Made by a program: the position numbers and the translations under genes | Notes under the pieces: model-generated | What the model saw: only the letters and a program-made list of their open reading frames with translations | Told to the model about the DNA's origin: nothing | Databases searched by the model: none | DNA from: Spartobacteria bacterium | GTDB lineage: Bacteria > Verrucomicrobiota > Verrucomicrobiia > Chthoniobacterales > UBA6821 | DNA: 64,000 nt | Direction of reading: 5' to 3' | Assembly (NCBI GenBank): GCA_947471565.1 | Contig: CANIVT010000010.1 | Location: forward strand, 1 to 64,000 | Shown: in pieces, positions 1 through 64,000 of the stretch | How the letters are laid out: each line of letters opens with the position of its first letter | How positions within the stretch are numbered: the first letter of the stretch is position 1

Positions 1-147
1 CTGAGCAAAAGCCATGCAGATCAACTGCTGTCGACAACCGAAATGCCGAACTTTGCTCTCCGCGTCGTAGCGTTGAACCAACCGGGAAAGAGACTTGCGA
101 TCTACCAGATCGAGGACTTGGGAGAGGACATAGCGGCCAGAGTTCAT
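1..147 (-). CDS. IS4-family transposase, N-terminal part (cut by window edge)
   Basis: Only the first 49 codons are inside the window; the gene continues past the left edge. The protein opens MNSGRYVLSQVLDLV and continues to KVRHFGCRQQLICMAFAQ. That is the layout of the N-terminal domain (DUF4372 type) of IS4-family DDE transposases, which begin M-N-x-G-[KR]-Y-V-x-[SA]-Q and reach H-F-x-C-x-x-Q-[LM]. The ATG at 147 is the only reasonable start because an in-frame stop lies at 160-162. The catalytic DDE residues would lie outside the window. The insertion-sequence end should fall somewhere in 148-280, but I cannot fix its inverted repeat without the other end. Confidence 0.75.
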   Translation of the reverse strand, partial: MNSGRYVLSQVLDLVDRKSLSRLVQRYDAESKVRHFGCRQQLICMAFAQ

Positions 148-408
148 GGCCGAGTATCCTCAAAAAACGTCGCTCAAAGTTCAAATGCGTGGCATCCATT
201 TTGGATCGCAAATCACTCATCTTGAAGAATAAACAAAAACCAATCACCCTCTCAACCGGACACTAGTGGCGCCGATTCTTCATTTTCCGAAGGGTTACTT
301 AGGCAGCATTTCATCCTTCATCCCTCTACATTCATCCCTCATCCTTCGTCTGCGCCTTTCTGCAGTCCTCCTAACAGCCTATAGTCTAAACTGCTAACAG
401 CCTTTCCT

Positions 409-1365
409 ATGCTTCTCGACGGCGACCCCCAATGGCAGCGGTATCTCTTCTATGCCGCGACTGCTTTCCTGATCTGGGAGATCTGGAGGGGTTGGCGGCT
501 CGGCGCCGTCCGGGGGCTCCTTCGGCTCGCCGCCCTCTTCTGCGCCTGGATCGCAGGTACGACGACTGCCGGAGCCACCGGTACGGTGGTTGCCTTCTTC
601 TCCAAAGTTCCGCCCCTCTTCGCCCCCGCCATTGCAGGTCTAATCGTGGCGGTCGGCATCTACGTCGTCATCTCCCTTCTTTCGGGACTTCTTTTCAAGA
701 CCACGCTTGATCACTCGGGTGTGGTGCGCTGGGGCTTCGGCTTGGGCGGTGCGGCCTGCGGGGCCATCTATGGACTGCTCCTCCTCTGGGGCGGCATCAC
801 GATGATCCGGGGACTCGGGGCCCTGGGGGAGCTCCGTGTGGTGCAGGCCCGCAATGAAGGCAGGCCGGTTTTCACAGAGCGGAGCGCGCTGTTTCTCATT
901 AAGCTCAAGGAATCGCTCGAGCTCGGCACCACCGGCAAGACCCTACGGAAGGCGGATCCGCTTCCCACCTCTTTCTACGACAACATCGTGAAGATCTCGA
1001 TGCTGGCCGGCAGCCAGCAGGCGCTGGAGCGTTTCTGTCAGTATCCAGAGACCCTTAAGATCATTGCCAATCCCCACATCATGGCCCTCCTTCAAGATCC
1101 CGAACTTGAAAAGGCAGCCAACTCCCGCAACATCCTTCCCCTCATTCACAACAAGCACGTGCAGGCAGCCATGAACGACCCGCAGCTCGTGGCTGAGTTC
1201 CAGAAATTCCCTCTCACGGAAGCCCTCGACTACGCACTGGAACCAGTGGTGCCACCCCGCCATGTCCCTCCATCTTCTAGAAACTCGCCTCGGGCCGCGG
1301 CTCAGGGTAAAAACGGATCTCCCAAATCCCAAGCATCTCCACAGCCCTCTGTTTCCAATCCATGA
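409..1365 (+). CDS. CvpA-family membrane protein
   Basis: The protein has 318 residues. The first about 130 carry four hydrophobic segments (about 10-28, 33-58, 66-92 and 104-128) arranged as in the CvpA (colicin V production) family, with the family-like W-R-G-x-R-x-G-A-V-R-G-x-x-R loop near residues 26-38. The C-terminal half is soluble, helical and ends in a Pro/Ser-rich tail. CvpA proteins are poorly understood inner-membrane proteins linked to envelope homeostasis. The stop codon overlaps the start of gatB (ATGA at 1362-1365), so the two are probably co-transcribed and translationally coupled. The family call is good; the role is unknown. Confidence 0.7.
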   Translation: MLLDGDPQWQRYLFYAATAFLIWEIWRGWRLGAVRGLLRLAALFCAWIAGTTTAGATGTVVAFFSKVPPLFAPAIAGLIVAVGIYVVISLLSGLLFKTTLDHSGVVRWGFGLGGAACGAIYGLLLLWGGITMIRGLGALGELRVVQARNEGRPVFTERSALFLIKLKESLELGTTGKTLRKADPLPTSFYDNIVKISMLAGSQQALERFCQYPETLKIIANPHIMALLQDPELEKAANSRNILPLIHNKHVQAAMNDPQLVAEFQKFPLTEALDYALEPVVPPRHVPPSSRNSPRAAAQGKNGSPKSQASPQPSVSNP

Positions 1366-2819
1366 GTACCGAATATGTGGCCACAATCGGCCTGGAAGTC
1401 CACGCCCAGCTCAAGACCAAGAGCAAGATGTTCTGCGGATGCAAGGTGGAGTACGGCGCCGAGCCAAATACTCATACTTGCCCGACCTGCCTCGGCCTCC
1501 CCGGCGCCCTGCCCGTGATGAATGGCGAGGCCCTCCGCCTGACCGCGCGCGCCGGCCTCATGCTCGGCTGCAACATTCCCGAAGTCTGCAAATTTGACCG
1601 GAAGAACTACTACTACCCGGACATGCCGAAGAACTACCAGATCTCTCAGTACGACCAACCGCTCTGCCTCGGAGGCGGTGTCCCCCTGCATGACACGGCC
1701 TATCCCAAGGATGCGCAGAAGAGCATCGCCACCCCCGGCAAGGTGATCCGCCTCACCCGCATCCACCTCGAGGAGGACGTGGCCAAGAGCTTTCACCTCG
1801 AGAGCACCAGCGGTATCGATTTCAACCGCGCCGGCACACCGCTCATGGAGATCGTCTCCGAGGCCGACATCGCCTCCCCCGAGGAGGCCTTTGCCTACCT
1901 CACCGCTCTGCGCCAGATCCTCGTCTACGGCGAGATCAGCGACGCCGACATGGAGAAGGGTCAGATGCGCTGCGACGTGAACGTCTCCGTCCGCCCCGTG
2001 GGTCAGAAGGAATACGGCACCAAGATCGAGCTCAAGAACCTCAATACTGTCAGCGGCGTCCGTCGCGCGCTCGCCTTCGAGATCGAGCGTCAGATCGAAC
2101 TTGTGAGCAAGGGAGTGAAGCTCGATCAGGAAACCCGCCGCTGGGACGACGATCGAGGCGAGACCACGCTCATGCGCATCAAGGAGTCGGCCCACGACTA
2201 CCGCTACTTCCCGGATCCCGACCTTCTGCCCGTCCGTACGGCCAAGATCTTGGAAGCCGCCAAAGACGGCATGCCCGAGCTACCGCAGGCCAAGCGCGAG
2301 CGATTCGTCACCCAGTACGAGGTGAGTCCTTACGACGCCGCCGTGCTCGCCGATGATAAGGCGCTGGCCGACTACTTCGAGGAGGCGGCAAAGGGTTCAA
2401 CCAAGCCCAAGAGCGTTGCCAACTGGATCATCAACGATCTCCTATCTGCCCTTTCCGCCGCTTCACTGGACCTTTCAGAATGTCCCATCAAGGCCTCCTA
2501 CATCGGCGAACTCACCACCCTCATCGAGGGTGGCACCATCAGCGGCCGTCAGGGCAAGGAGGTCTTCGCCGAGATGATGACCAGCGCCAAGGCGCCCGCC
2601 GTCATCGTGGAGGAGAAGGGCCTCAAGCAAGTCAGCGACACCGGTGCACTGGAGACCTTCTGCGACGAGGTCATCACCGCCAACCCCAACTCCGTCGCTG
2701 ACTACAAGTCAGGCAAGGAGGCCGCGCTGAACTTCCTCAAGGGGCAGGTCATGAAGCTTTCCAAGGGTAAGGCCAATCCCGCTGTCGTTGGCGAAATCCT
2801 CGCCAAAAAACTAGCTTAA
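1362..2819 (+). CDS. gatB: Asp-tRNA(Asn)/Glu-tRNA(Gln) amidotransferase subunit B
   Basis: The protein has 485 residues, the normal GatB length. It begins with the hallmark YVATIGLEVHAQLKTKSKMF and has the zinc/tRNA-site cysteines in FCGCKV and CPTCLGLPGALP, followed by the FDRKNYYYPDMPKNYQISQ block, the kinase-like catalytic cradle, and the C-terminal YqeY-like tail domain (about 330-485) that holds the tRNA. GatB phosphorylates the misacylated Glu-tRNA(Gln) or Asp-tRNA(Asn) and receives ammonia from GatA. gatA and gatC are not in this window, so the operon is split. The start is fixed by the ATGA overlap with the upstream CvpA-like gene. Confidence 0.97.
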   Translation: MSTEYVATIGLEVHAQLKTKSKMFCGCKVEYGAEPNTHTCPTCLGLPGALPVMNGEALRLTARAGLMLGCNIPEVCKFDRKNYYYPDMPKNYQISQYDQPLCLGGGVPLHDTAYPKDAQKSIATPGKVIRLTRIHLEEDVAKSFHLESTSGIDFNRAGTPLMEIVSEADIASPEEAFAYLTALRQILVYGEISDADMEKGQMRCDVNVSVRPVGQKEYGTKIELKNLNTVSGVRRALAFEIERQIELVSKGVKLDQETRRWDDDRGETTLMRIKESAHDYRYFPDPDLLPVRTAKILEAAKDGMPELPQAKRERFVTQYEVSPYDAAVLADDKALADYFEEAAKGSTKPKSVANWIINDLLSALSAASLDLSECPIKASYIGELTTLIEGGTISGRQGKEVFAEMMTSAKAPAVIVEEKGLKQVSDTGALETFCDEVITANPNSVADYKSGKEAALNFLKGQVMKLSKGKANPAVVGEILAKKLA

Positions 2820-2854
2820 GCGGCTCGTCTAAGCGGGTTCCTCATTCTTCACTG

Positions 2855-3073
2855 ATGAAAATCACCGATCTGGAGAACCAGATCGCCCGGGGCACGCGCC
2901 CCTGGATGCGAATTACTGCGGCAATCATCCTGCTCGTGGTCGTGGGAGTGCTGATCTACAAGCAAGTGAACTCCCCGGTACAGATCCAGAAGCGCAATAC
3001 GAAGGCCTCGGCCCAGTTCGGCGAGGCGCTTCAGAAAGCCAGCATCCAGACGCAGGCAGGGCCCAGCAAGTAA
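2855..3073 (+). CDS. Small single-pass membrane protein of unknown function
   Basis: A 72-residue protein begins 35 nt after gatB on the same strand. It has a basic, polar N-terminus (about 1-18), one transmembrane helix (about 19-37, ITAAIILLVVVGVLIY) and a charged, Ala/Gln-rich C-terminus. No family is recognised. Codon use resembles gatB and the spacing suggests it is the last gene of the CvpA-gatB transcript. Confidence 0.55.
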   Translation: MKITDLENQIARGTRPWMRITAAIILLVVVGVLIYKQVNSPVQIQKRNTKASAQFGEALQKASIQTQAGPSK

Positions 3074-3181
3074 GGGTTCGGAGATAGGATCCAGGAACTA
3101 GGAGTCTGCGGGCTGAAACTTCCTAGCAGTGCGGAGAAACCCTCAGCACCATCTCCGCCAGCATCCTGTTACCGCTTCAGA

Positions 3182-3562
3182 TCAGTTTTTGGAAACCTTC
3201 TGCAACTGAACGTTGTAAAGGGTCGGATCGTACTTCCAGAGGGCACCTGTCGCCGCATCAATCCCCCATCCAAGAATACCCCAGAGGTTAAGGATGGCCA
3301 CGGGGTTGAAAGCCGTTTGTGGCTGGAAAGTCTTCTGCTGATAACCAGGAAGAGAAAGCGTGACAGTCTCACCGTTGGATCCCTTCTTGAGGACGACAGG
3401 CAGGGGAGTCTGACCACGATCCAGTCCTCCAACGGAGACATTTGCGCCGCTTGGGATGGAGTTAACTTGGATCGTCTGCCTTGTTCCCGTGAAAATAGAG
3501 GCACAACCGGTTAGCGCAAAAGCAACCGAGGCGATCAGGGCAAGGAAGGTAATGTTCTTCAT
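3182..3562 (-). CDS. PEGA-domain lipoprotein
   Basis: From the internal ATG at 3562 the product has 126 residues and starts MKNITFLALIASVAFALTGC, a lipoprotein signal peptide with lipobox LTGC. The next part, IQVNSIPSGANVSVGG followed by G-x-T-P-L-P-V-V-L-K-K-G, is a PEGA module, a surface or periplasmic beta-fold found in envelope proteins. A start 12 codons upstream (3598) is possible but would put polar residues before the signal peptide, so 3562 is preferred. The remainder includes a hydrophobic stretch (about 88-110: NPVAILNLWGILGWGIDAATG). It lies convergent to gatB and divergent from the tRNA, probably as a single gene. The exact function is unknown. Confidence 0.72.
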   Translation of the reverse strand: MKNITFLALIASVAFALTGCASIFTGTRQTIQVNSIPSGANVSVGGLDRGQTPLPVVLKKGSNGETVTLSLPGYQQKTFQPQTAFNPVAILNLWGILGWGIDAATGALWKYDPTLYNVQLQKVSKN

Positions 3563-3692
3563 GGCTTCGTAGAATCTCCAGATCGGGTAATTACGCAACG
3601 CTCTTCTTGAAACTCAGCCAAATCAAAAGAACGGCGAGAAAGGCCCTTGATGTGGAACCCATTCCCAGAAAATCCAGTGAGGAAGCCTTCTA

Positions 3693-3721
3693 TTGACCCT
3701 CAAAGGGGTCTGTGTCATGTT
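3693..3721 (+). promoter_or_regulatory. Candidate promoter of tRNA-Gly
   Basis: TTGACC (3693-3698) and CATGTT (3716-3721) are separated by 17 bp and end 14 bp before the mature tRNA. The -35 box is strong and the -10 box is weak, so this is a plausible but unproven sigma-70 type promoter. Confidence 0.4.
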
Positions 3722-3734
3722 TTCGGTAGTCCAA

Positions 3735-3808
3735 GCGGGTATAGCTTAGTGGTAAAGTTCCTGCCTTCCAAGCAGGCCATGAGGGTTCGATTCCCTCTAC
3801 CCGCTCCA
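3735..3808 (+). tRNA. tRNA-Gly (anticodon TCC)
   Basis: The cloverleaf is complete. Acceptor stem GCGGGTA pairs perfectly with TACCCGC, the anticodon stem CCTGC/GCAGG encloses loop CTTCCAA (anticodon TCC), and the T-stem GAGGG/CCCTC encloses loop TTCGATT. The discriminator is T and the CCA end is encoded (3806-3808). It reads glycine codons GGA and GGG. The last 19 nt, including CCA, recur twice downstream (3945-3963 and, with one mismatch, 4104-4121). Confidence 0.96.
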
Positions 3809-4181
3809 CGAATCACCTTTTAGATTCGGATTCACACGGAGGCGATTGAAGTTTCCTCTGTTCGATTGCCTCGCCGCCTCCCGGCGACCTCGCCCTGCGG
3901 GCTACGCTTCGCTACGGCCACATCGCGCCTCCCGGCACTCGATGTTCCCTCTACCCGCTCCACTTTAGCGCGCAACGGTGTTGCTGTTCGCTCGCAGTAT
4001 TCTCGATACAGCTTCGCTCCAGCGCCTAGCCGCGCATCTAAAGCGTCCGATACCTGCAGCTTTGACTTTGCTCAGGCCACATCGTAACTCCCGGCACTCG
4101 ATGTTCCCTCTACCCACTCCATTTTGGCGAGATGCTTTAGGAAGTTGCCCTGAATGTTTCGGAGCGGCAAAGTTCCTTCCC
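3809..4181. repeat. Repeat-filled intergenic stretch with duplicated tRNA-Gly 3' ends
   Basis: No gene is seen. From left to right it holds TTCGATT (3861-3867, matching the tRNA T-loop); a 77 bp hairpin-rich element (3868-3944, family B here); an exact 19 nt copy of the tRNA 3' end (3945-3963); a 79 bp palindromic repeat (3964-4042, family A here); a partial family-B element (4075-4103); and a second tRNA 3'-end copy with one mismatch (4104-4121). The block 3916-3963 recurs at 4075-4122, offset by 159 bp. Open frames here are fortuitous: one joins in frame to the hydrolase at 4182, but the lipoprotein signal shows where that gene really starts. Confidence 0.75.
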
Positions 4182-5855
4182 ATGAAGAGTCAACCCTCCC
4201 GATTTTCCTTCCTGACGCTCTTGGCTGTCTCTCTCACGGGATGCACCACTGACGCCACTATCAAGGAGCGGATTCCGGGTTTCCGTCCTCTGATTGGATC
4301 CCCGGCCAGCGCTGCAACTGCACCCCTCTCCCCCGCCTCAAAGACCGAGGCAATGATCCGCAAAGCCCTGAGCCATTTTCACGCGAACCCTCTGGGTGCT
4401 CTTGGCGAGAATATGGAAGCCGCCCGGAGTGCGCTGGCAGAACTCAAGGCCAACCCGAACGACCCAACGGCACTGCACGACTACAACTTCGCCGTGTCGC
4501 GCATGGTGGGAATCATCAAGGAGAGCAAACTCGATCCCTGGACCAAGCCTCTTGAGGTTCCGACACCCAGCGGCACCCTTCTTCTGACCCACAAGCCAGA
4601 TCCACGTCCGATGTGGAATCCCGCGCTCTACAACTTCACCCCGGCCGACCAGTTCACGATCGGAGGGGCCTATGTGAAGGATCATGTGACCCGACCGGGT
4701 ATCGGGGCGCCGGTCGTGGCTGTGGGCAAACAACTCAACAAGGAATGGCGCACCAACTACCTGACCAAGCGGATCTACTACGGCGTGACGGCGGTGGCAC
4801 GCTTCCAAGGCAATCGCTGCATCCTTGCCTTTGAAGATCCGCTGAAGAAGGAGACCGTCTCCGTGGATGGGCGCACCATGGCGCTCGCCGCTGATTTCAC
4901 CGTCCCACTGGCTGTCATGCTGGCGAGTGGCGGCCCTCAGGTTCCCAAGCTGGAGCGCATGCTTTTCCCGGAGAAATACGCGGAGACGGCCCAACTCGCC
5001 CGCCTCGAACCCTACAATCCCAACAAGGCGGTGGTGCTTGTCATCCATGGGCTGATGGACTCCCCCTCCACGTGGGCCCCGATGATCATCAAGTTGCGTA
5101 GCGATCCGGAGATCAGGCGCAATTACCAGTTCTGGTTCTACAGCTATCCCTCCGGCTATCCCTATCCCTACTCGGCATCGATCCTGCGGGAAAAACTGGA
5201 TGATGTGGAAAAGCGGTATCCGATGCATCGTCCGATGGTCGTGATCGGACACAGCATGGGCGGATGCATCAGTCGTCTCCTGATCACCGACACCAAAGAG
5301 GATCTCTGGAAGCTACTCTTCAACAAAACCCCTGCACAGACGAACTTCCCGCTCGCCTCCAAGAAGCTCTACACGGAAGCCCTGATTTTTAAACATCGCC
5401 CCGAAGTTGGCAGGCTGATCTTCATCTCTGCACCGCTCAAGGGTAGCGAGATCGCCTCCCTCTCTATTGGACGAATCGGCTCCATGCTGATCAGGACCCC
5501 AAGGGCACTCCTCCTAGCGGGGAATGATGCCCTCAAGGTCGCAACCTTTCAGGCCAATGACCTGAAGCTGAAGCGCGCCCCCAATAGCATCGACACCCTC
5601 TCCCCCAAGAACCGCTTTGTGCGCATGATCAACAAGATCCCAATCACGCCCGGCATCCCGTACCACACCATCCAGGGTGACCGCGGCAAAGGTGACTCGC
5701 CGAACTCCTCCGATGGCGTTGTTCCTTACTGGAGCTCCCACATGGAGGGAGCGCAGTCCGAGTGCATCGTTCCCAGTGATCACGGTGCACATCAGAATCC
5801 GAAGGCCTTCGACGAGGTGGCCCGGATCCTGAAGCTGAACGATCAGGGAAACTGA
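4182..5855 (+). CDS. Alpha/beta-hydrolase lipoprotein (esterase/lipase-like)
   Basis: From ATG 4182 the protein has 557 residues. It starts with a lipoprotein signal peptide whose lipobox is LTGC. The alpha/beta-hydrolase core begins around residue 280 with VVLVIHGLMDSP (oxyanion His289-Gly290) and has the nucleophile elbow GHSMGG with Ser358. The likely acid is the Asp in SSDGVVPYWSSH, and the likely catalytic His is in SDHGAHQNP near the C-terminus. The N-terminal about 270 residues are a helical and beta region of unknown fold. The longer open frame from 3978 is rejected because it runs through repeat DNA and lacks a signal peptide. The substrate is unknown; a phospholipase or esterase acting at the envelope is likely. 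Confidence 0.8.
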   Translation: MKSQPSRFSFLTLLAVSLTGCTTDATIKERIPGFRPLIGSPASAATAPLSPASKTEAMIRKALSHFHANPLGALGENMEAARSALAELKANPNDPTALHDYNFAVSRMVGIIKESKLDPWTKPLEVPTPSGTLLLTHKPDPRPMWNPALYNFTPADQFTIGGAYVKDHVTRPGIGAPVVAVGKQLNKEWRTNYLTKRIYYGVTAVARFQGNRCILAFEDPLKKETVSVDGRTMALAADFTVPLAVMLASGGPQVPKLERMLFPEKYAETAQLARLEPYNPNKAVVLVIHGLMDSPSTWAPMIIKLRSDPEIRRNYQFWFYSYPSGYPYPYSASILREKLDDVEKRYPMHRPMVVIGHSMGGCISRLLITDTKEDLWKLLFNKTPAQTNFPLASKKLYTEALIFKHRPEVGRLIFISAPLKGSEIASLSIGRIGSMLIRTPRALLLAGNDALKVATFQANDLKLKRAPNSIDTLSPKNRFVRMINKIPITPGIPYHTIQGDRGKGDSPNSSDGVVPYWSSHMEGAQSECIVPSDHGAHQNPKAFDEVARILKLNDQGN

Positions 5856-5898
5856 ATCTTGAACGCCTGAGGTAATAGAGAAGCTCTTCAGTCGAGCC

Positions 5899-7974
5899 TT
5901 ACTGAGCGACCGCCGGCTTGGCCTTGCGGCGGCGCTGGGAGTCAGCGAGGAATTCCTCCTGCGCGTTGAAGCGCTCTCCTGTGATCTCCTGCGAACGGTA
6001 GAAGCCGTCGAAGCTCATGACTTTGGACTTCACGTTGTCTTTCCAGAACCAGTCGATGATCTCCTGGACATGCTCCTGGATCCGGGGATTGCGGATCGGG
6101 AAGCCGGTCTCGACGCGGCGGAAGAGGTTGCGCGGCATCCAGTCGGCACTACCGAGGTAAATCTCGGGGTTGCCACCGTTCTCGAAACGCATGATGCGGC
6201 TGTGCTCGAGGAATCGTCCGACGAGGCTGCGCACCTCGATGTTCTCGCTGAGACCCGGGACACCCGGACGGAGGCAGCAGATGCCGCGCACGAGGAGGCG
6301 CACTGGGACTCCGGCCTGTGAGGCGCGATAGAGCGACTCGATCATGCTCTGCTCGACGAGGGCATTCATCTTGATAAAGAGTCCGGCCGGGCGTCCCGCC
6401 TTCGCGTGCTCGATCTCGCGATCGACCAAGTGAATCATTCCTTCACGCAGGTCATAGGGGGCCATGAGAAGCTCCTTCATTCCCGGGAACTTCGAAACGC
6501 CTGTCAGGATATTAAACATCGAGGCGACGTCGGCGGTGAGTTCGTCACGGGTGGTCAGGAGGCCGAGATCGGTGTAGAGACGCGCCGTGGAGGGGTGGTA
6601 GTTGCCGGTGCCGAGGTGAGCATAGCGACGGATCACCTCCCCCTCCTGACGGACGATGAGCATCGCCTTGGCATGGGTCTTCAGACCAGCAACGCCGTAG
6701 ATGACATTCACCCCGGCCTCGCGCATGAGGCGGGCCCACTTGATGTTGGCGGCCTCGTCGAAGCGGGCCTTCAACTCGATCACCACGGTGACCTGCTTGC
6801 CGTTCTCGGCTGCGTGGATCAGAGAGGCAACCAGGGGGGAGTCGGAGCTGGTACGATAAAGGGTTTGCTTGATCGCCAGCACGTTCGGGTCCTCGGCGGC
6901 CTGTCCCAGGAAATCGAGAACGGTCTGGAAGCTGTCGTACGGGTGGTGGAGGAGGATGTCTCCCTTGCGGATATGCCAGAAGATGTCGGCCTCCTCGGTG
7001 AGGGAAACCACCGTGGCGGGGGTGAAGCGCTTATCGCGGAGGTCTGGCCGGTCGATTGAGAGTGCCAGCGGCATGAGCCGGGTGAGGTTGAGCGGCCCGT
7101 CATGGCGGAAGAGATCCTCTTTTCCGAGGTTGAAGAGATCGAGAAGGCGGTTGGCGATCGTATCGGGGCAGTCCTCCTGGACCTCAAGACGGACGGCGGC
7201 TCCACGATTGACATGGCGGAGTTCCTCCTCGATGGCGTGGAGCAGGTTGTCGGACTCTTCCTCGTCAACGTAGAGATTGCTGTTGCGGGTGACGCGGAAG
7301 AGGTGTGTTCCGATCACCTTCACTCCATGGAAGAGCTCTCCAACGTGATGCTTGATGATGCTGCCGAGCAGCACGAAGTCGTTACCCTGCTCCTCAGTCT
7401 GATCGCTGAAGGGGACGTAACGCGGCAGGATACGCGGCACCTGCACGACGGCGAGGTCGGTATTGAGTCCCTCGCCCTCAAGATGAACGATGATGTTGAG
7501 GCTCTTGTTAAGAAGCTGAGGAAAGGGATGGGACGGATCGATCGCCAGCGGGGTGAGGACAGGGAAAATCCGTTCGCGGAAGAATTTTTCGAAATGGGCC
7601 CGCTCAGCGTCGGGCAGGTCGGGATAATTGTGGAAGCGGATCTTCTCAGCGGTGAGGGCGGGCTCGACATCCTCGTTCCAGCAGCGGTACTGGTCGTCGA
7701 CCTGCTTGCGGACCCTCTTGAGGATTGCGGATAGCTCCGACTTGGGGGACATCCCGTCCGGGGCGAGGGCGACCGATCCCTGCTGAACCTGCTGCTTAAG
7801 GCCGGCGACTCGGACCTCGAAAAATTCGTCCAGATTGGAACTGACGATGCAGAGGAACTTGAGGCGCTCCAGCAGGGGATTCTCCTTGTCGAGAGCCTGA
7901 TCAAGCACGCGCTGATTGAATTCCAGCCAACTCAACCCTCTGTTAATGAAGTGCGATTCCTGTCCCGTTTCCAT
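5899..7974 (-). CDS. ppk1: Polyphosphate kinase 1
   Basis: The protein has 691 residues, the usual PPK1 length. The N-domain opens FINRGLSWLEFNQRVL. The catalytic C1 domain has TLYRTSSDSP, then GLKTHAK with His434 and YAHLGTGNYHPSTARLYTDL with His453. These two histidines correspond by spacing (19 residues) to His435, the autophosphorylated residue, and His454 of the E. coli enzyme. It makes inorganic polyphosphate from ATP. It is convergent with the hydrolase gene and divergent from the Nudix gene. A direct repeat resembling a Pho box lies about 50-65 bp upstream of the start. Confidence 0.97.
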   Translation of the reverse strand: METGQESHFINRGLSWLEFNQRVLDQALDKENPLLERLKFLCIVSSNLDEFFEVRVAGLKQQVQQGSVALAPDGMSPKSELSAILKRVRKQVDDQYRCWNEDVEPALTAEKIRFHNYPDLPDAERAHFEKFFRERIFPVLTPLAIDPSHPFPQLLNKSLNIIVHLEGEGLNTDLAVVQVPRILPRYVPFSDQTEEQGNDFVLLGSIIKHHVGELFHGVKVIGTHLFRVTRNSNLYVDEEESDNLLHAIEEELRHVNRGAAVRLEVQEDCPDTIANRLLDLFNLGKEDLFRHDGPLNLTRLMPLALSIDRPDLRDKRFTPATVVSLTEEADIFWHIRKGDILLHHPYDSFQTVLDFLGQAAEDPNVLAIKQTLYRTSSDSPLVASLIHAAENGKQVTVVIELKARFDEAANIKWARLMREAGVNVIYGVAGLKTHAKAMLIVRQEGEVIRRYAHLGTGNYHPSTARLYTDLGLLTTRDELTADVASMFNILTGVSKFPGMKELLMAPYDLREGMIHLVDREIEHAKAGRPAGLFIKMNALVEQSMIESLYRASQAGVPVRLLVRGICCLRPGVPGLSENIEVRSLVGRFLEHSRIMRFENGGNPEIYLGSADWMPRNLFRRVETGFPIRNPRIQEHVQEIIDWFWKDNVKSKVMSFDGFYRSQEITGERFNAQEEFLADSQRRRKAKPAVAQ

Positions 7975-8021
7975 AGTTTCTTATGGTGCGATGTCAGCCG
8001 CCAAGGTTCAAGGGGAGAAGT

Positions 8022-8051
8022 GTTACATGACGGTGACATTCGGCACCGTCA
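8022..8051 (-). promoter_or_regulatory. Candidate Pho box plus inverted repeat upstream of ppk1
   Basis: On the ppk1 strand, ATGTCAC and ATGTAAC are spaced by four bases (8039-8022), giving the 11 bp period and 7+4+7 layout of PhoB boxes (consensus CTGTCAT-N4-CTGTCAT). Overlapping it is a perfect inverted repeat: TGACGGTG (8028-8035), eight bases, CACCGTCA (8044-8051). Either could be the site of a regulator. The fit to the consensus is only partial (5/7 and 4/7). Confidence 0.35.
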
Positions 8052-8156
8052 CGGGTTAAAAGGGGTTAAAAGAGTGTATCGTTAAAAATGCTCACCCCTG
8101 CCAAGTGATCACTTGCCCTTTGTAACTTTTCTAACATTTTAACACTTTCACTTCTG

Positions 8157-8645
8157 ATGAGTCCCCACGACCCCGTCTTCTGGCAGAACTGGCAGCCGAC
8201 CATGAGGGCCTCCCTCTGCTTTGTCAGGCGGGAGGGGCAGATTCTCATGATCCGCAAGAAGCGGGGACTTGGAGCCGGAAAAATCAATGGCCCTGGCGGC
8301 CGACTTGATACCGGGGAGACCGCTCTTCAAGCAGCGATCCGGGAGACCGAGGAAGAACTCCGCGTGACCCCACTGAACCTCAGCGAACGGGGTGAATTGC
8401 ATTTTCAGTTCCTCGATGGACTCGCCCTCCATTGCGTGGTCTTCACTGCTGAGGGGTGCCTCGGTGAACCAGTCGAAACCGACGAGGCGATCCCCCACTG
8501 GATGACACCCAAGGAAATTCCCTATCACGACATGTGGGCGGATGACATCCACTGGCTCCCGGGAATGTTGGAGGGGGAAAATTTCAAAGGGTACTTCCAC
8601 TTTGATGAGGACAAGATGCTTTCCCATCAAATCGACTGGTTATAG
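8157..8645 (+). CDS. Nudix hydrolase, MTH1-like (oxidised purine dNTP diphosphatase)
   Basis: The product has 162 residues. The Nudix box reads G-R-L-D-T-G-E-x7-R-E-T-E-E-E-L (about 45-66), matching GX5EX7REUXEEXGU except that the usual Gly near the end is replaced. It is preceded by KINGPGGRL. The C-terminal EIPYHDMWADDIHWLP and G-Y-F-H-F-D segments closely follow the arrangement in human MTH1 and its bacterial relatives, which hydrolyse 8-oxo-dGTP and 2-OH-dATP. It is a stand-alone gene divergent from ppk1. The substrate is inferred from those MTH1-like segments and was not tested. Confidence 0.85.
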   Translation: MSPHDPVFWQNWQPTMRASLCFVRREGQILMIRKKRGLGAGKINGPGGRLDTGETALQAAIRETEEELRVTPLNLSERGELHFQFLDGLALHCVVFTAEGCLGEPVETDEAIPHWMTPKEIPYHDMWADDIHWLPGMLEGENFKGYFHFDEDKMLSHQIDWL

Positions 8646-8679
8646 GAGGTTGTCCACTATCACTGACCACAACGAGATA

Positions 8680-8769
8680 GCCACAAAAAGCACAAGAGGC
8701 ACAAAGGATCAGAGAGAAATCCCACCAGTAAGGTTCTTCCCTCCTGTGCTTCTTGTGCCTCTTGTGGCC
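8680..8769. repeat. Long imperfect inverted repeat between Nudix gene and rsmE
   Basis: GCCACAAAAAGCACAAGAGG (starting 8680) and its near complement ending in CTTGTGGCC at 8769 form about 28 bp arms around a 33 bp loop, so the transcript could fold into a large hairpin. Outer bases ACTGAC (8662) and GTCAGT (8774) extend the symmetry. There is no T-run directly after the stem, so it is more likely a mobile or REP-like repeat than a classical terminator. Confidence 0.55.
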
Positions 8770-8829
8770 ATTAGTCAGTCGTCTGCTTTTTCTTCATACT
8801 TCACCCCTCATCCTTCATCCTTTTCATAG

Positions 8830-9561
8830 ATGTCCGTTCATCGATTTTATTTGTCCCCCGAAGAGTGGGCCTACCCTGAGCCGACCCTTGGCTCCGAGGA
8901 CTCTCACCACTGCGCCGATGTGCTGCGCTTGCAGGTTGGCGATCAGGTGACTCTTTTCGACGGGGCGGGATCGGTGGCCGATGCAGTGCTCACCGAGGTG
9001 CACCATAAGCACTGCCGCGTCCGAATCGGCGAGAAAACAATCACCCCCCCTCTGCGGGCGGTAATCACGCTTGCCCAAGCTGTTCCCAAGGGGAAGAACA
9101 TGGACCTGATCCTCCAGAAGGCTGTTGAACTCGGTGCCTCCACGATCGTCCCCCTACTGACCCGTCGGACGGTTGTGCGGCTCGACGAAGAGGACGGATC
9201 ACGCAAGCAGGAGCGCTGGCAACAGATTGCCCTCGAAGCCTGCAAGCAGTGCGGACGCAATCAGGTTCCCGAAGTCACCCATCCCTGCTCGCTGGAAGAA
9301 TTTCTCAAACAGCCGCAGGAAGGTCTACTCCTCCTCGCCTCACTTCAATCTGGGGCCGTGACGATCAAGGAAGCCCTCGCCAAAAACCCGGAGCACCGCT
9401 CTGTCACCGTGCTGGTCGGCCCTGAGGGTGACTTTACCCCCGAAGAATCGGCCGCAGCACTCTCCGCGGGAGCAATTCCTGTGACCCTAGGCCCGATGAT
9501 CCTCCGCGCCGAAACCGCCGCGCTCTACTGCCTTAGTGTCCTCTCCCACGAACTCTTCTGA
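8830..9561 (+). CDS. rsmE: 16S rRNA (uracil-1498-N3)-methyltransferase
   Basis: The product has 243 residues, the usual length. The N-terminal PUA-like part has HRFYLSPEEW and HHCADVLRLQVGDQVTLFDG. The C-terminal SPOUT domain has LILQKAVELGASTIVPLLT, RWQQIALEACKQCGRNQVP, the SAM-binding knot VGPEGDFTPEE and the terminal LGPMILRAETAA. It methylates U1498 of 16S rRNA using S-adenosylmethionine. The short segment before it (8801-8828) is a CATCCTTCATCC-like low-complexity run that also occurs at 308-352. Confidence 0.95.
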   Translation: MSVHRFYLSPEEWAYPEPTLGSEDSHHCADVLRLQVGDQVTLFDGAGSVADAVLTEVHHKHCRVRIGEKTITPPLRAVITLAQAVPKGKNMDLILQKAVELGASTIVPLLTRRTVVRLDEEDGSRKQERWQQIALEACKQCGRNQVPEVTHPCSLEEFLKQPQEGLLLLASLQSGAVTIKEALAKNPEHRSVTVLVGPEGDFTPEESAAALSAGAIPVTLGPMILRAETAALYCLSVLSHELF

Positions 9562-9623
9562 CATAGGCTGTTAGGCTGAAGACTAAAGACTATTAGAACC
9601 AACACCGCTATGGCCCAAAGGCC

Positions 9624-11525
9624 CTAAACACAAACAAGGAGATGGATATCGTCGGGTAGTAGTGCCGCCACTTCGCGGATAATATTGCCGCGCAGCATGT
9701 GAATCAGAGTGCTTCGCTGAGGTGCTCCGAGCAGGACGCGCTCGGCGCCGATAGTGGAGGCCAAGTCGGCGATGGTGTTGGCCGGGGCATCGCTAACCGC
9801 GTAGCAGGGGATGATGGTCTCACCGAGCCCTTTGTCCTTCAGGGAATTGAAAATCTCACGAGCCTGAGAATCCTCGATCCATTTCCTTTTCCTGTCAGCA
9901 GGGGCGATAATCGGTTGCTCGCGCACAAAGAGCACATAGAGGGGTTGTCCGTTCTCAGTAGCCTCCTTGATCGCGAAGTCGAGGGTGCGACCGCGGCCGC
10001 GTACCGCCGTCAGGATGGGGCCAGTGTAGGTCCGTACGATAGCCGGATAAGTAGTCTGATTCGAAACTTGAGGCGCGGACGGAGCAGGCACCTGAACATG
10101 AGGCAGGACCTCATGCTCATGCGCCGCTTTTTCCACAGCAAGGATCGCGGCCTCCAGGGCGGCATCGGAGGCGGCCTTCTTTTTACGATCAGCACTCTCG
10201 CGCGCGAGGCCCCGGAGGATCAATCCGATGGCCAGAACGATGGCTGCAAAGACCCCCGCGTGAGGCTTGTCCACAAAGAGTGAAATCTCGATGCCTCCCA
10301 TGACCAGTGCGGTGAGGAACATGAATCCTCGGGCGAAAGGCTTCAGTTGAAGCTTTCGGTCGGTGCTCGTGGCCCCGAGATTCACGGCAATCGCTCCCAC
10401 CACACCCACGGCGTAAAGATCGGCCAAACCCGACATATCATTTACAGCAACGACGAGGCCTGCCGGGATGAGCATCGCGAAGAGGAGGCCCGCATTGGGA
10501 ACGCCGAAAGGATTGAGCTTGGTGAACACCGGCGGGAGTTCCTGATCGCGCCCCATCAGATAGGAGATGCCGCTCAGGGCGACGATGGCTGTGTTGACTG
10601 CCGAGAGCAGCAGGATTCCGAAGACGATGCTGACAGTCCATGCGGCAATATGCCCGAAAACGGGACCAAAGAGCCCCCCTCCGAACACCTGGGCCATGTA
10701 GCGGAGCATGTAGTCTCGGACCCCCTCGGCGCCCGGGGCATTTACCTCACCGTTGACGATACTCATGCCGGGCAGGGCGGCCATGGCGAGTCCGAGTAGC
10801 GCGGTGAAGAGGCAGACTTCGATCATCACCACCACAAGGGCCTTGGTGGCGGTCCGTGAGACATTCGGACTCTCCGGGGTGCTTCCCGGATTGAGCTTCA
10901 TGACGCCGGTCGAGTTGGCGATCGCCTCCACCCCCGAGAGGGCGAGGACGATGCCGACGAAGGCATTCCAGTTGTGAAAGAAGCCTCCTTGGAGGGGTTT
11001 GGTGGCATGGAATGCCTCCCCAAGGTGAGGGAGAGCCAGCAGGCCGAGCAGCACCACCACGATAGCCGTGGGCACGGCAACGATCGCTGCAGCACCACCG
11101 GTATGCTTAGGCCCAAAGAAGTTGAGGAAGCCGATCACGAAGATCGCCCCGCAGGCCCAGTATTCGGGATGGGGAAAACCCAGGTAGAGGAAGGCGGAGA
11201 GGGCGCTGACCGCGGCCGTGACGATGTAGTCAGCCACAAGTAGGAAAGCGCCGACGATCGAGATGATCTCGGAACGGTGACGGACGCTAGCGTAGACGCC
11301 GCCACCATTGGGGTAATGCCGGCAGATGGTGATGTAGTTGAGGCCGACGAGCGCTGTGAGCACACACATCGCCCCGATGAGCCACGGGGAGCTGTAGCCG
11401 GCTGCGGCGAAGGCGAGACCGATGACGTAGGCCTTGCTGGTGCCCCAGTCGCCGTAAAGGATCGCCGCGGCGCGCTTCCAGTCTACGTTGCGGGGGCGGA
11501 TGGTCGTGGCGCTGAATTCCATCAT
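9624..11525 (-). CDS. APC-superfamily permease with C-terminal universal stress protein domain
   Basis: From ATG 11525 the product has 633 residues. The N-terminal about 420 residues hold about 12 transmembrane helices with APC (amino acid/polyamine/organocation) features, including HYPNGGGVYASVRHR in TM3 and SGVEAIANSTGVMK. After a charged linker the last about 140 residues form a UspA-like domain ending ERVLLGAPQRSTLIHMLRG, close to the UspA nucleotide-binding G-x2-x-x9-G-x motif. The substrate is unknown. It is the last gene of the respiratory operon, 20 nt after the DUF6572-like gene, an unexpected place for a solute carrier. The longer frame to 11606 would overlap that gene. Confidence 0.75.
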   Translation of the reverse strand: MMEFSATTIRPRNVDWKRAAAILYGDWGTSKAYVIGLAFAAAGYSSPWLIGAMCVLTALVGLNYITICRHYPNGGGVYASVRHRSEIISIVGAFLLVADYIVTAAVSALSAFLYLGFPHPEYWACGAIFVIGFLNFFGPKHTGGAAAIVAVPTAIVVVLLGLLALPHLGEAFHATKPLQGGFFHNWNAFVGIVLALSGVEAIANSTGVMKLNPGSTPESPNVSRTATKALVVVMIEVCLFTALLGLAMAALPGMSIVNGEVNAPGAEGVRDYMLRYMAQVFGGGLFGPVFGHIAAWTVSIVFGILLLSAVNTAIVALSGISYLMGRDQELPPVFTKLNPFGVPNAGLLFAMLIPAGLVVAVNDMSGLADLYAVGVVGAIAVNLGATSTDRKLQLKPFARGFMFLTALVMGGIEISLFVDKPHAGVFAAIVLAIGLILRGLARESADRKKKAASDAALEAAILAVEKAAHEHEVLPHVQVPAPSAPQVSNQTTYPAIVRTYTGPILTAVRGRGRTLDFAIKEATENGQPLYVLFVREQPIIAPADRKRKWIEDSQAREIFNSLKDKGLGETIIPCYAVSDAPANTIADLASTIGAERVLLGAPQRSTLIHMLRGNIIREVAALLPDDIHLLVCV

Positions 11526-11545
11526 GGTTTTGGAACGTGTGGGGA

Positions 11546-12085
11546 TCAGTGAGCGCAGCCACACCCTTGTTGTCCCGAGGCTTCGGGTCGTGCCCCGCCG
11601 CAGCATCCCCCCGAGGCGTGATTGTGGTCGGTATCATGGCCATGATCTTCTTGCCCGCTTCCTCCACAGCAACCGCCGGAACCCGATCCCCCGCAGCATC
11701 CTTCGGAAATCTCCCCGATGAGAACGACCTCGAGGCCGATCTCCTGAAGGGCCAGTTGGTCGCGGGCCCTGCCAAGGAATCCCATCGCCCGTTCGGAGGG
11801 CTCGTGGACGGCGCGGAGTTCAATCCGGACGGGTTTCCCTACGAGATGGGGAAAGTTGTCCTTCAACTCCCCGTCGAGGATGAACGAGACATACGCATTG
11901 AGCTTCTCCTGAAGCTGCCAGAGCTGCCGATCGCCGAGATCCCAGGCACGCGTCTCGAACATGGCGAGCACGAGCACGTCGTCGCGCGTGTCATGAGCAA
12001 AGGCATCGAGCATCCCCGTCCGCTCGATACCCGAGCCGGGAGGGGGAGGATTCGTGCCGGTCAAATCTTCGCGGAGGGAAACCAT
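11546..12085 (-). CDS. DUF6572-like protein with Cys/His-rich metal-binding tail
   Basis: About 179 residues from ATG 12085. The core (about 25-120) has DVLVLAMFETRAWD and LQEKLNAYVSFILDGEL, which I recognise as similar to the DUF6572 family. The tail (about 125-179) contains three CCGG motifs, one GCGCAH end and a histidine cluster DHGHDTDHNHA, giving eight cysteines and five histidines. Such a tail should bind soft metals. Sitting between oxidase assembly genes, it is a candidate copper-handling protein (inference). The start is uncertain: ATG 12085 overlaps the DUF420 gene by 25 nt; ATG 12013 avoids overlap but would cut the conserved start of the domain. Confidence 0.6.
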   Translation of the reverse strand: MVSLREDLTGTNPPPPGSGIERTGMLDAFAHDTRDDVLVLAMFETRAWDLGDRQLWQLQEKLNAYVSFILDGELKDNFPHLVGKPVRIELRAVHEPSERAMGFLGRARDQLALQEIGLEVVLIGEISEGCCGGSGSGGCCGGSGQEDHGHDTDHNHASGGCCGGARPEASGQQGCGCAH

Positions 12086-12498
12086 ACGTAGAGCATAAAG
12101 TAGACGAGTACCCCGGTGACCGAGACGTAGAGCCACACGGGCAGGGTCCAGCGGGCCATCCGCTTGTGAGCGTCAAAGCGCTGCCGGATCGCCGGGATCA
12201 CCGTGAGGGCCAGCAGAGGCAGCGCCACTACGGCCAACGGCGTGTGCGTGCCAAGAATGAAGAGGTAGAGCGCCTTGGGCCATCCCGGATGGGTGAAGCG
12301 TGTGACATGCCCCTCCTTCAGGAAATGGTAGACGAGATAGCAGCCCAGGAAGGCCGCCGAGGTGATCAGGGCGCTCACCATGCAGAGGGCGTGGGCCACC
12401 TTGCGCTCCAGGCGGATCATGGTCCATCCCGCGAGGATGAAGAGGGTGCTCAGCGCGTTGAGCGTGGCGTTGACCGGCGGGAGGTCGTTGACGTTCAT
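12061..12498 (-). CDS. DUF420 membrane protein
   Basis: The product has 145 residues with four transmembrane helices and the family's conserved histidines in KVAHALCMVSALITSAAFLGCYLVYH, F-THPGWPKALYLFILGTHTPLA and RFDAHKRMARWTLPVWLYVSVTGV. DUF420 proteins commonly sit in caa3/aa3 oxidase operons and are thought to help oxidase assembly or redox function; the exact job is unproven. It starts 9 nt after the preceding small gene, within the operon. Confidence 0.85.
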   Translation of the reverse strand: MNVNDLPPVNATLNALSTLFILAGWTMIRLERKVAHALCMVSALITSAAFLGCYLVYHFLKEGHVTRFTHPGWPKALYLFILGTHTPLAVVALPLLALTVIPAIRQRFDAHKRMARWTLPVWLYVSVTGVLVYFMLYVWFPSAKI

Positions 12499-12507
12499 TG
12501 ATTCCCG

Positions 12508-12771
12508 TCAGGAACGGGAGGTGCCGTGCTGCAGATCCCTATCGGCAGCCAGTTCGCGGCAGGTCTTGACCATCATCCAGACCATGAATCCGATGACGCC
12601 GACCACAACCAGGATCATGAAGAGTGTGTTGTCCGAAAGAGCCATTTTGGCGGTGACGGTCTGCGGCTCGATGACCCCCCCGGAATTTTTGAGGGCGCAA
12701 TCGGGGCAGGCTCCAGCGCTGGCCGCCGCGCCAATCAGGAGGACGGAGGTAAGGGATTTTGGAAGTCTCAT
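12508..12771 (-). CDS. Small exported membrane protein of the oxidase cluster
   Basis: An 87-residue product whose start overlaps the sco stop (ATGA). It has an N-terminal signal-like segment (about 5-20), then A-C-P-D-C-A-L-K-N just after the predicted cleavage region, then a Met-rich transmembrane helix (about 48-69, TLFMILVVVGVIGFMVWMM). The exported CxxC and the Met-rich helix suggest a link with copper or thiol chemistry, but no family is recognised. Confidence 0.6.
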   Translation of the reverse strand: MRLPKSLTSVLLIGAAASAGACPDCALKNSGGVIEPQTVTAKMALSDNTLFMILVVVGVIGFMVWMMVKTCRELAADRDLQHGTSRS

Positions 12772-13445
12772 GGCTTCGGGCTGGTCGGGCTTTGGCTGGT
12801 CTGGCTGGAAGAAACCTTTCCTGTAATAGGTTCCCTGAGGAGGTCTCCGATGTCCATGAAAAGCTTCTGGACCAGTTCCGGTTCGTCGAGATTGCGGGTC
12901 TTACGGATCCGTCCCTCGCGGTCGATCACCAGGAAGCGGGTTGAGTGGGTAGGGACTCCCTTCCCGTCATAGGCGAGCACCTGGAACATCCCCTTACGGG
13001 CAAAGGTGTCGATCTCAGGCTTCGGGCCGGTGAGGAAGATCCATTTGGAGGGATCGGCCATCATCCGTCCGGCATATTCGCCCAGGACGGCAGGGGTGTC
13101 GTGCTCGGGATCCACGGAGATAGAGACCAGGCGGACATCCTTTGCCTTGGCGATCCCCTTCGCGAGTTCGGCCATCCGGGAGGTCATCAGGGGGCAGGGC
13201 CCGTTGCATCGGGTAAAAACGAAGTCGGCCACCCAGACCTTGCCGAGCAGATCCTCCTTGGTCAGCGGCTTTCCCTCCTGTGTCGTGAACCGAAAGGTGG
13301 GTATCTCCCCGATCGGGGGCATCGCGTCGACATCGCGACGCTCGGAGGACTTAAAGAGCCGGGCCGAGCCGAAGATCAGGACACCGGCCACCGCAAAAGC
13401 GATAACCCACGCCGAAAAGGGGAGGCGTTTCGGGGTGTCGGTCAC
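12768..13445 (-). CDS. SCO1/SenC-family copper chaperone
   Basis: From GTG 13445 the product has 225 residues; GAGG lies about 12 nt before this GTG and the coding region would otherwise run back into ctaE. After a membrane anchor (about 11-30) comes a thioredoxin-like domain with the copper-binding motif FTRCNGPCPLM (C-x3-C-P) and the partner histidine in GVPTHSTRFLVIDREG. SCO proteins deliver or reduce copper at the CuA site of oxidase subunit II. It is placed after ctaE and overlaps the next small gene by 4 nt. Confidence 0.92.
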   Translation of the reverse strand: MTDTPKRLPFSAWVIAFAVAGVLIFGSARLFKSSERRDVDAMPPIGEIPTFRFTTQEGKPLTKEDLLGKVWVADFVFTRCNGPCPLMTSRMAELAKGIAKAKDVRLVSISVDPEHDTPAVLGEYAGRMMADPSKWIFLTGPKPEIDTFARKGMFQVLAYDGKGVPTHSTRFLVIDREGRIRKTRNLDEPELVQKLFMDIGDLLREPITGKVSSSQTSQSPTSPKP

Positions 13446-13458
13446 GGAGCCGGCGACC

Positions 13459-14112
13459 TCAGATGAGATACAGGATCGTGTAGAGGAACACCCAGACGAC
13501 GTCGACGAAGTGCCAGTAGAGGCCGACATTCATCAGGGCCACATGGCGCTCCGCAGTGAAGAAGCGCTTGGTCACCTGAAGGTAGAAGCACCAGAGGATC
13601 AGCAGGACGCCGATGCAGACGTGGGCGCCATGGAAGCCGGTCAGGGTAAAGAAGGAGGAGCCGTAGACGCCGCCTTTATTGAACCAGAGTCCCTCGTGGT
13701 AGAGTTCCGTCCACTCGACGCACTGGACGCCGACAAAGGTGGCACCCATGAGCGCGGCCGCGAGCATCCACCCCGCTCCGGACTTGCCCTTTTTCACCGC
13801 CTCTTCGGCGAAATGATAGACAAAGGAACTGGCGACAAGGATGACCGTATTGATGCCGGTCAGGAGCTTGGGCATCGGGGGAAGCTCGATACCGTCGCCG
13901 AGATTCGGGGGCCAGCATCCTGCAGCCTGTCGACAAACCAGATAGGCGGAGATCAGACCGCTGAAAAGCAATGCCTCGGAGCAGAGAAAGACGATCATGC
14001 CGAGCTTGCAGATCTTGGGATCGGTCGGCGGCGCATGATGCGAATCATGCGCATGGCTCTCTTCCTGCGGTGCGTGGAAGAGGGAGGCGTCGTTGAAGGC
14101 GGCGTTACTCAT
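13459..14112 (-). CDS. ctaE: Cytochrome c oxidase subunit III
   Basis: The product has 217 residues and about five transmembrane helices. Family markers include KLGMIVFLCSEALLFSGLI (with the Glu of the bundle), VYGSSFFTLTGFHGAHVCIG and NVGLYWHFVDVVWVFLYTILYL. The N-terminus carries a histidine-rich tail (about 13-28: HAPQEESHAHDSHHAP). Subunit III stabilises subunit I and its proton uptake. The start at 14112 follows the 39-residue gene by 22 nt. Confidence 0.95.
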   Translation of the reverse strand: MSNAAFNDASLFHAPQEESHAHDSHHAPPTDPKICKLGMIVFLCSEALLFSGLISAYLVCRQAAGCWPPNLGDGIELPPMPKLLTGINTVILVASSFVYHFAEEAVKKGKSGAGWMLAAALMGATFVGVQCVEWTELYHEGLWFNKGGVYGSSFFTLTGFHGAHVCIGVLLILWCFYLQVTKRFFTAERHVALMNVGLYWHFVDVVWVFLYTILYLI

Positions 14113-14134
14113 GGTAGGTTTTCGGCGCGGAAAA

Positions 14135-14254
14135 TCAGTATGCCACGGCCGGTCCGCGGCGAAGCATCATGATGACCACCGTGGCGCAGAGAGCGAGCGC
14201 AAAAACGACCAATCCGGCGAGCAGAAGGAGCTGGTTACGGCGTTTCGGGGTCAT
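14135..14254 (-). CDS. 39-residue single-pass membrane peptide between ctaB and ctaE
   Basis: A short frame begins with ATG 14254, 14 nt after ctaB, and encodes a basic N-terminus (MTPKRRNQ), one transmembrane helix (about 9-31) and a short basic tail. It fills an otherwise empty gap in a tightly packed operon. Its small size matches accessory peptides of oxidase complexes, but no homologue is recognised. Confidence 0.5.
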   Translation of the reverse strand: MTPKRRNQLLLLAGLVVFALALCATVVIMMLRRGPAVAY

Positions 14255-14268
14255 GGATTGAGAGTGGC

Positions 14269-15171
14269 CTAGAGTCGGCAAAGCACCAGCGAACCCAGCA
14301 GGAGAGGAAGATAGAGAAGCGACGCGAAAAAGAGTCTCCGGGCCGCCGGGAGACTCCGGGTACGAACCAAATCCCCCGCGAGGAAGAGCATCCCAGCTCC
14401 GAGCGCGAGGGCCGCGAGAAAGTAGAAGGAGGAGGCCATTCCGAAAAGCCCGGGCAGCAGCGAGACGGCCAGTAGTCCGGCCGAATAGATGAGCGACTGC
14501 CAGGCGGTGGCCCATCCCTCCGGATCACGCAGGGTGATCATCTTGAAACCCGCGAGCGCATACTGGTCCTTGTACATCCAGGCGATCGCGAGGAAGTGGG
14601 GCATCTGCCAGAACCAGAGAATCAGGAAGAGAATCCAGCCCCCGATGCTCGCGTGCCCCGTGGCGGCCGTCCAACCCAGCAGGGGAGGCAGCGCACCTGG
14701 AACGGCACCCACCAGTGTGTTGAGTTCGCTCACGCGCTTCATCGGGGTGTAGGCCAGCGCGTAGATCACGATGGTCAGGAAGGACAGGAGGGCCGTGATG
14801 GCGTTGGCCAGCAGCGCAAGCAGGGCCACGCCGCTTCCGCAGCAGAGAAGACCGAAAAGGAGGGCGTCCGAAGGATGCATCCGTCGCGCGGGCAGGGGCC
14901 TGTCGGCCGTGCGCGGCATGAGGGCATCCAGATCGCGCTCGATCCATTGATTCAAAGCGGAGGCTCCGGCAGCGCTCAGGGCCGTCCCGACGAGGGTGGC
15001 CGCCAGCAGGGTCCAATCCATCGGGCCGTGCCATCCGGTCAGAAAGCCGACCAGTGTGGTCAGCAGGACGAGCAATGAAAGCCTGGCCTTCGAAAGCTCG
15101 CCGAGATCACCAAGGAGTCCGCTCCCCTTGGCGACATCCGCTTTCGCGGCAATCGTATCGCTCCCGTTCAT
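14269..15171 (-). CDS. ctaB: Protohaem IX farnesyltransferase (haem O synthase)
   Basis: The product has 300 residues, a UbiA-family membrane prenyltransferase. The first Asp-rich motif is NQWIERDLDALMPRTADRPL (about 88-107) and the second conserved loop is YTPMKRVSELNTLVGAVPGA. It adds a farnesyl group to haem b to make haem O, which CtaA then oxidises to haem A. The start overlaps the ctaA stop by 4 nt, so the two haem enzymes are translationally coupled. Confidence 0.95.
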   Translation of the reverse strand: MNGSDTIAAKADVAKGSGLLGDLGELSKARLSLLVLLTTLVGFLTGWHGPMDWTLLAATLVGTALSAAGASALNQWIERDLDALMPRTADRPLPARRMHPSDALLFGLLCCGSGVALLALLANAITALLSFLTIVIYALAYTPMKRVSELNTLVGAVPGALPPLLGWTAATGHASIGGWILFLILWFWQMPHFLAIAWMYKDQYALAGFKMITLRDPEGWATAWQSLIYSAGLLAVSLLPGLFGMASSFYFLAALALGAGMLFLAGDLVRTRSLPAARRLFFASLLYLPLLLGSLVLCRL

Positions 15172-16178
15172 GCCCTTACCTCCCCAGCACCGTGACCGGC
15201 GCAGAAAAGACGGAACACCAACAGGATGGTGAAGGCGGTCAAGAGAGCTCCGAGAGCCATATGAGAGGTAGCGACATCGGCCGCCTTGTTAAACCAGATG
15301 GTCATGGCCCCCAGCAGGATCTGCAACAGGATCGCCCCGCACCAGAGCAGGCTCCATCCGCGGAGCCAGTGACCGAGAGGCGTCACTTTCACGACACGCG
15401 CAACGAAGGCGATGACGACGAACAACAGGGCGACCGCCCCGAAACGATGCGTCATCTGCAGATAGATCTGCGACGCGGAGACCGGAGCGATCCGGTCCTG
15501 CTGGCGCACCGCATTGATCTTTTCCAAAGCAGCTGGAGAAGTTTCAGGAAAGAGTGTCCCGTAGGCGGTTGGGAAATCGCGGATCGCTAGAGGCGCATGC
15601 TGATGGCGAATCGTGGCGGCGATCCCAAGCTGGAAATAGGTAAGGAGAAGGGCGGCAATCCCTAGTCGGCGGAGTGAGGAAGCAATCTCATCGCCGGTCC
15701 ACCTTCCCGCAAGAAAGCCCCTGCCCGTGACAGACGCAATCACCAGAAGCAGGCCGAAGAAACTCTGGGCCAGCGCCGCGTGGAAGATGCCGATCTGGTC
15801 CTTGTAAAGCGTTACACGGAGACCGCCCAGCACTCCCTGCAGGATGACGAGCAGCACGGCGGTTACTGCCAACCATTTCACCCAGGAGCGCTTTTCCTTC
15901 CAGAAGGTGACCCCGGCGAGGATGAGTGTCAGAAAACCGACGCCCGAAGCGATGAGACGGTGGGAGTGTTCCCAGAAGATTCCGCCCACCCACTTTGAGT
16001 AGGGATAGAGGAACATGTTGTAGCCGTAGGTGGTCGGCCAGTCGGGCACCGACATGCCGACACCTTTCGAGGTCACCAGTCCTCCGACAACAATCAGCAG
16101 AAAGGTAGCAAGTGCCGTGAGCAGGGCAACCCGGTGTACCGGGGCCACGCGTGCGGCTTCCGGGGAAACGTCACCCAT
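15168..16178 (-). CDS. ctaA: Haem A synthase (CtaA/COX15)
   Basis: The product has 336 residues with eight predicted transmembrane helices. Haem-ligand regions are visible: VPDWPTTYG and FWEHSHRLIAS in the N-half; IRHQHAPLA, LQMTHRFGAVALL and ATSHMALGAL in the C-half. It converts haem O to haem A for the aa3 oxidase. It starts 8 nt after ctaD. Confidence 0.95.
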   Translation of the reverse strand: MGDVSPEAARVAPVHRVALLTALATFLLIVVGGLVTSKGVGMSVPDWPTTYGYNMFLYPYSKWVGGIFWEHSHRLIASGVGFLTLILAGVTFWKEKRSWVKWLAVTAVLLVILQGVLGGLRVTLYKDQIGIFHAALAQSFFGLLLVIASVTGRGFLAGRWTGDEIASSLRRLGIAALLLTYFQLGIAATIRHQHAPLAIRDFPTAYGTLFPETSPAALEKINAVRQQDRIAPVSASQIYLQMTHRFGAVALLFVVIAFVARVVKVTPLGHWLRGWSLLWCGAILLQILLGAMTIWFNKAADVATSHMALGALLTAFTILLVFRLFCAGHGAGEVRA

Positions 16179-16186
16179 GGCCCAGC

Positions 16187-17962
16187 CTAGTGGGCCTCCA
16201 GGGTGACGTGCGCGGGGGCTTTCTCGTTCTGCGGGAGGTAATCTTTCTCAAGACCCGGCACGCTGTATTCGTAAGGACCGTGGTGCACGGTGGGTGTCGT
16301 CACAAAGTTACCGTGAGGAATGGGGTGGGAAACAGTCCACTCCAGCGTTGTGGAATTCCATGGATTTGCTGGAGCCTTGGGGCCCTTGAAGATGCTCCAG
16401 AACATGTTGGCCAGAAAGGGAAGTGTGGAGAGACCCAGACCCATGGCTCCAATCGTGCAGACGACGTTGAGCGGTTGGACCTGACGCAGGCAGTCATAGA
16501 CGGTCGGATCGGCGATGCGGCGCATCATGCCGGACAAACCAAGATTGTGCATTGGGAAGAAGGTCAGGTTAAAGAACACGAACGTCATCCAGAAATGGAT
16601 CCAGCCGAGGGTATCGTTGAACATGCGGCCCGACATCTTGGGGAACCAAAAATAAATAGCGGCAAAGACTGAGAAAATACTGCCGCCGAAGAGCACGTAG
16701 TGGAAGTGGGCCACGATGAAGTAGGTATGGTGGACGAAGAGATCGATCGGCGTTGCGGCCATGAAGATCCCGGAGAGTCCGCCGATGACGAACATCGAGA
16801 CGAAGGCGACGGCGAAGGCCATCGGAACCGTGTAATGAATGTTTCCGCGCCAGATCGTGCCCATCCAGTTGAAGGTCTTGATGGCGCTGGGAACCGCGAT
16901 GACCATCGTCGAGACACCAAACGCCGCACTCAGCGTGAGGTTCATGCCGCTGACATACATGTGGTGGCCCCAGACGATAAATCCAAGGACTCCGATCACG
17001 ATCATGGCGTAGACCATCGCCTTGTATCCGAAAACCGGCTTGCGCGAGAAGACCGCAAGGATCTCCGAGGCAAATCCCATGGCTGGCAGGATCAGGATGT
17101 AGACCTCGGGGTGACCAAAGAACCAGAAGAGATGCTGCCAGAGCAGTGGCTGGCCCCCACCCTCGGGCTTGTAGAAGGTCGTTCCGAAGTTCAGATCAAA
17201 GATGATGAGGGCTGCTGCCGCCGAAAGAACGGGGATTGCAAGAATCAGAAGGATCGCTGTCAAAAAGATCGCCCAGACAGGAAGCGGCATGCGGAACATC
17301 GACATGCCGGGGGATCTCATGGTGATGACGGTGGTGATGTAGTTCACCGCACCGGTGAGCGACGAGAGCCCGTTGATAAACAACGAGACACACCAGAGTG
17401 TCTGGCCAATCGGCGTGCCGTTGTACTTGGCAAAGCTGCTCAGGGGGGCGTAGGCCGTCCATCCCGTGCCAGGCGCGCCGCCCGGGACGAAAAGTGAGGC
17501 AAGCATGATGACGCCCGAAATCGAGAAGAGCCAGTAGCTGATCTCGTTGAGGGTGGGGAAGGCCATGTCACCGGCACCGATCTTTAACGGGATGAGGAAG
17601 TTGCCGAAGACACCGATCAGAATCGGCATCGCCACAAAGAACACGAGGAGTGTCCCGTGCATGGTCACGAGCATGTTGTATCCACCAGGGATGAGGGACC
17701 CATCGTCGCTGACGATCGTGGAGGGAAGAAGGTGGCCAATGACAGGGATCGGGTGGCCAGGGAAGGCAAGCTGCCAACGCATGGCAAGTGCCATGGCACC
17801 GCCGATGATGACGTAGAGGATGCTCGTGAAGAGGAACTGCATCGCGATCACCTTGTGATCGGTGTTCCAGAGATAGTGCATGATCCCTTTTTTCCCGTGA
17901 CCATGGCCGTGGTCGCCATGATGGGCGGCTGCGTGGGAATCGGCGGTGATCGTGGCGCTCAT
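16187..17962 (-). CDS. ctaD: Cytochrome c oxidase subunit I (aa3 type, A-family)
   Basis: The product has 591 residues. It contains the low-spin haem ligand region NMLVTMHGTLLVFF, the CuB and Tyr site WFFGHPEVYILILPAMG (Glu of the D-channel and cross-linked Tyr present, so A1-type), GHHMYVSGM, the K-channel lysine in PSAIKTFNW and the haem ligands in HHTYFIVAHFHYVLFGG. The N-terminus is histidine-rich (DSHAAAHHGDHGHGHGKK). It is the catalytic, oxygen-reducing proton pump. It starts 21 nt after ctaC. Confidence 0.97.
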   Translation of the reverse strand: MSATITADSHAAAHHGDHGHGHGKKGIMHYLWNTDHKVIAMQFLFTSILYVIIGGAMALAMRWQLAFPGHPIPVIGHLLPSTIVSDDGSLIPGGYNMLVTMHGTLLVFFVAMPILIGVFGNFLIPLKIGAGDMAFPTLNEISYWLFSISGVIMLASLFVPGGAPGTGWTAYAPLSSFAKYNGTPIGQTLWCVSLFINGLSSLTGAVNYITTVITMRSPGMSMFRMPLPVWAIFLTAILLILAIPVLSAAAALIIFDLNFGTTFYKPEGGGQPLLWQHLFWFFGHPEVYILILPAMGFASEILAVFSRKPVFGYKAMVYAMIVIGVLGFIVWGHHMYVSGMNLTLSAAFGVSTMVIAVPSAIKTFNWMGTIWRGNIHYTVPMAFAVAFVSMFVIGGLSGIFMAATPIDLFVHHTYFIVAHFHYVLFGGSIFSVFAAIYFWFPKMSGRMFNDTLGWIHFWMTFVFFNLTFFPMHNLGLSGMMRRIADPTVYDCLRQVQPLNVVCTIGAMGLGLSTLPFLANMFWSIFKGPKAPANPWNSTTLEWTVSHPIPHGNFVTTPTVHHGPYEYSVPGLEKDYLPQNEKAPAHVTLEAH

Positions 17963-17983
17963 GGGCTGGATGATAGGAATCCT

Positions 17984-18874
17984 TTAGGGTTGGGTCAAGG
18001 TGGCGACGGGCACGGAAGAAGCAGGGGTGGCGGCATTCTTTTCCTGACGGGGCTTGAGCCACTTCTGGAACTCCTCCTCAGTCACCACCCGGACCGGAGC
18101 CTTCATGTTGTAGTGGCCGGTGCCGCAAAGCTGGTTGCAGGCGATCTGGAAGTTTCCGGTGCGGGTTGCCTGGAACCAGACCCAACCGATTGTGCGCCCC
18201 GGAACGCAATCCTGATACATGCGAAACTCAGGGACGTAGAAGGAGTGGATCACATCCCGGGCGTGCAGGAGCAGATGAACCGGGCGTCCGACCGGAATGA
18301 CCAATTCTGTTGCCTGGACATCCTGTGAAGTCAGCGGATTGTCAGGATCTGTGCCCCAGTGATTGGTGTCGGAGATTTTCTTGATATCAATGGGCGCAAG
18401 CTTGCCACTGATCCCCGGATAACGCATTTCCCATCCGAACTGATAGCTGGAGACATCGATCACCAAAGAGTTTGAGGGAGCAGGCCGATGAATCTCCTCC
18501 CAGAGTCGATTTCCATAAATAGCGAGCGCAAGGAAGACAATCGTAGGTGCCGTCGTCCAGATGATCTCGAGCTTGTTACTTCCGTGGCTGTAGAAGGCCT
18601 TGTGACCTGGGCGCTTCCGGTAGGCGATCAGAAAATAAATGTACGTTCCCTGCGTCAGCACGAAGACCACCGCCGTCAGCCAAAAGATGATCATGAAGAG
18701 CGCGTCGATCTTCTCGCCGTGGACGGTGACACAAGGTGCAAGACCCCAGATGTTTCCCGCACGCTGCTCCGCAAAAGCGGGTGCCGCCGCGAAAAGGGCG
18801 CAGGCCGCGCCGATCCATCCGGCGAGCCGACGGCCCGGTATACTGGTGTTGCGAATAAAAAAGCGGGTCGTCAT
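17984..18874 (-). CDS. ctaC: Cytochrome c oxidase subunit II (CuA)
   Basis: From ATG 18874 the product has 296 residues. It has a signal peptide ending APAFA, two transmembrane helices and a periplasmic cupredoxin domain. CuA ligands are the His in VIHSFYVPEFR and the C-N-Q-L-C-G-T-G-H-Y-N-M cluster. There is no fused cytochrome c domain, so this is aa3 rather than caa3; the separate c-type cytochromes upstream may supply electrons. The start at 18907 is less likely because it would overlap the upstream gene. Confidence 0.95.
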   Translation of the reverse strand: MTTRFFIRNTSIPGRRLAGWIGAACALFAAAPAFAEQRAGNIWGLAPCVTVHGEKIDALFMIIFWLTAVVFVLTQGTYIYFLIAYRKRPGHKAFYSHGSNKLEIIWTTAPTIVFLALAIYGNRLWEEIHRPAPSNSLVIDVSSYQFGWEMRYPGISGKLAPIDIKKISDTNHWGTDPDNPLTSQDVQATELVIPVGRPVHLLLHARDVIHSFYVPEFRMYQDCVPGRTIGWVWFQATRTGNFQIACNQLCGTGHYNMKAPVRVVTEEEFQKWLKPRQEKNAATPASSVPVATLTQP

Positions 18875-18881
18875 GGTGTGA

Positions 18882-19511
18882 TCACTTTTTGGGTGCTGCC
18901 TTGTCACCGGAAGCGGGGGGCATCGCCATCAACTGGGACTGGGTCCAGGGATCGGACTGATCCTTGTGCTCGCTACGGATGCCGGCCACGAAAGCAGGGT
19001 CGATCGCCGGGGCATTATTGCCCCAGTCGCTGCGAATGTAGGTGAGGACGGCAGCAATCTGGTCGTCGCTGAGTTGCTTCCATTGCGGCATGGCATTGTT
19101 GTAGGCCCCGCCCATGACATTCATCGGACCCTGGTGGCCGTGGAGCATCAGGAGGACAAGATGGTTCTCGCCGTGCTTGGCACTGCCGTTGACCCATTCG
19201 CTGCCGGCAAGCGGCGGAAACTGCCCGGCGACACCCTGACCGCTGGCCTGGTGACAGACGACGCAGTTCTGCGAGTAGAGACGCTTACCCACGACCTTGG
19301 GATCCACGGGGGCGGCCGCCTGCGTTCCGCCACCCGCCCAGTTCACCGCGTTGCTCTCATAGACATCGCTGCGGAAACCGCCGCTATTGAAGGAAAGATA
19401 GAGTCCTCCGAGGAACAGGGAGAGCATGAAGCCCCCCACGATCCAAGGGGAAAGCGGAGCGGAGGACGCTTGTCCGTCCCCGCCTTCATTCTGGTGATGG
19501 TCGTGATGCAC
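18882..19511 (-). CDS. Membrane-anchored monohaem cytochrome c (CcoP-like position)
   Basis: The product has 209 residues and uses a GTG start at 19511, with AGGA about 10 nt upstream. The N-terminus is histidine-rich (HHDHHQN), then comes one transmembrane helix (about 23-41) and a class I cytochrome c domain with haem motif C-V-V-C-H (about 83-87) and a likely distal Met in NNAMPQWKQLSDDQIAAVLTYIR. It sits where ccoP would be after the CcoN- and CcoO-like genes, but has one haem instead of two. It probably carries electrons to CuA of the neighbouring aa3 oxidase (inference). Confidence 0.85.
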   Translation of the reverse strand: MHHDHHQNEGGDGQASSAPLSPWIVGGFMLSLFLGGLYLSFNSGGFRSDVYESNAVNWAGGGTQAAAPVDPKVVGKRLYSQNCVVCHQASGQGVAGQFPPLAGSEWVNGSAKHGENHLVLLMLHGHQGPMNVMGGAYNNAMPQWKQLSDDQIAAVLTYIRSDWGNNAPAIDPAFVAGIRSEHKDQSDPWTQSQLMAMPPASGDKAAPKK

Positions 19512-19524
19512 GGTCTCGGTTTCC

Positions 19525-20163
19525 TTATTTGGCCCCGGCGGCTTTCTTCACCGGAGCTTCCGGGAGGGGATAATCATGGCGCAGGGAAAGGAGATAGGCG
19601 ACGAGGTTCTTTGCCTCAGCGGTAGGAACCACCTCGCAACCGGCCTTGGGAGCGTCGACCCCGGTCAGGTCAAGCGCTTGGTCAGAGCGCTGTCCTTGGA
19701 TCTTGCGCACCTCAAAGAGATGACTGAATGAGGGCATGATCGAACCCTCGCAAACAGAACCTGGGTGGTAGAGATGGCGGTAGTGCCACTTGGCGTCGGG
19801 CAAGCGCACCCCGACATTGGAGAGATCCTGACCAAGCCTAACGGATCCGAGGAAGGCGGTCGAATCCCTCAGGTAGTCGCGGGCGACCGAGGGGCGCACC
19901 CCCCATCCGCGGGCGATGTCGGTGCCGGTGACACTCGTCTGGCGCACCTGCTGGCTGTGGCAGGCGATGCAACCCTCGGCGGCGTACACGCGCTGTCCGG
20001 CGATGGCGTCGCCCTGAAGATTGGGAGGGAGGGACCCGCCGGTGTCGGCATCGGCGATGGGATCCAAGTGCCCCAGACGACTGGAGGAATAGGCCACGAC
20101 CCCCACCCAAGAGGTCAGGAATACCAGAAGGATGCCGATCAGGAATGTCGAAAGGCGATGCAT
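19525..20163 (-). CDS. CcoO-like monohaem cytochrome c (cbb3 subunit II homologue)
   Basis: From ATG 20163 the product has 212 residues. It has an N-terminal membrane anchor, then A-A-E-G-C-I-A-C-H-S-Q-Q-V-R, the signature haem site of CcoO, followed by RGWGVRPSVARDYL, WHYRHLYHPGSV and the likely Met ligand in GSIMPSFSHLF. CcoO normally partners CcoN in cbb3 oxidases. Here its CcoN-like neighbour (4 nt upstream) lacks metal ligands, so the pair probably acts as an electron relay or structural module rather than an oxidase. Confidence 0.88.
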   Translation of the reverse strand: MHRLSTFLIGILLVFLTSWVGVVAYSSSRLGHLDPIADADTGGSLPPNLQGDAIAGQRVYAAEGCIACHSQQVRQTSVTGTDIARGWGVRPSVARDYLRDSTAFLGSVRLGQDLSNVGVRLPDAKWHYRHLYHPGSVCEGSIMPSFSHLFEVRKIQGQRSDQALDLTGVDAPKAGCEVVPTAEAKNLVAYLLSLRHDYPLPEAPVKKAAGAK

Positions 20164-20167
20164 GGAA

Positions 20168-21595
20168 TTATTTCTTGGGAAAGAGCCGTTTGGCCGCCAC
20201 GGCACGGGTGAAATTGGATGCAACGATTACCGCGGCAGCCACCAGGAGTAACCGGGCAGCAGCTTCCAGCACATGAAAAGGCTGCGAATAGGAGGTGATG
20301 TTGAGGAAGGAAACAACCGGGTCAAGCAGGGCAAGGCCGGCGAAAAGCCCGTCGAGAATGAGGATCACCGTGAGAAAGCAGAGACCGGAGAAGGTCAGCC
20401 AGTAGTGGAGACCAGAGAGCGAAGTGCTCCAGCACTCCCGACCGAGTAGGGCGGGAAGGGAGAGGTAGATCACGCCGAAGAGAGGGAAAGAGACCGCTCC
20501 AAAAAGCCAGAGCAGATCAACGGAGGCAGTGACCCATGTGAAACGAGCAAAAGCGCTGATGCCTGGAAGTGCCGTGAGAGCCTCAAGAACCCCGGCTGCC
20601 AGGACAAAGGAAAGACCCGCACTCAGGAACTGCCACGCGATGTTTTCTTTCTCTCCACGTCTGCGAAGCCCAGAGAGATTCATCATCACGATCAGGATCG
20701 GGATGAGCAAAAGGACACCGGCCACCACTCCAGCGGAGGTCATCCATGCGGGAATCGGCCCACCGATCAGACGGGCCAGTCCGGCCCATCCACCGAAGAG
20801 GAGCAGGAGCCAGAAGCCGAGCGGCGCAAGATTTTGGCGGTTCAAATGCCGTCCGCTGAGGCGCGGCAGGAGACCGTAGAGACAGCCAAAGGCAATCGGC
20901 AGAAGCCAGAGAATGACGAAGCCATTGCAGAACCAACCCTGAACAGCTCCCTGGGCGGAAGCCTGGAGGGGCTTCCAGGTGAGGAGCAGGTTCGCCGTGC
21001 CGTAAACCCAAGGGAAGCAGCAGAAGCCGGCCACCAGATACCAGAGGGCGGGTTCGGCGCGGCCTCCCGACTCGATGCCGGCACGACGATCGAAGAGGCA
21101 GACCACCCAGATGCCGATCATCAGGAAGGAAAGGAAGAGCATCGCCGAGGCCCAGTTCGGGTACTCGAGCCACTCCACCCCGGTGGAGTATCCCGCGAGG
21201 ATGGCAAGCGTGCCGAGCAGGACGGAAAGATTCCAGAGAACGACCGCTGAGTTGATCAGCGTGCGCAGCAGCACTCCGCCAAGCGTGCGGTGACAGAAGC
21301 GGGCCATGAGCCAGATCCCTGCTGCAATCGCCGCCTGGGATGCCCAACCGTAGAGGAAGAGATCGCGAGCCATGGCCGAGAGGCGACCATAACCAAGGAA
21401 TGAAACATTCCCGAGGAAACCGGGAGCAACCAGCTTGATCGAGGCGATCAGGGCCAGCACGGAAGCGATCAGCAGCCAGTGCAGGGCGTTTCCGAAGAGC
21501 AGGAGAACGGGTGTGCGGACGGAGGCGTCGATGCAGGACGCCTTGGCACCCTCGGACTCCGGATCGTGGTGGTGGAAATAGGTCGTGTTGCTCAT
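20168..21595 (-). CDS. CcoN-like membrane protein lacking all haem/copper ligands
   Basis: The product has 475 residues and about 12 transmembrane helices; the start overlaps the upstream stop (ATGA). The helix order resembles CcoN (cbb3 subunit I), but each ligand region is altered. The CcoN G-R-L-R-P-L-H-T-S site reads YGRLSAMARD, the W-W-Y-G-H-N copper site reads GWFCNG, the G-P-H-H-L-H loop reads AGLARLIGGPIPAW, and the G-H-V-H-S-G haem site reads TWVTASVDLLW. The remaining histidines lie at the N-terminus (8-10) or in other places (such as NALHW and LHYWLTF). It cannot bind the usual cofactors, so it is presumed structural. Homology to CcoN is my reading and should be tested. Confidence 0.7.
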   Translation of the reverse strand: MSNTTYFHHHDPESEGAKASCIDASVRTPVLLLFGNALHWLLIASVLALIASIKLVAPGFLGNVSFLGYGRLSAMARDLFLYGWASQAAIAAGIWLMARFCHRTLGGVLLRTLINSAVVLWNLSVLLGTLAILAGYSTGVEWLEYPNWASAMLFLSFLMIGIWVVCLFDRRAGIESGGRAEPALWYLVAGFCCFPWVYGTANLLLTWKPLQASAQGAVQGWFCNGFVILWLLPIAFGCLYGLLPRLSGRHLNRQNLAPLGFWLLLLFGGWAGLARLIGGPIPAWMTSAGVVAGVLLLIPILIVMMNLSGLRRRGEKENIAWQFLSAGLSFVLAAGVLEALTALPGISAFARFTWVTASVDLLWLFGAVSFPLFGVIYLSLPALLGRECWSTSLSGLHYWLTFSGLCFLTVILILDGLFAGLALLDPVVSFLNITSYSQPFHVLEAAARLLLVAAAVIVASNFTRAVAAKRLFPKK

Positions 21596-21939
21596 TGCTG
21601 GTTCTGGGAGGGGACTCCCTTGGCGGCCCGTGCGTTCAACTCGGGCAGCACGAGTTCCATCGCACGGGTGACGGGGATCCGGACGATCCCCTTGGCCTTG
21701 TCGTTCCACCCGTAGGTGGTGAGGGCAGTTTGGTCGGCGGCACGGAGATCGGCGAGATTCTTCGTCCGGACCGCGGCACGCTCCTGATCCTCGCGGTCCG
21801 TTGCGGATCCGGAATGCGAAATCCAGAAGGCTCCAGCCAGAGCGGCCAGCAAGAGCACCAGCACGGAGAGAATCGTCAGAAAACCCGGACCGCGGTAGGT
21901 GCGGGCGACCGCGTCATGATCGTGGTGATGCTGTGTCAT
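21592..21939 (-). CDS. Small membrane protein between actF and the CcoN-like gene
   Basis: The product has 115 residues with a His-rich start (MTQHHHDHD), one transmembrane helix (about 20-41) and a soluble, probably periplasmic tail with TTYGWNDKAKGIVRIPVTRA. The start overlaps the actF stop and the stop overlaps the CcoN-like start, so it is translated with them. Proteins of this shape often follow actF in this kind of operon; a role in joining complex III to the oxidase is plausible but inferred. Confidence 0.6.
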   Translation of the reverse strand: MTQHHHDHDAVARTYRGPGFLTILSVLVLLLAALAGAFWISHSGSATDREDQERAAVRTKNLADLRAADQTALTTYGWNDKAKGIVRIPVTRAMELVLPELNARAAKGVPSQNQQ

Positions 21940-23135
21940 CAGTCGTTGAAGTTGACGGCCTCCGCAAGGCGCGGATCACGGGAAGGCCAGAGGGGCGAAT
22001 CGCCGAGCCCCTTCAGGAAGAAGGCACCAAGGGTGCTGCCGATCGCCAGAAGGGCGACGACATCGAGAACGGCGGGCTGGAATCCCTCAGGATGCAGCAC
22101 GGGAAGGACCAGCATGTAGACATCGAGCAGATGCATTGTGAGAATCCAGAAAGCCACCACCCCGAGGAAACGGGCATTGGCCTTAGGCCCGCGGAAGAGA
22201 AGCAGGCAGAACGGGATAATGAAATGACCGACGACGAGCAGGATCCCGAGCACCTTCCAAGAGCCTGTGGAGCGCAGAACATAGAACGAGGTCTCCTCGG
22301 GAATATTCGCATACCAGATCAGCATGTACTGCACGAAGGCGATCCAGCCCCAGAAGAGGGTGAAGGCGAGCAGCAGCTTGCCGAAGGCGAAGTTGTGCTG
22401 GGCAGTAAGCACCCTCTTGAGGTATCCGGCGGAACGGAGCGCGTTGGCCAGCAGGATGATCACACAGAGGGCGGCGAGCACCGCACCGGCGAAGTTGTAG
22501 ATCCCGAAGATGGTCGAGACGAAGCGGATGTTGAGACCCATCATCCAGTCAAACGACCAGAAGGTCAGCGCGATCGCCCCGAACGGGATAATGAAGAAGG
22601 CAATCCGACGGTTGCGGATCGAATGGATCGCAGCGCCATCCTGGTCCTGGGCCAGCGAGTTGCGGCGGAACAGCAGGGCCACAATGCCGAAGAGCAGGAA
22701 GTAAACAGCCGTACGGATCCAGAAAAAGTCGACGTTCAGGTAGGCTGCTTTCTCGGCCAACTCGTGGTTGTGGGTGGGCGACTCCGCCATCCAGGTCCAG
22801 ACCTTAGGCGCGACGAAGAGGAGCGGAAGAAGCAGAAGGGCCAGCAGGGGGAGTTGGCAGGAAATATTCTCGAGTTGGCGGCGGATACCGACGCTCCAGG
22901 CCGCGTCGGTCGCGTGATGCACGATCACCCAGAAGAGTGACCCGATCAGGATCGTCACAAAGAACCATCCGGCGAAGAGCCACGAGAAGGCAAACTGCTG
23001 GGGATTGCCGATCCCAAGCACGAGGGAAATAAGTAGCGTGACGATGGCGGTGACGCAGAGGCCGATGAAGCGTCCTCCGACATGCTTGTAGTCGAAGGTC
23101 TCCGCGGGAGGAAGATGGGTGGTCTCGTCGCTCAT
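21939..23135 (-). CDS. actF: Alternative complex III subunit ActF (quinol-binding membrane subunit)
   Basis: The product has 398 residues and about ten transmembrane helices. It resembles ActC and PsrC/NrfD, with stretches such as FVTILIGSLFWVIVHHATDAAWSV and FGWIAFVQYMLIWYANIPEE typical of ActF. It forms the second quinol-side membrane subunit of the quinol:cytochrome c oxidoreductase. It overlaps actE by 4 nt (ATGA). Confidence 0.93.
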   Translation of the reverse strand: MSDETTHLPPAETFDYKHVGGRFIGLCVTAIVTLLISLVLGIGNPQQFAFSWLFAGWFFVTILIGSLFWVIVHHATDAAWSVGIRRQLENISCQLPLLALLLLPLLFVAPKVWTWMAESPTHNHELAEKAAYLNVDFFWIRTAVYFLLFGIVALLFRRNSLAQDQDGAAIHSIRNRRIAFFIIPFGAIALTFWSFDWMMGLNIRFVSTIFGIYNFAGAVLAALCVIILLANALRSAGYLKRVLTAQHNFAFGKLLLAFTLFWGWIAFVQYMLIWYANIPEETSFYVLRSTGSWKVLGILLVVGHFIIPFCLLLFRGPKANARFLGVVAFWILTMHLLDVYMLVLPVLHPEGFQPAVLDVVALLAIGSTLGAFFLKGLGDSPLWPSRDPRLAEAVNFND

Positions 23136-23863
23136 GGCTTGGAGGGGGCCGGAGTGGTAACCGGGGCGTTGGTTGGCTGGAACGAGGCACGCTCGGCATC
23201 GGGAACGTCGTTAAGGGTCGCGTTCTGCGAACGCTGGAGAGCGCGGACGTAGGCCACGATCGCCCAACGGTCGGGAACCTGGATCACTCCGCCGTAGCCA
23301 AGCATGGTGTTCTTCCCATTGGCGACGGTGTTGTAGATCTCGCCGTCGGTCATATCACGCAGGCGCTGTTGCTGGAGATTGGCGACACCGACGAGACCAT
23401 ACTTGGTAGCGATACCGTTACCGGTTCCGGTCGATCCGTGACAGACGGCACACTGGATCTCGTAACGGTCATGTCCCCTCTCGAGGGTCTCCTTGGTGAC
23501 GGGGAAGGGAATGCCCGTGCCCCAGTTCGTTCCGACCTTGCCGGTGTCAGCATAGCCCTCACTGCCGGAGAAGATCACCGCGTTGTAAGCCCCACCCATG
23601 ACCGAGTCCGAACCGTCGGCGGAGGACATCTTGCTGGATGAGGGGGCCGCGTATCCTAGGGGAACGGTGCCGACTACGGGCTGGCGGTTGCCACGGCCGT
23701 CAGCGAAGAAGTCGCTCGGGACCTGGGACTTGACTTTGTCCTGACGGACCATGTCGGGGAAGATTTCGATGGGGGGGCGCTTGGTCTTGCAGCCGCGCAG
23801 TCCCGCGATCGAAACGATCAGGACGACCAGCAGGGTCAGAATGATGGAGAAATAGCGGACCAT
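23132..23863 (-). CDS. actE: Alternative complex III subunit ActE (monohaem cytochrome c)
   Basis: The product has 243 residues. The hydrophobic N-terminus ends in LRGC, a probable lipobox. The ActE-typical linker with S-D-F-F-A-D-G-R-G-N-R-Q-P-V-V-G-T-V follows, then a cytochrome c domain with Q-C-A-V-C-H-G and a likely Met ligand region after it. It passes electrons from the complex to the oxidase. It starts 4 nt after actD. Confidence 0.93.
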   Translation of the reverse strand: MVRYFSIILTLLVVLIVSIAGLRGCKTKRPPIEIFPDMVRQDKVKSQVPSDFFADGRGNRQPVVGTVPLGYAAPSSSKMSSADGSDSVMGGAYNAVIFSGSEGYADTGKVGTNWGTGIPFPVTKETLERGHDRYEIQCAVCHGSTGTGNGIATKYGLVGVANLQQQRLRDMTDGEIYNTVANGKNTMLGYGGVIQVPDRWAIVAYVRALQRSQNATLNDVPDAERASFQPTNAPVTTPAPSKP

Positions 23864-23867
23864 GGCG

Positions 23868-24455
23868 TTATTCGTCGTCGGATGGCTCCAGATGGATCGC
23901 GGTGATGTCGCCGGCGCCGGAGGTCTCCAGGAGTTCGGTCACTTTTTCCAAGGTGAAATTGGGATCGCGTGCGGAGACGGCGAGGAAGAATCCGCGCGAC
24001 GCATCCTTGGCAAAGAGGTCCCACGCGAGCATTGGGTGATTGAGGCGGGGCATCCCGCCCAGCAGGATCATTCCCTTCACGGCGGCCAGTGCTCCAAGCA
24101 TCAGGGTCAGAGCCACAGTGATCGGAACATACTGAGGAAGACCGGAGAAATTGACCGGCTTACCCCCCACGACCAGCGGATAGATCAGACTGCTCGGGAC
24201 AAGCTGCATCGTCAGGGCCAGAGCGATCGCGGTGACGGCCCCTCCGAGGACGAGGAAACTGATAAGAGACTTCGGGGCCTTGAGTTCCTCGGCGAGCCCG
24301 TGGATAGGATACGGGGTGTAGCAGTCGACGGCATTGTAGCCGGCGGCGCGGATGCTGCGGACGGCAGCGATCAGCGCGTCGGGCGTGTCGAAGCGCGCCC
24401 CCACGGCGTGGAGCGGTTCGGCAAGAGATCCTGCGACGGGAAGGTGACGGCTCAT
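23868..24455 (-). CDS. actD: Alternative complex III subunit ActD (DUF3341)
   Basis: The product has 195 residues. The family opening AVGARFDTPDALIAAVRSIRAAGY and D-C-Y-T-P-Y-P-I-H-G-L are present, followed by two transmembrane helices (about 60-82 and 97-125) and a C-terminal soluble lobe. This is the standard DUF3341 layout of ActD, a small structural subunit. It lies one base after the actC stop. Confidence 0.93.
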   Translation of the reverse strand: MSRHLPVAGSLAEPLHAVGARFDTPDALIAAVRSIRAAGYNAVDCYTPYPIHGLAEELKAPKSLISFLVLGGAVTAIALALTMQLVPSSLIYPLVVGGKPVNFSGLPQYVPITVALTLMLGALAAVKGMILLGGMPRLNHPMLAWDLFAKDASRGFFLAVSARDPNFTLEKVTELLETSGAGDITAIHLEPSDDE

Positions 24456-24456
24456 C

Positions 24457-25860
24457 TCAGTGTCCCTCCCCGTGTTGCGGCTGCGTCCCAGGAAGCACGG
24501 CCTTGAGTTCGTTCATGCTCATGATCGGAACGAAGCGGATGAAGAGCAGGAACAGCGTGAAGAAGATCCCGAGTGTGCCGGTGGCCGTCAGGATATCGAC
24601 GATGGAAGGGTGGAAATTGCCCCAGGCGGAGGGGAGGAAGTCGTGCAGGAGCGAGGTCGTCACGATCATGAAACGCTCAAACCACATGCCGACGTTGCAA
24701 AGGATCGCGAGAACGAAGACGAGCGGCAGGCAGGTCCGGACGCGCTTGAACCAGAAAAGCTGGGGGATGGTCAGGTTGATCGAGAGGCAGGTGATCGCGT
24801 ACCAGGCAGCGGTGCCGTGGAAGCGCTCCCAGAAGGCGCCCCGTTCGAAGGCGTTGCCGCTGTACCAAGCGCAGAAGAGCTCGTAGACGTACACGTAGCC
24901 CACGCAGGAAGCCATCATGAGCAGGAGCATCGCCACCTTCTCAAGCTGGGCCGGGGTGATGAGATCCTTGAGCTGCGGATACAGGGCGCGGAGCGGAATG
25001 AGGAGCGTCAGCACAGTGGCGCAGCCGCTGTAGACTGCACCGACCATGAAGTAGAAGGGGAAGATCGTGGCGTGCCAGCCGGGAATCACGGAAGTGGCGC
25101 AGTCACTGGCCACGATCGTCGTGACGGTGACGACGAGGACCGAGGTGAGGCCTGCCAGCACGACATACATCGACTCGTAGTGACGCCACTGGCGGGCGGT
25201 GCCAAGCCATCCAAGCGAGGCAACGCCGTAGCAGAACTTGCGGATCTTCGTCGTGGCCCGGTCGCGGAGCACCGCAAGGTCGGGAATCATTCCTGCAAAC
25301 CAGAAGAGAGAGGAAACCGTCAGGTAGCTGGTGACGGCAAAAACGTCCCAGAGCAGCGGGCTCGAGAAGTTGGGCCACATCCCGTAGTTGTTGGGCACGG
25401 GGAAAAGGAACCAAACAAACCAGACTCTGCCGATGTGGATTGCCGGGTAAACGCCTGCGCAGACGATCGCGAACACGGTCATCGCCTCGGCGGCACGGGA
25501 GACCGAGAGGCTCCATCTCTGGCGGGTCAGGAAGAGAACCGCCGAGATGAAGGAACCGGCATGGGCCATGGAAACCCAGAAGATGAAGTTGGTGATGTCC
25601 CAGGCCCAGAACGCGGGGCTGTTCGATCCCCAGACGCCGACACCCGTGATGATCATGTAAAGAATGCAGGCTCCGCCGATGGCGGCGAAGGTTCCTGAGA
25701 TCGAGATCGCGGCATACCACCAGAGAGGGGTCTTGCCCTCGACGATGGAGCAGACCGCGTCGGTCACCCAGAGCGGACCGCGGTTGTTGAGCACCTGCGG
25801 CGGACGGGCAATGGCGCTCAGGTCTGGCGTCACGGTCTCGTTGGAGGTGGAGGCGGACAT
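24457..25860 (-). CDS. actC: Alternative complex III subunit ActC (NrfD/PsrC-like)
   Basis: From ATG 25860 the product has 467 residues, with about ten transmembrane helices of the NrfD/PsrC fold: WDITNFIFWVSMAHAGSFISAV, FPVPNNYGMWPNFSSPLLWD and VVASDCATSVIPGWHATIFP are typical ActC stretches. It forms the quinol-binding membrane core with ActF. A longer frame to 26376 exists but its N-terminal part is a shadow of actB; 25860 lies 7 nt after the actB stop. Confidence 0.95.
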   Translation of the reverse strand: MSASTSNETVTPDLSAIARPPQVLNNRGPLWVTDAVCSIVEGKTPLWWYAAISISGTFAAIGGACILYMIITGVGVWGSNSPAFWAWDITNFIFWVSMAHAGSFISAVLFLTRQRWSLSVSRAAEAMTVFAIVCAGVYPAIHIGRVWFVWFLFPVPNNYGMWPNFSSPLLWDVFAVTSYLTVSSLFWFAGMIPDLAVLRDRATTKIRKFCYGVASLGWLGTARQWRHYESMYVVLAGLTSVLVVTVTTIVASDCATSVIPGWHATIFPFYFMVGAVYSGCATVLTLLIPLRALYPQLKDLITPAQLEKVAMLLLMMASCVGYVYVYELFCAWYSGNAFERGAFWERFHGTAAWYAITCLSINLTIPQLFWFKRVRTCLPLVFVLAILCNVGMWFERFMIVTTSLLHDFLPSAWGNFHPSIVDILTATGTLGIFFTLFLLFIRFVPIMSMNELKAVLPGTQPQHGEGH

Positions 25861-25867
25861 GATCGGA

Positions 25868-28800
25868 TCAGGCGTGCTCGCCGCGGTTGGCGGCGCCGAC
25901 GAGCGAGGCTCCCGGCATCGCGGGGTTGGGATTGCGGACGCGGGCCATGTAGGAGACGCGCGGGCGGGTGTTGAGATAAGCGAGGGAGGAGTACGTGCGC
26001 GGGTCGGCCTTGGCCTTGGAGACGCGGCTCTTGGGGTCGTTGATATTCCCGAAGACAATCGACTCCGAGGGGCAGGCCTGCTGGCAGGCGGTCTTGAACG
26101 CGGGGAGCAGGGTCTTCTCCACGTCGCTGGCACCGGCGGCAACGGAACGTCCGATCTTGGCCTCCTCGATGCGCTGGATGCAGAAGGTGCACTTCTCCAT
26201 AACGCCGCGCATGCGAACCGTGACGTTGGGGTTCTTGGACATCTTGAGGCTGTCGGCCATGCCCTTGTGGGCGAGCGGGCCGAAGTAGAGCTCGTCGAGC
26301 GGGCGCTCGTTGTAGTCGAACCAGTTGAAGCGGCGCACCTTCCAGGGGCAGTTGTTGGCGCAGTACCGGGTGCCAATGCAGCGGTTGTAGGCCATCAGGT
26401 TGAGGCCCTCCTCGCTGTGGACGGTCGCGTTGGCCGGGCAGACGGCCTCACACGGGGCGATCTCGCACTGCTGGCACATCACCGCCATCGGGATCATCTC
26501 GAGGTTTTCCTCTTTGTGATCGGCGCTGGCGAACCAGCGGTCAATGCGGATCCAGGCCATGTCGCGGCCCTTGAGCACCTGGCTCTTGCCGACGACGGGG
26601 ACGTTGTTCTCCGAGCGGCAGGCGACGAGGCAGGCGTTGCAGCCGATGCAGGAATTCAGATCGATCGACATGCCCCACTGGAGGCCCTGATCGTAGGAAG
26701 GGGTCGGGTAGAGTGACTTGGGCGGAGTGAGTTCGCCGTCCATCTCGGCGGCGAAACCGGGCTCCTCCTTGAACTGCTCCAGCGTCCCCTCGCGGGCGAT
26801 GTTGCGCCCCTCCATGTTCTCGTGCTCCTGGGTGCGGGCGAAGACATAGTAGTCCTTGGGCAGGCGCTCGACCTTCACGCCGGAGCGGAAGCAGAGAGCC
26901 GAGGAATCGCGGAGCGGGTAGGCGTCGAAGCCGACCTTCTCCATGACATGGGAAAGACCTTTGCGGCCGTAGCCGAGGGCAATGCTGAGCGACTTGTCGG
27001 CATGACCAGGAGCGATCAGCGCGGCGGCCTCGAGGGAGCTGCCCCCGGCAGTCAGCTTGAGCCATCCACCATCCTCGATGCCGAGGGCCTTGGCGTCGGC
27101 GGGGCTGACAAGGACGGCGTTGTCCCAGACGAGTTTGGTGACGAAATCAGGAGTCTCCTGGAGCCAGGAGTTGTTCGCGTAGCGGCCGTCATCGACCGAG
27201 GAACTGCGCAGGAAGACTGCCTCGAAGCCATCATTGGCCACGGAACCGGACTGCACGGCGGACACGGCGGCGGTCTGATTGAGGGAGGGGGTCGCTGCAG
27301 GGAAGGCGCTGCCGGCGGCAAAGCCGTTCTTCAGGAAGGTGTTCCAGGCGGCATCGGAGGGGTCCTTGGAATACGAGGCGAAGGTGGCGCGCACGGCGGA
27401 GGGGCCGTCGACTTTTTCACCGGCAAGCGCGGCAAGGATCTCGATCGTCGAGAGACCGTTCCAGAGCGGAAGGATCATCGGTTGCACGGCGCAGACCGTA
27501 CCATCCAGGGAACGGGCATCACCCCAGCTCTCGAGATAATGGGCGGCGGGCACCTGCCAGTGGGTCACCTTGGAGGTCTCGTCGGTAAAGAGAGAGAGAT
27601 GAAGCGTCTCGGGAACGCGTGCCAGCAGGTTCGGGAAATCAAGATCAACGGGGGCCGTGTGGACAGGATTCCCACCGAGGATGAGCAGGGTCTGGACGGC
27701 ACCTGCCTTCATCGCGGCCGAGAGGTCGGCAAGGGAGGCGATCGTCTTGGCGGAGGTCTGCCGGGCAGTGACCGTCGCGCCGAGATTTCCGAGGGCAGCA
27801 TTGATGCCGAATGCCAGCGCCTGTACCGAGACAGGGAGGCCGGAGCCGGCGATCACGATCCCCTTCCCCTTGGCGGCGATCAGATCATCAGCCACTCCAT
27901 TGATCCAAGCCGGATCGAAAGAAACAGTGCCGGTTTTGGCGGTAGCAACGAGGGCCTTCAGATTCGCGTCGCCTGTCTTGGCGGCAACGGCCTTGGCCAC
28001 GGCGGCGGCGAAGTCGCCGAGTTCGCTGGCGCGGGCACGGATGCGGTGATCCGCCATGCCACCGGTGATCGAGAAATGATTCTCCGCGACGTAGAGGCGG
28101 TTCATCGATTCTTTATTCATCGATGCATTAGGATCGCGGCGCTTGGCGAAACCGTTGGCAAAGCCGAATCCGGCATCGGCGGGATTGAGGAAGTCGCTGC
28201 CGATCGAGAGGATCACGTCGGCCTTGTTAAAATCATAGGCGGGACGAACACCGGCACCCAGGAGGGTGTCGAAGGCGGCGTCATTCGGGGCGATCGCCTC
28301 GTCCTGCACCCAAAGGATCTTGGGGAACTGCTGGGTCAGGGCGGTACGGAAACGCTCGACGGTCGGGGAATGCTCCCTGCCGACGAGGATCGCGAGTCCC
28401 TCGCCGCCGTTGGCTCCCGCCGTGGCGCGGATCTTGGCGAGCAGGTTGTCGAGGTCGCCGCGGCCGACCTTCAGGGAATCGTGCGTGATCTCGCGGGGAC
28501 GCTGGGGATCGTAGAGATTGAGGACGGAGGCCTGGGCAAAGGCGTCGGTCGAGCCGTTGCTGAGCGGGTGGAGGGGATTGCCCTCGATCTTGGTCGGGCG
28601 ACCGTCGGAGGTGGTGACGATGACCGGGATGGCGCCCGTGGGGGTCGGCATCGCGCTCGCGTAGTAGAGGAACTTGCCGGGGACGGTCCATTCGGCCGAC
28701 TTCGCAAAGGGAACGAGATGAGCCTCGGGGCGCCGGCATCCCGTGAGTCCCACGCCGGTCAGTGCGGTGGCGGCACCCATGAGGCGCACGAAGTCACGGC

Positions 28801-28951
28801 GGGAGAGACCATCCTGGTCACGGCCCGCGGCGGCATCCGAGAACTCACGTCCAAGCCCCTCGGTGAAGGAAGCGGAACCCTCGCGCTCCTCCAGCGAACG
28901 CCAGAGGGTCGGATTGGACTCGCGGGGTGGATGGGGAAAAATCTTCTTCAT
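25868..28951 (-). CDS. actB: Alternative complex III subunit ActB (iron-sulphur protein)
   Basis: The product has 1027 residues. The N-terminus has a twin-arginine motif (SRRDFVRLMG, about 50-59) followed by a hydrophobic stretch ending LTGC. Residues about 75-750 are the molybdopterin-oxidoreductase-like domain that in ActB carries no molybdenum. The C-terminal ferredoxin part has CIGCNACLVAC (about 768), CQQCEIAPCEAVCP (about 827), CIGTRYCANNCPW (about 857), KCTFC (about 919) and CQQACP (about 959), enough for four clusters. It relays electrons from quinol to the c-type haems. It overlaps actA by 4 nt. Confidence 0.96.
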   Translation of the reverse strand: MKKIFPHPPRESNPTLWRSLEEREGSASFTEGLGREFSDAAAGRDQDGLSRRDFVRLMGAATALTGVGLTGCRRPEAHLVPFAKSAEWTVPGKFLYYASAMPTPTGAIPVIVTTSDGRPTKIEGNPLHPLSNGSTDAFAQASVLNLYDPQRPREITHDSLKVGRGDLDNLLAKIRATAGANGGEGLAILVGREHSPTVERFRTALTQQFPKILWVQDEAIAPNDAAFDTLLGAGVRPAYDFNKADVILSIGSDFLNPADAGFGFANGFAKRRDPNASMNKESMNRLYVAENHFSITGGMADHRIRARASELGDFAAAVAKAVAAKTGDANLKALVATAKTGTVSFDPAWINGVADDLIAAKGKGIVIAGSGLPVSVQALAFGINAALGNLGATVTARQTSAKTIASLADLSAAMKAGAVQTLLILGGNPVHTAPVDLDFPNLLARVPETLHLSLFTDETSKVTHWQVPAAHYLESWGDARSLDGTVCAVQPMILPLWNGLSTIEILAALAGEKVDGPSAVRATFASYSKDPSDAAWNTFLKNGFAAGSAFPAATPSLNQTAAVSAVQSGSVANDGFEAVFLRSSSVDDGRYANNSWLQETPDFVTKLVWDNAVLVSPADAKALGIEDGGWLKLTAGGSSLEAAALIAPGHADKSLSIALGYGRKGLSHVMEKVGFDAYPLRDSSALCFRSGVKVERLPKDYYVFARTQEHENMEGRNIAREGTLEQFKEEPGFAAEMDGELTPPKSLYPTPSYDQGLQWGMSIDLNSCIGCNACLVACRSENNVPVVGKSQVLKGRDMAWIRIDRWFASADHKEENLEMIPMAVMCQQCEIAPCEAVCPANATVHSEEGLNLMAYNRCIGTRYCANNCPWKVRRFNWFDYNERPLDELYFGPLAHKGMADSLKMSKNPNVTVRMRGVMEKCTFCIQRIEEAKIGRSVAAGASDVEKTLLPAFKTACQQACPSESIVFGNINDPKSRVSKAKADPRTYSSLAYLNTRPRVSYMARVRNPNPAMPGASLVGAANRGEHA

Positions 28952-29607
28952 CGGTGGCAGCCTCCGCAGTTGACGGGCGGGTTGATCTTCCAGTCCGCCT
29001 TGAACTTCAGCCCCATCTCACGCTGCTCCGTGTCGGAGGCGGGATGCCAGTCCATGTTGAAGACCTCGGAGGGAGGGCGGAGGAAATTCTCGGGGGAGCG
29101 GTGGCAGTCGAGGCACCACTTCATACTGAGCGACTGGGCCTCGTAGACCTGCGCCATCTCGTTGATCTTGCCGTGGCAGCTGTAGCAGCTGACGCCGCGG
29201 TTCACATGGACGGCGTGGTTGAAGTAGGCGTAGTCAGGCAGGCGGTGAATCTGCACCCATGGGATCGGCTGGCCGGTCTTCCAGCTCTCACGGACGGGGG
29301 CTAGGCGCGGGCTGTTGCCGAGGATCTTGCCCTCACCATGGCAGTTGATGCAGGTCTGGGTGTTGGGGAGATTGGAGTGGCCGGCAACCTCGACGAAGCT
29401 ATGGCAGTAGCGGCAGTCCATTCCGAGTTGCTTCACGTGAAGCGCGTGGGAGAAGGGAACCGGCTGGTCGGGCTGGTAGCCCACGCGGGTGTACTTGGGG
29501 GTGAAGTAGTACCAGATCCCGAGAGTCACGGGCGCCCCTGCGAGGAGGACGCAGACAAGCAACTGGAGCGGTACCCAGTTGGCCCATCGGGGAAAGAAAT
29601 TCGACAT
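28948..29607 (-). CDS. actA: Alternative complex III subunit ActA (pentahaem cytochrome c)
   Basis: From ATG 29607 the product has 219 residues with an N-terminal membrane anchor (about 10-30). Five CxxCH motifs are visible in order: CRYCH, CINCH, CYSCH, CLDCH and CGGCH, the last at the C-terminus. This is the usual ActA haem count. It is the first gene of the 20 kb respiratory operon; its promoter should lie in the 226 bp divergent region 29608-29833. The longer frame upstream is non-coding repeat sequence. Confidence 0.95.
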   Translation of the reverse strand: MSNFFPRWANWVPLQLLVCVLLAGAPVTLGIWYYFTPKYTRVGYQPDQPVPFSHALHVKQLGMDCRYCHSFVEVAGHSNLPNTQTCINCHGEGKILGNSPRLAPVRESWKTGQPIPWVQIHRLPDYAYFNHAVHVNRGVSCYSCHGKINEMAQVYEAQSLSMKWCLDCHRSPENFLRPPSEVFNMDWHPASDTEQREMGLKFKADWKINPPVNCGGCHR

Positions 29608-29833
29608 CGGGAGTGGTGAAGACGCCCGGATGGAGGAATTCGCAGGCCCGAACAGAGTAGAAAGATGGCCGCCGAAGGCAAGATTTTTGCCGTGGAAATT
29701 CAAAGGAAGACAGAAATGTCGCGCGGAGACGCAGAGGCGCGGAGAGAGGGATGCGGGTGATTCCCTTTTTCGATGGTTTTCTATTTTATCCTGCGGGATA
29801 GGTTCCAAGATCATCAGCCACTCACCCAGTCCG

Positions 29834-30292
29834 ATGAAATATCTCCTTCCGACAATTCAGGCCCTCCTTCTCTCGGTCTGCACACTGCAGGCGGCGCCAA
29901 CGGCCCAGACCAACCTCCCCAAGGCGACCCTCACCCTGGGATCGGAGTCACTGATTGCGCAGATCGCCGCAGACGATCCATCGCGCGAACGGGGGCTCAT
30001 GTCGCGGACCAACCTCGCCGAGAACGAGGCGATGCTCTTTGTCTTTCCTACCCCACGATCCGTCGCATTCTGGATGAAAGACACACCGACACCGCTCTCG
30101 ATCGCCTACGTCGGCCCCTCGGGGCGGATCTTCGAGATCCATGACATGAAGCCCTTTGACGAAACTCCGATTCCGAGCGCCTCCGGCGCGGTCGTCTACG
30201 CCATCGAAACACCCCTAGGGTGGTTCACCAAACACGGCGTGCTGGCAGGGAGCATGGTCGGAGGCCTTCCTTCCCCCTCGACAGCGAAGTAG
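29834..30292 (+). CDS. Exported DUF192-family protein
   Basis: The product has 152 residues from ATG 29834, with a signal peptide ending around TLQAAPTA. The DUF192 core is clear: ERGLMSRTNLAENEAMLFVF, SVAFWMKDTPTPLSIAYV and the G-x-I-F-E-I-H-D-M-K-P segment. DUF192 proteins are small, soluble and of unknown function, often periplasmic. It is divergent from actA across 226 bp. Confidence 0.88.
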   Translation: MKYLLPTIQALLLSVCTLQAAPTAQTNLPKATLTLGSESLIAQIAADDPSRERGLMSRTNLAENEAMLFVFPTPRSVAFWMKDTPTPLSIAYVGPSGRIFEIHDMKPFDETPIPSASGAVVYAIETPLGWFTKHGVLAGSMVGGLPSPSTAK

Positions 30293-30333
30293 GACCCTCC
30301 CTCGGTGAGCGCGGCACTAGCCTGCCGCTTTAT

Positions 30334-31074
30334 TTAGGAGGAAAAGTGATTTCCGGTGATGCCGTGGTAAATCCCTTCCCAGATTTTTTGTCCGATGGGA
30401 TTGCTGATGGAGGTCATTTCTTGAGCTCCGAACGCAAGAGTCATGGCAATCGCGACCGCAAGCATAGGTTTCCAAAACGGAATAGGTGTCGCTTTGCTCA
30501 AGGCTACGGCGATGCAGTACCCCTGCCAGATCATCATTAGAATCTCGATGGCGTATTGGATGGGATCCCACAAGATCCTGGGCAAGATCCAATCAATTGC
30601 CATGTCGAGTATTGCTTGAAGCAAGCAGACCAAGATGGATGTATAGGCAACAACACGGAAAACGGATTGAAAAGCCACCGACCCTGCCCTCAAAACCCTG
30701 AGAGCGATGAATACCACGATTGAAAAAAGGAATAGGGGAGCAATCGTAAACACCAGTCCCGAGGGAACCCATGGAAGAGCAAAGCTCAAAGAGTTTAGAA
30801 AATTCTTAAAATCCGCCACTTTGATCCAAAGGATCCCGTTAGTAAGCAAAAGCACACCCACCACGGTGATTCCGGTTGCCAGCAGATTTAGCAAGATCGG
30901 GTTCCAATAGCCGCCATCCCAACGAAAATTAGAAAATGTCTCCGAAGGACGGAACATCACGCCCTTGATCGTAAGGAAGATTGATTTGAAAAATCCAACT
31001 TCTCCACGCCTCTCCCATGCAGGCTCCAATGAAAGATTTCCGTCATCGCCCGCGGGCGCAGTATCTCGATTCAT
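30334..31074 (-). CDS. YIP1-family membrane protein
   Basis: From ATG 31074, which has an excellent AAGGAGG six bases upstream, the product has 246 residues. A soluble N-terminus leads to the F-x-x-I-F-L-T-I-K-G-V-M-F-R-P-S-E-T-F motif typical of the YIP1 domain, followed by about five transmembrane helices. Bacterial YIP1 proteins have no settled function. The frame extends to 31188, but the repeat at 31123 and the strong ribosome-binding site favour 31074. Confidence 0.75.
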   Translation of the reverse strand: MNRDTAPAGDDGNLSLEPAWERRGEVGFFKSIFLTIKGVMFRPSETFSNFRWDGGYWNPILLNLLATGITVVGVLLLTNGILWIKVADFKNFLNSLSFALPWVPSGLVFTIAPLFLFSIVVFIALRVLRAGSVAFQSVFRVVAYTSILVCLLQAILDMAIDWILPRILWDPIQYAIEILMMIWQGYCIAVALSKATPIPFWKPMLAVAIAMTLAFGAQEMTSISNPIGQKIWEGIYHGITGNHFSS

Positions 31075-31122
31075 TGGCGCCTCCTTTATGGACTCTCTGT
31101 CGCTTTCGTCAAGGCGCAGGGA

Positions 31123-31203
31123 TTTTAGATGCGGGGCAAGGCGCGTGAGCGACGCTGTAGTTTTCCTACAGCGAGCGAACAGCAACAAAGCCCCGCGCTA
31201 AAA
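31123..31203 (-). repeat. Family-A palindromic repeat (copy 2)
   Basis: An 81 bp repeat whose complement starts TTTTAGCGCGGGGC and ends CGCATCTAAAA. It has a central CGCTGTAG/CTACAGCG hairpin. It aligns along its length with copies at 3964-4042 and 40975-41053 and with the split copy at 49152-49311. Confidence 0.7.
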
Positions 31204-31215
31204 GCACAAGCCCTG

Positions 31216-32799
31216 TTAAACCTTCAGCTCTTCGTTGGTCTGAGCATTCGCCACCGAAAACTTCTCCACATGGAGCGTCGGGTCGGACTTGAAGGTCAGG
31301 CGGCCGGCGTATTTGCGCTCGATATCGATGAGGAGCTCCTCGTCCTCGGTGCGAAGGCGGTTGAGCAGCTCGGGATGGACGGTGATCTTGAACTCGTGGA
31401 TCTCTTCCTGGTGACGCTTCATCAGCGTGTGGAGCGCGCGCTGGAGTTCCACGCTCATGGTCATGGGGCTCTTGACGACACCCTTACCGGCGCAGTTGGG
31501 GCAGTTCACGTAGAGTGAGCTGGCAAGGCTTTCCTGCGCGCGCTGGCGGGTCATCTCCATGAGTCCGAGCGCAGAGATGGGCAGTACGTGGGTGCGGGCC
31601 TTGTCACGGCGGAGGCGATCGCGCATGCGCTGGTAGACGGCCTGCTGGTCCTTCCGGTTCTTCATGTCGATGAAGTCGACGACGATGAGTCCGCCGATGT
31701 TGCGCAGACGAAGCTGGCGGGCCACCTCGTCGGCGGCCTCCATGTTGGTCTGGAAGATGGTCTTGTCCATGTCCTTGCTTCCCTTATTGCGGCCGGTGTT
31801 CACGTCGACGGCGATCATCGCCTCGGTCTCGTCGATGACGAGGTAACCGCCGCACGGGAGCCAGACCTGACGCAGGAAGGCGCTGTCGATCTGCGACTGG
31901 ACGGCGAAGTTGTCGAAGATCGGCTTCTGACCGCTGTAGAAGTGGATCGATTTCTTCGCACGCTTGGAGATCGGGGCGACGAGTTCCTGCATCCGCTCGG
32001 CGGCCTTGATGTCGTCGACATGGACGGCGTCGACGCTCTCGGTGAGAAGATCGCGCACGGTGCGCTCGACGAGATCGGGCTCGAGCATGAGTGTCGAGGC
32101 AGTCTTGTTCTCAGCCATTCCCTGCTCGACCTGACGCCACTGGTCGAGCAACAGACCGAGGTCGCGGACAAAGAAGCGGGCCTTCTGCCCCTCGCCGGCC
32201 GTGCGGATGATGATGCCCATTCCCTCGGGGAGGGTGAGCTCGGTGAGGATCTTGCGCAGGCGGGCCCTCTCCTTGGGGTCCTCGATCTTGCGGGAGATAC
32301 CGCACTGGTCATTGAAGGGCATGAGGACCATGTAGCGTCCTGCGAGCGAGATATTGGTGGTGATGCGGGGACCCTTGGTACCGATCGGCCCTTTGGTCAC
32401 CTGGACCATGATCTCGCTGCCGACGGGGTAGACGTTGGGGATGTCCTTGGCGGTGAGTTTCTTCTTGGAGGGGGCGGGCTTGCCGGAGCGCTGGACCGCC
32501 TCGATGCCGCTGTCGAGAGCGGCCGGGATGGCGTCCCAGAAGTGGAGGAAGGCGTTCTTCTCGAAGCCGATGTCGACGAACATGGCCTTGAGCCCGTGTT
32601 CGATGTTGCGGATCTTCCCCTTGAAGATGCCACCAACGATGTTGCGCTCGCTGTCTCGCTCGATGGAATATTCCTCGAGCTTGCCGTCCTCGAGGAGGGC
32701 GACGCGTTTCTCCAGCTTCTCGCAGCTGACGATAAGTTCGATGCGGGGGCCGTTTTTCTTCATGCCGAGGAATTTTTTGACAGTATCGATGATGCTCAT
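31216..32799 (-). CDS. rng: Ribonuclease E/G family protein
   Basis: The product has 527 residues, the size of RNase G. An S1 domain (about 35-155) has FKGKIRNIEHGLKAMFVDIG. The catalytic metal site has D332 in AVDVNTGRN and D375 in VVDFIDMK, equivalent to D303 and D346 of E. coli RNase E. The zinc-link CPNCAGKG (about 428) joins subunits. There is no long C-terminal degradosome scaffold. It follows mrdA by 155 nt of repeat-like sequence, as rng follows mre genes in many bacteria. Confidence 0.93.
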   Translation of the reverse strand: MSIIDTVKKFLGMKKNGPRIELIVSCEKLEKRVALLEDGKLEEYSIERDSERNIVGGIFKGKIRNIEHGLKAMFVDIGFEKNAFLHFWDAIPAALDSGIEAVQRSGKPAPSKKKLTAKDIPNVYPVGSEIMVQVTKGPIGTKGPRITTNISLAGRYMVLMPFNDQCGISRKIEDPKERARLRKILTELTLPEGMGIIIRTAGEGQKARFFVRDLGLLLDQWRQVEQGMAENKTASTLMLEPDLVERTVRDLLTESVDAVHVDDIKAAERMQELVAPISKRAKKSIHFYSGQKPIFDNFAVQSQIDSAFLRQVWLPCGGYLVIDETEAMIAVDVNTGRNKGSKDMDKTIFQTNMEAADEVARQLRLRNIGGLIVVDFIDMKNRKDQQAVYQRMRDRLRRDKARTHVLPISALGLMEMTRQRAQESLASSLYVNCPNCAGKGVVKSPMTMSVELQRALHTLMKRHQEEIHEFKITVHPELLNRLRTEDEELLIDIERKYAGRLTFKSDPTLHVEKFSVANAQTNEELKV

Positions 32800-32954
32800 G
32801 ATGGGTCGGTGTTTAGGATTTTAGACTGAAGGTTGTGAGGTCTGAGGGTTTGCGTGAGTTCGATGGGTGAATTTTGACGGGGAGTTTGATGTTGGTGGAT
32901 TTGGAAATTTGCTTGGTTCGGTTGCTAAAAGTCTAAGGTCTTCAGCCGATTTGC

Positions 32955-35156
32955 TTAATTGGATTGCTTGGGTGCGGCGGAGCGGCCTCCGCCAAGGAAG
33001 TTGAAAAATTTCTGCAGGCCGTTCGGCTGCTGTTTCTGGCGGTTGTTGGCACGGCTGTCCGCATCGTCGCTGATGTCGGGCTTGGCCGCCGAGGTGCCGT
33101 TGCCGGACTCACCGCCGGGTTGGTCGGATTGCGATGGGATGTCGGCCGGCGTCGCGTTGTCCGCACCGAACTGGGTGGGCTGGTCCTTTGCGAAATCGAC
33201 TCCTGCGACCTGGTTAAAGTGGCCGAGGGCGGGTGGCAGGAATTCCAGTTTCACTTCCTGTCCCTTTTCCATTGCGAAAATCTGCTCGAGGATCTTCGCC
33301 GCGATGGGTGCGGCGACGGAACCTCCGGATTTGCCTCCCTGCACGAGGACGCAGACGACGTAACGAGGTTTGTCGTACGGGGCGAAGCTGACGAACCAGG
33401 TGTGGTAATCCTTGATCCCGCTGCGCCAGAACTGAGCAGTTCCCGTCTTGCCCGCGACCTCGATTCCCTTCACCCGCGCCTTGCGCGCGGTTCCATCGCC
33501 GTCGTTGACCACACGCCACATTCCCTTGCGAACTTTCTCAAACTGTTCGGCCGTGATTCCGGAATCCTTCAGGAAGTCGGCGGTTGCCTTGGGCGGCTCC
33601 TCCTTCACGACGGCACCATCCTGGGCGACGACTTTCTTCACGAGCGAGGGGCGGTAGACGGTTCCCCCGTTGGCCACGGTGGCCGTGACATCGGCCATCT
33701 GGAGAGGAGAGGCCAGCACGTCGCCCTGACCGATCGCCGTATTGGCGGTGTGCCCCGGGCTCCACCGGTCCCTTGGTCTCGCCTGCACAAGCCAAGCCGG
33801 ACCGGGAATGATGCCGTTGGCCTCGTTATTGAGCGGCAGTCCCGTTTTTTTCCCGAGTCCGAGCATGGCGCTGACCGTATCGATCTGATCGATGCCGGCG
33901 GCATTGCCGTACTGGTAGAAGAAGGGATCGCAGGAGTTCTTCAACGCCGTGGAGAGATCCTGATGGCCGTGCGGCGGAAGCGGAGGGGTCGCGGTGAGCA
34001 CCCAGCACTTCATGTACTTGTTGCCGTACTGCACGCCGCCGGAGCAGTCGAATTCCTTGTTCCCAACCCCGGCCCTGATCCCGGCGAGCGCGGTGCAGAG
34101 CTTGAAGGTGGAACCGGGCGCGTAGGCGTTGATCGCTCGATTCATGAGCGGATCGGTCCGGTCACTGGCGAGCTTTTCCCAGTCCGTTTTCGAGATCGAG
34201 GGGACGAACTGGTTCGGGTCAAAGGAGGGGACCGAGGCCATCGCGAGGATCTCGCCGGTGTTGGGGTCAAGGACGACGGCAGCCCCCCGCCCGACGACGC
34301 GCATCGCCTTCTCCACGACCTGCTGGATGCGGGCGTCGATGGTAAGGAGGATCTTTGCACCTTGTGTCGGCTCGATGCGGGAGGTCTCCCCGTCAATGAC
34401 GCCTCGAGCGTTGCGCTGGAGGAAACGGGTTCCGGCCTTGCCCTTCAGGTCATCGTCAAAGGCCTGCTCGATCTGCGCCTTCCCCTCAATGTCGGGCTGG
34501 TAAAAGCTGAACTGCGCCGCCTCGTCCTTGTCGATGTCCTTGGGCACGCCGACGTAACCGAAGAGGTGCGCTGCCAGAGCCCCGTAGACGTAGTGCCGGA
34601 CGGGCTTGAGCGTGACCGTGACGCCGGGGAGGTTCAGGTTGTTCTCGCTGAAGCGGGCCATCGTCTCGAAGTCGAGATCCTGACGGTAGACGAACGGCAC
34701 CTCGGAGTTGTCGCGGAAGTGGACCTGGAGCTTGCGGGTGTTGTAGTCGCCGGCAAGGCCGAGCTTCTCAAGATTGGGAACGATCGACTCATTGACGATC
34801 TTAACGATGTCGGGCTCCTCCTTGAGCGCGCGCATCCCGTGATCGAGTCCCCAGTATTTGCGCTTGGGGACGGACCCATGCTCCTCTTTCCAGGCTCGGA
34901 CGATATCGGGAAGATAGAACTCCACTTCCATGCTGGCACGGTTCTCCACCAGCGGAATACCGTTGCGGTCGCAGATCTCACCGCGCACCGCCGGCAACCG
35001 GACCGTCAGCTGGGAGTGACCCTTGATGCGGGACTTGTAGGCATCGCCTTTGATGATCTGGACATACCACATCCTCCCCAGCAGCAACGCCATGGCCGCT
35101 CCGATGAGGATCGCCAGCACGGCGATCTTGGATGTGGAATCGTCGTCGCGCCTCAT
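32955..35156 (-). CDS. mrdA: Penicillin-binding protein 2 (elongation transpeptidase)
   Basis: From ATG 35156 the product has 733 residues: one N-terminal membrane helix (about 11-27), the pedestal domain with LPAVRGEICDRNGIPL, and a transpeptidase domain with S349-T-F-K (APGSTFKL), a second motif in NSCDPFF and AGKTGTAQFW. The Asn/Asp/Gln-rich tail (about 690-733) is low complexity. It cross-links peptidoglycan in the rod complex. The start is 4 nt after mreD; the longer frame to 35285 runs into mreD. Confidence 0.94.
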   Translation of the reverse strand: MRRDDDSTSKIAVLAILIGAAMALLLGRMWYVQIIKGDAYKSRIKGHSQLTVRLPAVRGEICDRNGIPLVENRASMEVEFYLPDIVRAWKEEHGSVPKRKYWGLDHGMRALKEEPDIVKIVNESIVPNLEKLGLAGDYNTRKLQVHFRDNSEVPFVYRQDLDFETMARFSENNLNLPGVTVTLKPVRHYVYGALAAHLFGYVGVPKDIDKDEAAQFSFYQPDIEGKAQIEQAFDDDLKGKAGTRFLQRNARGVIDGETSRIEPTQGAKILLTIDARIQQVVEKAMRVVGRGAAVVLDPNTGEILAMASVPSFDPNQFVPSISKTDWEKLASDRTDPLMNRAINAYAPGSTFKLCTALAGIRAGVGNKEFDCSGGVQYGNKYMKCWVLTATPPLPPHGHQDLSTALKNSCDPFFYQYGNAAGIDQIDTVSAMLGLGKKTGLPLNNEANGIIPGPAWLVQARPRDRWSPGHTANTAIGQGDVLASPLQMADVTATVANGGTVYRPSLVKKVVAQDGAVVKEEPPKATADFLKDSGITAEQFEKVRKGMWRVVNDGDGTARKARVKGIEVAGKTGTAQFWRSGIKDYHTWFVSFAPYDKPRYVVCVLVQGGKSGGSVAAPIAAKILEQIFAMEKGQEVKLEFLPPALGHFNQVAGVDFAKDQPTQFGADNATPADIPSQSDQPGGESGNGTSAAKPDISDDADSRANNRQKQQPNGLQKFFNFLGGGRSAAPKQSN

Positions 35157-35160
35157 GATG

Positions 35161-35718
35161 TCAGTGGGCAGGACCCTTGGGCATCCCCCCCGCCTGTGCC
35201 TCGTCGGCGGCAAGAGGAACAAAGCTGCACAGCAGGAGATACAGGAGCGGCGCAAGCAGGATCGCGGCGACCGAAGGAACAGCAATCCGCATCAGGATGG
35301 AAAGATCGACGGGAAAGCCTCCGCGCTTGATGCAAAGCGTCAGGAACTGTCCGGCAATCATCGTGAACGTCACCAGGGCTCCGCCGACAGCATGCAGCTC
35401 CCAACTCATCCCCCGGGTCGCCTCGCTCGCCATCTGGAGCACGATTGTCCACCCCAGGAAGAACACAACGGGGAGCGTCAGTCCGATCTCGGACTGCCCC
35501 GCCTGCACCTGGAGCAGCATCAATCCCTGGAGCAAGGCAGCCAAGAGCGCGAACCCAAGGGCTGGTACCAGCGGCAGCGCCAGCACCCCGAAGGCGAAGA
35601 CGACAGGGAAGAGCAGAAGGCGCTCGCCGAAGGGAGGGAGCGACGGGAGAAGATCCTGCACCGCCAGCGAAAGCGGCAGCAAGAGCGCGAGGATCAGAAA
35701 GAGGAAAACGCGGTTCAT
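35161..35718 (-). CDS. mreD: MreD-like rod-shape membrane protein
   Basis: The product has 185 residues and five to six transmembrane helices. Sequence motifs are weak, as is usual for MreD. The call rests on its position between mreC (4 nt overlap) and mrdA (4 nt gap) and on its size and topology. Confidence 0.75.
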   Translation of the reverse strand: MNRVFLFLILALLLPLSLAVQDLLPSLPPFGERLLLFPVVFAFGVLALPLVPALGFALLAALLQGLMLLQVQAGQSEIGLTLPVVFFLGWTIVLQMASEATRGMSWELHAVGGALVTFTMIAGQFLTLCIKRGGFPVDLSILMRIAVPSVAAILLAPLLYLLLCSFVPLAADEAQAGGMPKGPAH

Positions 35719-36512
35719 TTCGCCCCCGTGACGACGAAGACCTCCTCGAGCGACGCCGGATCGGCGGCGGGGTCGAGGACGGCCATGCCGTCGAGTTCGC
35801 GGGCGCGGAAACTTTTCACCGTGCCGAGCGCGATCCCCGAGGGGAAGATCCCCCCGCTCACGCCCGCCGTGTAAACTTTCTGCCCGGGCTGAAGATCAGC
35901 CAGTTTGCTCAAAAAGGTCAGCTGCAACTCCCCTCCGGGGCTGCGCGTTCCGGCGACAATCCCCTGCTCCTTGGTGCCCTCCACCTTGGCCGCCACTTTG
36001 CAATTCTCGTCGGTCACAAGGAGGACTTCCGAAACGCTGTCTGAAACGGCCGTTGTCTTGCCCACCAATCCCTTGTCGGTGATGACCGGCATATCGGCCG
36101 CAATCCCGTCGCGTGCGCCCCGGTTGATTTTGACCGTGCTCCACCAGACACCGGCATCGTGGCCGATCACCGTGGCGGGAACGAGGCGGAACGAGGAGCG
36201 CTCCCGGTAGCCGAGAATTTCGCGCAGGTGATTGTTCTCCTGCTGGAGATCACGAAGTCCATTATTCTCAGCTCGCAGTTTCCTGTTCTCGGCGAGAACA
36301 CGGTCGTACTCGGCCTGAAGCTGATCAAGGGTCATCAGGTCCTTGCCGAGACTGCCGATGGAGCTTTTCACCGCGCCGCCGGAACGGCTGACCGGGGAGA
36401 GCAGTCCGAGCAGTCCCGACTTCAGGTGCAGGAGAGGACCCGCCTCAAGCGAGCAAAGGGCGATGGCAGCAACTGCCAACAGTACCAGTGCCGTGATCAG
36501 GATTTTTTTCAT
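35715..36512 (-). CDS. mreC: Rod shape-determining protein MreC
   Basis: The product has 265 residues: one N-terminal membrane helix, a coiled coil (about 58-100, with repeats such as QLQAEYDRVLAENRKLRAEN), then two beta-barrel lobes with VNGD-like segments (NRGARDGIAADMPVIT and GLVGKTTAVSD). The order mreB-mreC-mreD-mrdA is the classical elongasome operon. It lies 73 nt after mreB. Confidence 0.92.
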   Translation of the reverse strand: MKKILITALVLLAVAAIALCSLEAGPLLHLKSGLLGLLSPVSRSGGAVKSSIGSLGKDLMTLDQLQAEYDRVLAENRKLRAENNGLRDLQQENNHLREILGYRERSSFRLVPATVIGHDAGVWWSTVKINRGARDGIAADMPVITDKGLVGKTTAVSDSVSEVLLVTDENCKVAAKVEGTKEQGIVAGTRSPGGELQLTFLSKLADLQPGQKVYTAGVSGGIFPSGIALGTVKSFRARELDGMAVLDPAADPASLEEVFVVTGAK

Positions 36513-36585
36513 CGGATGGTTCCCCGGCGGGTCATCTCATCTGGGTGGAACGGGGCATACCGGGAATCCCGGCAGCCTTTCGGAA

Positions 36586-37623
36586 TCAGGCCCTCGGGCG
36601 ATCGGTTGCCGCGACGGCTCGCAGGAATTCGATCTCCTGAAGGGCTTTTCCGGTTCCCTCGGCAACGGCGCTGAGAGGATCCTCGGCGATATGCACGGGG
36701 AGACCTGTCTCCTCGCCAATCAGCCTGTCGAGCCCACGCAGTAGGGCGCCGCCGCCAGCGAGAACCACGCCGCGGTCCACAAGGTCGGCCGAAAGCTCGG
36801 GAGGGCAGCGCTCGAGCGTGATACGGATCGCCTCGACGATGCGGGCGACCGGCTCGGAGAGGGCTTCACGGATTTCCTCCGAAGTGATGGTGATGGTCTT
36901 GGGGAGGCCGGCGACTTGGTCGCGGCCCTTGACCTCCATGGTCAGCTCTTTCTCGAGCTTGTAGGCGCTACCGAGGCGGAGCTTGATCTCCTCGGCTGTG
37001 CGCTCACCGATCATGAGATTGTAGACGCGCTTGAGGTACTGGACGATCGCCTCGTCAAGTTCATCGCCCGCAACGCGTACACTGCGGCTGAACACGATGC
37101 CGGCCAGAGAAATAATCGCCACCTCCGTGGTGCCGCCGCCGATATCGATGATCATGTTGGCTGCAGGATCGGTCACGGGAAGTCCGACGCCGATTGCTGC
37201 GGCCATCGGCTCCTCGATCAAGTAGACCTCGCGGGCACCGGCGTGCATGGCGGAGTCCTTCACCGCGCGCTTCTCTACCTCGGTGATGCCGCTCGGGACG
37301 GCCACGAGGACGCGGGGGCGAACGAAGCGGCGATGGCCGTGGGCCTTCTGGATGAAATGCCGTAGCATCGCCTCGGTGATCTCGAAATCGGCAATCACAC
37401 CGTCCTTGAGCGGGCGGATGGCGGTGATGTTGCCGGGGGTTCGGCCGAGCATGCGTTTGGCCTCGTCGCCGACGGCAAGCACCTGGGTCGTGCCGGCCTT
37501 GACCGCCACGATGGAAGGTTCGCGTAGGACAACACCCTTGTCCTTCACGTACACCAGGGTGTTTGCGGTACCGAGATCGATACCAATGTCGCTGGAAAGG
37601 AAACCGAGAAGATTATTGAACAT
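36586..37623 (-). CDS. mreB: Rod shape-determining actin homologue MreB
   Basis: From ATG 37623 the product has 345 residues. Actin-fold motifs are intact: [16 protein letters not shown] (phosphate 1), [16 protein letters not shown] (phosphate 2) and [15 protein letters not shown] (adenosine). It opens [12 protein letters not shown], an amphipathic membrane-binding helix. It is the first gene of the mre cluster; aroC is divergent across about 197 bp, which should hold both promoters. Confidence 0.97.
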
Positions 37624-37820
37624 GTTTGGAAAAGGTTGACGTTGAAGGTGGTGGGCAGACGAAAGCGGGCGGAGCACGCCTCAGGGAGTGAGTGAGCGGC
37701 GCGGATGCAATCTCTTTTGGGACTCTATGGAATACGGGCTTGGGGAGATGGCGTCAAGCACCCCCGATCGGCGGATTTTGCGTGAACAGCGGTCCGGGTC
37801 GTTCATACTGAACTCTCTTT

Positions 37821-38909
37821 ATGTCCAGTATCTTCGGCACCCTGTTCCGAGTCTCCACCTGGGGCGAGTCCCATGGCGGTGGTGTCGGTTGCGTCATCGA
37901 CGGTTGCCCCGCCCGGCTCCCCATCACAACGGAGGAAATACAGGTTGAATTGGACAGGAGACGCCCCGGCCAGAGCGATATCGTCACCCCGCGCCAGGAG
38001 GAGGACAAATGCCGGATTCTCTCCGGCGTTTTTCAGGGAAAAACCCTCGGAACCCCGATCCTCGTTGCCGTCGATAACAAGGACGCCCGCCCCTCGGCCT
38101 ACACCGAGATGGAGACGATGTTCCGCCCCTCCCACGCCGACTACACCTATCAGACCAAATACGGCATTCGGAACTGGGAAGGTGGAGGCCGATCCTCCGC
38201 CCGTGAGACCATCGGGCGGGTTGCCGCCGGTGTGGTAGCGGCCAAGGTCGTCCGCACGCTCCATCCCTCCTACGAGGTCGTCGCCTGGGTGAAATCCATC
38301 CATGACCTGTCCTCCGAAGTTGATCCCGCAACCGTCACTGTTTCCCAAGTCGACGCCACTCCCGTCCGCTGCCCTGATCCCAAGGTCGCCTCGGCCATGA
38401 TCGATCGGATCAAGGAAGTCCGATCCAAGGGCGACAGCGTCGGAGGCGTGATCGAGTGCGTGATCCGGGGACTGCCTCCGGGGCTCGGGGAACCCGTCTT
38501 CGACCGCCTCGAGGCCGACCTTGCCAAGGCGATGATGAGCCTCCCCGCCACCAAGGGTTTCGAGATCGGCAGCGGCTTCAGCGGAACCACTCTCACCGGC
38601 AGCCAGCACAACGATGCTTTCGTCATCGAAGGCGGCAAGGTCCACACGGCGACCAACCGCTCGGGCGGCGTGCAGGGCGGCATCAGCAATGGCGAACCGG
38701 TCCTCTTCCGCATTGCCTTCAAGCCGACCGCCACGATCGCGAAGGTCCAGCAGACCGTGACTGTCGAGGGCGAAGCCGCCGAACTCGCCGCCCGCGGCCG
38801 ACACGACGCCTGCGTTCTGCCTCGCGCCGTTCCCATGGTGGAGGCCATGGCTCATCTTGTCATCTGCGACCACCTGCTCCGCCAGACCGGCCAGAATGTC
38901 CTCCCCTGA
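37821..38909 (+). CDS. aroC: Chorismate synthase
   Basis: The product has 362 residues with all three AroC signatures: [16 protein letters not shown] near the N-terminus, [25 protein letters not shown] in the middle, and the [12 protein letters not shown] segment at the end. It converts EPSP to chorismate using reduced FMN, the last common step of aromatic amino-acid synthesis. No other aro gene is in the window. Confidence 0.97.
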
Positions 38910-39159
38910 TCTTCTTCCCTTGGCGGAGGCTCTGCGCGAACGCCTTGCCGTCATCGCGGACCACGCTCACCGGGACAGCGACCAGAAGGGCCACCTCCAG
39001 CGGCTCATCGAGGTCTCAGGACGCATCGACATGTTGATCTCCACACTTCCCTCGCAGGATCTCGACCCCCAGTTCCGCCACTACTTGGAGAAAAAGAGTT
39101 ACGACAAGGCTCTGGCGTGGATCGAATCAGGCACCTCCGAAGGAGGCGCAGGTAAATAG
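38896..39159 (+). CDS. Small helical protein overlapping aroC
   Basis: The product has 87 residues from ATG 38896, overlapping the aroC end by 14 nt in another frame. It looks all-helical and charged ([36 protein letters not shown]) with a [15 protein letters not shown] tail. No family is recognised. The overlap and shared strand suggest co-translation with aroC. Confidence 0.55.
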
Positions 39160-39300
39160 ACTGAAGGCTGAAGGCTATTAGGGCAGAGCCCCATGCCTTG
39201 TCCCAACAGTCTTACAGGCTACAGCCTAACAGCCTTGTATCATCCCCTTGCGGCAGTTGATTTTAACCTTCAGCCTTCAGCCTTCAGCCTTTAGCCTTCT
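39160..39300. repeat. Intergenic GGCTGAA / TTCAGCC heptamer repeats
   Basis: GACTGAAGGCTGAAGGCTAT (39162 on) and, inverted, CTTCAGCCTTCAGCCTTCAG (39272 on) flank CTACAGCCTAACAGCC. The arms could pair into a hairpin, and the second array ends three bases before the lrp-like start. Confidence 0.65.
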
Positions 39301-39303
39301 TTT

Positions 39304-39783
39304 ATGGACTCCCTGATCCGACTCCTGCGCCAGAATTCCGCGACACCTCGCGCCGAACTCGCCCGCCAACTTGGCGTGAGCGAGGCGGAACTAGCTGCCA
39401 AGATCGAGAAGTTGGAAAAGGATGGGGTGATCCTTGGCTATCAGGCCGTCATCAATCGCGAGAAGTGGGATCCGGACGCCGTGACCGCCGTCATCGAGGT
39501 CCGCGTGACCCCCGAGCGCGAGGGTGGATTCGACCGCATCGCCAACCGGATCGCCCGCTTCGAGGAAGTCGAGGGGGTTTACCTGATGAGCGGCGGTCAT
39601 GACCTGCTCGTCGTCGTGGAAGGCCGCACCCTCCGCGAGGTCGCTTCCTTCGTCGCCGAGAAACTCTCGACGATCGACGCCGTCCAGTCGTGCGCCACCC
39701 ATTTCCGACTCAAGACCTACAAGGAGAACGGCCGGGTCCATACCGCCGAGGAGGCGCCGGAACGCCTCGCGGTGACTCCGTGA
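39304..39783 (+). CDS. Lrp/AsnC-family regulator
   Basis: The product has 159 residues. An N-terminal helix-turn-helix (about 1-50) reads ATPRAELARQLGVSEAELAAKIEKLEKDG, a typical Lrp reader. The C-terminal RAM/ACT-like domain has VTAVIEVRVTPE, VEGVYLMSGGHDLLVVVEG and a final Lys-rich segment. It is likely to respond to amino acids. It lies 22 nt upstream of a PLP aminotransferase on the same strand, which suggests the two work together. Confidence 0.9.
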   Translation: MDSLIRLLRQNSATPRAELARQLGVSEAELAAKIEKLEKDGVILGYQAVINREKWDPDAVTAVIEVRVTPEREGGFDRIANRIARFEEVEGVYLMSGGHDLLVVVEGRTLREVASFVAEKLSTIDAVQSCATHFRLKTYKENGRVHTAEEAPERLAVTP

Positions 39784-39805
39784 TCCTGCTTCAAGCTTCA
39801 GAGAC

Positions 39806-40966
39806 ATGAGCAGGTCACGCATCGCGGACCATGTCCGCACCATCCCCCGTTCGGGAATACGGGATTTTTTCGAGATCGTCCAGTCGATGAAGGAGGTCAT
39901 CTCCCTGGGTATCGGGGAGCCCGACTTCGTCACCCCGTGGCACATCAGGGAGTCGGCGATCTATTCCCTCGAAAAGGGTCGCACCGGCTACACCTCCAAC
40001 CTCGGCGCGCCGCGCCTCCGTCGTGCCATCGCGGCCTATGTGGAGAAGCATTTCTCTGTCGGGTACAACCCGCACGACGAGATCATCGTGACCGTGGGGG
40101 TCTCCGAGGCAATCGATCTGGCGCTCCGAGCCCTGCTCAATCCCGGCGACGAAGTCGTCTACCATGAGCCCTGCTACGTCTCCTACAGTCCGAGCATCCT
40201 CCTTGCCGGCGGCGTCCCCGTGGCCGTGGCCACGCGAGCCGAGGATGAGTTCACCCTCCGGGCCGCCGACCTCGAGAAAACAATCACGCCCAAGACCCGC
40301 GTGCTGATGCTCAACTTCCCGACCAACCCGACGGGGGCGGTCATGCCGTTGGAAGAGCTTAAGAAAATAGCCGCCTTCGCGGTGAAGCATGATCTCGTCG
40401 TGCTGAGTGACGAGATCTACAGCGAACTCACCTACGACGAGGTTCCACACCACTCCATCGCCGCGCTGCCCGGCATGAAGGAGCGGACCGTCTTACTGCA
40501 CGGATTTTCGAAGGCTTTTGCGATGACCGGGTGGCGTATCGGATACGCCTGCGGCCCAGCGGACATCATCGAGGCGATGATGAAGATCCACCAATACTCC
40601 ATCCTCTGCGCCCCTGTCATGGCTCAGGAGGCTGCGCTCGAAGCCCTCGAGCGCGGACAGCGCAGCATGGAGCGGATGCGCGAGGAATACCGCCTCCGCC
40701 GCAATCTCATCGTCACCTCGCTCAACGAGGCCGGCATCCCGTGCCACCTGCCGAAAGGCGCCTTCTACGTTTTCCCTGATATCCGCGGCACCGGCATGAC
40801 TAGCCGCGACTTTGCCCTGCAACTGCTGGAGGAGAAGAAAGTCGCAGTCGTCCCGGGCACGGCCTTCGGACAGAGCGGCGAGGGCTTCGTGCGGTGTTCC
40901 TACGCGACGGCGATGGATCAGATCAAGATTGCGATCGAGCGCATTTCGGACTTTGTAAAGAAGTAG
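39806..40966 (+). CDS. PLP-dependent aminotransferase, class I/II
   Basis: The product has 386 residues. Fold type I markers are SLGIGEPDFVTPWH, the substrate loop N-F-P-T-N-P-T-G-A-V, SDEIYSELTYD and the PLP lysine in HGFSKAFAMTGWRIGY. It resembles the AspC/aromatic aminotransferase group (subgroup I-gamma), but the substrate cannot be fixed by reading alone. It pairs with the Lrp-like regulator upstream. Confidence 0.92.
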   Translation: MSRSRIADHVRTIPRSGIRDFFEIVQSMKEVISLGIGEPDFVTPWHIRESAIYSLEKGRTGYTSNLGAPRLRRAIAAYVEKHFSVGYNPHDEIIVTVGVSEAIDLALRALLNPGDEVVYHEPCYVSYSPSILLAGGVPVAVATRAEDEFTLRAADLEKTITPKTRVLMLNFPTNPTGAVMPLEELKKIAAFAVKHDLVVLSDEIYSELTYDEVPHHSIAALPGMKERTVLLHGFSKAFAMTGWRIGYACGPADIIEAMMKIHQYSILCAPVMAQEAALEALERGQRSMERMREEYRLRRNLIVTSLNEAGIPCHLPKGAFYVFPDIRGTGMTSRDFALQLLEEKKVAVVPGTAFGQSGEGFVRCSYATAMDQIKIAIERISDFVKK

Positions 40967-40974
40967 GCTTGGGA

Positions 40975-41053
40975 TTTTGGCGCCGCAGGGTGTTCGCCTG
41001 CGCTCGCAGTAGTTTGCTACAGCTTCGCTTGGCGGCTTACTGCGGCATCCAAA
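40975..41053 (+). repeat. Family-A palindromic repeat (copy 3)
   Basis: A 79 bp repeat from TTTTGGCGCCGCAGG to GGCATCCAAA with central GCAGTAGTTTGCTAC. It aligns end to end with the copies at 3964-4042 and 31123-31203, and lies just after the aminotransferase stop, where it may also act as a transcript-end hairpin. Confidence 0.7.
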
Positions 41054-41076
41054 CTTCCATGCCTTTTATACGTTAC

Positions 41077-41463
41077 CTACTTGCACTTTTTTGAACACGA
41101 GTCGCAGAGCAAATAATACCCACCTTCTTCATGAGGTGTCGTAAAGCAGGTAGTCCCGATGGGAATGTGTTCGTGGCAAAAGGAACAGTGCTCGTGATCC
41201 CAACCCTTGGGTTCCCTGACAAATTGCAGGGGTGATGATGCGTATTCCGATCCCTCTATAAAATCCGCAACCTGCCAGTATGGAGCTTTGATCTTCCATC
41301 CTGTTTCCGTGGGATAAAAACGGATCTGACAGCTCAGGGGTTCGCAAAGCTCCTCCAGTTCAGACTGCGGGACTTTTTTGTCGATACTGAGAACAGCCGC
41401 ATCCGTGCCGGTAAAATCGTAGGGTTCAAGCTCGGATCTCAGGATTTGATGAAGAGCCTTCAT
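41077..41463 (-). CDS. Unknown protein with C-terminal zinc-ribbon-like motif
   Basis: The product has 128 residues. The N-terminal two thirds show no known motif. The C-terminus has H-C-S-F-C-H-E-H-I-P-I-G-T-T-C and L-L-C-D-S-C-S-K-K-C, probably one zinc site built from two CxxC pairs. It starts 17 nt after the M20 peptidase on the same strand and is probably the last gene of the nuoG-M20 transcript. No function is proposed. Confidence 0.65.
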   Translation of the reverse strand: MKALHQILRSELEPYDFTGTDAAVLSIDKKVPQSELEELCEPLSCQIRFYPTETGWKIKAPYWQVADFIEGSEYASSPLQFVREPKGWDHEHCSFCHEHIPIGTTCFTTPHEEGGYYLLCDSCSKKCK

Positions 41464-41480
41464 ACCCTATATGTAGGCTT

Positions 41481-42827
41481 CTATCTCTTCCCCAATCCCT
41501 CCAACAGAATTCGATTCATCCTGATTCCGCCCAGGAAGTTCTCGATGAGCATATTCTCATCGGGGGAATGAATCCGGGAATCGGGATTGGCCAGACCGAG
41601 GAGGTGGGAGTCCACGCCAAGGATCTCCTTGAGCGTTGCAAGGATAGGAATGCTGCCACCGTCGCGCAGGAGCAACGGTTCAGCGCCAAAGGCTCCCTTG
41701 AGCGCCTTACGGGAGGCAAGGCCGTCGGGAGAGTTCGGATCGTTCTGGTAGGCAGCCCCTGAGTGACCGGTGATAACTTCCAGCAGGACGCCGGGCGGAG
41801 TCTGTTTGCGGAGATACTCCTCGGCCGCTGTCAGAATCACTGCGGGATCCTGGTCGGCGACGAGACGGAAGGTGAGCTTGGCGAAGGCTTCCTTGGGCAG
41901 GACAGTCTTGGTGCCGGCCCCTTGGTATCCCCCGCCGATTCCGTTCACCTCGGCGGTGGGGCGGGCCCCGATCCGCTCGATTGTTGAGAAGCCCTCCTCC
42001 CCGAAGAGTTCCGGAACCCCCGCCAACTCCCTGATCGCCGCATCCCCTCCGGCGGCCTTTTCCAGATCGGCGGCGGCCTCGCGTTCCCATGGGGCGAGAG
42101 GGCGCACCGCATCGTAGAATCCGGGGATCAACACATGACCCTTGTCGTCGTGGAGGGTCGACAGCAGACGGGCCAGCACGGTGACGGGGTTGGCCACGGC
42201 ACCTCCGAAGAGGCCGCTGTGCAGATCGCGGGCCGGGCCGCGCACAATGAGTTCCATCGCGGCAATGCCGCGGAGGGCATAGGTGAGAGCCGGCTTGTTG
42301 CCGGGAGCCATTGCCGTGTCGGAAATCGCCACGAGATCGCAGGCGAGTTCCTCGCGGTGCTCGCGCAGGAAGTCAGTAAGATTTGGACTCCCGATCTCCT
42401 CCTCTCCCTCGATGAGGAAGATCAGATTGACCGGCAAGGAGCCGTTTTCCCGCAGGGTCTCGGCGACACCGAGGATGTGGGCGAGGATCTGACCTTTGTT
42501 GTCAGCGGCGCCTCGGGCGTAAATCCGTCCCTCGGCGATACGGGGTTCAAACGGAGGCGTCGTCCACCCGTCGAGTGGATCGGGCGGCTGCACATCGTAG
42601 TGGCCGTAGATCAGGACTGATCTCTTGGAGGGATCGCGCAGCGTGGAGGCTAGGACGACCGGGGAACCGGCCGTGGAGTGAACGGAAGCGTTGAGTCCGA
42701 TACCCGAGAGAAGCTCCCGGAGCCACTCGGCACAGGAGAGGAGGTCGGGGGCGTGCTCCGGTTGGGTCGAGACGCTGGGGAAACGGAGAAACTCCTGCAG
42801 TTTTTCCAGCGGATCAAGCTGATCCAT
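41481..42827 (-). CDS. M20-family metallopeptidase (dipeptidase-like)
   Basis: The product has 448 residues. The zinc site has YGHYDVQPPD (His76, Asp78), ARGAADNKGQ with the bridging Asp, and the catalytic pair in IEGEEEIGSPN. A dimerisation lid (about 190-310) with RDLHSGLFGGAVANP follows, and a late histidine in DSRIHSPDENM completes the site. The features match the CNDP/dipeptidase branch of M20. It starts 11 nt after nuoG. Confidence 0.92.
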   Translation of the reverse strand: MDQLDPLEKLQEFLRFPSVSTQPEHAPDLLSCAEWLRELLSGIGLNASVHSTAGSPVVLASTLRDPSKRSVLIYGHYDVQPPDPLDGWTTPPFEPRIAEGRIYARGAADNKGQILAHILGVAETLRENGSLPVNLIFLIEGEEEIGSPNLTDFLREHREELACDLVAISDTAMAPGNKPALTYALRGIAAMELIVRGPARDLHSGLFGGAVANPVTVLARLLSTLHDDKGHVLIPGFYDAVRPLAPWEREAAADLEKAAGGDAAIRELAGVPELFGEEGFSTIERIGARPTAEVNGIGGGYQGAGTKTVLPKEAFAKLTFRLVADQDPAVILTAAEEYLRKQTPPGVLLEVITGHSGAAYQNDPNSPDGLASRKALKGAFGAEPLLLRDGGSIPILATLKEILGVDSHLLGLANPDSRIHSPDENMLIENFLGGIRMNRILLEGLGKR

Positions 42828-42838
42828 GGAGTCGCGGA

Positions 42839-44500
42839 TCAGGCCTTCAGGTCGACGCCAAGGTCGCCGATCTTGCCGAGATTGAGTCCGGCAAGGGCGG
42901 GCGTGGCGGCGGCCATCTGCTTGAAGAGGTCCTCGATCGAGGAAGCCGTCTCGGCACCTAGAGCACGGAGCAACTCGGCGAGGATCTCCCAGTCGTCACG
43001 CGCGTGACCGGGGGCGGTCAGGGCGCGGTTGAGGCGCTGCAGACGTCCGTTCACGTTAACCATGGAGCCACGCTTCTCGTAGGCAGCGCTGCCGGGGAGG
43101 ATCACCGAGGCATGCTTGGTCGCCGCGTTGGGAAGAATGTCGAGAACCACCAGCGAGGAGAGCTTCGAGAGATCGGCCTCGGAGATTCCGCAGTTCAGGG
43201 GATTCTCGCCGAGCACCACGAGTGAGGTGATACGGCCGGCGGCGATGCCCGCGGCGATCTCCGGGAGCTTCGAGCCCGGGGTACCGGAGGCAATACCGAG
43301 AAGCTTGGCACCGGAAGTGTTCGGATTGCCGTCGTCGGAGACAAGGAATCCATCGCCCTTCTGAGCACGGGGACGGATGTCAATCAGATCAGTACCGAGC
43401 GTGGCGGCGAGGCGCTTCACGAGGAAGAGTTCCTCGTTGGTCATGCGGCCCGAGGCAATGATAGCCACCGAATGTCCGGCAGCCTTGAGGGACTCGGCGG
43501 CGGCGGAAACGGCATCTTTCCAGCGGACGGCCTCACCCTTCACGACGGGCTCGTTGAGGCGATCCTCACGGTGGAGATAGGTGTAGTTCAGGCGGTGCGA
43601 ATCGGGGATCCAGAAGGAATTCACCGCCTCGTTCTCGCGCGGGGTGATGCGGTGGACCTTGTTCTCGCGGCTTCCGATGAGGATGTTGCTGCCGGTGCCG
43701 CAGGAGACGTCGATGGTCTTGGTCTCCTTGAGGAACCAGACGCGCATCTTGAAGCGGAAGTCCTTGGAGGTCAGAGCGCCGACGGGGCAGATGTCGACGG
43801 TGTTGAGGGAATAGTTGCTGTCGAGGCGCTTGCCGGGATGGACAGTCAGATGGGTGTGGCCGCCGCGGTCGACGAAGCCGAGGCAGTCGTCCTTGGCCAC
43901 CTCGTTCATGAAGCGGATGCAACGCGAGCACAGGATGCAACGCTCGTCGTCGAGGACGATACGCTCGCCGATGTCGACACGCTTGGGCTTCTTGACCTTG
44001 TCATCCTCGAAGCGGGAATCAGCCTTGCCGTACTCGACGGAGAACTCCTGGAGGCGGCACTCGCCCGCCTTGTCGCAGATGGGGCAGTCGAGGGGGTGGT
44101 TGATGAGCAGGAACTCAAGGACTCCCTTGCGGCATTCCTCGACGAGCGGGGAGTTCGTGCGGACGCCGAGTCCCTCGGAGACCTCGATGGCGCAGGAGAT
44201 GGCGGGACGAGGGCTCCAAGCAATGACAGGGCGGCCATCCTCGCCCAACTCGGGCTTGCGGTCCGGGCTCATCTTGGGAGTGCCCATCTCGATCAGGCAC
44301 ATGCGGCAGTTGCCCGGGGAGCTGAGCGCCGGATGGTAACAGTAATGGGGGACGTAGCTGCCGGCCTTCATACAGGCCTCGATCAGGCGGGTTCCCTTGG
44401 GGAACTGCTTCCACTCGCCGTCGATCTGGACATTGACCATGGGAACGGCCGGAGCTGTGTTCTCGGTCTTGGTTTCGGCGGTGGTGGCGGTGGCGCTCAT
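42839..44500 (-). CDS. nuoG: NADH-quinone oxidoreductase subunit G-like protein
   Basis: The product has 553 residues, short for NuoG. An N-terminal 2Fe-2S domain has HYCYHPALSSPGNCRMCLIE. A His-Cys cluster site reads HPLDCPICDKAGEC. A second cluster site CILCSRCIRF is followed by DICPVGAL. The C-terminal about 300 residues are a shortened molybdopterin-oxidoreductase-like domain. NuoG carries electrons inside complex I. No other nuo gene is here, and it is followed by an M20 peptidase, so the complex I genes must be dispersed. Alternative: a hydrogenase or formate dehydrogenase partner subunit, less likely. Confidence 0.82.
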   Translation of the reverse strand: MSATATTAETKTENTAPAVPMVNVQIDGEWKQFPKGTRLIEACMKAGSYVPHYCYHPALSSPGNCRMCLIEMGTPKMSPDRKPELGEDGRPVIAWSPRPAISCAIEVSEGLGVRTNSPLVEECRKGVLEFLLINHPLDCPICDKAGECRLQEFSVEYGKADSRFEDDKVKKPKRVDIGERIVLDDERCILCSRCIRFMNEVAKDDCLGFVDRGGHTHLTVHPGKRLDSNYSLNTVDICPVGALTSKDFRFKMRVWFLKETKTIDVSCGTGSNILIGSRENKVHRITPRENEAVNSFWIPDSHRLNYTYLHREDRLNEPVVKGEAVRWKDAVSAAAESLKAAGHSVAIIASGRMTNEELFLVKRLAATLGTDLIDIRPRAQKGDGFLVSDDGNPNTSGAKLLGIASGTPGSKLPEIAAGIAAGRITSLVVLGENPLNCGISEADLSKLSSLVVLDILPNAATKHASVILPGSAAYEKRGSMVNVNGRLQRLNRALTAPGHARDDWEILAELLRALGAETASSIEDLFKQMAAATPALAGLNLGKIGDLGVDLKA

Positions 44501-44624
44501 CGGGATGTCGGAAAAGAGTGGCGAAAGAGGCGCCCTTTATCGCCCTTGGGGGGATTTGGGGCAAGGAAGAAGGCGTTGTGCACCCTGCCACCGGACATTC
44601 CTTAAACAAGGTAATTCCGGACGA

Positions 44625-45575
44625 TTAAGGAGTCGGCCCGGGATCGTCCTGCAAAGGACGCAGGGAAACATGTTCGGCCGTTGGAAAATCGGGAGGAACC
44701 GGCCAGGTCGCCGGACGATGTGCCAACCATTGCAGTGCCCTGATCAGGACGGTCTGGAATCCCGCACACCTGAGATCGACGGGATCCTGCTCGTTTTTCC
44801 AGACATGGCCGAATGTCGAATTGTAGACACGGCCTTTCCCGTATTGGATCGTCCACTCGATGGGCCAGTGCTCGTGAGTAGTCGGTTCCTCGGCCCAGGA
44901 CAGAACGGTGACGTTTTCTGCAGGCCCGCGCGCATGGGTGTAGACTTCGACGAGCGGCGTCATCCATGCACTGGGCATTCCGGCATGAACGGGGTCCTCC
45001 CCGGTGCGATGGATGATCCGATCGGTCCTCTTGCCATGGTTTGTTTCGGACCCCTCGCTAGGAGGAATCCGTATCACATCGCCATGGGAGGCCAACTTCA
45101 GTGCAAAACCGTAGGAAACCGGCCTCCAACCCATCCCGATCATGCGATTGTATTCCTCCCACTCGGGAAACGCATTGTTTGCGGAATGGAGAATAAAAAG
45201 ACCTCCTCCCCCTAAGACGAAATGCTCAAGGGCCTTTCGCGCCGGTTCGGGCCAGGAGGCACCGCCACCCATGTTATTGTAGTTCTGGATCACGACGTCA
45301 TAATCCGAGAATCGTGGAGACCATGATTTCCACGCCGGGTCATCCTCACGAGAGGGAGCCGTCGATACACCGACGGTGAACAATCCCGTGCCTCGCAGAA
45401 TTCCGCCCACCAGCGCGGTGGTCCGCTTCCAGTCATGATTGCTGTGACCGTCTGTGATCAGGACTCGGATGGGCCGTTCAACGGATAACCCACGCTTCCA
45501 AAGAAGCCATGAGACACCCGCCAGCAAGATGAAAAAAATGATGCTAAGGATTGTGCGATTCACGGAACGTAACAA
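44625..45575 (-). CDS. ThuA-like domain protein, membrane-anchored
   Basis: The product has 316 residues. An N-terminal membrane anchor (about 9-25) is followed by a ThuA-type flavodoxin-like domain: IRVLITDGHSNHDWKRTTAL, FSDYDVVIQNYNNMGGG, HFVLGGGGLFILHSANNAF and YGKGRVYNSTFGHVW. ThuA-like proteins are abundant in Verrucomicrobia and Planctomycetes near carbohydrate genes, but their reaction is unclear. It stands alone here. Confidence 0.8.
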   Translation of the reverse strand: MLRSVNRTILSIIFFILLAGVSWLLWKRGLSVERPIRVLITDGHSNHDWKRTTALVGGILRGTGLFTVGVSTAPSREDDPAWKSWSPRFSDYDVVIQNYNNMGGGASWPEPARKALEHFVLGGGGLFILHSANNAFPEWEEYNRMIGMGWRPVSYGFALKLASHGDVIRIPPSEGSETNHGKRTDRIIHRTGEDPVHAGMPSAWMTPLVEVYTHARGPAENVTVLSWAEEPTTHEHWPIEWTIQYGKGRVYNSTFGHVWKNEQDPVDLRCAGFQTVLIRALQWLAHRPATWPVPPDFPTAEHVSLRPLQDDPGPTP

Positions 45576-45738
45576 CGATTGAGGAGTATCATGAGTCTTG
45601 GTTTGCCAGCAAGGAAGTCAGGCGACATTGAAACCCCAGCAGTGCAAAGACTTCCCCAACTCGTGGAACTTCCCCGGCTGGCGAGACATCTGCCAGGCCA
45701 TCGAGGTGCCGCCTCGGGATGAAGCTTGAGGGTCTCGC

Positions 45739-45963
45739 TTGGGACTCCTTCCCTTTCTCTGGATTGTCCTGCTCGCCGGAGGGGCGCTCACCATCAGTTT
45801 CTGCTTCCTCTTCGGTGCCGAGGACTTTCCGACCCATGCGGTCATGACCCTCATCCTGACACTCGTGATCTCCCTCGGCTTCCTCACGATCGTCGTTCTC
45901 GACTTCCCCTTTACGGGAGCGGTCTGCATTCCGCCCACCGAATTCCAGATCCTGGAGCTTTGA
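45739..45963 (+). pseudogene. C-terminal fragment of a DUF4239 (bestrophin-like) membrane protein
   Basis: A 74-codon frame beginning at a TTG reads two hydrophobic helices and ends LDFPFTGAVCIPPTEFQILEL. This matches the usual C-terminus of DUF4239 proteins (L-D-x-P-F-x-G-x-V-x-[VI]-x-P-x-x-F). In-frame stop 45727-45729 cuts off the about 180 residues that should precede it, and no rest of the gene is visible upstream. It is judged a decayed remnant. Confidence 0.55.
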
Positions 45964-46043
45964 GAAGTTAGGCTGTTAGGTCAGAGGGTATCGGGAAACG
46001 GCAGCATCCTCGCAAGCGTCAATACTAGGGACTAACCCCTTTT

Positions 46044-46154
46044 CTAGAGGACCTCGATCCGGACGTCATGATCGGTCAAATCACGGCGGGGAATGCTCGT
46101 CGAGGCAAGTAGTGAAGTGGCGCTGACAGCGGAGTAGGCTTTTGCAGTGGGCAT
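46044..46154 (-). pseudogene. N-terminal fragment of a zinc-type alcohol dehydrogenase
   Basis: A 36-codon frame from ATG 46154, with a GGAGGAGG run about 10 nt upstream, reads K-A-Y-S-A-V-S-A-T-S-L-L, then I-P-R-R-D-L-T-D-H-D-V-R-I-E-V-L and stops. This is the start of YahK/AdhC-type dehydrogenases, in which D-V-x-I-E-I-L is followed by Y-C-G-V-C-H-S-D. Here TAG falls exactly where Y-C-G-V-C-H-S should begin, and nothing further is found. Confidence 0.55.
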
Positions 46155-46322
46155 GGGCGGATCTTCCTCCTCCCCGCGACGGATGGGGAGCTTTTTAGGA
46201 GGGAAGATCGGGGATGGGGAATAGGTTATGGGTAATCGGGAGGAAGAAATGTGCCACTCAAGAAAGCAGGAAGGATGAATGATAGCGTGAGAGTCCTTCC
46301 GACCGACCGACTTAGCAATTTG
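46155..46322. other. Non-coding remainder of a decayed stretch
   Basis: Together with 45964-46043 this makes the gap between the pseudogene fragments and the toxin-antitoxin remnant. It contains G-rich runs (46188-46240) and no convincing gene, RNA or terminator. Confidence 0.4.
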
Positions 46323-46679
46323 TTACCGGGAGTCGCGGTCGGCTCTGAAAGCCGCTGCGATCTTGGAGCGATGAATCCGACGCTTCGCTCCCATCAATGC
46401 ACCCCGACTCGTACGCCGCAAGCGCCCCAGGATCTTGATTTCCTGTTTCAGGGAATCACTCATGTCGTGGAGTTCACCCGCCTCGGCAGACTGAATGCCG
46501 AGGACCACGGCTTTCCTCAAATCCACCCGCTAATCACGGGGGATGGATGCCTCCTTACCAACCGACTCATGAATCTTGACGATCCTGCTGGTGGCGTGCT
46601 CCTTCTCCTCGGCGTAATCCGCGACTCGGCGCAGGAGCTTTTCCACATCAAAGGGCACTTCCTTGATGTTCTTTTTCAT
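46323..46679 (-). pseudogene. Antitoxin-like frame interrupted by one TAG codon
   Basis: From ATG 46679 the frame encodes 49 residues (MKKNIKEVPFDVEKLLRRVA at the start), meets a TAG at 46532-46530, and stays open in the same frame for 68 more codons. The end, MGAKRR then IAAAFRADRDSR, repeats the C-terminus of the antitoxin at 47145-47396 (MGAKRR then IAAAIRTDRDSR). It is either one antitoxin gene killed by an amber codon or two small genes, the second using GTG 46526. It lies 27 nt after the PIN toxin. Confidence 0.5.
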
Positions 46680-46706
46680 GGGTTGGTTTCCAAGCGCGTG
46701 ATGCCA

Positions 46707-47114
46707 TCAGGGATTCACAATATGGAGACCCTCGATCAGCCCCTTAAAATCCTTTCCGTTCAAGGTCACGAGACTTTTGGCACCGGCTTTGAAAGCTGCC
46801 GCAGCATGAAGGTAATCGTGGATTCTTCCACCCCTGACTCCTTTCTGATGGGCTGAAGCAAGAGCGCTGAGGGTATCGTGCGGGGTCAACTCCACCAACT
46901 CCATCTCCCCTGCCAAATCCGCAATCATCTCGGTGGCTTCGTCCGGCGAGTAACGAAATCCCAGACGGCCTCCGGTCAGAGTTGAGAAAATCTCCGCCAG
47001 AGAGTGAGTCCTAGTGAGATTACCTGGTCGCCCTAACCGCTCCCTCACTGTTTCATCGTGCAGGGCTTCCACCAGGGCCGAGCTATCCCAGTAAGTCTTG
47101 GATCCGGTTTTCAT
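46707..47114 (-). CDS. PIN-domain toxin (VapC-like)
   Basis: The product has 135 residues. PIN-domain acidic residues are at D10 (YWDSSALVEAL), E41 (HSLAEIFSTL), D100 (RIHDYLHAAAA) and D122 (TLNGKDF), the arrangement of VapC-type ribonucleases. It starts 30 nt after the antitoxin-like gene, in the usual antitoxin-toxin order. The target RNA is unknown. Confidence 0.85.
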   Translation of the reverse strand: MKTGSKTYWDSSALVEALHDETVRERLGRPGNLTRTHSLAEIFSTLTGGRLGFRYSPDEATEMIADLAGEMELVELTPHDTLSALASAHQKGVRGGRIHDYLHAAAAFKAGAKSLVTLNGKDFKGLIEGLHIVNP

Positions 47115-47144
47115 CGAGTGCCGCGATCCGGTGTCAATCCACTC

Positions 47145-47396
47145 TCATCGGGAGTCCCGATCCGTCCGGATTGCAGCGGCGATTCTGGCGGGATCGAGCC
47201 TCCGCTTTGCGCCCATCACCTTGCCGCGCCACTTGCGTGCTTTTACAAGAGGGGCCTCGGCCGGTTTGAGCAACCGGAAGAGAACCGTACCGGGCGCCGG
47301 AACCTCTCGTTCCAAAACGTCCCCCGGAGCAAAGTCCGAGGGAAAAATCCCCCTCAGTCGGGAATCGAGTTTAGTCACGGCCTTTTCTGCCTTCAT
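47145..47396 (-). CDS. Antitoxin partner of the PIN toxin
   Basis: From ATG 47396 the product has 83 residues. The N-half (MKAEKAVTKLDSRL to PAPGTVLFRLLKPAE) may be the DNA-binding part; the C-terminal MGAKRRLDPARIAAAIRTDR segment looks like a toxin-wrapping helix and recurs in the broken frame at 46323-46679. The assignment rests on size, position directly upstream of a PIN gene and strand. No antitoxin family is recognised for the N-half. Confidence 0.6.
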   Translation of the reverse strand: MKAEKAVTKLDSRLRGIFPSDFAPGDVLEREVPAPGTVLFRLLKPAEAPLVKARKWRGKVMGAKRRLDPARIAAAIRTDRDSR

Positions 47397-47835
47397 GGTG
47401 GGAAATTCCCACACGATCCCGAAGACCGCAAGCCGAAATCATCAGGGGAAGTGGTAGAGCATCACGACCCCATAACGAACTCCTCAGGGACTACCGGGAT
47501 GAAAGGCGCTGGTCAGCCGGCAAAGCCGGACGAGGTGCTTAGCCGTTTAGGCTGTAGGCTTTTAGGTCAGAAGCCATCGGAGCAACTGCTGGCGCCTGGC
47601 TGTTTTTCATCCTCTCAGGGATGATTTTGAAGCAATGCACGGACTGACCCTTTTCCCAGGAAAGGATCAGAAACCCAACCGAGTATCACGTTCACTACGA
47701 ACTCCTCATCCCCGGGGAATACCGGGATGTATCCCGCAACTGCGGGACCCCGAAATGGTAATACGGTTTGCTCAGAAGCGGATACTGTATCAATACTGAT
47801 AGTGTGTAGACTAAATCGCAATATAATCTCGGCTT
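47397..47835. other. Intergenic stretch with short direct repeats
   Basis: No gene is supported. It contains two related blocks: ACGAACTCCTCAGGGACTAC (47475 on) and ACGAACTCCTCATCCCCGGG (47698 on), each ending in ACCGGGATG, plus a GTTTAGGCTGTAGGCTTTTAGG heptamer-type repeat around 47547. Base composition turns AT-rich after about 47780. Confidence 0.45.
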
Positions 47836-48849
47836 TTATTCTGCTCGATAGAAGAATACTCGATCGACTATTCCTGCAACAAGATACTGCACCAGATTAT
47901 AAATAATAATGGGCAAAAAGACTTGAGGATGATCTGCTAAAGCTATTGAGGCTAGTACCGAACCGGTGCCATTATTGTTCATTCCCAGTCCATATATAAG
48001 AGCAACTTTGTCTGTTCGATTGGTTTTGCATAGACGCGAAATGACCCACCCCGAAAGGAATGTCGTGAAGCATAGTATAAAGGAAATGCATGTTGTTACC
48101 GATAAAAAATCCCAATCTGGATTTCTGGCAATCTGTGGCAATGACACTGCTGCATTTGAATAATTAAGAATTAGTAAAATTGCGAAGTTAAATAGCTTTA
48201 GCTTTTTTTTGCTTGAGGAGGCGCGCTGCTTTCCTAATATTATATTTAGGAATATTCCTAATCCTGTTGGGATAATTACAGTCATCAATAGGAACCATCC
48301 AGCACCCGATCCTGCTAATTCGTGTAGGTCTTCAGAGTAATCTCCATTGGTCATAAAGCCCACTGAATGCAAGGCGATGGGAGTGGTAAATGGAGATAAA
48401 ATGGTTGAAAAAAGAACCAACCCAAGACTTAGTGTTAGATTGCCATTTGCATTTTGCGACCACGCTGTTGAAGATCCGGCAATAGGCATAGAGGCAACTA
48501 GTGCCAAACCAACCAGAATATGCTGTACCTCGTCGGCATTATGCCAGAATTGCAATGCAATCATTAATAATGATATAAAAGCGATTGGTATTAATATGTT
48601 AGCAGATAACCCATATATTAATAGCATTGAATTGCTTTTTAAATTATTTAGAGATTTCAAATCAATCCCCATGCCAGCATTTATAAGCAGAAAGCCAAGC
48701 ATTAGTATCGGAATACTGATAGCTCCGATATGGACTGATCTTATTGCGATGCCAAAATTAGGGAAAAAGATTGCAGTAAAGTAAACTGCTATAAGTAACG
48801 AAATGAAATATCTATGAACGAAGTTCTCGACTTTTTCTATCAAGTTCAT
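47836..48849 (-). CDS. BASS-family (bile acid:sodium symporter-like) transporter
   Basis: The product has 337 residues and about ten transmembrane helices. It has the family's TM4-type segment VGLALVASMPIAGSSTAWSQ and TM9-type NNNGTGSVLA motif, close to the sodium-binding crossover regions of BASS transporters. The substrate is unknown; members carry bile acids, pantothenate, pyruvate or sulphated compounds. The gene is far richer in A and T than its neighbours (AAT, ATA and TTA codons are common), which marks it as horizontally acquired. No partner gene is next to it. Confidence 0.8.
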   Translation of the reverse strand: MNLIEKVENFVHRYFISLLIAVYFTAIFFPNFGIAIRSVHIGAISIPILMLGFLLINAGMGIDLKSLNNLKSNSMLLIYGLSANILIPIAFISLLMIALQFWHNADEVQHILVGLALVASMPIAGSSTAWSQNANGNLTLSLGLVLFSTILSPFTTPIALHSVGFMTNGDYSEDLHELAGSGAGWFLLMTVIIPTGLGIFLNIILGKQRASSSKKKLKLFNFAILLILNYSNAAVSLPQIARNPDWDFLSVTTCISFILCFTTFLSGWVISRLCKTNRTDKVALIYGLGMNNNGTGSVLASIALADHPQVFLPIIIYNLVQYLVAGIVDRVFFYRAE

Positions 48850-49410
48850 TTTTTAAGCAGATGGTTTCGATCTTTGTTGTTAAGGCTAGAATGCTATAAA
48901 TTCATTCCTCCGCAAGTTCATAGAAGGATAGAGTCCTACTTTCATTAAGCCCTTGAATTATTTGCTTACAGAATCTCAAAAAATAATAACCACAGCGTTC
49001 TTATTATTACAGCAACGCTCTTTAGGAAATTCGGTCGACCATCTATTACTCTGGCGGGTCTTCAGTTAGGGCAGCCTCCTAGGAATCTTAACAACTCGGG
49101 CGAGCGGTTGAGATTCCAACCCGAAAAGCACATGGTAACAAGGCTTGTGAGTTTGGATGCAGGGCTAGGCGCCCAAGCGAAGCTATAAGAGACCTATTGC
49201 CTCGCCATCTCCCGACGGCCTAGCCCCTTTGGGGCTGTGCTACGCACAGGCTACTCCGTGCTTCCCAGCACTCGGCGTTGCAAGCGCAGGGCAACAACGC
49301 CCCGCGCGAAATACCGGACCATGGGAATGGTCGGGATAGCCTAACGCGAAGCGTTAGCCCTTTAGGGCGAGACGAGCGGGAGCGAGCGAGGCAAAGAACC
49401 AGCCTTCCTC
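48850..49410. repeat. Repeat knot with one element nested in another
   Basis: No gene is supported. 48850-49030 is AT-rich like the BASS gene. A short GGTTG...CAACC hairpin lies at 49106-49122. At 49152-49198 and 49279-49311 are the two halves of a family-A repeat. Between them (about 49199-49277) sits a family-B element, starting at GCCTCGCC and ending CACTCGGCG, bordered by TT on both sides. A further family-B copy lies inverted at about 49325-49392. pdhC ends 19 bp later. Confidence 0.7.
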
Positions 49411-50709
49411 CTACAGGAGTAGGAGGGCGGGGGATTCGAGGATCTTGCGGAGTGCTGCCATATACTCCGCCGCCACCGCTCCGTCGACGACGCGGTGATC
49501 GCCGCTGAGGGTGATGCTCATGCGGTGGCCGATCTCGATCTCGTCGCGGTTGTTGACCACGGGTTTCTTGACAATGGCACCGACCGCGAGGATTGCGGCC
49601 TGGGGAGGATTCACAATCGCGCAGAACTGCTCGATGCCGTAGGCGCCGAGGTTGGAGACGGTGATCGTCCCACCCGCGTATTCCTCGGGCTTGAGCTTCT
49701 TGTCACGGGCGCGGAGGGCGAGGTCCTTGACGGAGGCGCTGATCTCCTTGAGCGAGAGCTTCTGGGCATCACGGATCACGGGGGTGACAAGGCCGTCCTC
49801 GACGGCAATCGCCACAGAGAGATTCACGCTGCCGTATTCGATGATGGCATCGCCGGCGAAGGCGGCGTTGACCTTCGGCTTCTGCATCGCGGCACGAGCG
49901 ACGGCAGCGAGGGCGATGTCATTGAAGGTGATCTTGCCACCGCTGGCCTCAATGTATTCCTTGCGGAAGGCCATCATCGGCGCGGCGTCGATCTCGATGG
50001 AAAGATAGAAGTGGGGGATCTGGGTCTTGCTCGCGAGCAGGCGCTCCGCGATGACGCGGCGCATGCCGCTCAGCGGCACGCGGGTCTCGGACATCCCGGC
50101 GATCGGTGTCGGGAGGATCGTGGGGACGCTGGATCCGCCAACCGCGGGCGCGTTTGCGCCCCCTCCAACAGGTGCGTTCTCGACGTCAAAAGCAATGATG
50201 CGGCCGCCGGGGCCGGTGCCCTGGAGTCCCGCGAGGCGGACGCCGCGGGCGTCGGCGATCTTGCGGGCGAGAGGGGAGGCCTTCACGCGAACTCCCTCGT
50301 TCACGTTGCCACCGGCTCCACCAGCTCGGAGGGCAGCGGCGCGGGCCCTTGGTGTCATGGGTGTCAGGGGGCGGCCCGTGGAAACAGCAGGACGGGCCTG
50401 AGGAGTTGAAAGTTCTGCAGTTGAAGTTGAAGTAGCCGGGGCAGAAGCTTTCGGCTTGTCACTGGCCTTTTCGCCATCCTTGAGAACAAGAGCGATGGCG
50501 GCGCCGACGACGACCTTGCCACCCTCGGGGACGTAAATGTCGGTCAGGATGCCTTCCTCGAAGGCCTCCATCTCCATGGTGGCCTTGTCGGTCTCGACCT
50601 CGGCAAGGATGTCGCCGACCTCGACAGTATCACCCTTCTTCTTGCGCCAGCGCAGGAGGGTTCCCTCCGTCATGGTGTCGCTCAGTTTGGGCATCGTGAT
50701 CTCGGGCAT
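49411..50709 (-). CDS. pdhC: Pyruvate dehydrogenase E2 (dihydrolipoyl acetyltransferase)
   Basis: From ATG 50709 the product has 432 residues. The lipoyl domain (about 1-80) opens MPEITMPKLSDTMTEGTLLR and has the lipoylated Lys in VETDKATMEME. An Ala/Pro linker follows, then the E3-binding domain (about 140-180, KASPLARKIADARG and GTGPGGRI) and the catalytic domain with the final SGDHRVVDGAVAAEYM (His and Asp). The longer frame to 50862 passes through repeat DNA. No E3 (lpd) gene is nearby. Confidence 0.95.
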   Translation of the reverse strand: MPEITMPKLSDTMTEGTLLRWRKKKGDTVEVGDILAEVETDKATMEMEAFEEGILTDIYVPEGGKVVVGAAIALVLKDGEKASDKPKASAPATSTSTAELSTPQARPAVSTGRPLTPMTPRARAAALRAGGAGGNVNEGVRVKASPLARKIADARGVRLAGLQGTGPGGRIIAFDVENAPVGGGANAPAVGGSSVPTILPTPIAGMSETRVPLSGMRRVIAERLLASKTQIPHFYLSIEIDAAPMMAFRKEYIEASGGKITFNDIALAAVARAAMQKPKVNAAFAGDAIIEYGSVNLSVAIAVEDGLVTPVIRDAQKLSLKEISASVKDLALRARDKKLKPEEYAGGTITVSNLGAYGIEQFCAIVNPPQAAILAVGAIVKKPVVNNRDEIEIGHRMSITLSGDHRVVDGAVAAEYMAALRKILESPALLLL

Positions 50710-50749
50710 GGGAGTAAGAGGTTGGTGTTGAAAAACTAGGACTGCAAGG

Positions 50750-50900
50750 TCTCGCGCAGAGGCGCAGAGGCGCAGAGGAATAAAAGGGTATGATTTCTGT
50801 CTCTCCGCGTTTGCCTCGCCCTCTCTCGAGGGCCTCGCCCTTCGGGCTGCTTCGCAGGCCAAACCGTGGCTCCCGCCACTCGGTTTTCCGCGTCGCTGAG
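50750..50900 (+). repeat. About 150 bp composite repeat between pdhB and pdhC
   Basis: It begins CTCGCGCAGAGGCGCAGAGG, contains AATAAAAGGG and a family-B element (50813 to about 50884), and ends CGGTTTTCCGCG. An inverted copy, alike along almost the whole length, lies at 56757-56910 after dxr. A shorter relative of the first part lies at 29717-29745 upstream of actA. Confidence 0.75.
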
Positions 50901-50928
50901 GAAAAATGTCTTCGAAAGATTCATCAAA

Positions 50929-51903
50929 TCAGAAAGATGAGAGGACTTTGGCGACCACGGCTTGGGCGTCGGGAAGCTGCAACTTCTCGAGCGGCATGCT
51001 GTAGATCGCGGGGGCGTCGAGCGCGGTGACGCGCAGGACGGGGGCGTCCAACTCGTCGAAGGCGTGCTCGGCAAGCAGTGCGGCAATCTGTGAGCTGACG
51101 CCGCAGAAGGGCTTGTTCTCGTCAACGAGCACCGCCCGGTGGGTCTTGGCGACGGAATTGAGGATGGTCTCCTCATCGAGCGGACGGATGGAGCGTAGGT
51201 CGACGACCTCGGCCTCGATGCCGTGCTCGACAGAAAGGATCTCGGCTGCGGCCAGCGAGGTGAGGACCGCGCGGCCATGGGCAATCAGCGAAACATCAAT
51301 TCCCTCGCGCTTCACTTCGGCCACGCCGAGCGGAATGGTGTAGGCACCCTCCGGCACCTCGCCGAGGTCACCGTAGAGAAGGGTGTTCTCCATGAAGCAG
51401 ACGGTGTCGTTATCGCGGATGGAGGAGATCATGAGCCCCTTTGCATCATACGGCGTGGCAGGGCAGACGACTTTGAGGCCGGGGGTGTTGGCCAGGAAGT
51501 TCTCCGGGGTGTGGGAGTGGGTTGCGCCTACGTTGGTGCCGCCGTTGGCAGGACCTCGGATGACCATCGGGACATTGATCAGGCCACCCGACATGTAGCG
51601 GATACAGCCGGCGTTGTTGATGATCTGGTCGAGTCCGACGTAGGCAAAGCTCCAGAACATCAGCTCGACCACCGGCCGGAGTCCCATCATCGCAGCGCCG
51701 ACGCCCAGGCCCAGGAAAGCGGCCTCGCTGATCGGGGTGTCGATGACACGCTTGGAGCCGAACTTCTGCCAGAGTCCCTCGGTGACCTTGTAGGCGCCGT
51801 TGTACTGGGCAACCTCTTCACCCATGAGGAAGACATTCTCGTCGCGGGCAAGCTCCTCGGCGAAGGCGTCGTTCAGGGCCTGGCGGTAGGTGATGACGGG
51901 CAT
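50929..51903 (-). CDS. pdhB: Pyruvate dehydrogenase E1 component, beta subunit
   Basis: The product has 324 residues. It opens MPVITYRQALNDAFAEELAR and has MGEEVAQYNGAYKVTEGLW, DTPISEAAFLGLGVGAAMMG, GPANGGTNVGATHSHTPENF and the C-terminal transketolase domain with VVDLRSIRPLDEETI. It forms the E1 heterotetramer with PdhA and holds part of the thiamine diphosphate site. It is separated from pdhA by about 104 bp of heptamer repeats. Confidence 0.95.
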   Translation of the reverse strand: MPVITYRQALNDAFAEELARDENVFLMGEEVAQYNGAYKVTEGLWQKFGSKRVIDTPISEAAFLGLGVGAAMMGLRPVVELMFWSFAYVGLDQIINNAGCIRYMSGGLINVPMVIRGPANGGTNVGATHSHTPENFLANTPGLKVVCPATPYDAKGLMISSIRDNDTVCFMENTLLYGDLGEVPEGAYTIPLGVAEVKREGIDVSLIAHGRAVLTSLAAAEILSVEHGIEAEVVDLRSIRPLDEETILNSVAKTHRAVLVDENKPFCGVSSQIAALLAEHAFDELDAPVLRVTALDAPAIYSMPLEKLQLPDAQAVVAKVLSSF

Positions 51904-51907
51904 GCGG

Positions 51908-52003
51908 GGAAAAGGCTGAAGGCTGAAGGCTGAAGGCTGAAGGCTGTTAGGTCAGAGAATGGGGAAGGTGTTTAGCGGTTTAGGCTGTAGGCTATTAGGC
52001 GGA
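51908..52003. repeat. GGCTGAA heptamer repeats between pdhA and pdhB
   Basis: GGCTGAAGGCTGAAGGCTGA (from 51915) gives four tandem heptamers followed by GGCTGTTAGGTCAGAGAATG, then GCGGTTTAGGCTGTAGGCTA (from 51974). These resemble the arrays at 9564, 39160, 45967, 47547, 53413 and 60462. Confidence 0.65.
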
Positions 52004-52007
52004 AAAC

Positions 52008-53324
52008 CTACTCGCTGAAGAAGTGGCGGCCGGTCTGGCCAGCCTCGGTCTGGTGATCCACCTCGTGGTAGATGTCCTCGAAAATACTCTCCTCGGAGGG
52101 CCAGGGGCTGGCGATGGCGAACTCGGCAGCGGTCGCAGCCTCGGCCTTGGCCTCGGAGTTGATCTTCTCGATGCCGTCCTCGGTGATCACCTTCTCCTTG
52201 AGAAGCTGCTTTTCCCAAAGGGTGATCGGGTCAAACTCGGTCTTGTAGCGCTCGATCTCCTCGGGGGAGCGGTACTTCTTGGCATTCGCGTCGGCAACGG
52301 AGTGGCCGTAGTAGCGGTAGGTCGAGACCTCGAGGACGTGGGGGCGGAACTTCGTCCGGGCCTTCTCCATGACGGCTCCGAGATTGGCGCGGAGTTCGTA
52401 AAGATCGAAGCCGCCGCAGAGGGACCAGTCGACATCGAAGCCCTCGGCACGGGAAGCCAGGGAGTGACGGATGGCCGAGGAACGCTCGAGGCTCGTGCCC
52501 ATGGAATAGCCGTTGTTCTCGATCACAAAGACGATGGGTAGTTCAAAAAGCGCGGCCATATTAAGGCACTCGCTGAAGACACCTTGGTTCACGGCGCCGT
52601 CACCGAGGAAGGCGATCGCACAGCCCTTGATCCCCTTGTATTTCAAGGCGAAGGCGAGCCCCATGCCGAGCGGGGCCTGGCCGCCGACAATGCCGTGGCC
52701 GCCCCAATAATGCTTGTCGGGTGCAAAGAAGTGCATCGAGCCCCCCTTGCCCTTGGAGCAGCCGGTTCCTTTGCCAAAGAGCTCGGCCATGCATTCGTTC
52801 ATCCCCATGCCGACAGCCAGGGCGTGGCCGTGGTCGCGGTAGGCGGTGATGATCTCATCCTGGCCGTTCATCAGCGAGGCAGTCCCCACAGCAACCGACT
52901 CCTGGCCGATATAGAGGTGGAGGAAACCGCCCATCGCACCGTTGTTGTAGTGCTTGAGGGCCTGCTGCTCAAAGCGGCGGATGCGGAGCATCTCGCGAAG
53001 GAAGGAGACCTTCTCGGCAGGCTTGAGCTTTGCGTTGAAGGGATCCTTGGACCAGTCAGTCGAGGCTTTGGAAGCAGGAGAGGCTGGTTTGGCGACGGCT
53101 TTGGCCGCCTTGGCGGGTGCCTTTGAGATCGGGGCAGTCTTCCTGGGTGTAACAGCCTTCTTAGGGGCCGCCTTCTTCACCGGAGCTTTCTTAACGACCT
53201 CCCTTTTCACAGGTTTGGAGGCCTTGGCCGGAGCTTTGGTCACTTTCTTCGTGACGACGGGGCGTACCGCTTTCTTGGAAGCGGATTGTTTCGGTTTGGA
53301 AGGTAGGGAAAGCGTGCGAGCCAT
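52008..53324 (-). CDS. pdhA: Pyruvate dehydrogenase E1 alpha subunit with histone-H1-like N-terminal tail
   Basis: The product has 438 residues against about 325-370 for most PdhA. Residues about 92-438 are a normal E1 alpha: REMLRIRRFEQQALKHY, GFLHLYIGQESVAVG, YRDHGHALAVGM, GKGGSMHFF, and the thiamine diphosphate motif from GDGAVNQGV to VIENNGY. Residues 1-88 are almost only Lys, Ala, Pro, Val, Thr and Ser in PAK/KKA-type repeats (such as KKAPVKKAAPKKAVTPRK), like histone H1 tails. The frame is continuous and the only ATG at the start is 53324, so the tail appears genuine. Confidence 0.93.
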   Translation of the reverse strand: MARTLSLPSKPKQSASKKAVRPVVTKKVTKAPAKASKPVKREVVKKAPVKKAAPKKAVTPRKTAPISKAPAKAAKAVAKPASPASKASTDWSKDPFNAKLKPAEKVSFLREMLRIRRFEQQALKHYNNGAMGGFLHLYIGQESVAVGTASLMNGQDEIITAYRDHGHALAVGMGMNECMAELFGKGTGCSKGKGGSMHFFAPDKHYWGGHGIVGGQAPLGMGLAFALKYKGIKGCAIAFLGDGAVNQGVFSECLNMAALFELPIVFVIENNGYSMGTSLERSSAIRHSLASRAEGFDVDWSLCGGFDLYELRANLGAVMEKARTKFRPHVLEVSTYRYYGHSVADANAKKYRSPEEIERYKTEFDPITLWEKQLLKEKVITEDGIEKINSEAKAEAATAAEFAIASPWPSEESIFEDIYHEVDHQTEAGQTGRHFFSE

Positions 53325-53412
53325 GGGCCGTATCCCGCCCCGGGAAGGCCGGTGCGCGAAGGGGAAATTATTCCGAAACCAGCCTGATGCCGCAAGACAG
53401 AAGAGGGAGAAT

Positions 53413-53512
53413 CAGACTGAAGACCGAAGGCTGAAGACTGAAAGGAAATCCCAAACAAGGAGAGACGCTTCGCTCCCTACCTACTTCAGTCTTCAGTCTC
53501 AACCGCTTCAGC
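53413..53512. repeat. Inverted heptamer repeats between recA and pdhA
   Basis: GACTGAAGACCGAAGGCTGA (from 53414) and, about 60 bp on, CTTCAGTCTTCAGTCTCAAC (from 53484) can pair across a GGAGAGACGCTTCGCTCCC-containing middle that itself folds. It may end the recA transcript, although no T-run follows. Confidence 0.55.
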
Positions 53513-53534
53513 CTCCGGAACCCCGAGTTCCGTC

Positions 53535-54584
53535 TTACTTCTTCCCCGCAGCTTCGGTCTCGAGGGCGGCCTTCACGGCCTCCTCGATCTCGGCATAAAG
53601 CTCGGTATTGGACTTGAGGAGGTCTTTTGCGGCATCGCGGCCCTGGGCGATGTTTTCACCCTTGTAGTTGAGCCAGGAACCGCGCTTCTCGAGGACATTC
53701 TTCTCGATAGCAAGATCCAGCAGAGAGCCCGTGGAGGAAATTCCCTCGTTGTACATGATGTCGAACTCAGCCTCGGTGAAGGGCGGGGCGACCTTGTTCT
53801 TCACGACTTTCACGCGGGTGCGGCTGCCTGTGACAGTGCCGTCGGTCTGCTTGATGGCACCGATGCGGCGGATGTCGCAGCGGACGCTGGCGTAGAACTT
53901 CAGGGCCTTGCCTCCCGGAGTCGTCTCGGGGTTGCCGAACATGACGCCGATTTTCTCACGGATCTGGTTGGTGAAGATGCAGCAGGTGTCGGCTTTTGCA
54001 ATGAGTGCGGTGAGCTTCCTCATGGCGGCGCTCATGAGGCGCGCCTGGGCGCCGACGACCGAGTCGCCGATCTCGCCCTCGAGCTCTGTCTTGGTGACCA
54101 GTGCGGCGACGGAATCGAGAACGATCACGTCGACAGCGTTGGAACGCACCAGGGTCTCGCAGATACGCAGGGCCTCTTCGCCGGAGCTGGGCTGTGAGAC
54201 GAGGAGTTCCTCGAGGTTGACCCCGAGCTTGCGGGCATAGCCGGGATCGAGCGCGTGCTCGACATCGATGAAGGCGGCAACGCCGCCGCGCTTCTGGGCC
54301 TGGGCGACGACGGTCAGCGTGAGGGTCGTCTTACCCGAGGACTCGGGGCCGAAGATTTCGACGATGCGTCCGCGAGGGAATCCGCCGACGCCGAGGGCGC
54401 GGTCGATGAGGAGGTTCCCGGTCGGAATCGAGGCGATATTGACCGCAGCGGCCTCACCGAGGCGCATGATGGCTCCGTCGCCGTAGTCCTTGGCGATCGC
54501 CTGGATGGCGAGGTCGAGGTTCTTCGCGCGGGCAGCGGCGGCTTTGTCGGTTGCCTTCTCAGTGGATGCGTCTTCTTTGGCCAT
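53535..54584 (-). CDS. recA: Recombinase A
   Basis: The product has 349 residues. Walker A is GPESSGKT (79-86), Walker [13 protein letters not shown], with [14 protein letters not shown] as the RecA signature and DNA loops L1/L2 around [16 protein letters not shown] and [20 protein letters not shown]. It drives strand exchange and SOS co-protease activity. It is divergent from cdsA across 135 bp; I see no clear LexA box there. Confidence 0.98.
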
Positions 54585-54719
54585 GGTCGTGGGGATCGTG
54601 GGGTTGGTTCTTGGGAATATGTCGGTGAAAGTTTTTACCCTAGACCTCCCGGCGGCGTCCGCAACCGGAAAACGGCGGCTTGCCTTTCAGAAGGGTGTTT
54701 TTACCTTGGACGCTTCCGA

Positions 54720-55616
54720 ATGCGCCCCCTACCCCCCTCTTTCATCCCTCGGACACTCAGCACACTTGGTCTCTGGTCAGCCGTCATCGTCGCCTTCTTG
54801 CTCCGCTCGGAGATCCTCTTCGCCATCCTGATCGCGATCCCCGCTCTGGTCTCCCTCTGGGAGTATTTCGCACTGCTCAGGGCGGGAGGCATCAGCAATC
54901 ACCGGGGCTTCGGCATGGGGGCTGCCCTAGTGCTCATCGCCCTGAATTTTCTACTCCTTCCCTCCGCCGATCCACTGAAGCGCTTTGCCCTGTTCCCGGT
55001 CGAGACGGCGGCACTCGCCCTCTTCGTGCCGTTGCTTTTCCTGAGGGAATTCGGACGGAACAACCCCGGTCGCGCCACGGCAGAGGCGATCGCCTTCACC
55101 CTGCTCGGCGTGGTCTACATCCCGTGGCTTTTTCTCTTCATGGCGAAGCTCTTTTACCTCACGCCCCGGACGGCGGATGGCCACACCACAGGCCAGTATC
55201 TGGTGCTTTTTGTGGTGGCGGTCACGAAATTCACCGACGTCGGGGCCTTCCTCTCGGGAAGCCTTTTCGGTCGGACTCCTTTCTTCCCCAACATCAGTCC
55301 GAAGAAGACTTGGGAAGGAATCCTCGGCGGCATCCTGCTGGGCGTGGTGACAGGTGCTGTTGTTTCGCGCCTCTTTGACGGCTATCTGCCGGTCTTCCAC
55401 TTCAGCCTCCCCGTGGCATGCATCCTCTCATTGATCCTCGCTGTGGCGGGAGTGGCCGGAGATCTCGCCGAATCGCTCCTGAAGCGATCGGTTCATACCA
55501 AGGACTCCGGCCATACACTACCCGGCATCGGCGGCGGCCTTGACCTGATCGACAGCCTACTCTTCACCCTCCCCCTCTTCTACTTCCTGCTGCAGTTCCT
55601 CCCTCACCTCGCATGA
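54720..55616 (+). CDS. cdsA: Phosphatidate cytidylyltransferase
   Basis: From ATG 54720 the product has 298 residues and about eight transmembrane helices. It has ISPKKTWEGILGGILLG and the C-terminal signature region GDLAESLLKRSVHTKDSG then PGIGGGLDLIDSLLFT. The usual signature is P-G-H-G-G-x-x-D-R-x-D; here the His is Ile and D-R-x-D is D-L-I-D. It makes CDP-diacylglycerol. The longer frame to 54255 is antisense to recA. It overlaps dxr by 4 nt. Confidence 0.9.
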   Translation: MRPLPPSFIPRTLSTLGLWSAVIVAFLLRSEILFAILIAIPALVSLWEYFALLRAGGISNHRGFGMGAALVLIALNFLLLPSADPLKRFALFPVETAALALFVPLLFLREFGRNNPGRATAEAIAFTLLGVVYIPWLFLFMAKLFYLTPRTADGHTTGQYLVLFVVAVTKFTDVGAFLSGSLFGRTPFFPNISPKKTWEGILGGILLGVVTGAVVSRLFDGYLPVFHFSLPVACILSLILAVAGVAGDLAESLLKRSVHTKDSGHTLPGIGGGLDLIDSLLFTLPLFYFLLQFLPHLA

Positions 55617-56746
55617 AGCGGCGCGTCGTGATCCTGGGGGCCACGGGCTCCATCGGAGAGAGTGCGATGCGCGTCGCGCGGGCGATGCCGGACCGGATCG
55701 AGATCGTGGGACTCTCCGGCCGCAACAACACGGGGCGACTTCTGGAACTGGCCCGCGAGTTTCCGGAGGCAACACTCTGCGCGGGTGATGAAGCGGCTGC
55801 AAAACAACTATCTCATGATCTCGGGCGCACCGTACTGCATGGTGAGGAAGGCCTCCTGACGCTCGCCGCACTACCCGAAGCCGATCTCGTGCTGGTGGCC
55901 ATCGTCGGGACAACCGGACTGAAGCCTGCGCTTCACGCCCTGGAGAACGACAAGGATCTCGCCGTCGCAAGCAAGGAAATCCTGGTCATGGCCGGTGAGT
56001 TGGTGATGGCCACAGCAGCTAAAATGAGCGGACGCGTCCATCCGGTCGACAGCGAGCACAATGCCATCTTCCAGTGCCTCGAGGGCCAGGATCCCTCGAC
56101 CGTGAAACGCCTGATCCTGACCTGTTCCGGCGGCCCGTTCAGGAAGGCTGATGCGGCGGACCTCGCCTCCGTCACTCCGGAGCAGGCCCTTCGTCACCCC
56201 ACATGGTCGATGGGGAGGAAAATTTCGATCGATTCGGCCACGCTCTTTAATAAGGGACTCGAGATGATCGAGGCGAAGTGGCTCTTTGGCATGCCGATGG
56301 AACGAGTCGATGTCATCGTACACCCCCAGAGCATCGTCCACTCGATGGTGGAGTTCCTCGACGGCTCGATCCTGGCGCAACTCGGTTCCACCGACATGGC
56401 ACTGCCAATCCAGTACGCTCTCACTTACCCAGAACGCCTCACGGGCCCGTGCGCCCCGCTCGACCTGACGGCGTTGGGGAAGCTCGAATTCGAGGCGCCT
56501 CGCAATGATCTTTTCCCCGCACTCGATCTGGCCCGCAGGGCTGGGACCGCTGGTGGCACCCTGCCTGCGGTCCTGAATGCGGCCAACGAGGCCGCGGTGG
56601 ATGCCTTTCTCTCCAGCAAACTCCCCTTCCCCGGGATCTGGGAGAGCGTGGCCCGCGCGATGGATGAGGTGCCGTTCGTGGAGCACCCGACCCTGGATCA
56701 GCTGATTGCAGCCGATCACGCCGCTCGGTTAATTGTCGGAAGTTAG
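55613..56746 (+). CDS. dxr: 1-deoxy-D-xylulose 5-phosphate reductoisomerase
   Basis: The product has 377 residues. The NADPH site ILGATGSIGESAMRV is at the start. Metal and substrate residues are in VASKEILVMAGEL, VHPVDSEHNAIFQCL, TCSGGPFR, HPTWSMGRKISIDSATLFNK and GLEMIEAKWLF. It commits DXP to the MEP isoprenoid pathway. The 4 nt overlap with cdsA matches the common cdsA-dxr arrangement. Confidence 0.97.
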   Translation: MKRRVVILGATGSIGESAMRVARAMPDRIEIVGLSGRNNTGRLLELAREFPEATLCAGDEAAAKQLSHDLGRTVLHGEEGLLTLAALPEADLVLVAIVGTTGLKPALHALENDKDLAVASKEILVMAGELVMATAAKMSGRVHPVDSEHNAIFQCLEGQDPSTVKRLILTCSGGPFRKADAADLASVTPEQALRHPTWSMGRKISIDSATLFNKGLEMIEAKWLFGMPMERVDVIVHPQSIVHSMVEFLDGSILAQLGSTDMALPIQYALTYPERLTGPCAPLDLTALGKLEFEAPRNDLFPALDLARRAGTAGGTLPAVLNAANEAAVDAFLSSKLPFPGIWESVARAMDEVPFVEHPTLDQLIAADHAARLIVGS

Positions 56747-56756
56747 GAGAACTGTT

Positions 56757-56910
56757 TTGCGCAGAGGCGCGGAAAACCGAGTGGTGGGAGCCACGGTTTG
56801 GCCTGCGAAGCAGCCCGAAGGGCGAGGCCCTCGAGAGAGGGAGGGGCAAACGCTGAGAGACGGAAACAGCCCCCTTTTATTTCCCTGCGCTTCTGCGTCT
56901 CTGCGCGATA
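56757..56910 (-). repeat. About 150 bp composite repeat, inverted copy, after dxr
   Basis: Read on the minus strand it starts ATCGCGCAGAGACGCAGAAG, carries AAATAAAAGGG and a family-B element (about 56776-56847), and ends GGTTTTCCGCGCCTCTGCGC. It matches 50750-50900 along its length with few changes. Confidence 0.75.
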
Positions 56911-56926
56911 TTTTCTGCCTTCAAAT

Positions 56927-56961
56927 AAAAAGCCCCGCACCGTTTCCGGAGCGGGGCTTTT
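56927..56961. terminator. Bidirectional terminator between dxr and the sod gene
   Basis: AAAAGCCCCGC (56927-56937) and GCGGGGCTTTT (56951-56961) form a perfect 11 bp stem with a 13 nt loop. A-run before and T-run after make it a rho-independent terminator on both strands, serving convergent dxr and sod. Confidence 0.9.
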
Positions 56962-56977
56962 GCTGAAGGACGAAATT

Positions 56978-57721
56978 TTAGAGGGCAGCTGTATAGTTGG
57001 CCTCAGCCTTGTCCCAGTTCACCACGTTCCACCAGGCCTTGAGGTAGTCGGGGCGTCGGTTCTGGTAGTTGAGATAGTAGGCGTGCTCCCAGACATCGTT
57101 GCCGAGAACCGGCTTTCCTGATCCGTCCATGAGCGGGCTGTCCTGATTGGGAGTCGAGACGATCTCAAGAGCACCCTGCTTGTTGACGATGAGCCAGGCC
57201 CATCCGCTGCCGAAGCGGCCGACGCCGGCGGCCTCGAACTTAGCCTTGAACTCGTCGACGCTGCCAAAGGTCTTCACGATGGCCTCGGAGAGCTTACCGA
57301 CCGGGGCGGAAGCGCCACCCGGCGTCATGAGTTCCCAGAAGAACGTGTGGTTGGAATGACCTCCGCCGTTGTTACGAACTGCATTGCGGATTGGCTCGGG
57401 CACCGCGTTGAGATCCGCGATAAGATCGTTGACCGGCTTGGCCGAAAGATCGGCGTGATCCTTAAGCGCGTTGTTGAGGTTGTTCACGTAAGCAGCGTGG
57501 TGCTTGTCGTGGTGGATTTCCATCGTGCGGGCGTCGATGTGGGGCTCGAGCGCACCGAAAGCGTAAGGAAGAGGAGGAAGGGTGTATGCCATAGGGTTCA
57601 AAGGATGATCACGGGTCTCACGCTGAGACAAGACGGAACCGGTGGCGGCGCGGACACGGAATGCGATGGCCGGGAAGAATAGGCCGAGAACCCGGATGAA
57701 GGAACGTCTCGTGAACGCCAT
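56978..57721 (-). CDS. Superoxide dismutase (Mn/Fe type), possibly Tat-exported
   Basis: The product has 247 residues from ATG 57721. The SOD domain starts at residue 44 ([20 protein letters not shown]). Ligand regions are [24 protein letters not shown] and [26 protein letters not shown] and TPNQDSPL favour a manganese enzyme. Residues 1-43 contain [10 protein letters not shown] and a hydrophobic stretch ending VRAATG, a twin-arginine-like signal. An internal start at 57592 would give a cytoplasmic enzyme of 204 residues. Neither start has a clear ribosome-binding site. It lies 26 nt after pta. Confidence 0.93.
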
Positions 57722-57747
57722 GAGGGTCTGGGCGGAGGGATCTCGGC

Positions 57748-58812
57748 CTAATGCCCCTCGTTGTCTCCCATCGGGTAGAGTTTCCGGTACTCGATGGCCT
57801 GAAGGCCGACAATGGCCGCCACCGCGGCGATGTCCTCGCTGAGGGTGCCGCGGGAGATTCGTGCGGCCGGACGGGAAAGGCCATTGACGATATGGCCGTA
57901 GACACGAGCGCCTCCGAGATGCTGAAGGAGTTTAACGGCGATGTTCCCGGAATTGAGATCGGGGAAGATGAGGACGTTCGCGCTGCCCGCCACGAGATTA
58001 TCGGGAACCTTGAGTCTGGCGATCGAGGAGACAAGAGCGGTGTCGGCCTGAAGTTCCCCGTCGATTTCCATGGGATGATCAAGCGCATCGTGGCCTCCTG
58101 CGCGGATCACAAGTTCCTTCGCCTGGGCGGCAGCCGCCGCCATCTTGAGGGCGGTGGGATGGGAGGAACTCCCGTGCGTGGAAAAGCTCAGGAAGGCAAT
58201 GCGTGGCGTCTTTCCGAAGACCTGCCTGGCAAGGAGTCCCGTCTGGACACCGATGGAGGCAAGTTGCTCGACGGTCGGCTCGGGAACCACGCCGCAATCG
58301 GCGAAGAACAGGACCCCGTCATCACCGAACTCGGGACGCGGCACCTCCACGATCATGGCACCGGAGACCACAGGTGAATGAGGCAGGGGCTTGATGAGTT
58401 GCAGCAGCGGCCGGAAGAGCGTCGAGGCATAGGCGCCGACCCCGCCGACCAGTCCGTCCACCAGCCCGTGCTGGAGCATCATCGCGGCGAAGTAATTCGG
58501 CTTGCTGAGCAGATTGCGCAACTCCCCCGGCTCCATACCGCGGTAACGCTCCAGTTGGGTGGCCAGACTCAGGAACCTCGGCATCTCGGAAGAAGTTTCC
58601 GGATCAATGATGGCGATTTTTTCCAGCACGACCCCGTTGGCTTCGGCGACGGCCGTGATCTCGTCCCTCTTGCCGATCAGGACAGCGATACCGAGCCCGC
58701 GGTCGTTGAACATTCTGGCCGCACGGATCACCCGGGGATCGTTCCCATCGGGAAAGACGATCCTCTTGGGATGCCTGCGGAGCTTGGCATACACGCTTTG
58801 GAGAAACGACAT
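57748..58812 (-). CDS. pta: Phosphate acetyltransferase
   Basis: From ATG 58812 the product has 354 residues, the short PTA_PTB form. Typical stretches are [67 protein letters not shown] and [19 protein letters not shown]. It interconverts acetyl-CoA and acetyl phosphate. No ackA is seen nearby. The start 12 codons further up (58848) is less likely. Confidence 0.93.
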
Positions 58813-58907
58813 TGCGATAAGGGTGGAAAAGATCCGCGCCGGAGACAAGGAGGATCGGGTGCCGTTCCCACTTCCATCCTGCGGGACCTTGAGATCATGA
58901 TCCCTCC

Positions 58908-59309
58908 ATGATCACCCGCCTCCTCCATACCCGCTACCGCGTCCAGGATCTCGAAAAGACCGTCTCTTTCTACCGCGACGTGCTGGGACTCAGGGAAACC
59001 CGCCGCAGCGAGAGCGGCAGGGGCTCCAAACTCGTTTTTCTGAAAGCCCCGGGAAGTGAAGAAGAAATCGAGATCTGCGAATTTGCGGGGAGCGGCCCTG
59101 TTGTTGTCGGGCCAGACCTGACCCATCTCGCCTTCGAAGTAACCGATCTCGAGTCCTTTGCAAAAGAGACAACCGCCAAGGGTTACCCCCTGAGCGATGG
59201 TCCGCACAAAACATCCTCCGGTTCCCTTATTGCATTCATCGACGCCCCGGAGGGCTACGAGGTGGAACTGATCCAGCATCTCCCTGCTGGGAGAGAGTTA
59301 AAAAGTTAG
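58908..59309 (+). CDS. Glyoxalase/bleomycin-resistance (VOC) family protein
   Basis: The product has 133 residues of the two-module VOC fold: LHTRYRVQDLEKTVSFYRDVLGL, EEIEICEF, DLTHLAFEVTDLESF and GYEVELIQH. The metal-ligand positions (His7, a Glu in EIEICE, His in LTHLAF and the last Glu in YEVELIQ) fit glyoxalase I, lactoylglutathione lyase. The substrate is not provable by reading. Confidence 0.82.
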   Translation: MITRLLHTRYRVQDLEKTVSFYRDVLGLRETRRSESGRGSKLVFLKAPGSEEEIEICEFAGSGPVVVGPDLTHLAFEVTDLESFAKETTAKGYPLSDGPHKTSSGSLIAFIDAPEGYEVELIQHLPAGRELKS

Positions 59310-59363
59310 AATGTTGAAGCGTGGAACGGAGAAGGGTGATGAGTTCCTCTGATTCTGCCGCAT

Positions 59364-59425
59364 CCTTTTAACCTTTTAACCTTTTAACCTTTTAACCTTT
59401 TAACCTTTTAACCTTTTAACCTTTC
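59364..59425. repeat. CCTTTTAA octamer tandem repeat
   Basis: About 7.5 copies of an eight-base unit CCTTTTAA follow in uninterrupted tandem, ending about 18 bp before the mscL start. Slippage here could change the spacing of the mscL promoter or leader. Similar TTAAAC/CCTTTTAA tracts are not seen elsewhere in the window. Confidence 0.85.
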
Positions 59426-59442
59426 CACTTATTTATCTTCCC

Positions 59443-59892
59443 ATGCTCCCCGTTCCCGAACCCAAGAAAGTTGTCGAAACCTCAGGGAAATTCCTCAACG
59501 AGTTCCGTGAGTTCATCAGTCGAGGTAATGTCATCGACCTTGCCGTCGGCGTGATCATGGGTGCCGCGTTCGGCAAGATCGTCACCGCCCTCGTCCAGGA
59601 CGTGATCATGCCGCCCATCGGGTTGCTGATGAAGGGAATCAACTTTCAGGACCTCTACGTTCCGCTCAATGGCAAGCACTACTCCGCCCTGGCTGCAGCC
59701 AAACAGGACGGGGCTCCAATCCTTGCCTACGGAAGCTTCATCAACACCGTGATCGAATTCGTGATCATCTCCGCCTGCATCTTCGCACTGGTGAAGACGA
59801 TCAACTCGCTCCGCAGAACCGATGCCGCGGCAGCCGCCCCGACAAAGAGCGAGGAGCTCCTGACGGAAATCCGCGACCTGCTCAAGAAGTAG
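59443..59892 (+). CDS. mscL: Large-conductance mechanosensitive channel
   Basis: The product has 149 residues. TM1 reads [37 protein letters not shown], the MscL signature; TM2 is [21 protein letters not shown]; the C-terminal helix ends [16 protein letters not shown]. It releases osmolytes on hypo-osmotic shock. The periplasmic loop is slightly longer than in E. coli. Its 3' end overlaps the convergent ACT-domain gene by 11 nt. Confidence 0.97.
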
Positions 59893-60334
59893 GCTTCTGC
59901 TCCGCGTCGAGCTTCCTGAGCACGGAAAGTGCCCTGCGCGCATCGGTCACGCGCAGGATAAGGAGTCCTTTTTTGGCTGAGGGCATCGAGGCCAGATAAC
60001 CGTACTCGATATTGATTTTTTTGGTGGAAAGGGCGTTCGCGATCCGGGAGAGGCTGCCGGGTTTGTTGTCGTTCTGAATCATCAGGACCTCGCTCTCCAC
60101 GACCAGCGTTCCATGCGCGTCGAAGAGTGAGACAGCGCGATCCGTATTGCTCACCACCATCCGCACCACCGCATGGTCAGTCGTGTCGGAGACAGTAAGT
60201 CCGTAGATGTTGATCTTGGCGACAGCGAGGGCATCGCAGACCGCCGCGAGCGCCCCGGGCTTGTTCTCAAGGAACACCGCCAACTGCTGGACGATCTTGG
60301 GAGCCAGCGGTTCGGTTTTCTGCATGGACTTCAA
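59882..60334 (-). CDS. Tandem ACT-domain protein
   Basis: The product has 150 residues with two ACT modules (about 16-80 and 86-142): [21 protein letters not shown] and [20 protein letters not shown]. Stand-alone tandem ACT proteins bind amino acids and are thought to regulate metabolism; the partner is not known. It is convergent with mscL, overlapping by 11 nt, and upstream of it lies gltB on the same strand, 165 bp away. Confidence 0.82.
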
Positions 60335-60499
60335 CGTAGCATCCGATCACCCCGTCGCACGAAAAAAGAAGAGGAAAAAGAAAAGGCTCATTGAGAAGAG
60401 TGGGAAAAGTGGAGGAACTCCACCCTCCCATACGACTCGTCGAATCCCTCGTTGTTTTGCTGACCTAACAGCCTTCAGCCTAAATCACTGAAAGCCTTT
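60335..60499. other. Intergenic region between gltB and the ACT-domain gene
   Basis: It holds a purine-rich AAGAAGAGG-type run (60362-60386) and a CTAACAGCCTTCAGCC heptamer-type repeat (60466-60481). No gene or clear terminator is seen. Confidence 0.4.
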
Positions 60500-63400
60500 T
60501 CAGGCCTTCGGCGAAGCAGTGATAGCTTCGGTGATGATGGTCTTGGCCTCGTCGGCCTTGTCTTTCTCAATCGGCTTGGCCGCGGGAACGTGCGGGGTGA
60601 CTTTCCAGAATTTCGCCAGAGATTCCTTCCAATCGCCAAGGATTCGGGCGGCCAGCGGGCTACCGGTCTTCTCGTGATGTTTCGTGACGAGCTCCTTGAG
60701 CTTTGCCTCGTCCTCCAGGGACTCGATCTTGGCCGCTCCGACCAACTGATCGTTGTAACGGCCCAGGAACTTTTCCTCCTCGTCGAGGATGAAGGCCTCG
60801 CCGCCGGTCATGCCGGCGCCGAAGTTTTTACCCGTGGAACCGAGGACAACGACTGTGCCACCGGTCATGTATTCGCAACCGTGGTCACCGATTCCCTCGA
60901 CGACAGCGGTGCCGCCCGAGTTACGGACGCAGAAGCGCTCGCCGGCACGGCCGTTGGCGAAGAGGTAGCCGCGGATGGCGCCGTACATCACGGTGTTGCC
61001 GATGATGCTGTTCTTCTCGGGGACGAAGCGGTGGCCGGGGAGCGGGCGGACGATGATCTCGCCACCGCTCATGCTCTTGCCGACGTAGTCGTTCCCTTCG
61101 CCGGTGAGGACAAGTTTCACACCTGGGGCGAGGAAAGCGCCGAAGCTCTGCCCGGCGGTTCCCGTGAGATCGAGCTCGAGGGTGCCCTCAGGAAGACCTT
61201 CCTCGCCGTATTGGTAGGCGATCTCTCCGGAGACTTTCGTCGCGATGGAGCGGTTGGTGTTGTCGACTTTGTAGGAAAGCTTCACAGCCTTCGCGTCGCG
61301 AATCGCCTCCTCGGCATCCTGCAGGATGATGTCGTCGATGGGCTGGTCGTGCTCGGGGTCGTTCCTATCGCGCGTGGCGTAGCGCACGGCCGTCGGATCG
61401 TCCTTTACGACATCCTTGAGGAGGCGGGAGAGGTTGACGGTGTTCGCCTTGGGGTGATCGGGGATGTGCTTCTGGCGGAGGCACTCGGTGCGGCCGACCA
61501 TCTCGTCGATGGTGCGGAAACCAAGGCGAGCCATGATCTCGCGGACTTCCTGGGCGACGGCATTGAAGAAGTTGACCACGTTCTCGGGCTTGCCCTTGAA
61601 CTTGGCACGCAGACGATCGTCGAGGGTGGCGACGCCGACCGGGCAGTTGTTGAGATGACACTGGCGGACGTAGACGCAGCCCATCGCGATGAGGGCGGCA
61701 GTCCCGAAATTGTACTCCTCGGCGCCGAGTAGGGTGGCGTGAACGATATCCTCGCCGGTACGCATACCGCCGTCAGTGCGCAGGGTCACGCGGTTACGGA
61801 GTCCGTTGAGCAGGAGGACCTGATGGGTCTCGGCAACACCGAGCTCCCAGGCTCCCCCGGCATGTTTCACGGAACTGAGCGGAGAGGCGCCGGTGCCGCC
61901 CTCGTGGCCGCTGACAAGGATGATGTCGGCATGGGCCTTCGCCACGCCTGCGGCAACCGTTCCGACGCCGGCTTCGGCGACGAGCTTCACGGTGACGCGG
62001 GCGCGGGGATTGACCTGCTTGAGGTCGTAGATGAGCTGCGCCAGATCCTCGATCGAGTAGATGTCGTGGTGCGGAGGAGGAGAGATGAGCGTGACGCCGG
62101 GAACCGAGTTGCGTCGGGCGGCGATGTAGGCGGTGACCTTATGACCGGGAAGCTGCCCACCCTCGCCGGGCTTGGCTCCCTGGGCCATCTTGATCTCGAT
62201 TTCCTTGGCACTGGCCAGATAGGCGGCATGGACGCCGAAGCGGCCGGAGGCGATCTGCTTGATGGCGCTGTTGGCCCAGTCGCCATTCTCCTGGCGTTTG
62301 AAGCGGCGCGGATCCTCTCCGCCCTCGCCGCTGTTCGACTTTCCGCCGATGCGGTTCATCGCGATGGCCAGGGTCTCGTGGGCTTCGGGGCTGAGCGCGC
62401 CAAGCGACATGCCGGCCGTGGTGAAACGGCGGCGGATTTCCTCGATCGATTCCACCTCCTCGATCGGCACGGGACCGGAGGGACGGGCGACGAACTCGAG
62501 CAGGTTGCGCGGGGAGTGCGGGGTCGAGGCCAGGACGGCGTCTACATAGGCCTTGTAGTCCTCGGGCTTGTTCGTGCGGACGAAGCTGTGGAAATTCTTG
62601 ATGACCGGCGGGGTGACGGCGTGAAGCTCTCCTCCGCGGCGAATACGGTAGAACCCGGGGTCGCCGAGTTGGAGCGCGGCGGCTTCCTTGCCCTCCTCGA
62701 CGGGAATGGGCGCGGCGTAGGCCATCTCGTGGCGCGCGAGGGACTCGCGGGCGATCTCTTCGAAGCCGACACCTTCGATCTGCGTGGGGGTTCCCGAGAA
62801 ACACTCTTCCACCAGCGCAGTGGAAACGCCGGTTGCCTCGAAGATCTGGGCGCCGCGGTAGCTGCCGATGACGGAGATGCCCATCTTGGACATGATCTTG
62901 AGCAGGCCGCTCTGAAGTGCCTTCTTATAGTTCAGGAGAGCCGTGGCGTAGTCGGTGTCGACCGAACCCTTCTCGATCATCTCGCGAATGGTCTCGAAAG
63001 CCAGATACGGATTGATCGCGCTGCAGCCGTAGCCGATGAGGCAGGCGAACTGATGCACGTCGCGGGCCTCGCCCGTCTCGCAGACAATGCTGGCGCGCAT
63101 GCGCTTGCCGACGCGGCGGAGGTGATGGTGGACGGCGCCGACGGCCAGAAGGGCGGGGATGGCGAGGTTGTCGGCATCGATACCCTTGTCGCTGAGGACC
63201 AGAATCCGCGTTCCGTCATCGATGGCCTGTTCGGCGGCCTTGCAGAGCTCGCGGACGGCAGGGGCCAACCCGGCGGCTCCCGAAGCTGCTTTCCAAAGGG
63301 TGGAGAGGGTGGTCGCCTTGTGCTCGCCACCGATTGCTCGGATGGCATCGAGCTCCTCGTTGAAGAGAATGGGTGAGTCGATCGAGACCTGCGAGGCATG

Positions 63401-64000
63401 CTCGGGGGTCTCGGAGAGAAGATTGCGCCTCCAACCCAGGGTGGTGAAGAGCGACATGACCAGACGCTCGCGGATCGGGTCGATCGGGGGATTGGTGACC
63501 TGGGCGAAGAGTTGGCTGAAGTAGGTGTAGAGGAGGCGGGGGCGCAGCGAGAGAACCGCGAGCGGAGTGTCGTCACCCATCGAACCCACGGCCTCGGCAC
63601 CGTCCTTGACCATCGGTTTGAGGATCATGTCGAGCTCCTCGCTGGTGTAACCGAAGGAGACCTGACGCTGGGTCAGATCAATGATATCGAGATCGCCGAC
63701 CGGAGCCTTGAGTGCATCGGCCTTGGAAGGGGCGACGCGGACGAAATGGTCGTCCACCATCTTCCGGTAGTTGTGCCGGGTGGCGATCGACTGCTTGATC
63801 TCGCGGTCGCGCAGGAGAATGCCGGCGGCCGTGTCGATGGCGATCATCTCGCCGGGCGCTAGGCGTCCCTTCTCCACAATCGTATCCTGATCGAGTCCGT
63901 CGACACCCATCTCGGAGCCAAGGCTGAAGATCCCGTCCTCGGTGATCTGGTAGCGGGCCGGACGAAGTCCATTGCGATCCAGGCAAGCGCCGATCGTGAT
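60500..64000 (-). CDS. gltB: Glutamate synthase large subunit (5' end outside window)
   Basis: The frame stays open to the right edge, so this is a partial gene of 1166 visible residues; the first ATG in the frame (63910) is internal. The visible start ITIGACLDRNGLRPARYQ is the end of the amidotransferase domain. The central and FMN-binding domains follow (RIGGKSNSGEGGEDPRR, KPGEGGQLPGHKV, SPPPHHDIYSIEDLAQLIYD, SGHEGGTGASPLSSVKHAG), with the 3Fe-4S site CVYVRQCHLNNCPVGVATLD. A C-terminal Gly-rich beta-helix has GEGNDYVGKSMSGGEI. With GltD it makes two glutamates from glutamine and 2-oxoglutarate. Confidence 0.97.
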   Translation of the reverse strand: MTIGACLDRNGLRPARYQITEDGIFSLGSEMGVDGLDQDTIVEKGRLAPGEMIAIDTAAGILLRDREIKQSIATRHNYRKMVDDHFVRVAPSKADALKAPVGDLDIIDLTQRQVSFGYTSEELDMILKPMVKDGAEAVGSMGDDTPLAVLSLRPRLLYTYFSQLFAQVTNPPIDPIRERLVMSLFTTLGWRRNLLSETPEHASQVSIDSPILFNEELDAIRAIGGEHKATTLSTLWKAASGAAGLAPAVRELCKAAEQAIDDGTRILVLSDKGIDADNLAIPALLAVGAVHHHLRRVGKRMRASIVCETGEARDVHQFACLIGYGCSAINPYLAFETIREMIEKGSVDTDYATALLNYKKALQSGLLKIMSKMGISVIGSYRGAQIFEATGVSTALVEECFSGTPTQIEGVGFEEIARESLARHEMAYAAPIPVEEGKEAAALQLGDPGFYRIRRGGELHAVTPPVIKNFHSFVRTNKPEDYKAYVDAVLASTPHSPRNLLEFVARPSGPVPIEEVESIEEIRRRFTTAGMSLGALSPEAHETLAIAMNRIGGKSNSGEGGEDPRRFKRQENGDWANSAIKQIASGRFGVHAAYLASAKEIEIKMAQGAKPGEGGQLPGHKVTAYIAARRNSVPGVTLISPPPHHDIYSIEDLAQLIYDLKQVNPRARVTVKLVAEAGVGTVAAGVAKAHADIILVSGHEGGTGASPLSSVKHAGGAWELGVAETHQVLLLNGLRNRVTLRTDGGMRTGEDIVHATLLGAEEYNFGTAALIAMGCVYVRQCHLNNCPVGVATLDDRLRAKFKGKPENVVNFFNAVAQEVREIMARLGFRTIDEMVGRTECLRQKHIPDHPKANTVNLSRLLKDVVKDDPTAVRYATRDRNDPEHDQPIDDIILQDAEEAIRDAKAVKLSYKVDNTNRSIATKVSGEIAYQYGEEGLPEGTLELDLTGTAGQSFGAFLAPGVKLVLTGEGNDYVGKSMSGGEIIVRPLPGHRFVPEKNSIIGNTVMYGAIRGYLFANGRAGERFCVRNSGGTAVVEGIGDHGCEYMTGGTVVVLGSTGKNFGAGMTGGEAFILDEEEKFLGRYNDQLVGAAKIESLEDEAKLKELVTKHHEKTGSPLAARILGDWKESLAKFWKVTPHVPAAKPIEKDKADEAKTIITEAITASPKA

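Follow-up and report, generated by a model that had tools for sequence, protein, structure and literature searches.

The operon analysed here encodes alternative complex III (ACIII) together with a homologue of CcoN, subunit I of the cbb3 oxidases, in which no ligand for haem or copper is left, and it raises the question of what such a protein is kept for. The window, by which we mean the whole stretch of 64,000 nucleotides that was analysed, belongs to a genus of Chthoniobacterales ("Spartobacteria") represented mainly by freshwater metagenomes.

Operon and cofactor sites of the CcoN-like protein

The genes run in the order actABCDEF, small membrane protein, ccoN, ccoO, monohaem cytochrome c, ctaC, ctaD and oxidase accessory genes (Table 1). 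The initial annotation had described the ccoN-ccoO-ccoP order inside an ACIII-aa3 operon; in the window the CcoO-like gene and the monohaem cytochrome c do come after ccoN, with actABCDEF and ctaCD on either side. The ACIII cluster shows the actABCDEF order, a pentahaem ActA and a monohaem ActE, the subunit names being taken from order and motifs. The adjoining CcoO-like gene matches the FixO profile (3.9e-20), and the aa3 oxidase genes match TIGR02891 (CtaD, 1.3e-192, slightly below the cut-off) and TIGR02866 (CtaC, 4.4e-45, above the cut-off). The 475 codons of ccoN start inside the upstream gene for the small membrane protein, after which ligand-complete relatives have a ccoS gene and the window has none. 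Because the two genes overlap by 4 bases, no gene lies between them and there is no room for ccoS; a whole-genome Pfam search of the window genome (2.28 Mb, 97% complete) yielded no FixS match. This genome holds only two COX1-family genes, the ccoN and the ctaD of the window, and a bd oxidase gene is located outside the window (G000:C1:276431-277861). Towards the end of the operon that carries the oxidase genes, positions 11546-12136 of the minus strand encode a protein conserved in relatives (loci L030 and L058), the Cys/His-rich tail of which (CCGG repeats, HGHDTDHNH, CGCAH) looks metal-binding.

Table 1. Genes of the ACIII-ccoN-aa3 operon in the window, in operon order
Product	Position	Strand	Basis and remarks
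ActA, pentahaem cytochrome c	28948..29814	-	five CXXCH; true start probably later
ActB, iron-sulphur subunit	25868..28951	-	gene order
ActC	24457..25860	-	gene order; start 25860 chosen (listed ORF longer)
ActD	23868..24455	-	gene order
ActE, monohaem cytochrome c	23132..23863	-	CAVCH motif, gene order
ActF (alternative complex III)	21939..23135	-	position and conservation; name from gene order, no Pfam match
Small single-helix membrane protein, 115 aa	21592..21939	-	gene order; conserved between actF and ccoN
CcoN-like subunit without haem or copper ligands, 475 aa	20168..21595	-	profiles, alignment, model
CcoO-like membrane-anchored monohaem cytochrome c, ~212 aa	19525..20163	-	CIACH and GSIMP kept; length from ATG at 20163 (listed ORF starts 20223)
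Monohaem cytochrome c, CcoP position	18882..19511	-	CVVCH, MPQW
CtaC, aa3 oxidase subunit II without fused cytochrome c domain	17984..18907	-	profile
CtaD, aa3 oxidase subunit I, ligand motifs intact	16187..17962	-	profile and motifs
CtaA-like haem A synthase	15168..16178	-	sequence reading, conserved in relatives
CtaB-like haem O synthase	14269..15171	-	sequence reading, conserved in relatives
CtaE-like oxidase subunit III	13459..14112	-	sequence reading, conserved in relatives
Sco-like copper protein	12768..13529	-	sequence reading, conserved in relatives; start uncertain

The CcoN-like protein matches Pfam COX1 (PF00115) over residues 30-447 (4e-31) and the ccoN profile TIGR00780 at 7.7e-19, with a score of 67.9 bits that falls far below the equivalog cut-off of 583.15. 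It aligns over its full length with Pseudomonas stutzeri CcoN (3mk7_A; phmmer, 2.1e-10). An AlphaFold (AF2) model built from 44 homologues has a pLDDT of 92 and a pTM of 0.92, and CcoN chains take all the top places among its structural matches, with a TM-score of 0.87 to 3mk7 and a superposition on that structure of 441 residues at 1.9 Å (Z 48.6). Nitric oxide reductases (Z 44.5 and 42.0) and aa3-type oxidases (about 36) rank lower; a NorB-like enzyme was rejected on these scores, and the histidines that would hold haem and metal in such an enzyme are equally missing. The protein is thus confirmed as a member of the haem-copper oxidase subunit I family that is closest to the cbb3 type. It is a true CcoN homologue, as had been proposed from the sequence, and the model bears out the fold that the initial annotation had assumed. 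It resembles cbb3 CcoN (TIGR00780; PDB 3mk7, 8smr) in fold, length and its slot before a CcoO-like gene, at 20-21% identity over the whole chain, but has neither the ligands of haem b, haem b3 and CuB nor the cross-linked tyrosine and ccoS of the cbb3 system. Members of the family were found in 51 of 58 relatives.

In the family alignment, every ligand position is replaced (CcoN numbering followed by that of the window protein): both ligands of low-spin haem b (H60 to A76, H349 to L361), the three CuB ligands (H207 to N224, H257 to A274, H258 to R275), the haem b3 ligand (H347 to V359) and the active-site tyrosine (Y251 to G268). The roles of these positions are those which we take to be established by cbb3 structures. 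Three alignments (phmmer and two from MAFFT) agree that no histidine occupies a ligand site in any register, so a misalignment hiding histidines was rejected. A chance or sequencing artefact was also dismissed, the loss being common to other genomes of the genus and to many families with different replacements. The initial annotation was right that all ligand motifs had been lost, whereas two of its pairings shift: GPHHLH aligns with GLARLI and not ARLIGGP, and GHVHSG with SVDLLW (ASVD.. in the phmmer alignment) and not VTASVD. With all six histidines and the tyrosine gone, and hence no redox centre left, the window protein is predicted to be unable to reduce oxygen, as first suggested, or to carry electrons. 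The suggestion that it might serve as an electron-transfer bridge fails for this reason; the wire must run through the haems of CcoO and cytochrome c, whose CXXCH motifs are always kept.

Ligand states in the slot after actF

Ligands were tabulated for loci drawn from both the order and the class. Across 75 loci, six histidines are present in 28, five in one, and two or fewer in 46, so that intermediates are rare. Three states share the slot after actF: ligand-complete, with all six histidines and the tyrosine; haem-b pair only; and none or one to two scattered ligands. A single fixed form is thus not what the operons contain. In one genome that is 99% complete (G058), the ligand-complete version is the sole oxygen reductase detected in searches for COX1 and bd oxidases; because no other haem-copper or bd oxidase was found there, this version very probably functions as an oxidase. 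The haem-b-pair-only state comprises 22 sequences, mainly from soil genomes of family f9, whose ligand columns read H-N-Q-R-Y-H. H60 and H349 occur together in 22/23 sequences of this type, and all CuB and b3 ligands are lost, so that it may represent a one-haem stage on the way from oxidase to scaffold. Loci of this kind include L041, L049, L056, L061, L105, L106, L110 and L118, among others in f9 (mainly soil AV* genomes). The window represents the state with no ligands, in which replacements vary by clade and even between genus-mates (N-A-R-V-L in the window, G-D-R-K-Q in others).

Near-intact genes were also seen: L088 differs only by Y251C and H257S, and L047/L122 only by H207R, the latter with a weak ccoS match. 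These are possible early stages of loss. Away from ACIII, many genomes of the phylum encode proteins of about 730-860 aa in which CcoN and CcoO are fused and every ligand is present (L062-L067, L192, L193, L195-L197).

The state of the ligands is mirrored in neighboring genes. CcoS is required for the maturation of cbb3 cofactors. A ccoS/FixS gene lies directly upstream of ccoN in 28/28 ligand-complete loci and in only 1/47 others, the sole exception being a weak match at a locus with 5/6 histidines. Whole-genome Pfam FixS searches gave matches only beside ligand-complete ccoN, although the curated profile misses some such loci. When phylogeny was taken into account on a tree of ActB and ActC, 10 of 11 independent pairs agreed with the pairing of ccoS and ligands and none opposed it (p=0.002); on the CcoN tree, 2 of only 3 pairs agreed, which is not significant (p=0.5). 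The tyrosine of the CcoO motif CxYCH follows the same trend, being present in 27/27 proteins that accompany a ligand-complete CcoN, 12/12 that accompany the haem-b-only form and 6/33 that accompany the ligand-free form. The CXXCH haem c motifs of CcoO and cytochrome c are kept in every intact locus. As ccoN ligands, ccoS and the CcoO tyrosine change together, the loss of haem b has left its mark on three genes, whereas the haem c wire persists.

Selection and the history of ligand loss

Pairwise dN/dS values of ligand-deficient ccoN genes lie between 0.05 and 0.19, the range of their ccoO and cytochrome c neighbors, and the value for the window gene and its closest relative is 0.083; all were obtained by simple counting, with some dS near saturation. 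Given these values, intact reading frames and the absence of a stop from every copy, a pseudogene was rejected. Thirty positions are ≥90% conserved among the CcoN proteins without ligands, and W, G, P and N positions are still invariant. With its fold kept, its catalytic residues lost and purifying selection acting on it, the protein is a pseudoenzyme. Long branches in the CcoN tree show that CcoN has evolved more rapidly where ligands are missing than where they are complete, and the fold of the ligand-deficient form may therefore be only partly constrained.

The ActB and ActC tree, which is independent of ccoN, requires 13 changes in ligand completeness by parsimony, or 15 losses if loss is assumed to be irreversible, even with weak branches collapsed. 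A ccoN tree built with the ligand columns removed requires about 4 changes and places the fast ligand-deficient lineages together, a clustering that may reflect long-branch attraction or transfer. Descent from a single ancient ligand-less paralogue was rejected, since the tree holding the ligand-deficient genes together as one origin fails the AU test (p=0.005), with long branches in play. Because the two trees give 15 and about 4 events and a single origin is rejected, we claim that ligand loss was independent at least a few times, and more often if the ActB and ActC tree is the right guide. We lean slightly towards a history in which a working cbb3-like reductase borne by the ACIII operon became a cofactor-free adaptor several independent times, the six ligands and ccoS being lost together and the cytochrome c wire kept throughout; one clade would have passed through a single-haem-b stage.

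Probable role beside ACIII

We favor, with a probability of about 0.6, the reading that the window protein is a dead C-type subunit I kept as a membrane scaffold of ACIII that anchors cytochrome c subunits. The ancestor would have been the subunit I of a C-type (cbb3-like) oxygen reductase encoded in the ACIII operon of the class Verrucomicrobiae. Its dead descendant would no longer bind haem b, haem b3 or CuB, while its multi-helix body would anchor the CcoO-like subunit and the soluble-domain cytochrome c beside ACIII. The haems c of these two subunits would be the wire by which electrons leave ACIII for an oxidase, which in the window is the aa3 enzyme encoded next. Electrons would then pass from ActA/ActE to CcoO, to cytochrome c and to the CuA of CtaC, the next carrier in the window, where no cytochrome c domain is fused to CtaC. 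A scaffold is the simplest account because the fold, the slot adjacent to actF and two haem c partners are kept and no redox centre remains. The actABCDEF-CcoN-CcoO-cytochrome c unit is constant across the order and the class, from which physical membership of CcoN in the ACIII assembly is inferred.

The main alternative is that the dead CcoN is an adaptor specific to an ACIII-aa3 supercomplex, binding aa3 directly and joining it to ACIII. Where the sequence extends far enough downstream, aa3 genes adjoin the unit in 21/37 ligand-deficient and 5/23 ligand-complete loci; the location of aa3 directly downstream in the window and the lack of a cytochrome c domain in the CtaC encoded there also speak for this idea. 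However, the aa3 genes are not adjacent in 16/37 of the ligand-deficient loci, and the dead form occurs without them in genomes across the class (L172-L174, L176-L181) as well as in L036 and L041. In addition, the ACIII-aa3 contact of Flavobacterium johnsoniae is made by oxidase subunit III, with no CcoN (PMC8361435). We therefore assign the scaffold role primarily to ACIII and put the link to aa3 second, regard a link specifically to aa3 as partly supported and consider the dedicated aa3 adaptor unlikely. Of the initial annotation's proposal, a place in the constant unit is borne out, but neither a general bridge to aa3 nor the constant co-occurrence with adjacent ctaCDE that it had suggested checking is. 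In one further locus (L040, genome G027), ctaC follows the ACIII-ccoN unit and ctaD lies on another contig, so that the aa3 genes are split.

A new function with new chemistry, such as the conduction of protons or ions, the binding of quinol or of a metal at a new site, appears improbable: in some clades the former pocket holds charged residues that are conserved (for example D/E-R plus K in several of the window's relatives), but no common new site is visible, and the replacements differ among clades and even within the genus of the window. Decay of a gene whose catalysis is redundant would fit the faster evolution of the dead forms, the near-intact cases (L047 with H207 to R; L088 with Y251 to C and H257 to S) and the presence of another haem-copper oxidase in sufficiently complete ligand-deficient genomes. 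A gene on its way out would hardly show the dN/dS values, stop-free frames and invariant W, G, P and N positions described above, or remain intact across whole families, and we judge decay very improbable. We give almost no credence to a protein that is still redox active through a haem held by unrecognized ligands. A single low-spin haem b is plausible in the f9 clade, with its H60, H349 and CcoO CxYCH, but the window protein lacks both histidines, and its one order-wide conserved histidine, His397, also occurs in ligand-complete forms, where it is not a haem ligand.

The scaffold reading can be set against systems already described. Rhodobacter capsulatus lacking CcoS makes an assembled but inactive cbb3 oxidase (PMC5742617), so that cofactor-poor CcoN complexes can be stable; that strain is a laboratory mutant with its ligands intact, whereas the lineage of the window naturally lacks the ligands as well as ccoS. 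The ACIII-aa3 and ACIII-caa3 supercomplexes of F. johnsoniae and Rhodothermus marinus share the arrangement of actABCDEF followed by an A-type oxidase and transfer electrons without a soluble carrier, but no CcoN or CcoO is described in them, the contacts being made by oxidase subunit III or by ActE and subunit IIc (PMC8552683, PMC5928083). An ACIII-linked C-type oxidase is known in verrucomicrobial methanotrophs and Opitutaceae, according to PMC8498564 (citing Refojo 2010) and PMC11102522, and that of the methanotrophs has been invoked for high oxygen affinity (PMC6688271). It occupies the same slot beside actABCDEF, and these papers regard it as a functional oxidase of high affinity. In contrast, three genomes with pmoA-type genes (G097, G109 and G126; genus g32, Verrucomicrobiae), taken to be verrucomicrobial methanotrophs, encode a ligand-deficient ACIII-linked CcoN with the residues S-E-S-H-F-V (L183, L184 and L190). 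A TIGR00780 search of G097 and G126 gave no match near the cut-off that would indicate a canonical cbb3 CcoN, and the remaining COX1 protein of the searched pmoA genomes (465-476 aa) is NorB-like by its HLWVE motif, read in G097. At L190, an insertion of about 7 kb (about 10720-17644) separates actF from the gene for the small membrane protein; in Methylacidiphilum caldifontis, a nos gene cluster is reported inside the ACIII genes (PMC11102522).

The operon module itself is thus already known, and it is the ligand-deficient state that we have not seen described; no report of ligand loss in ACIII-linked CcoN was found in the literature covered, which consists mostly of papers outside subscription. 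Annotation pipelines would label the dead ccoN genes oxidases. The claim about the oxygen affinity of the methanotroph "cbb3" (PMC6688271) is affected, in that the CcoN at this locus of the three g32 genomes lacks the residues for O2 reduction. The active sister form in the same slot of related bacteria offers a natural experiment on the non-catalytic role of CcoN and also bears on the electron hand-over from ACIII, which is unsettled. If the proposed reading is true, a whole terminal oxidase core would repeatedly have come to serve as a structural component of a respiratory complex.
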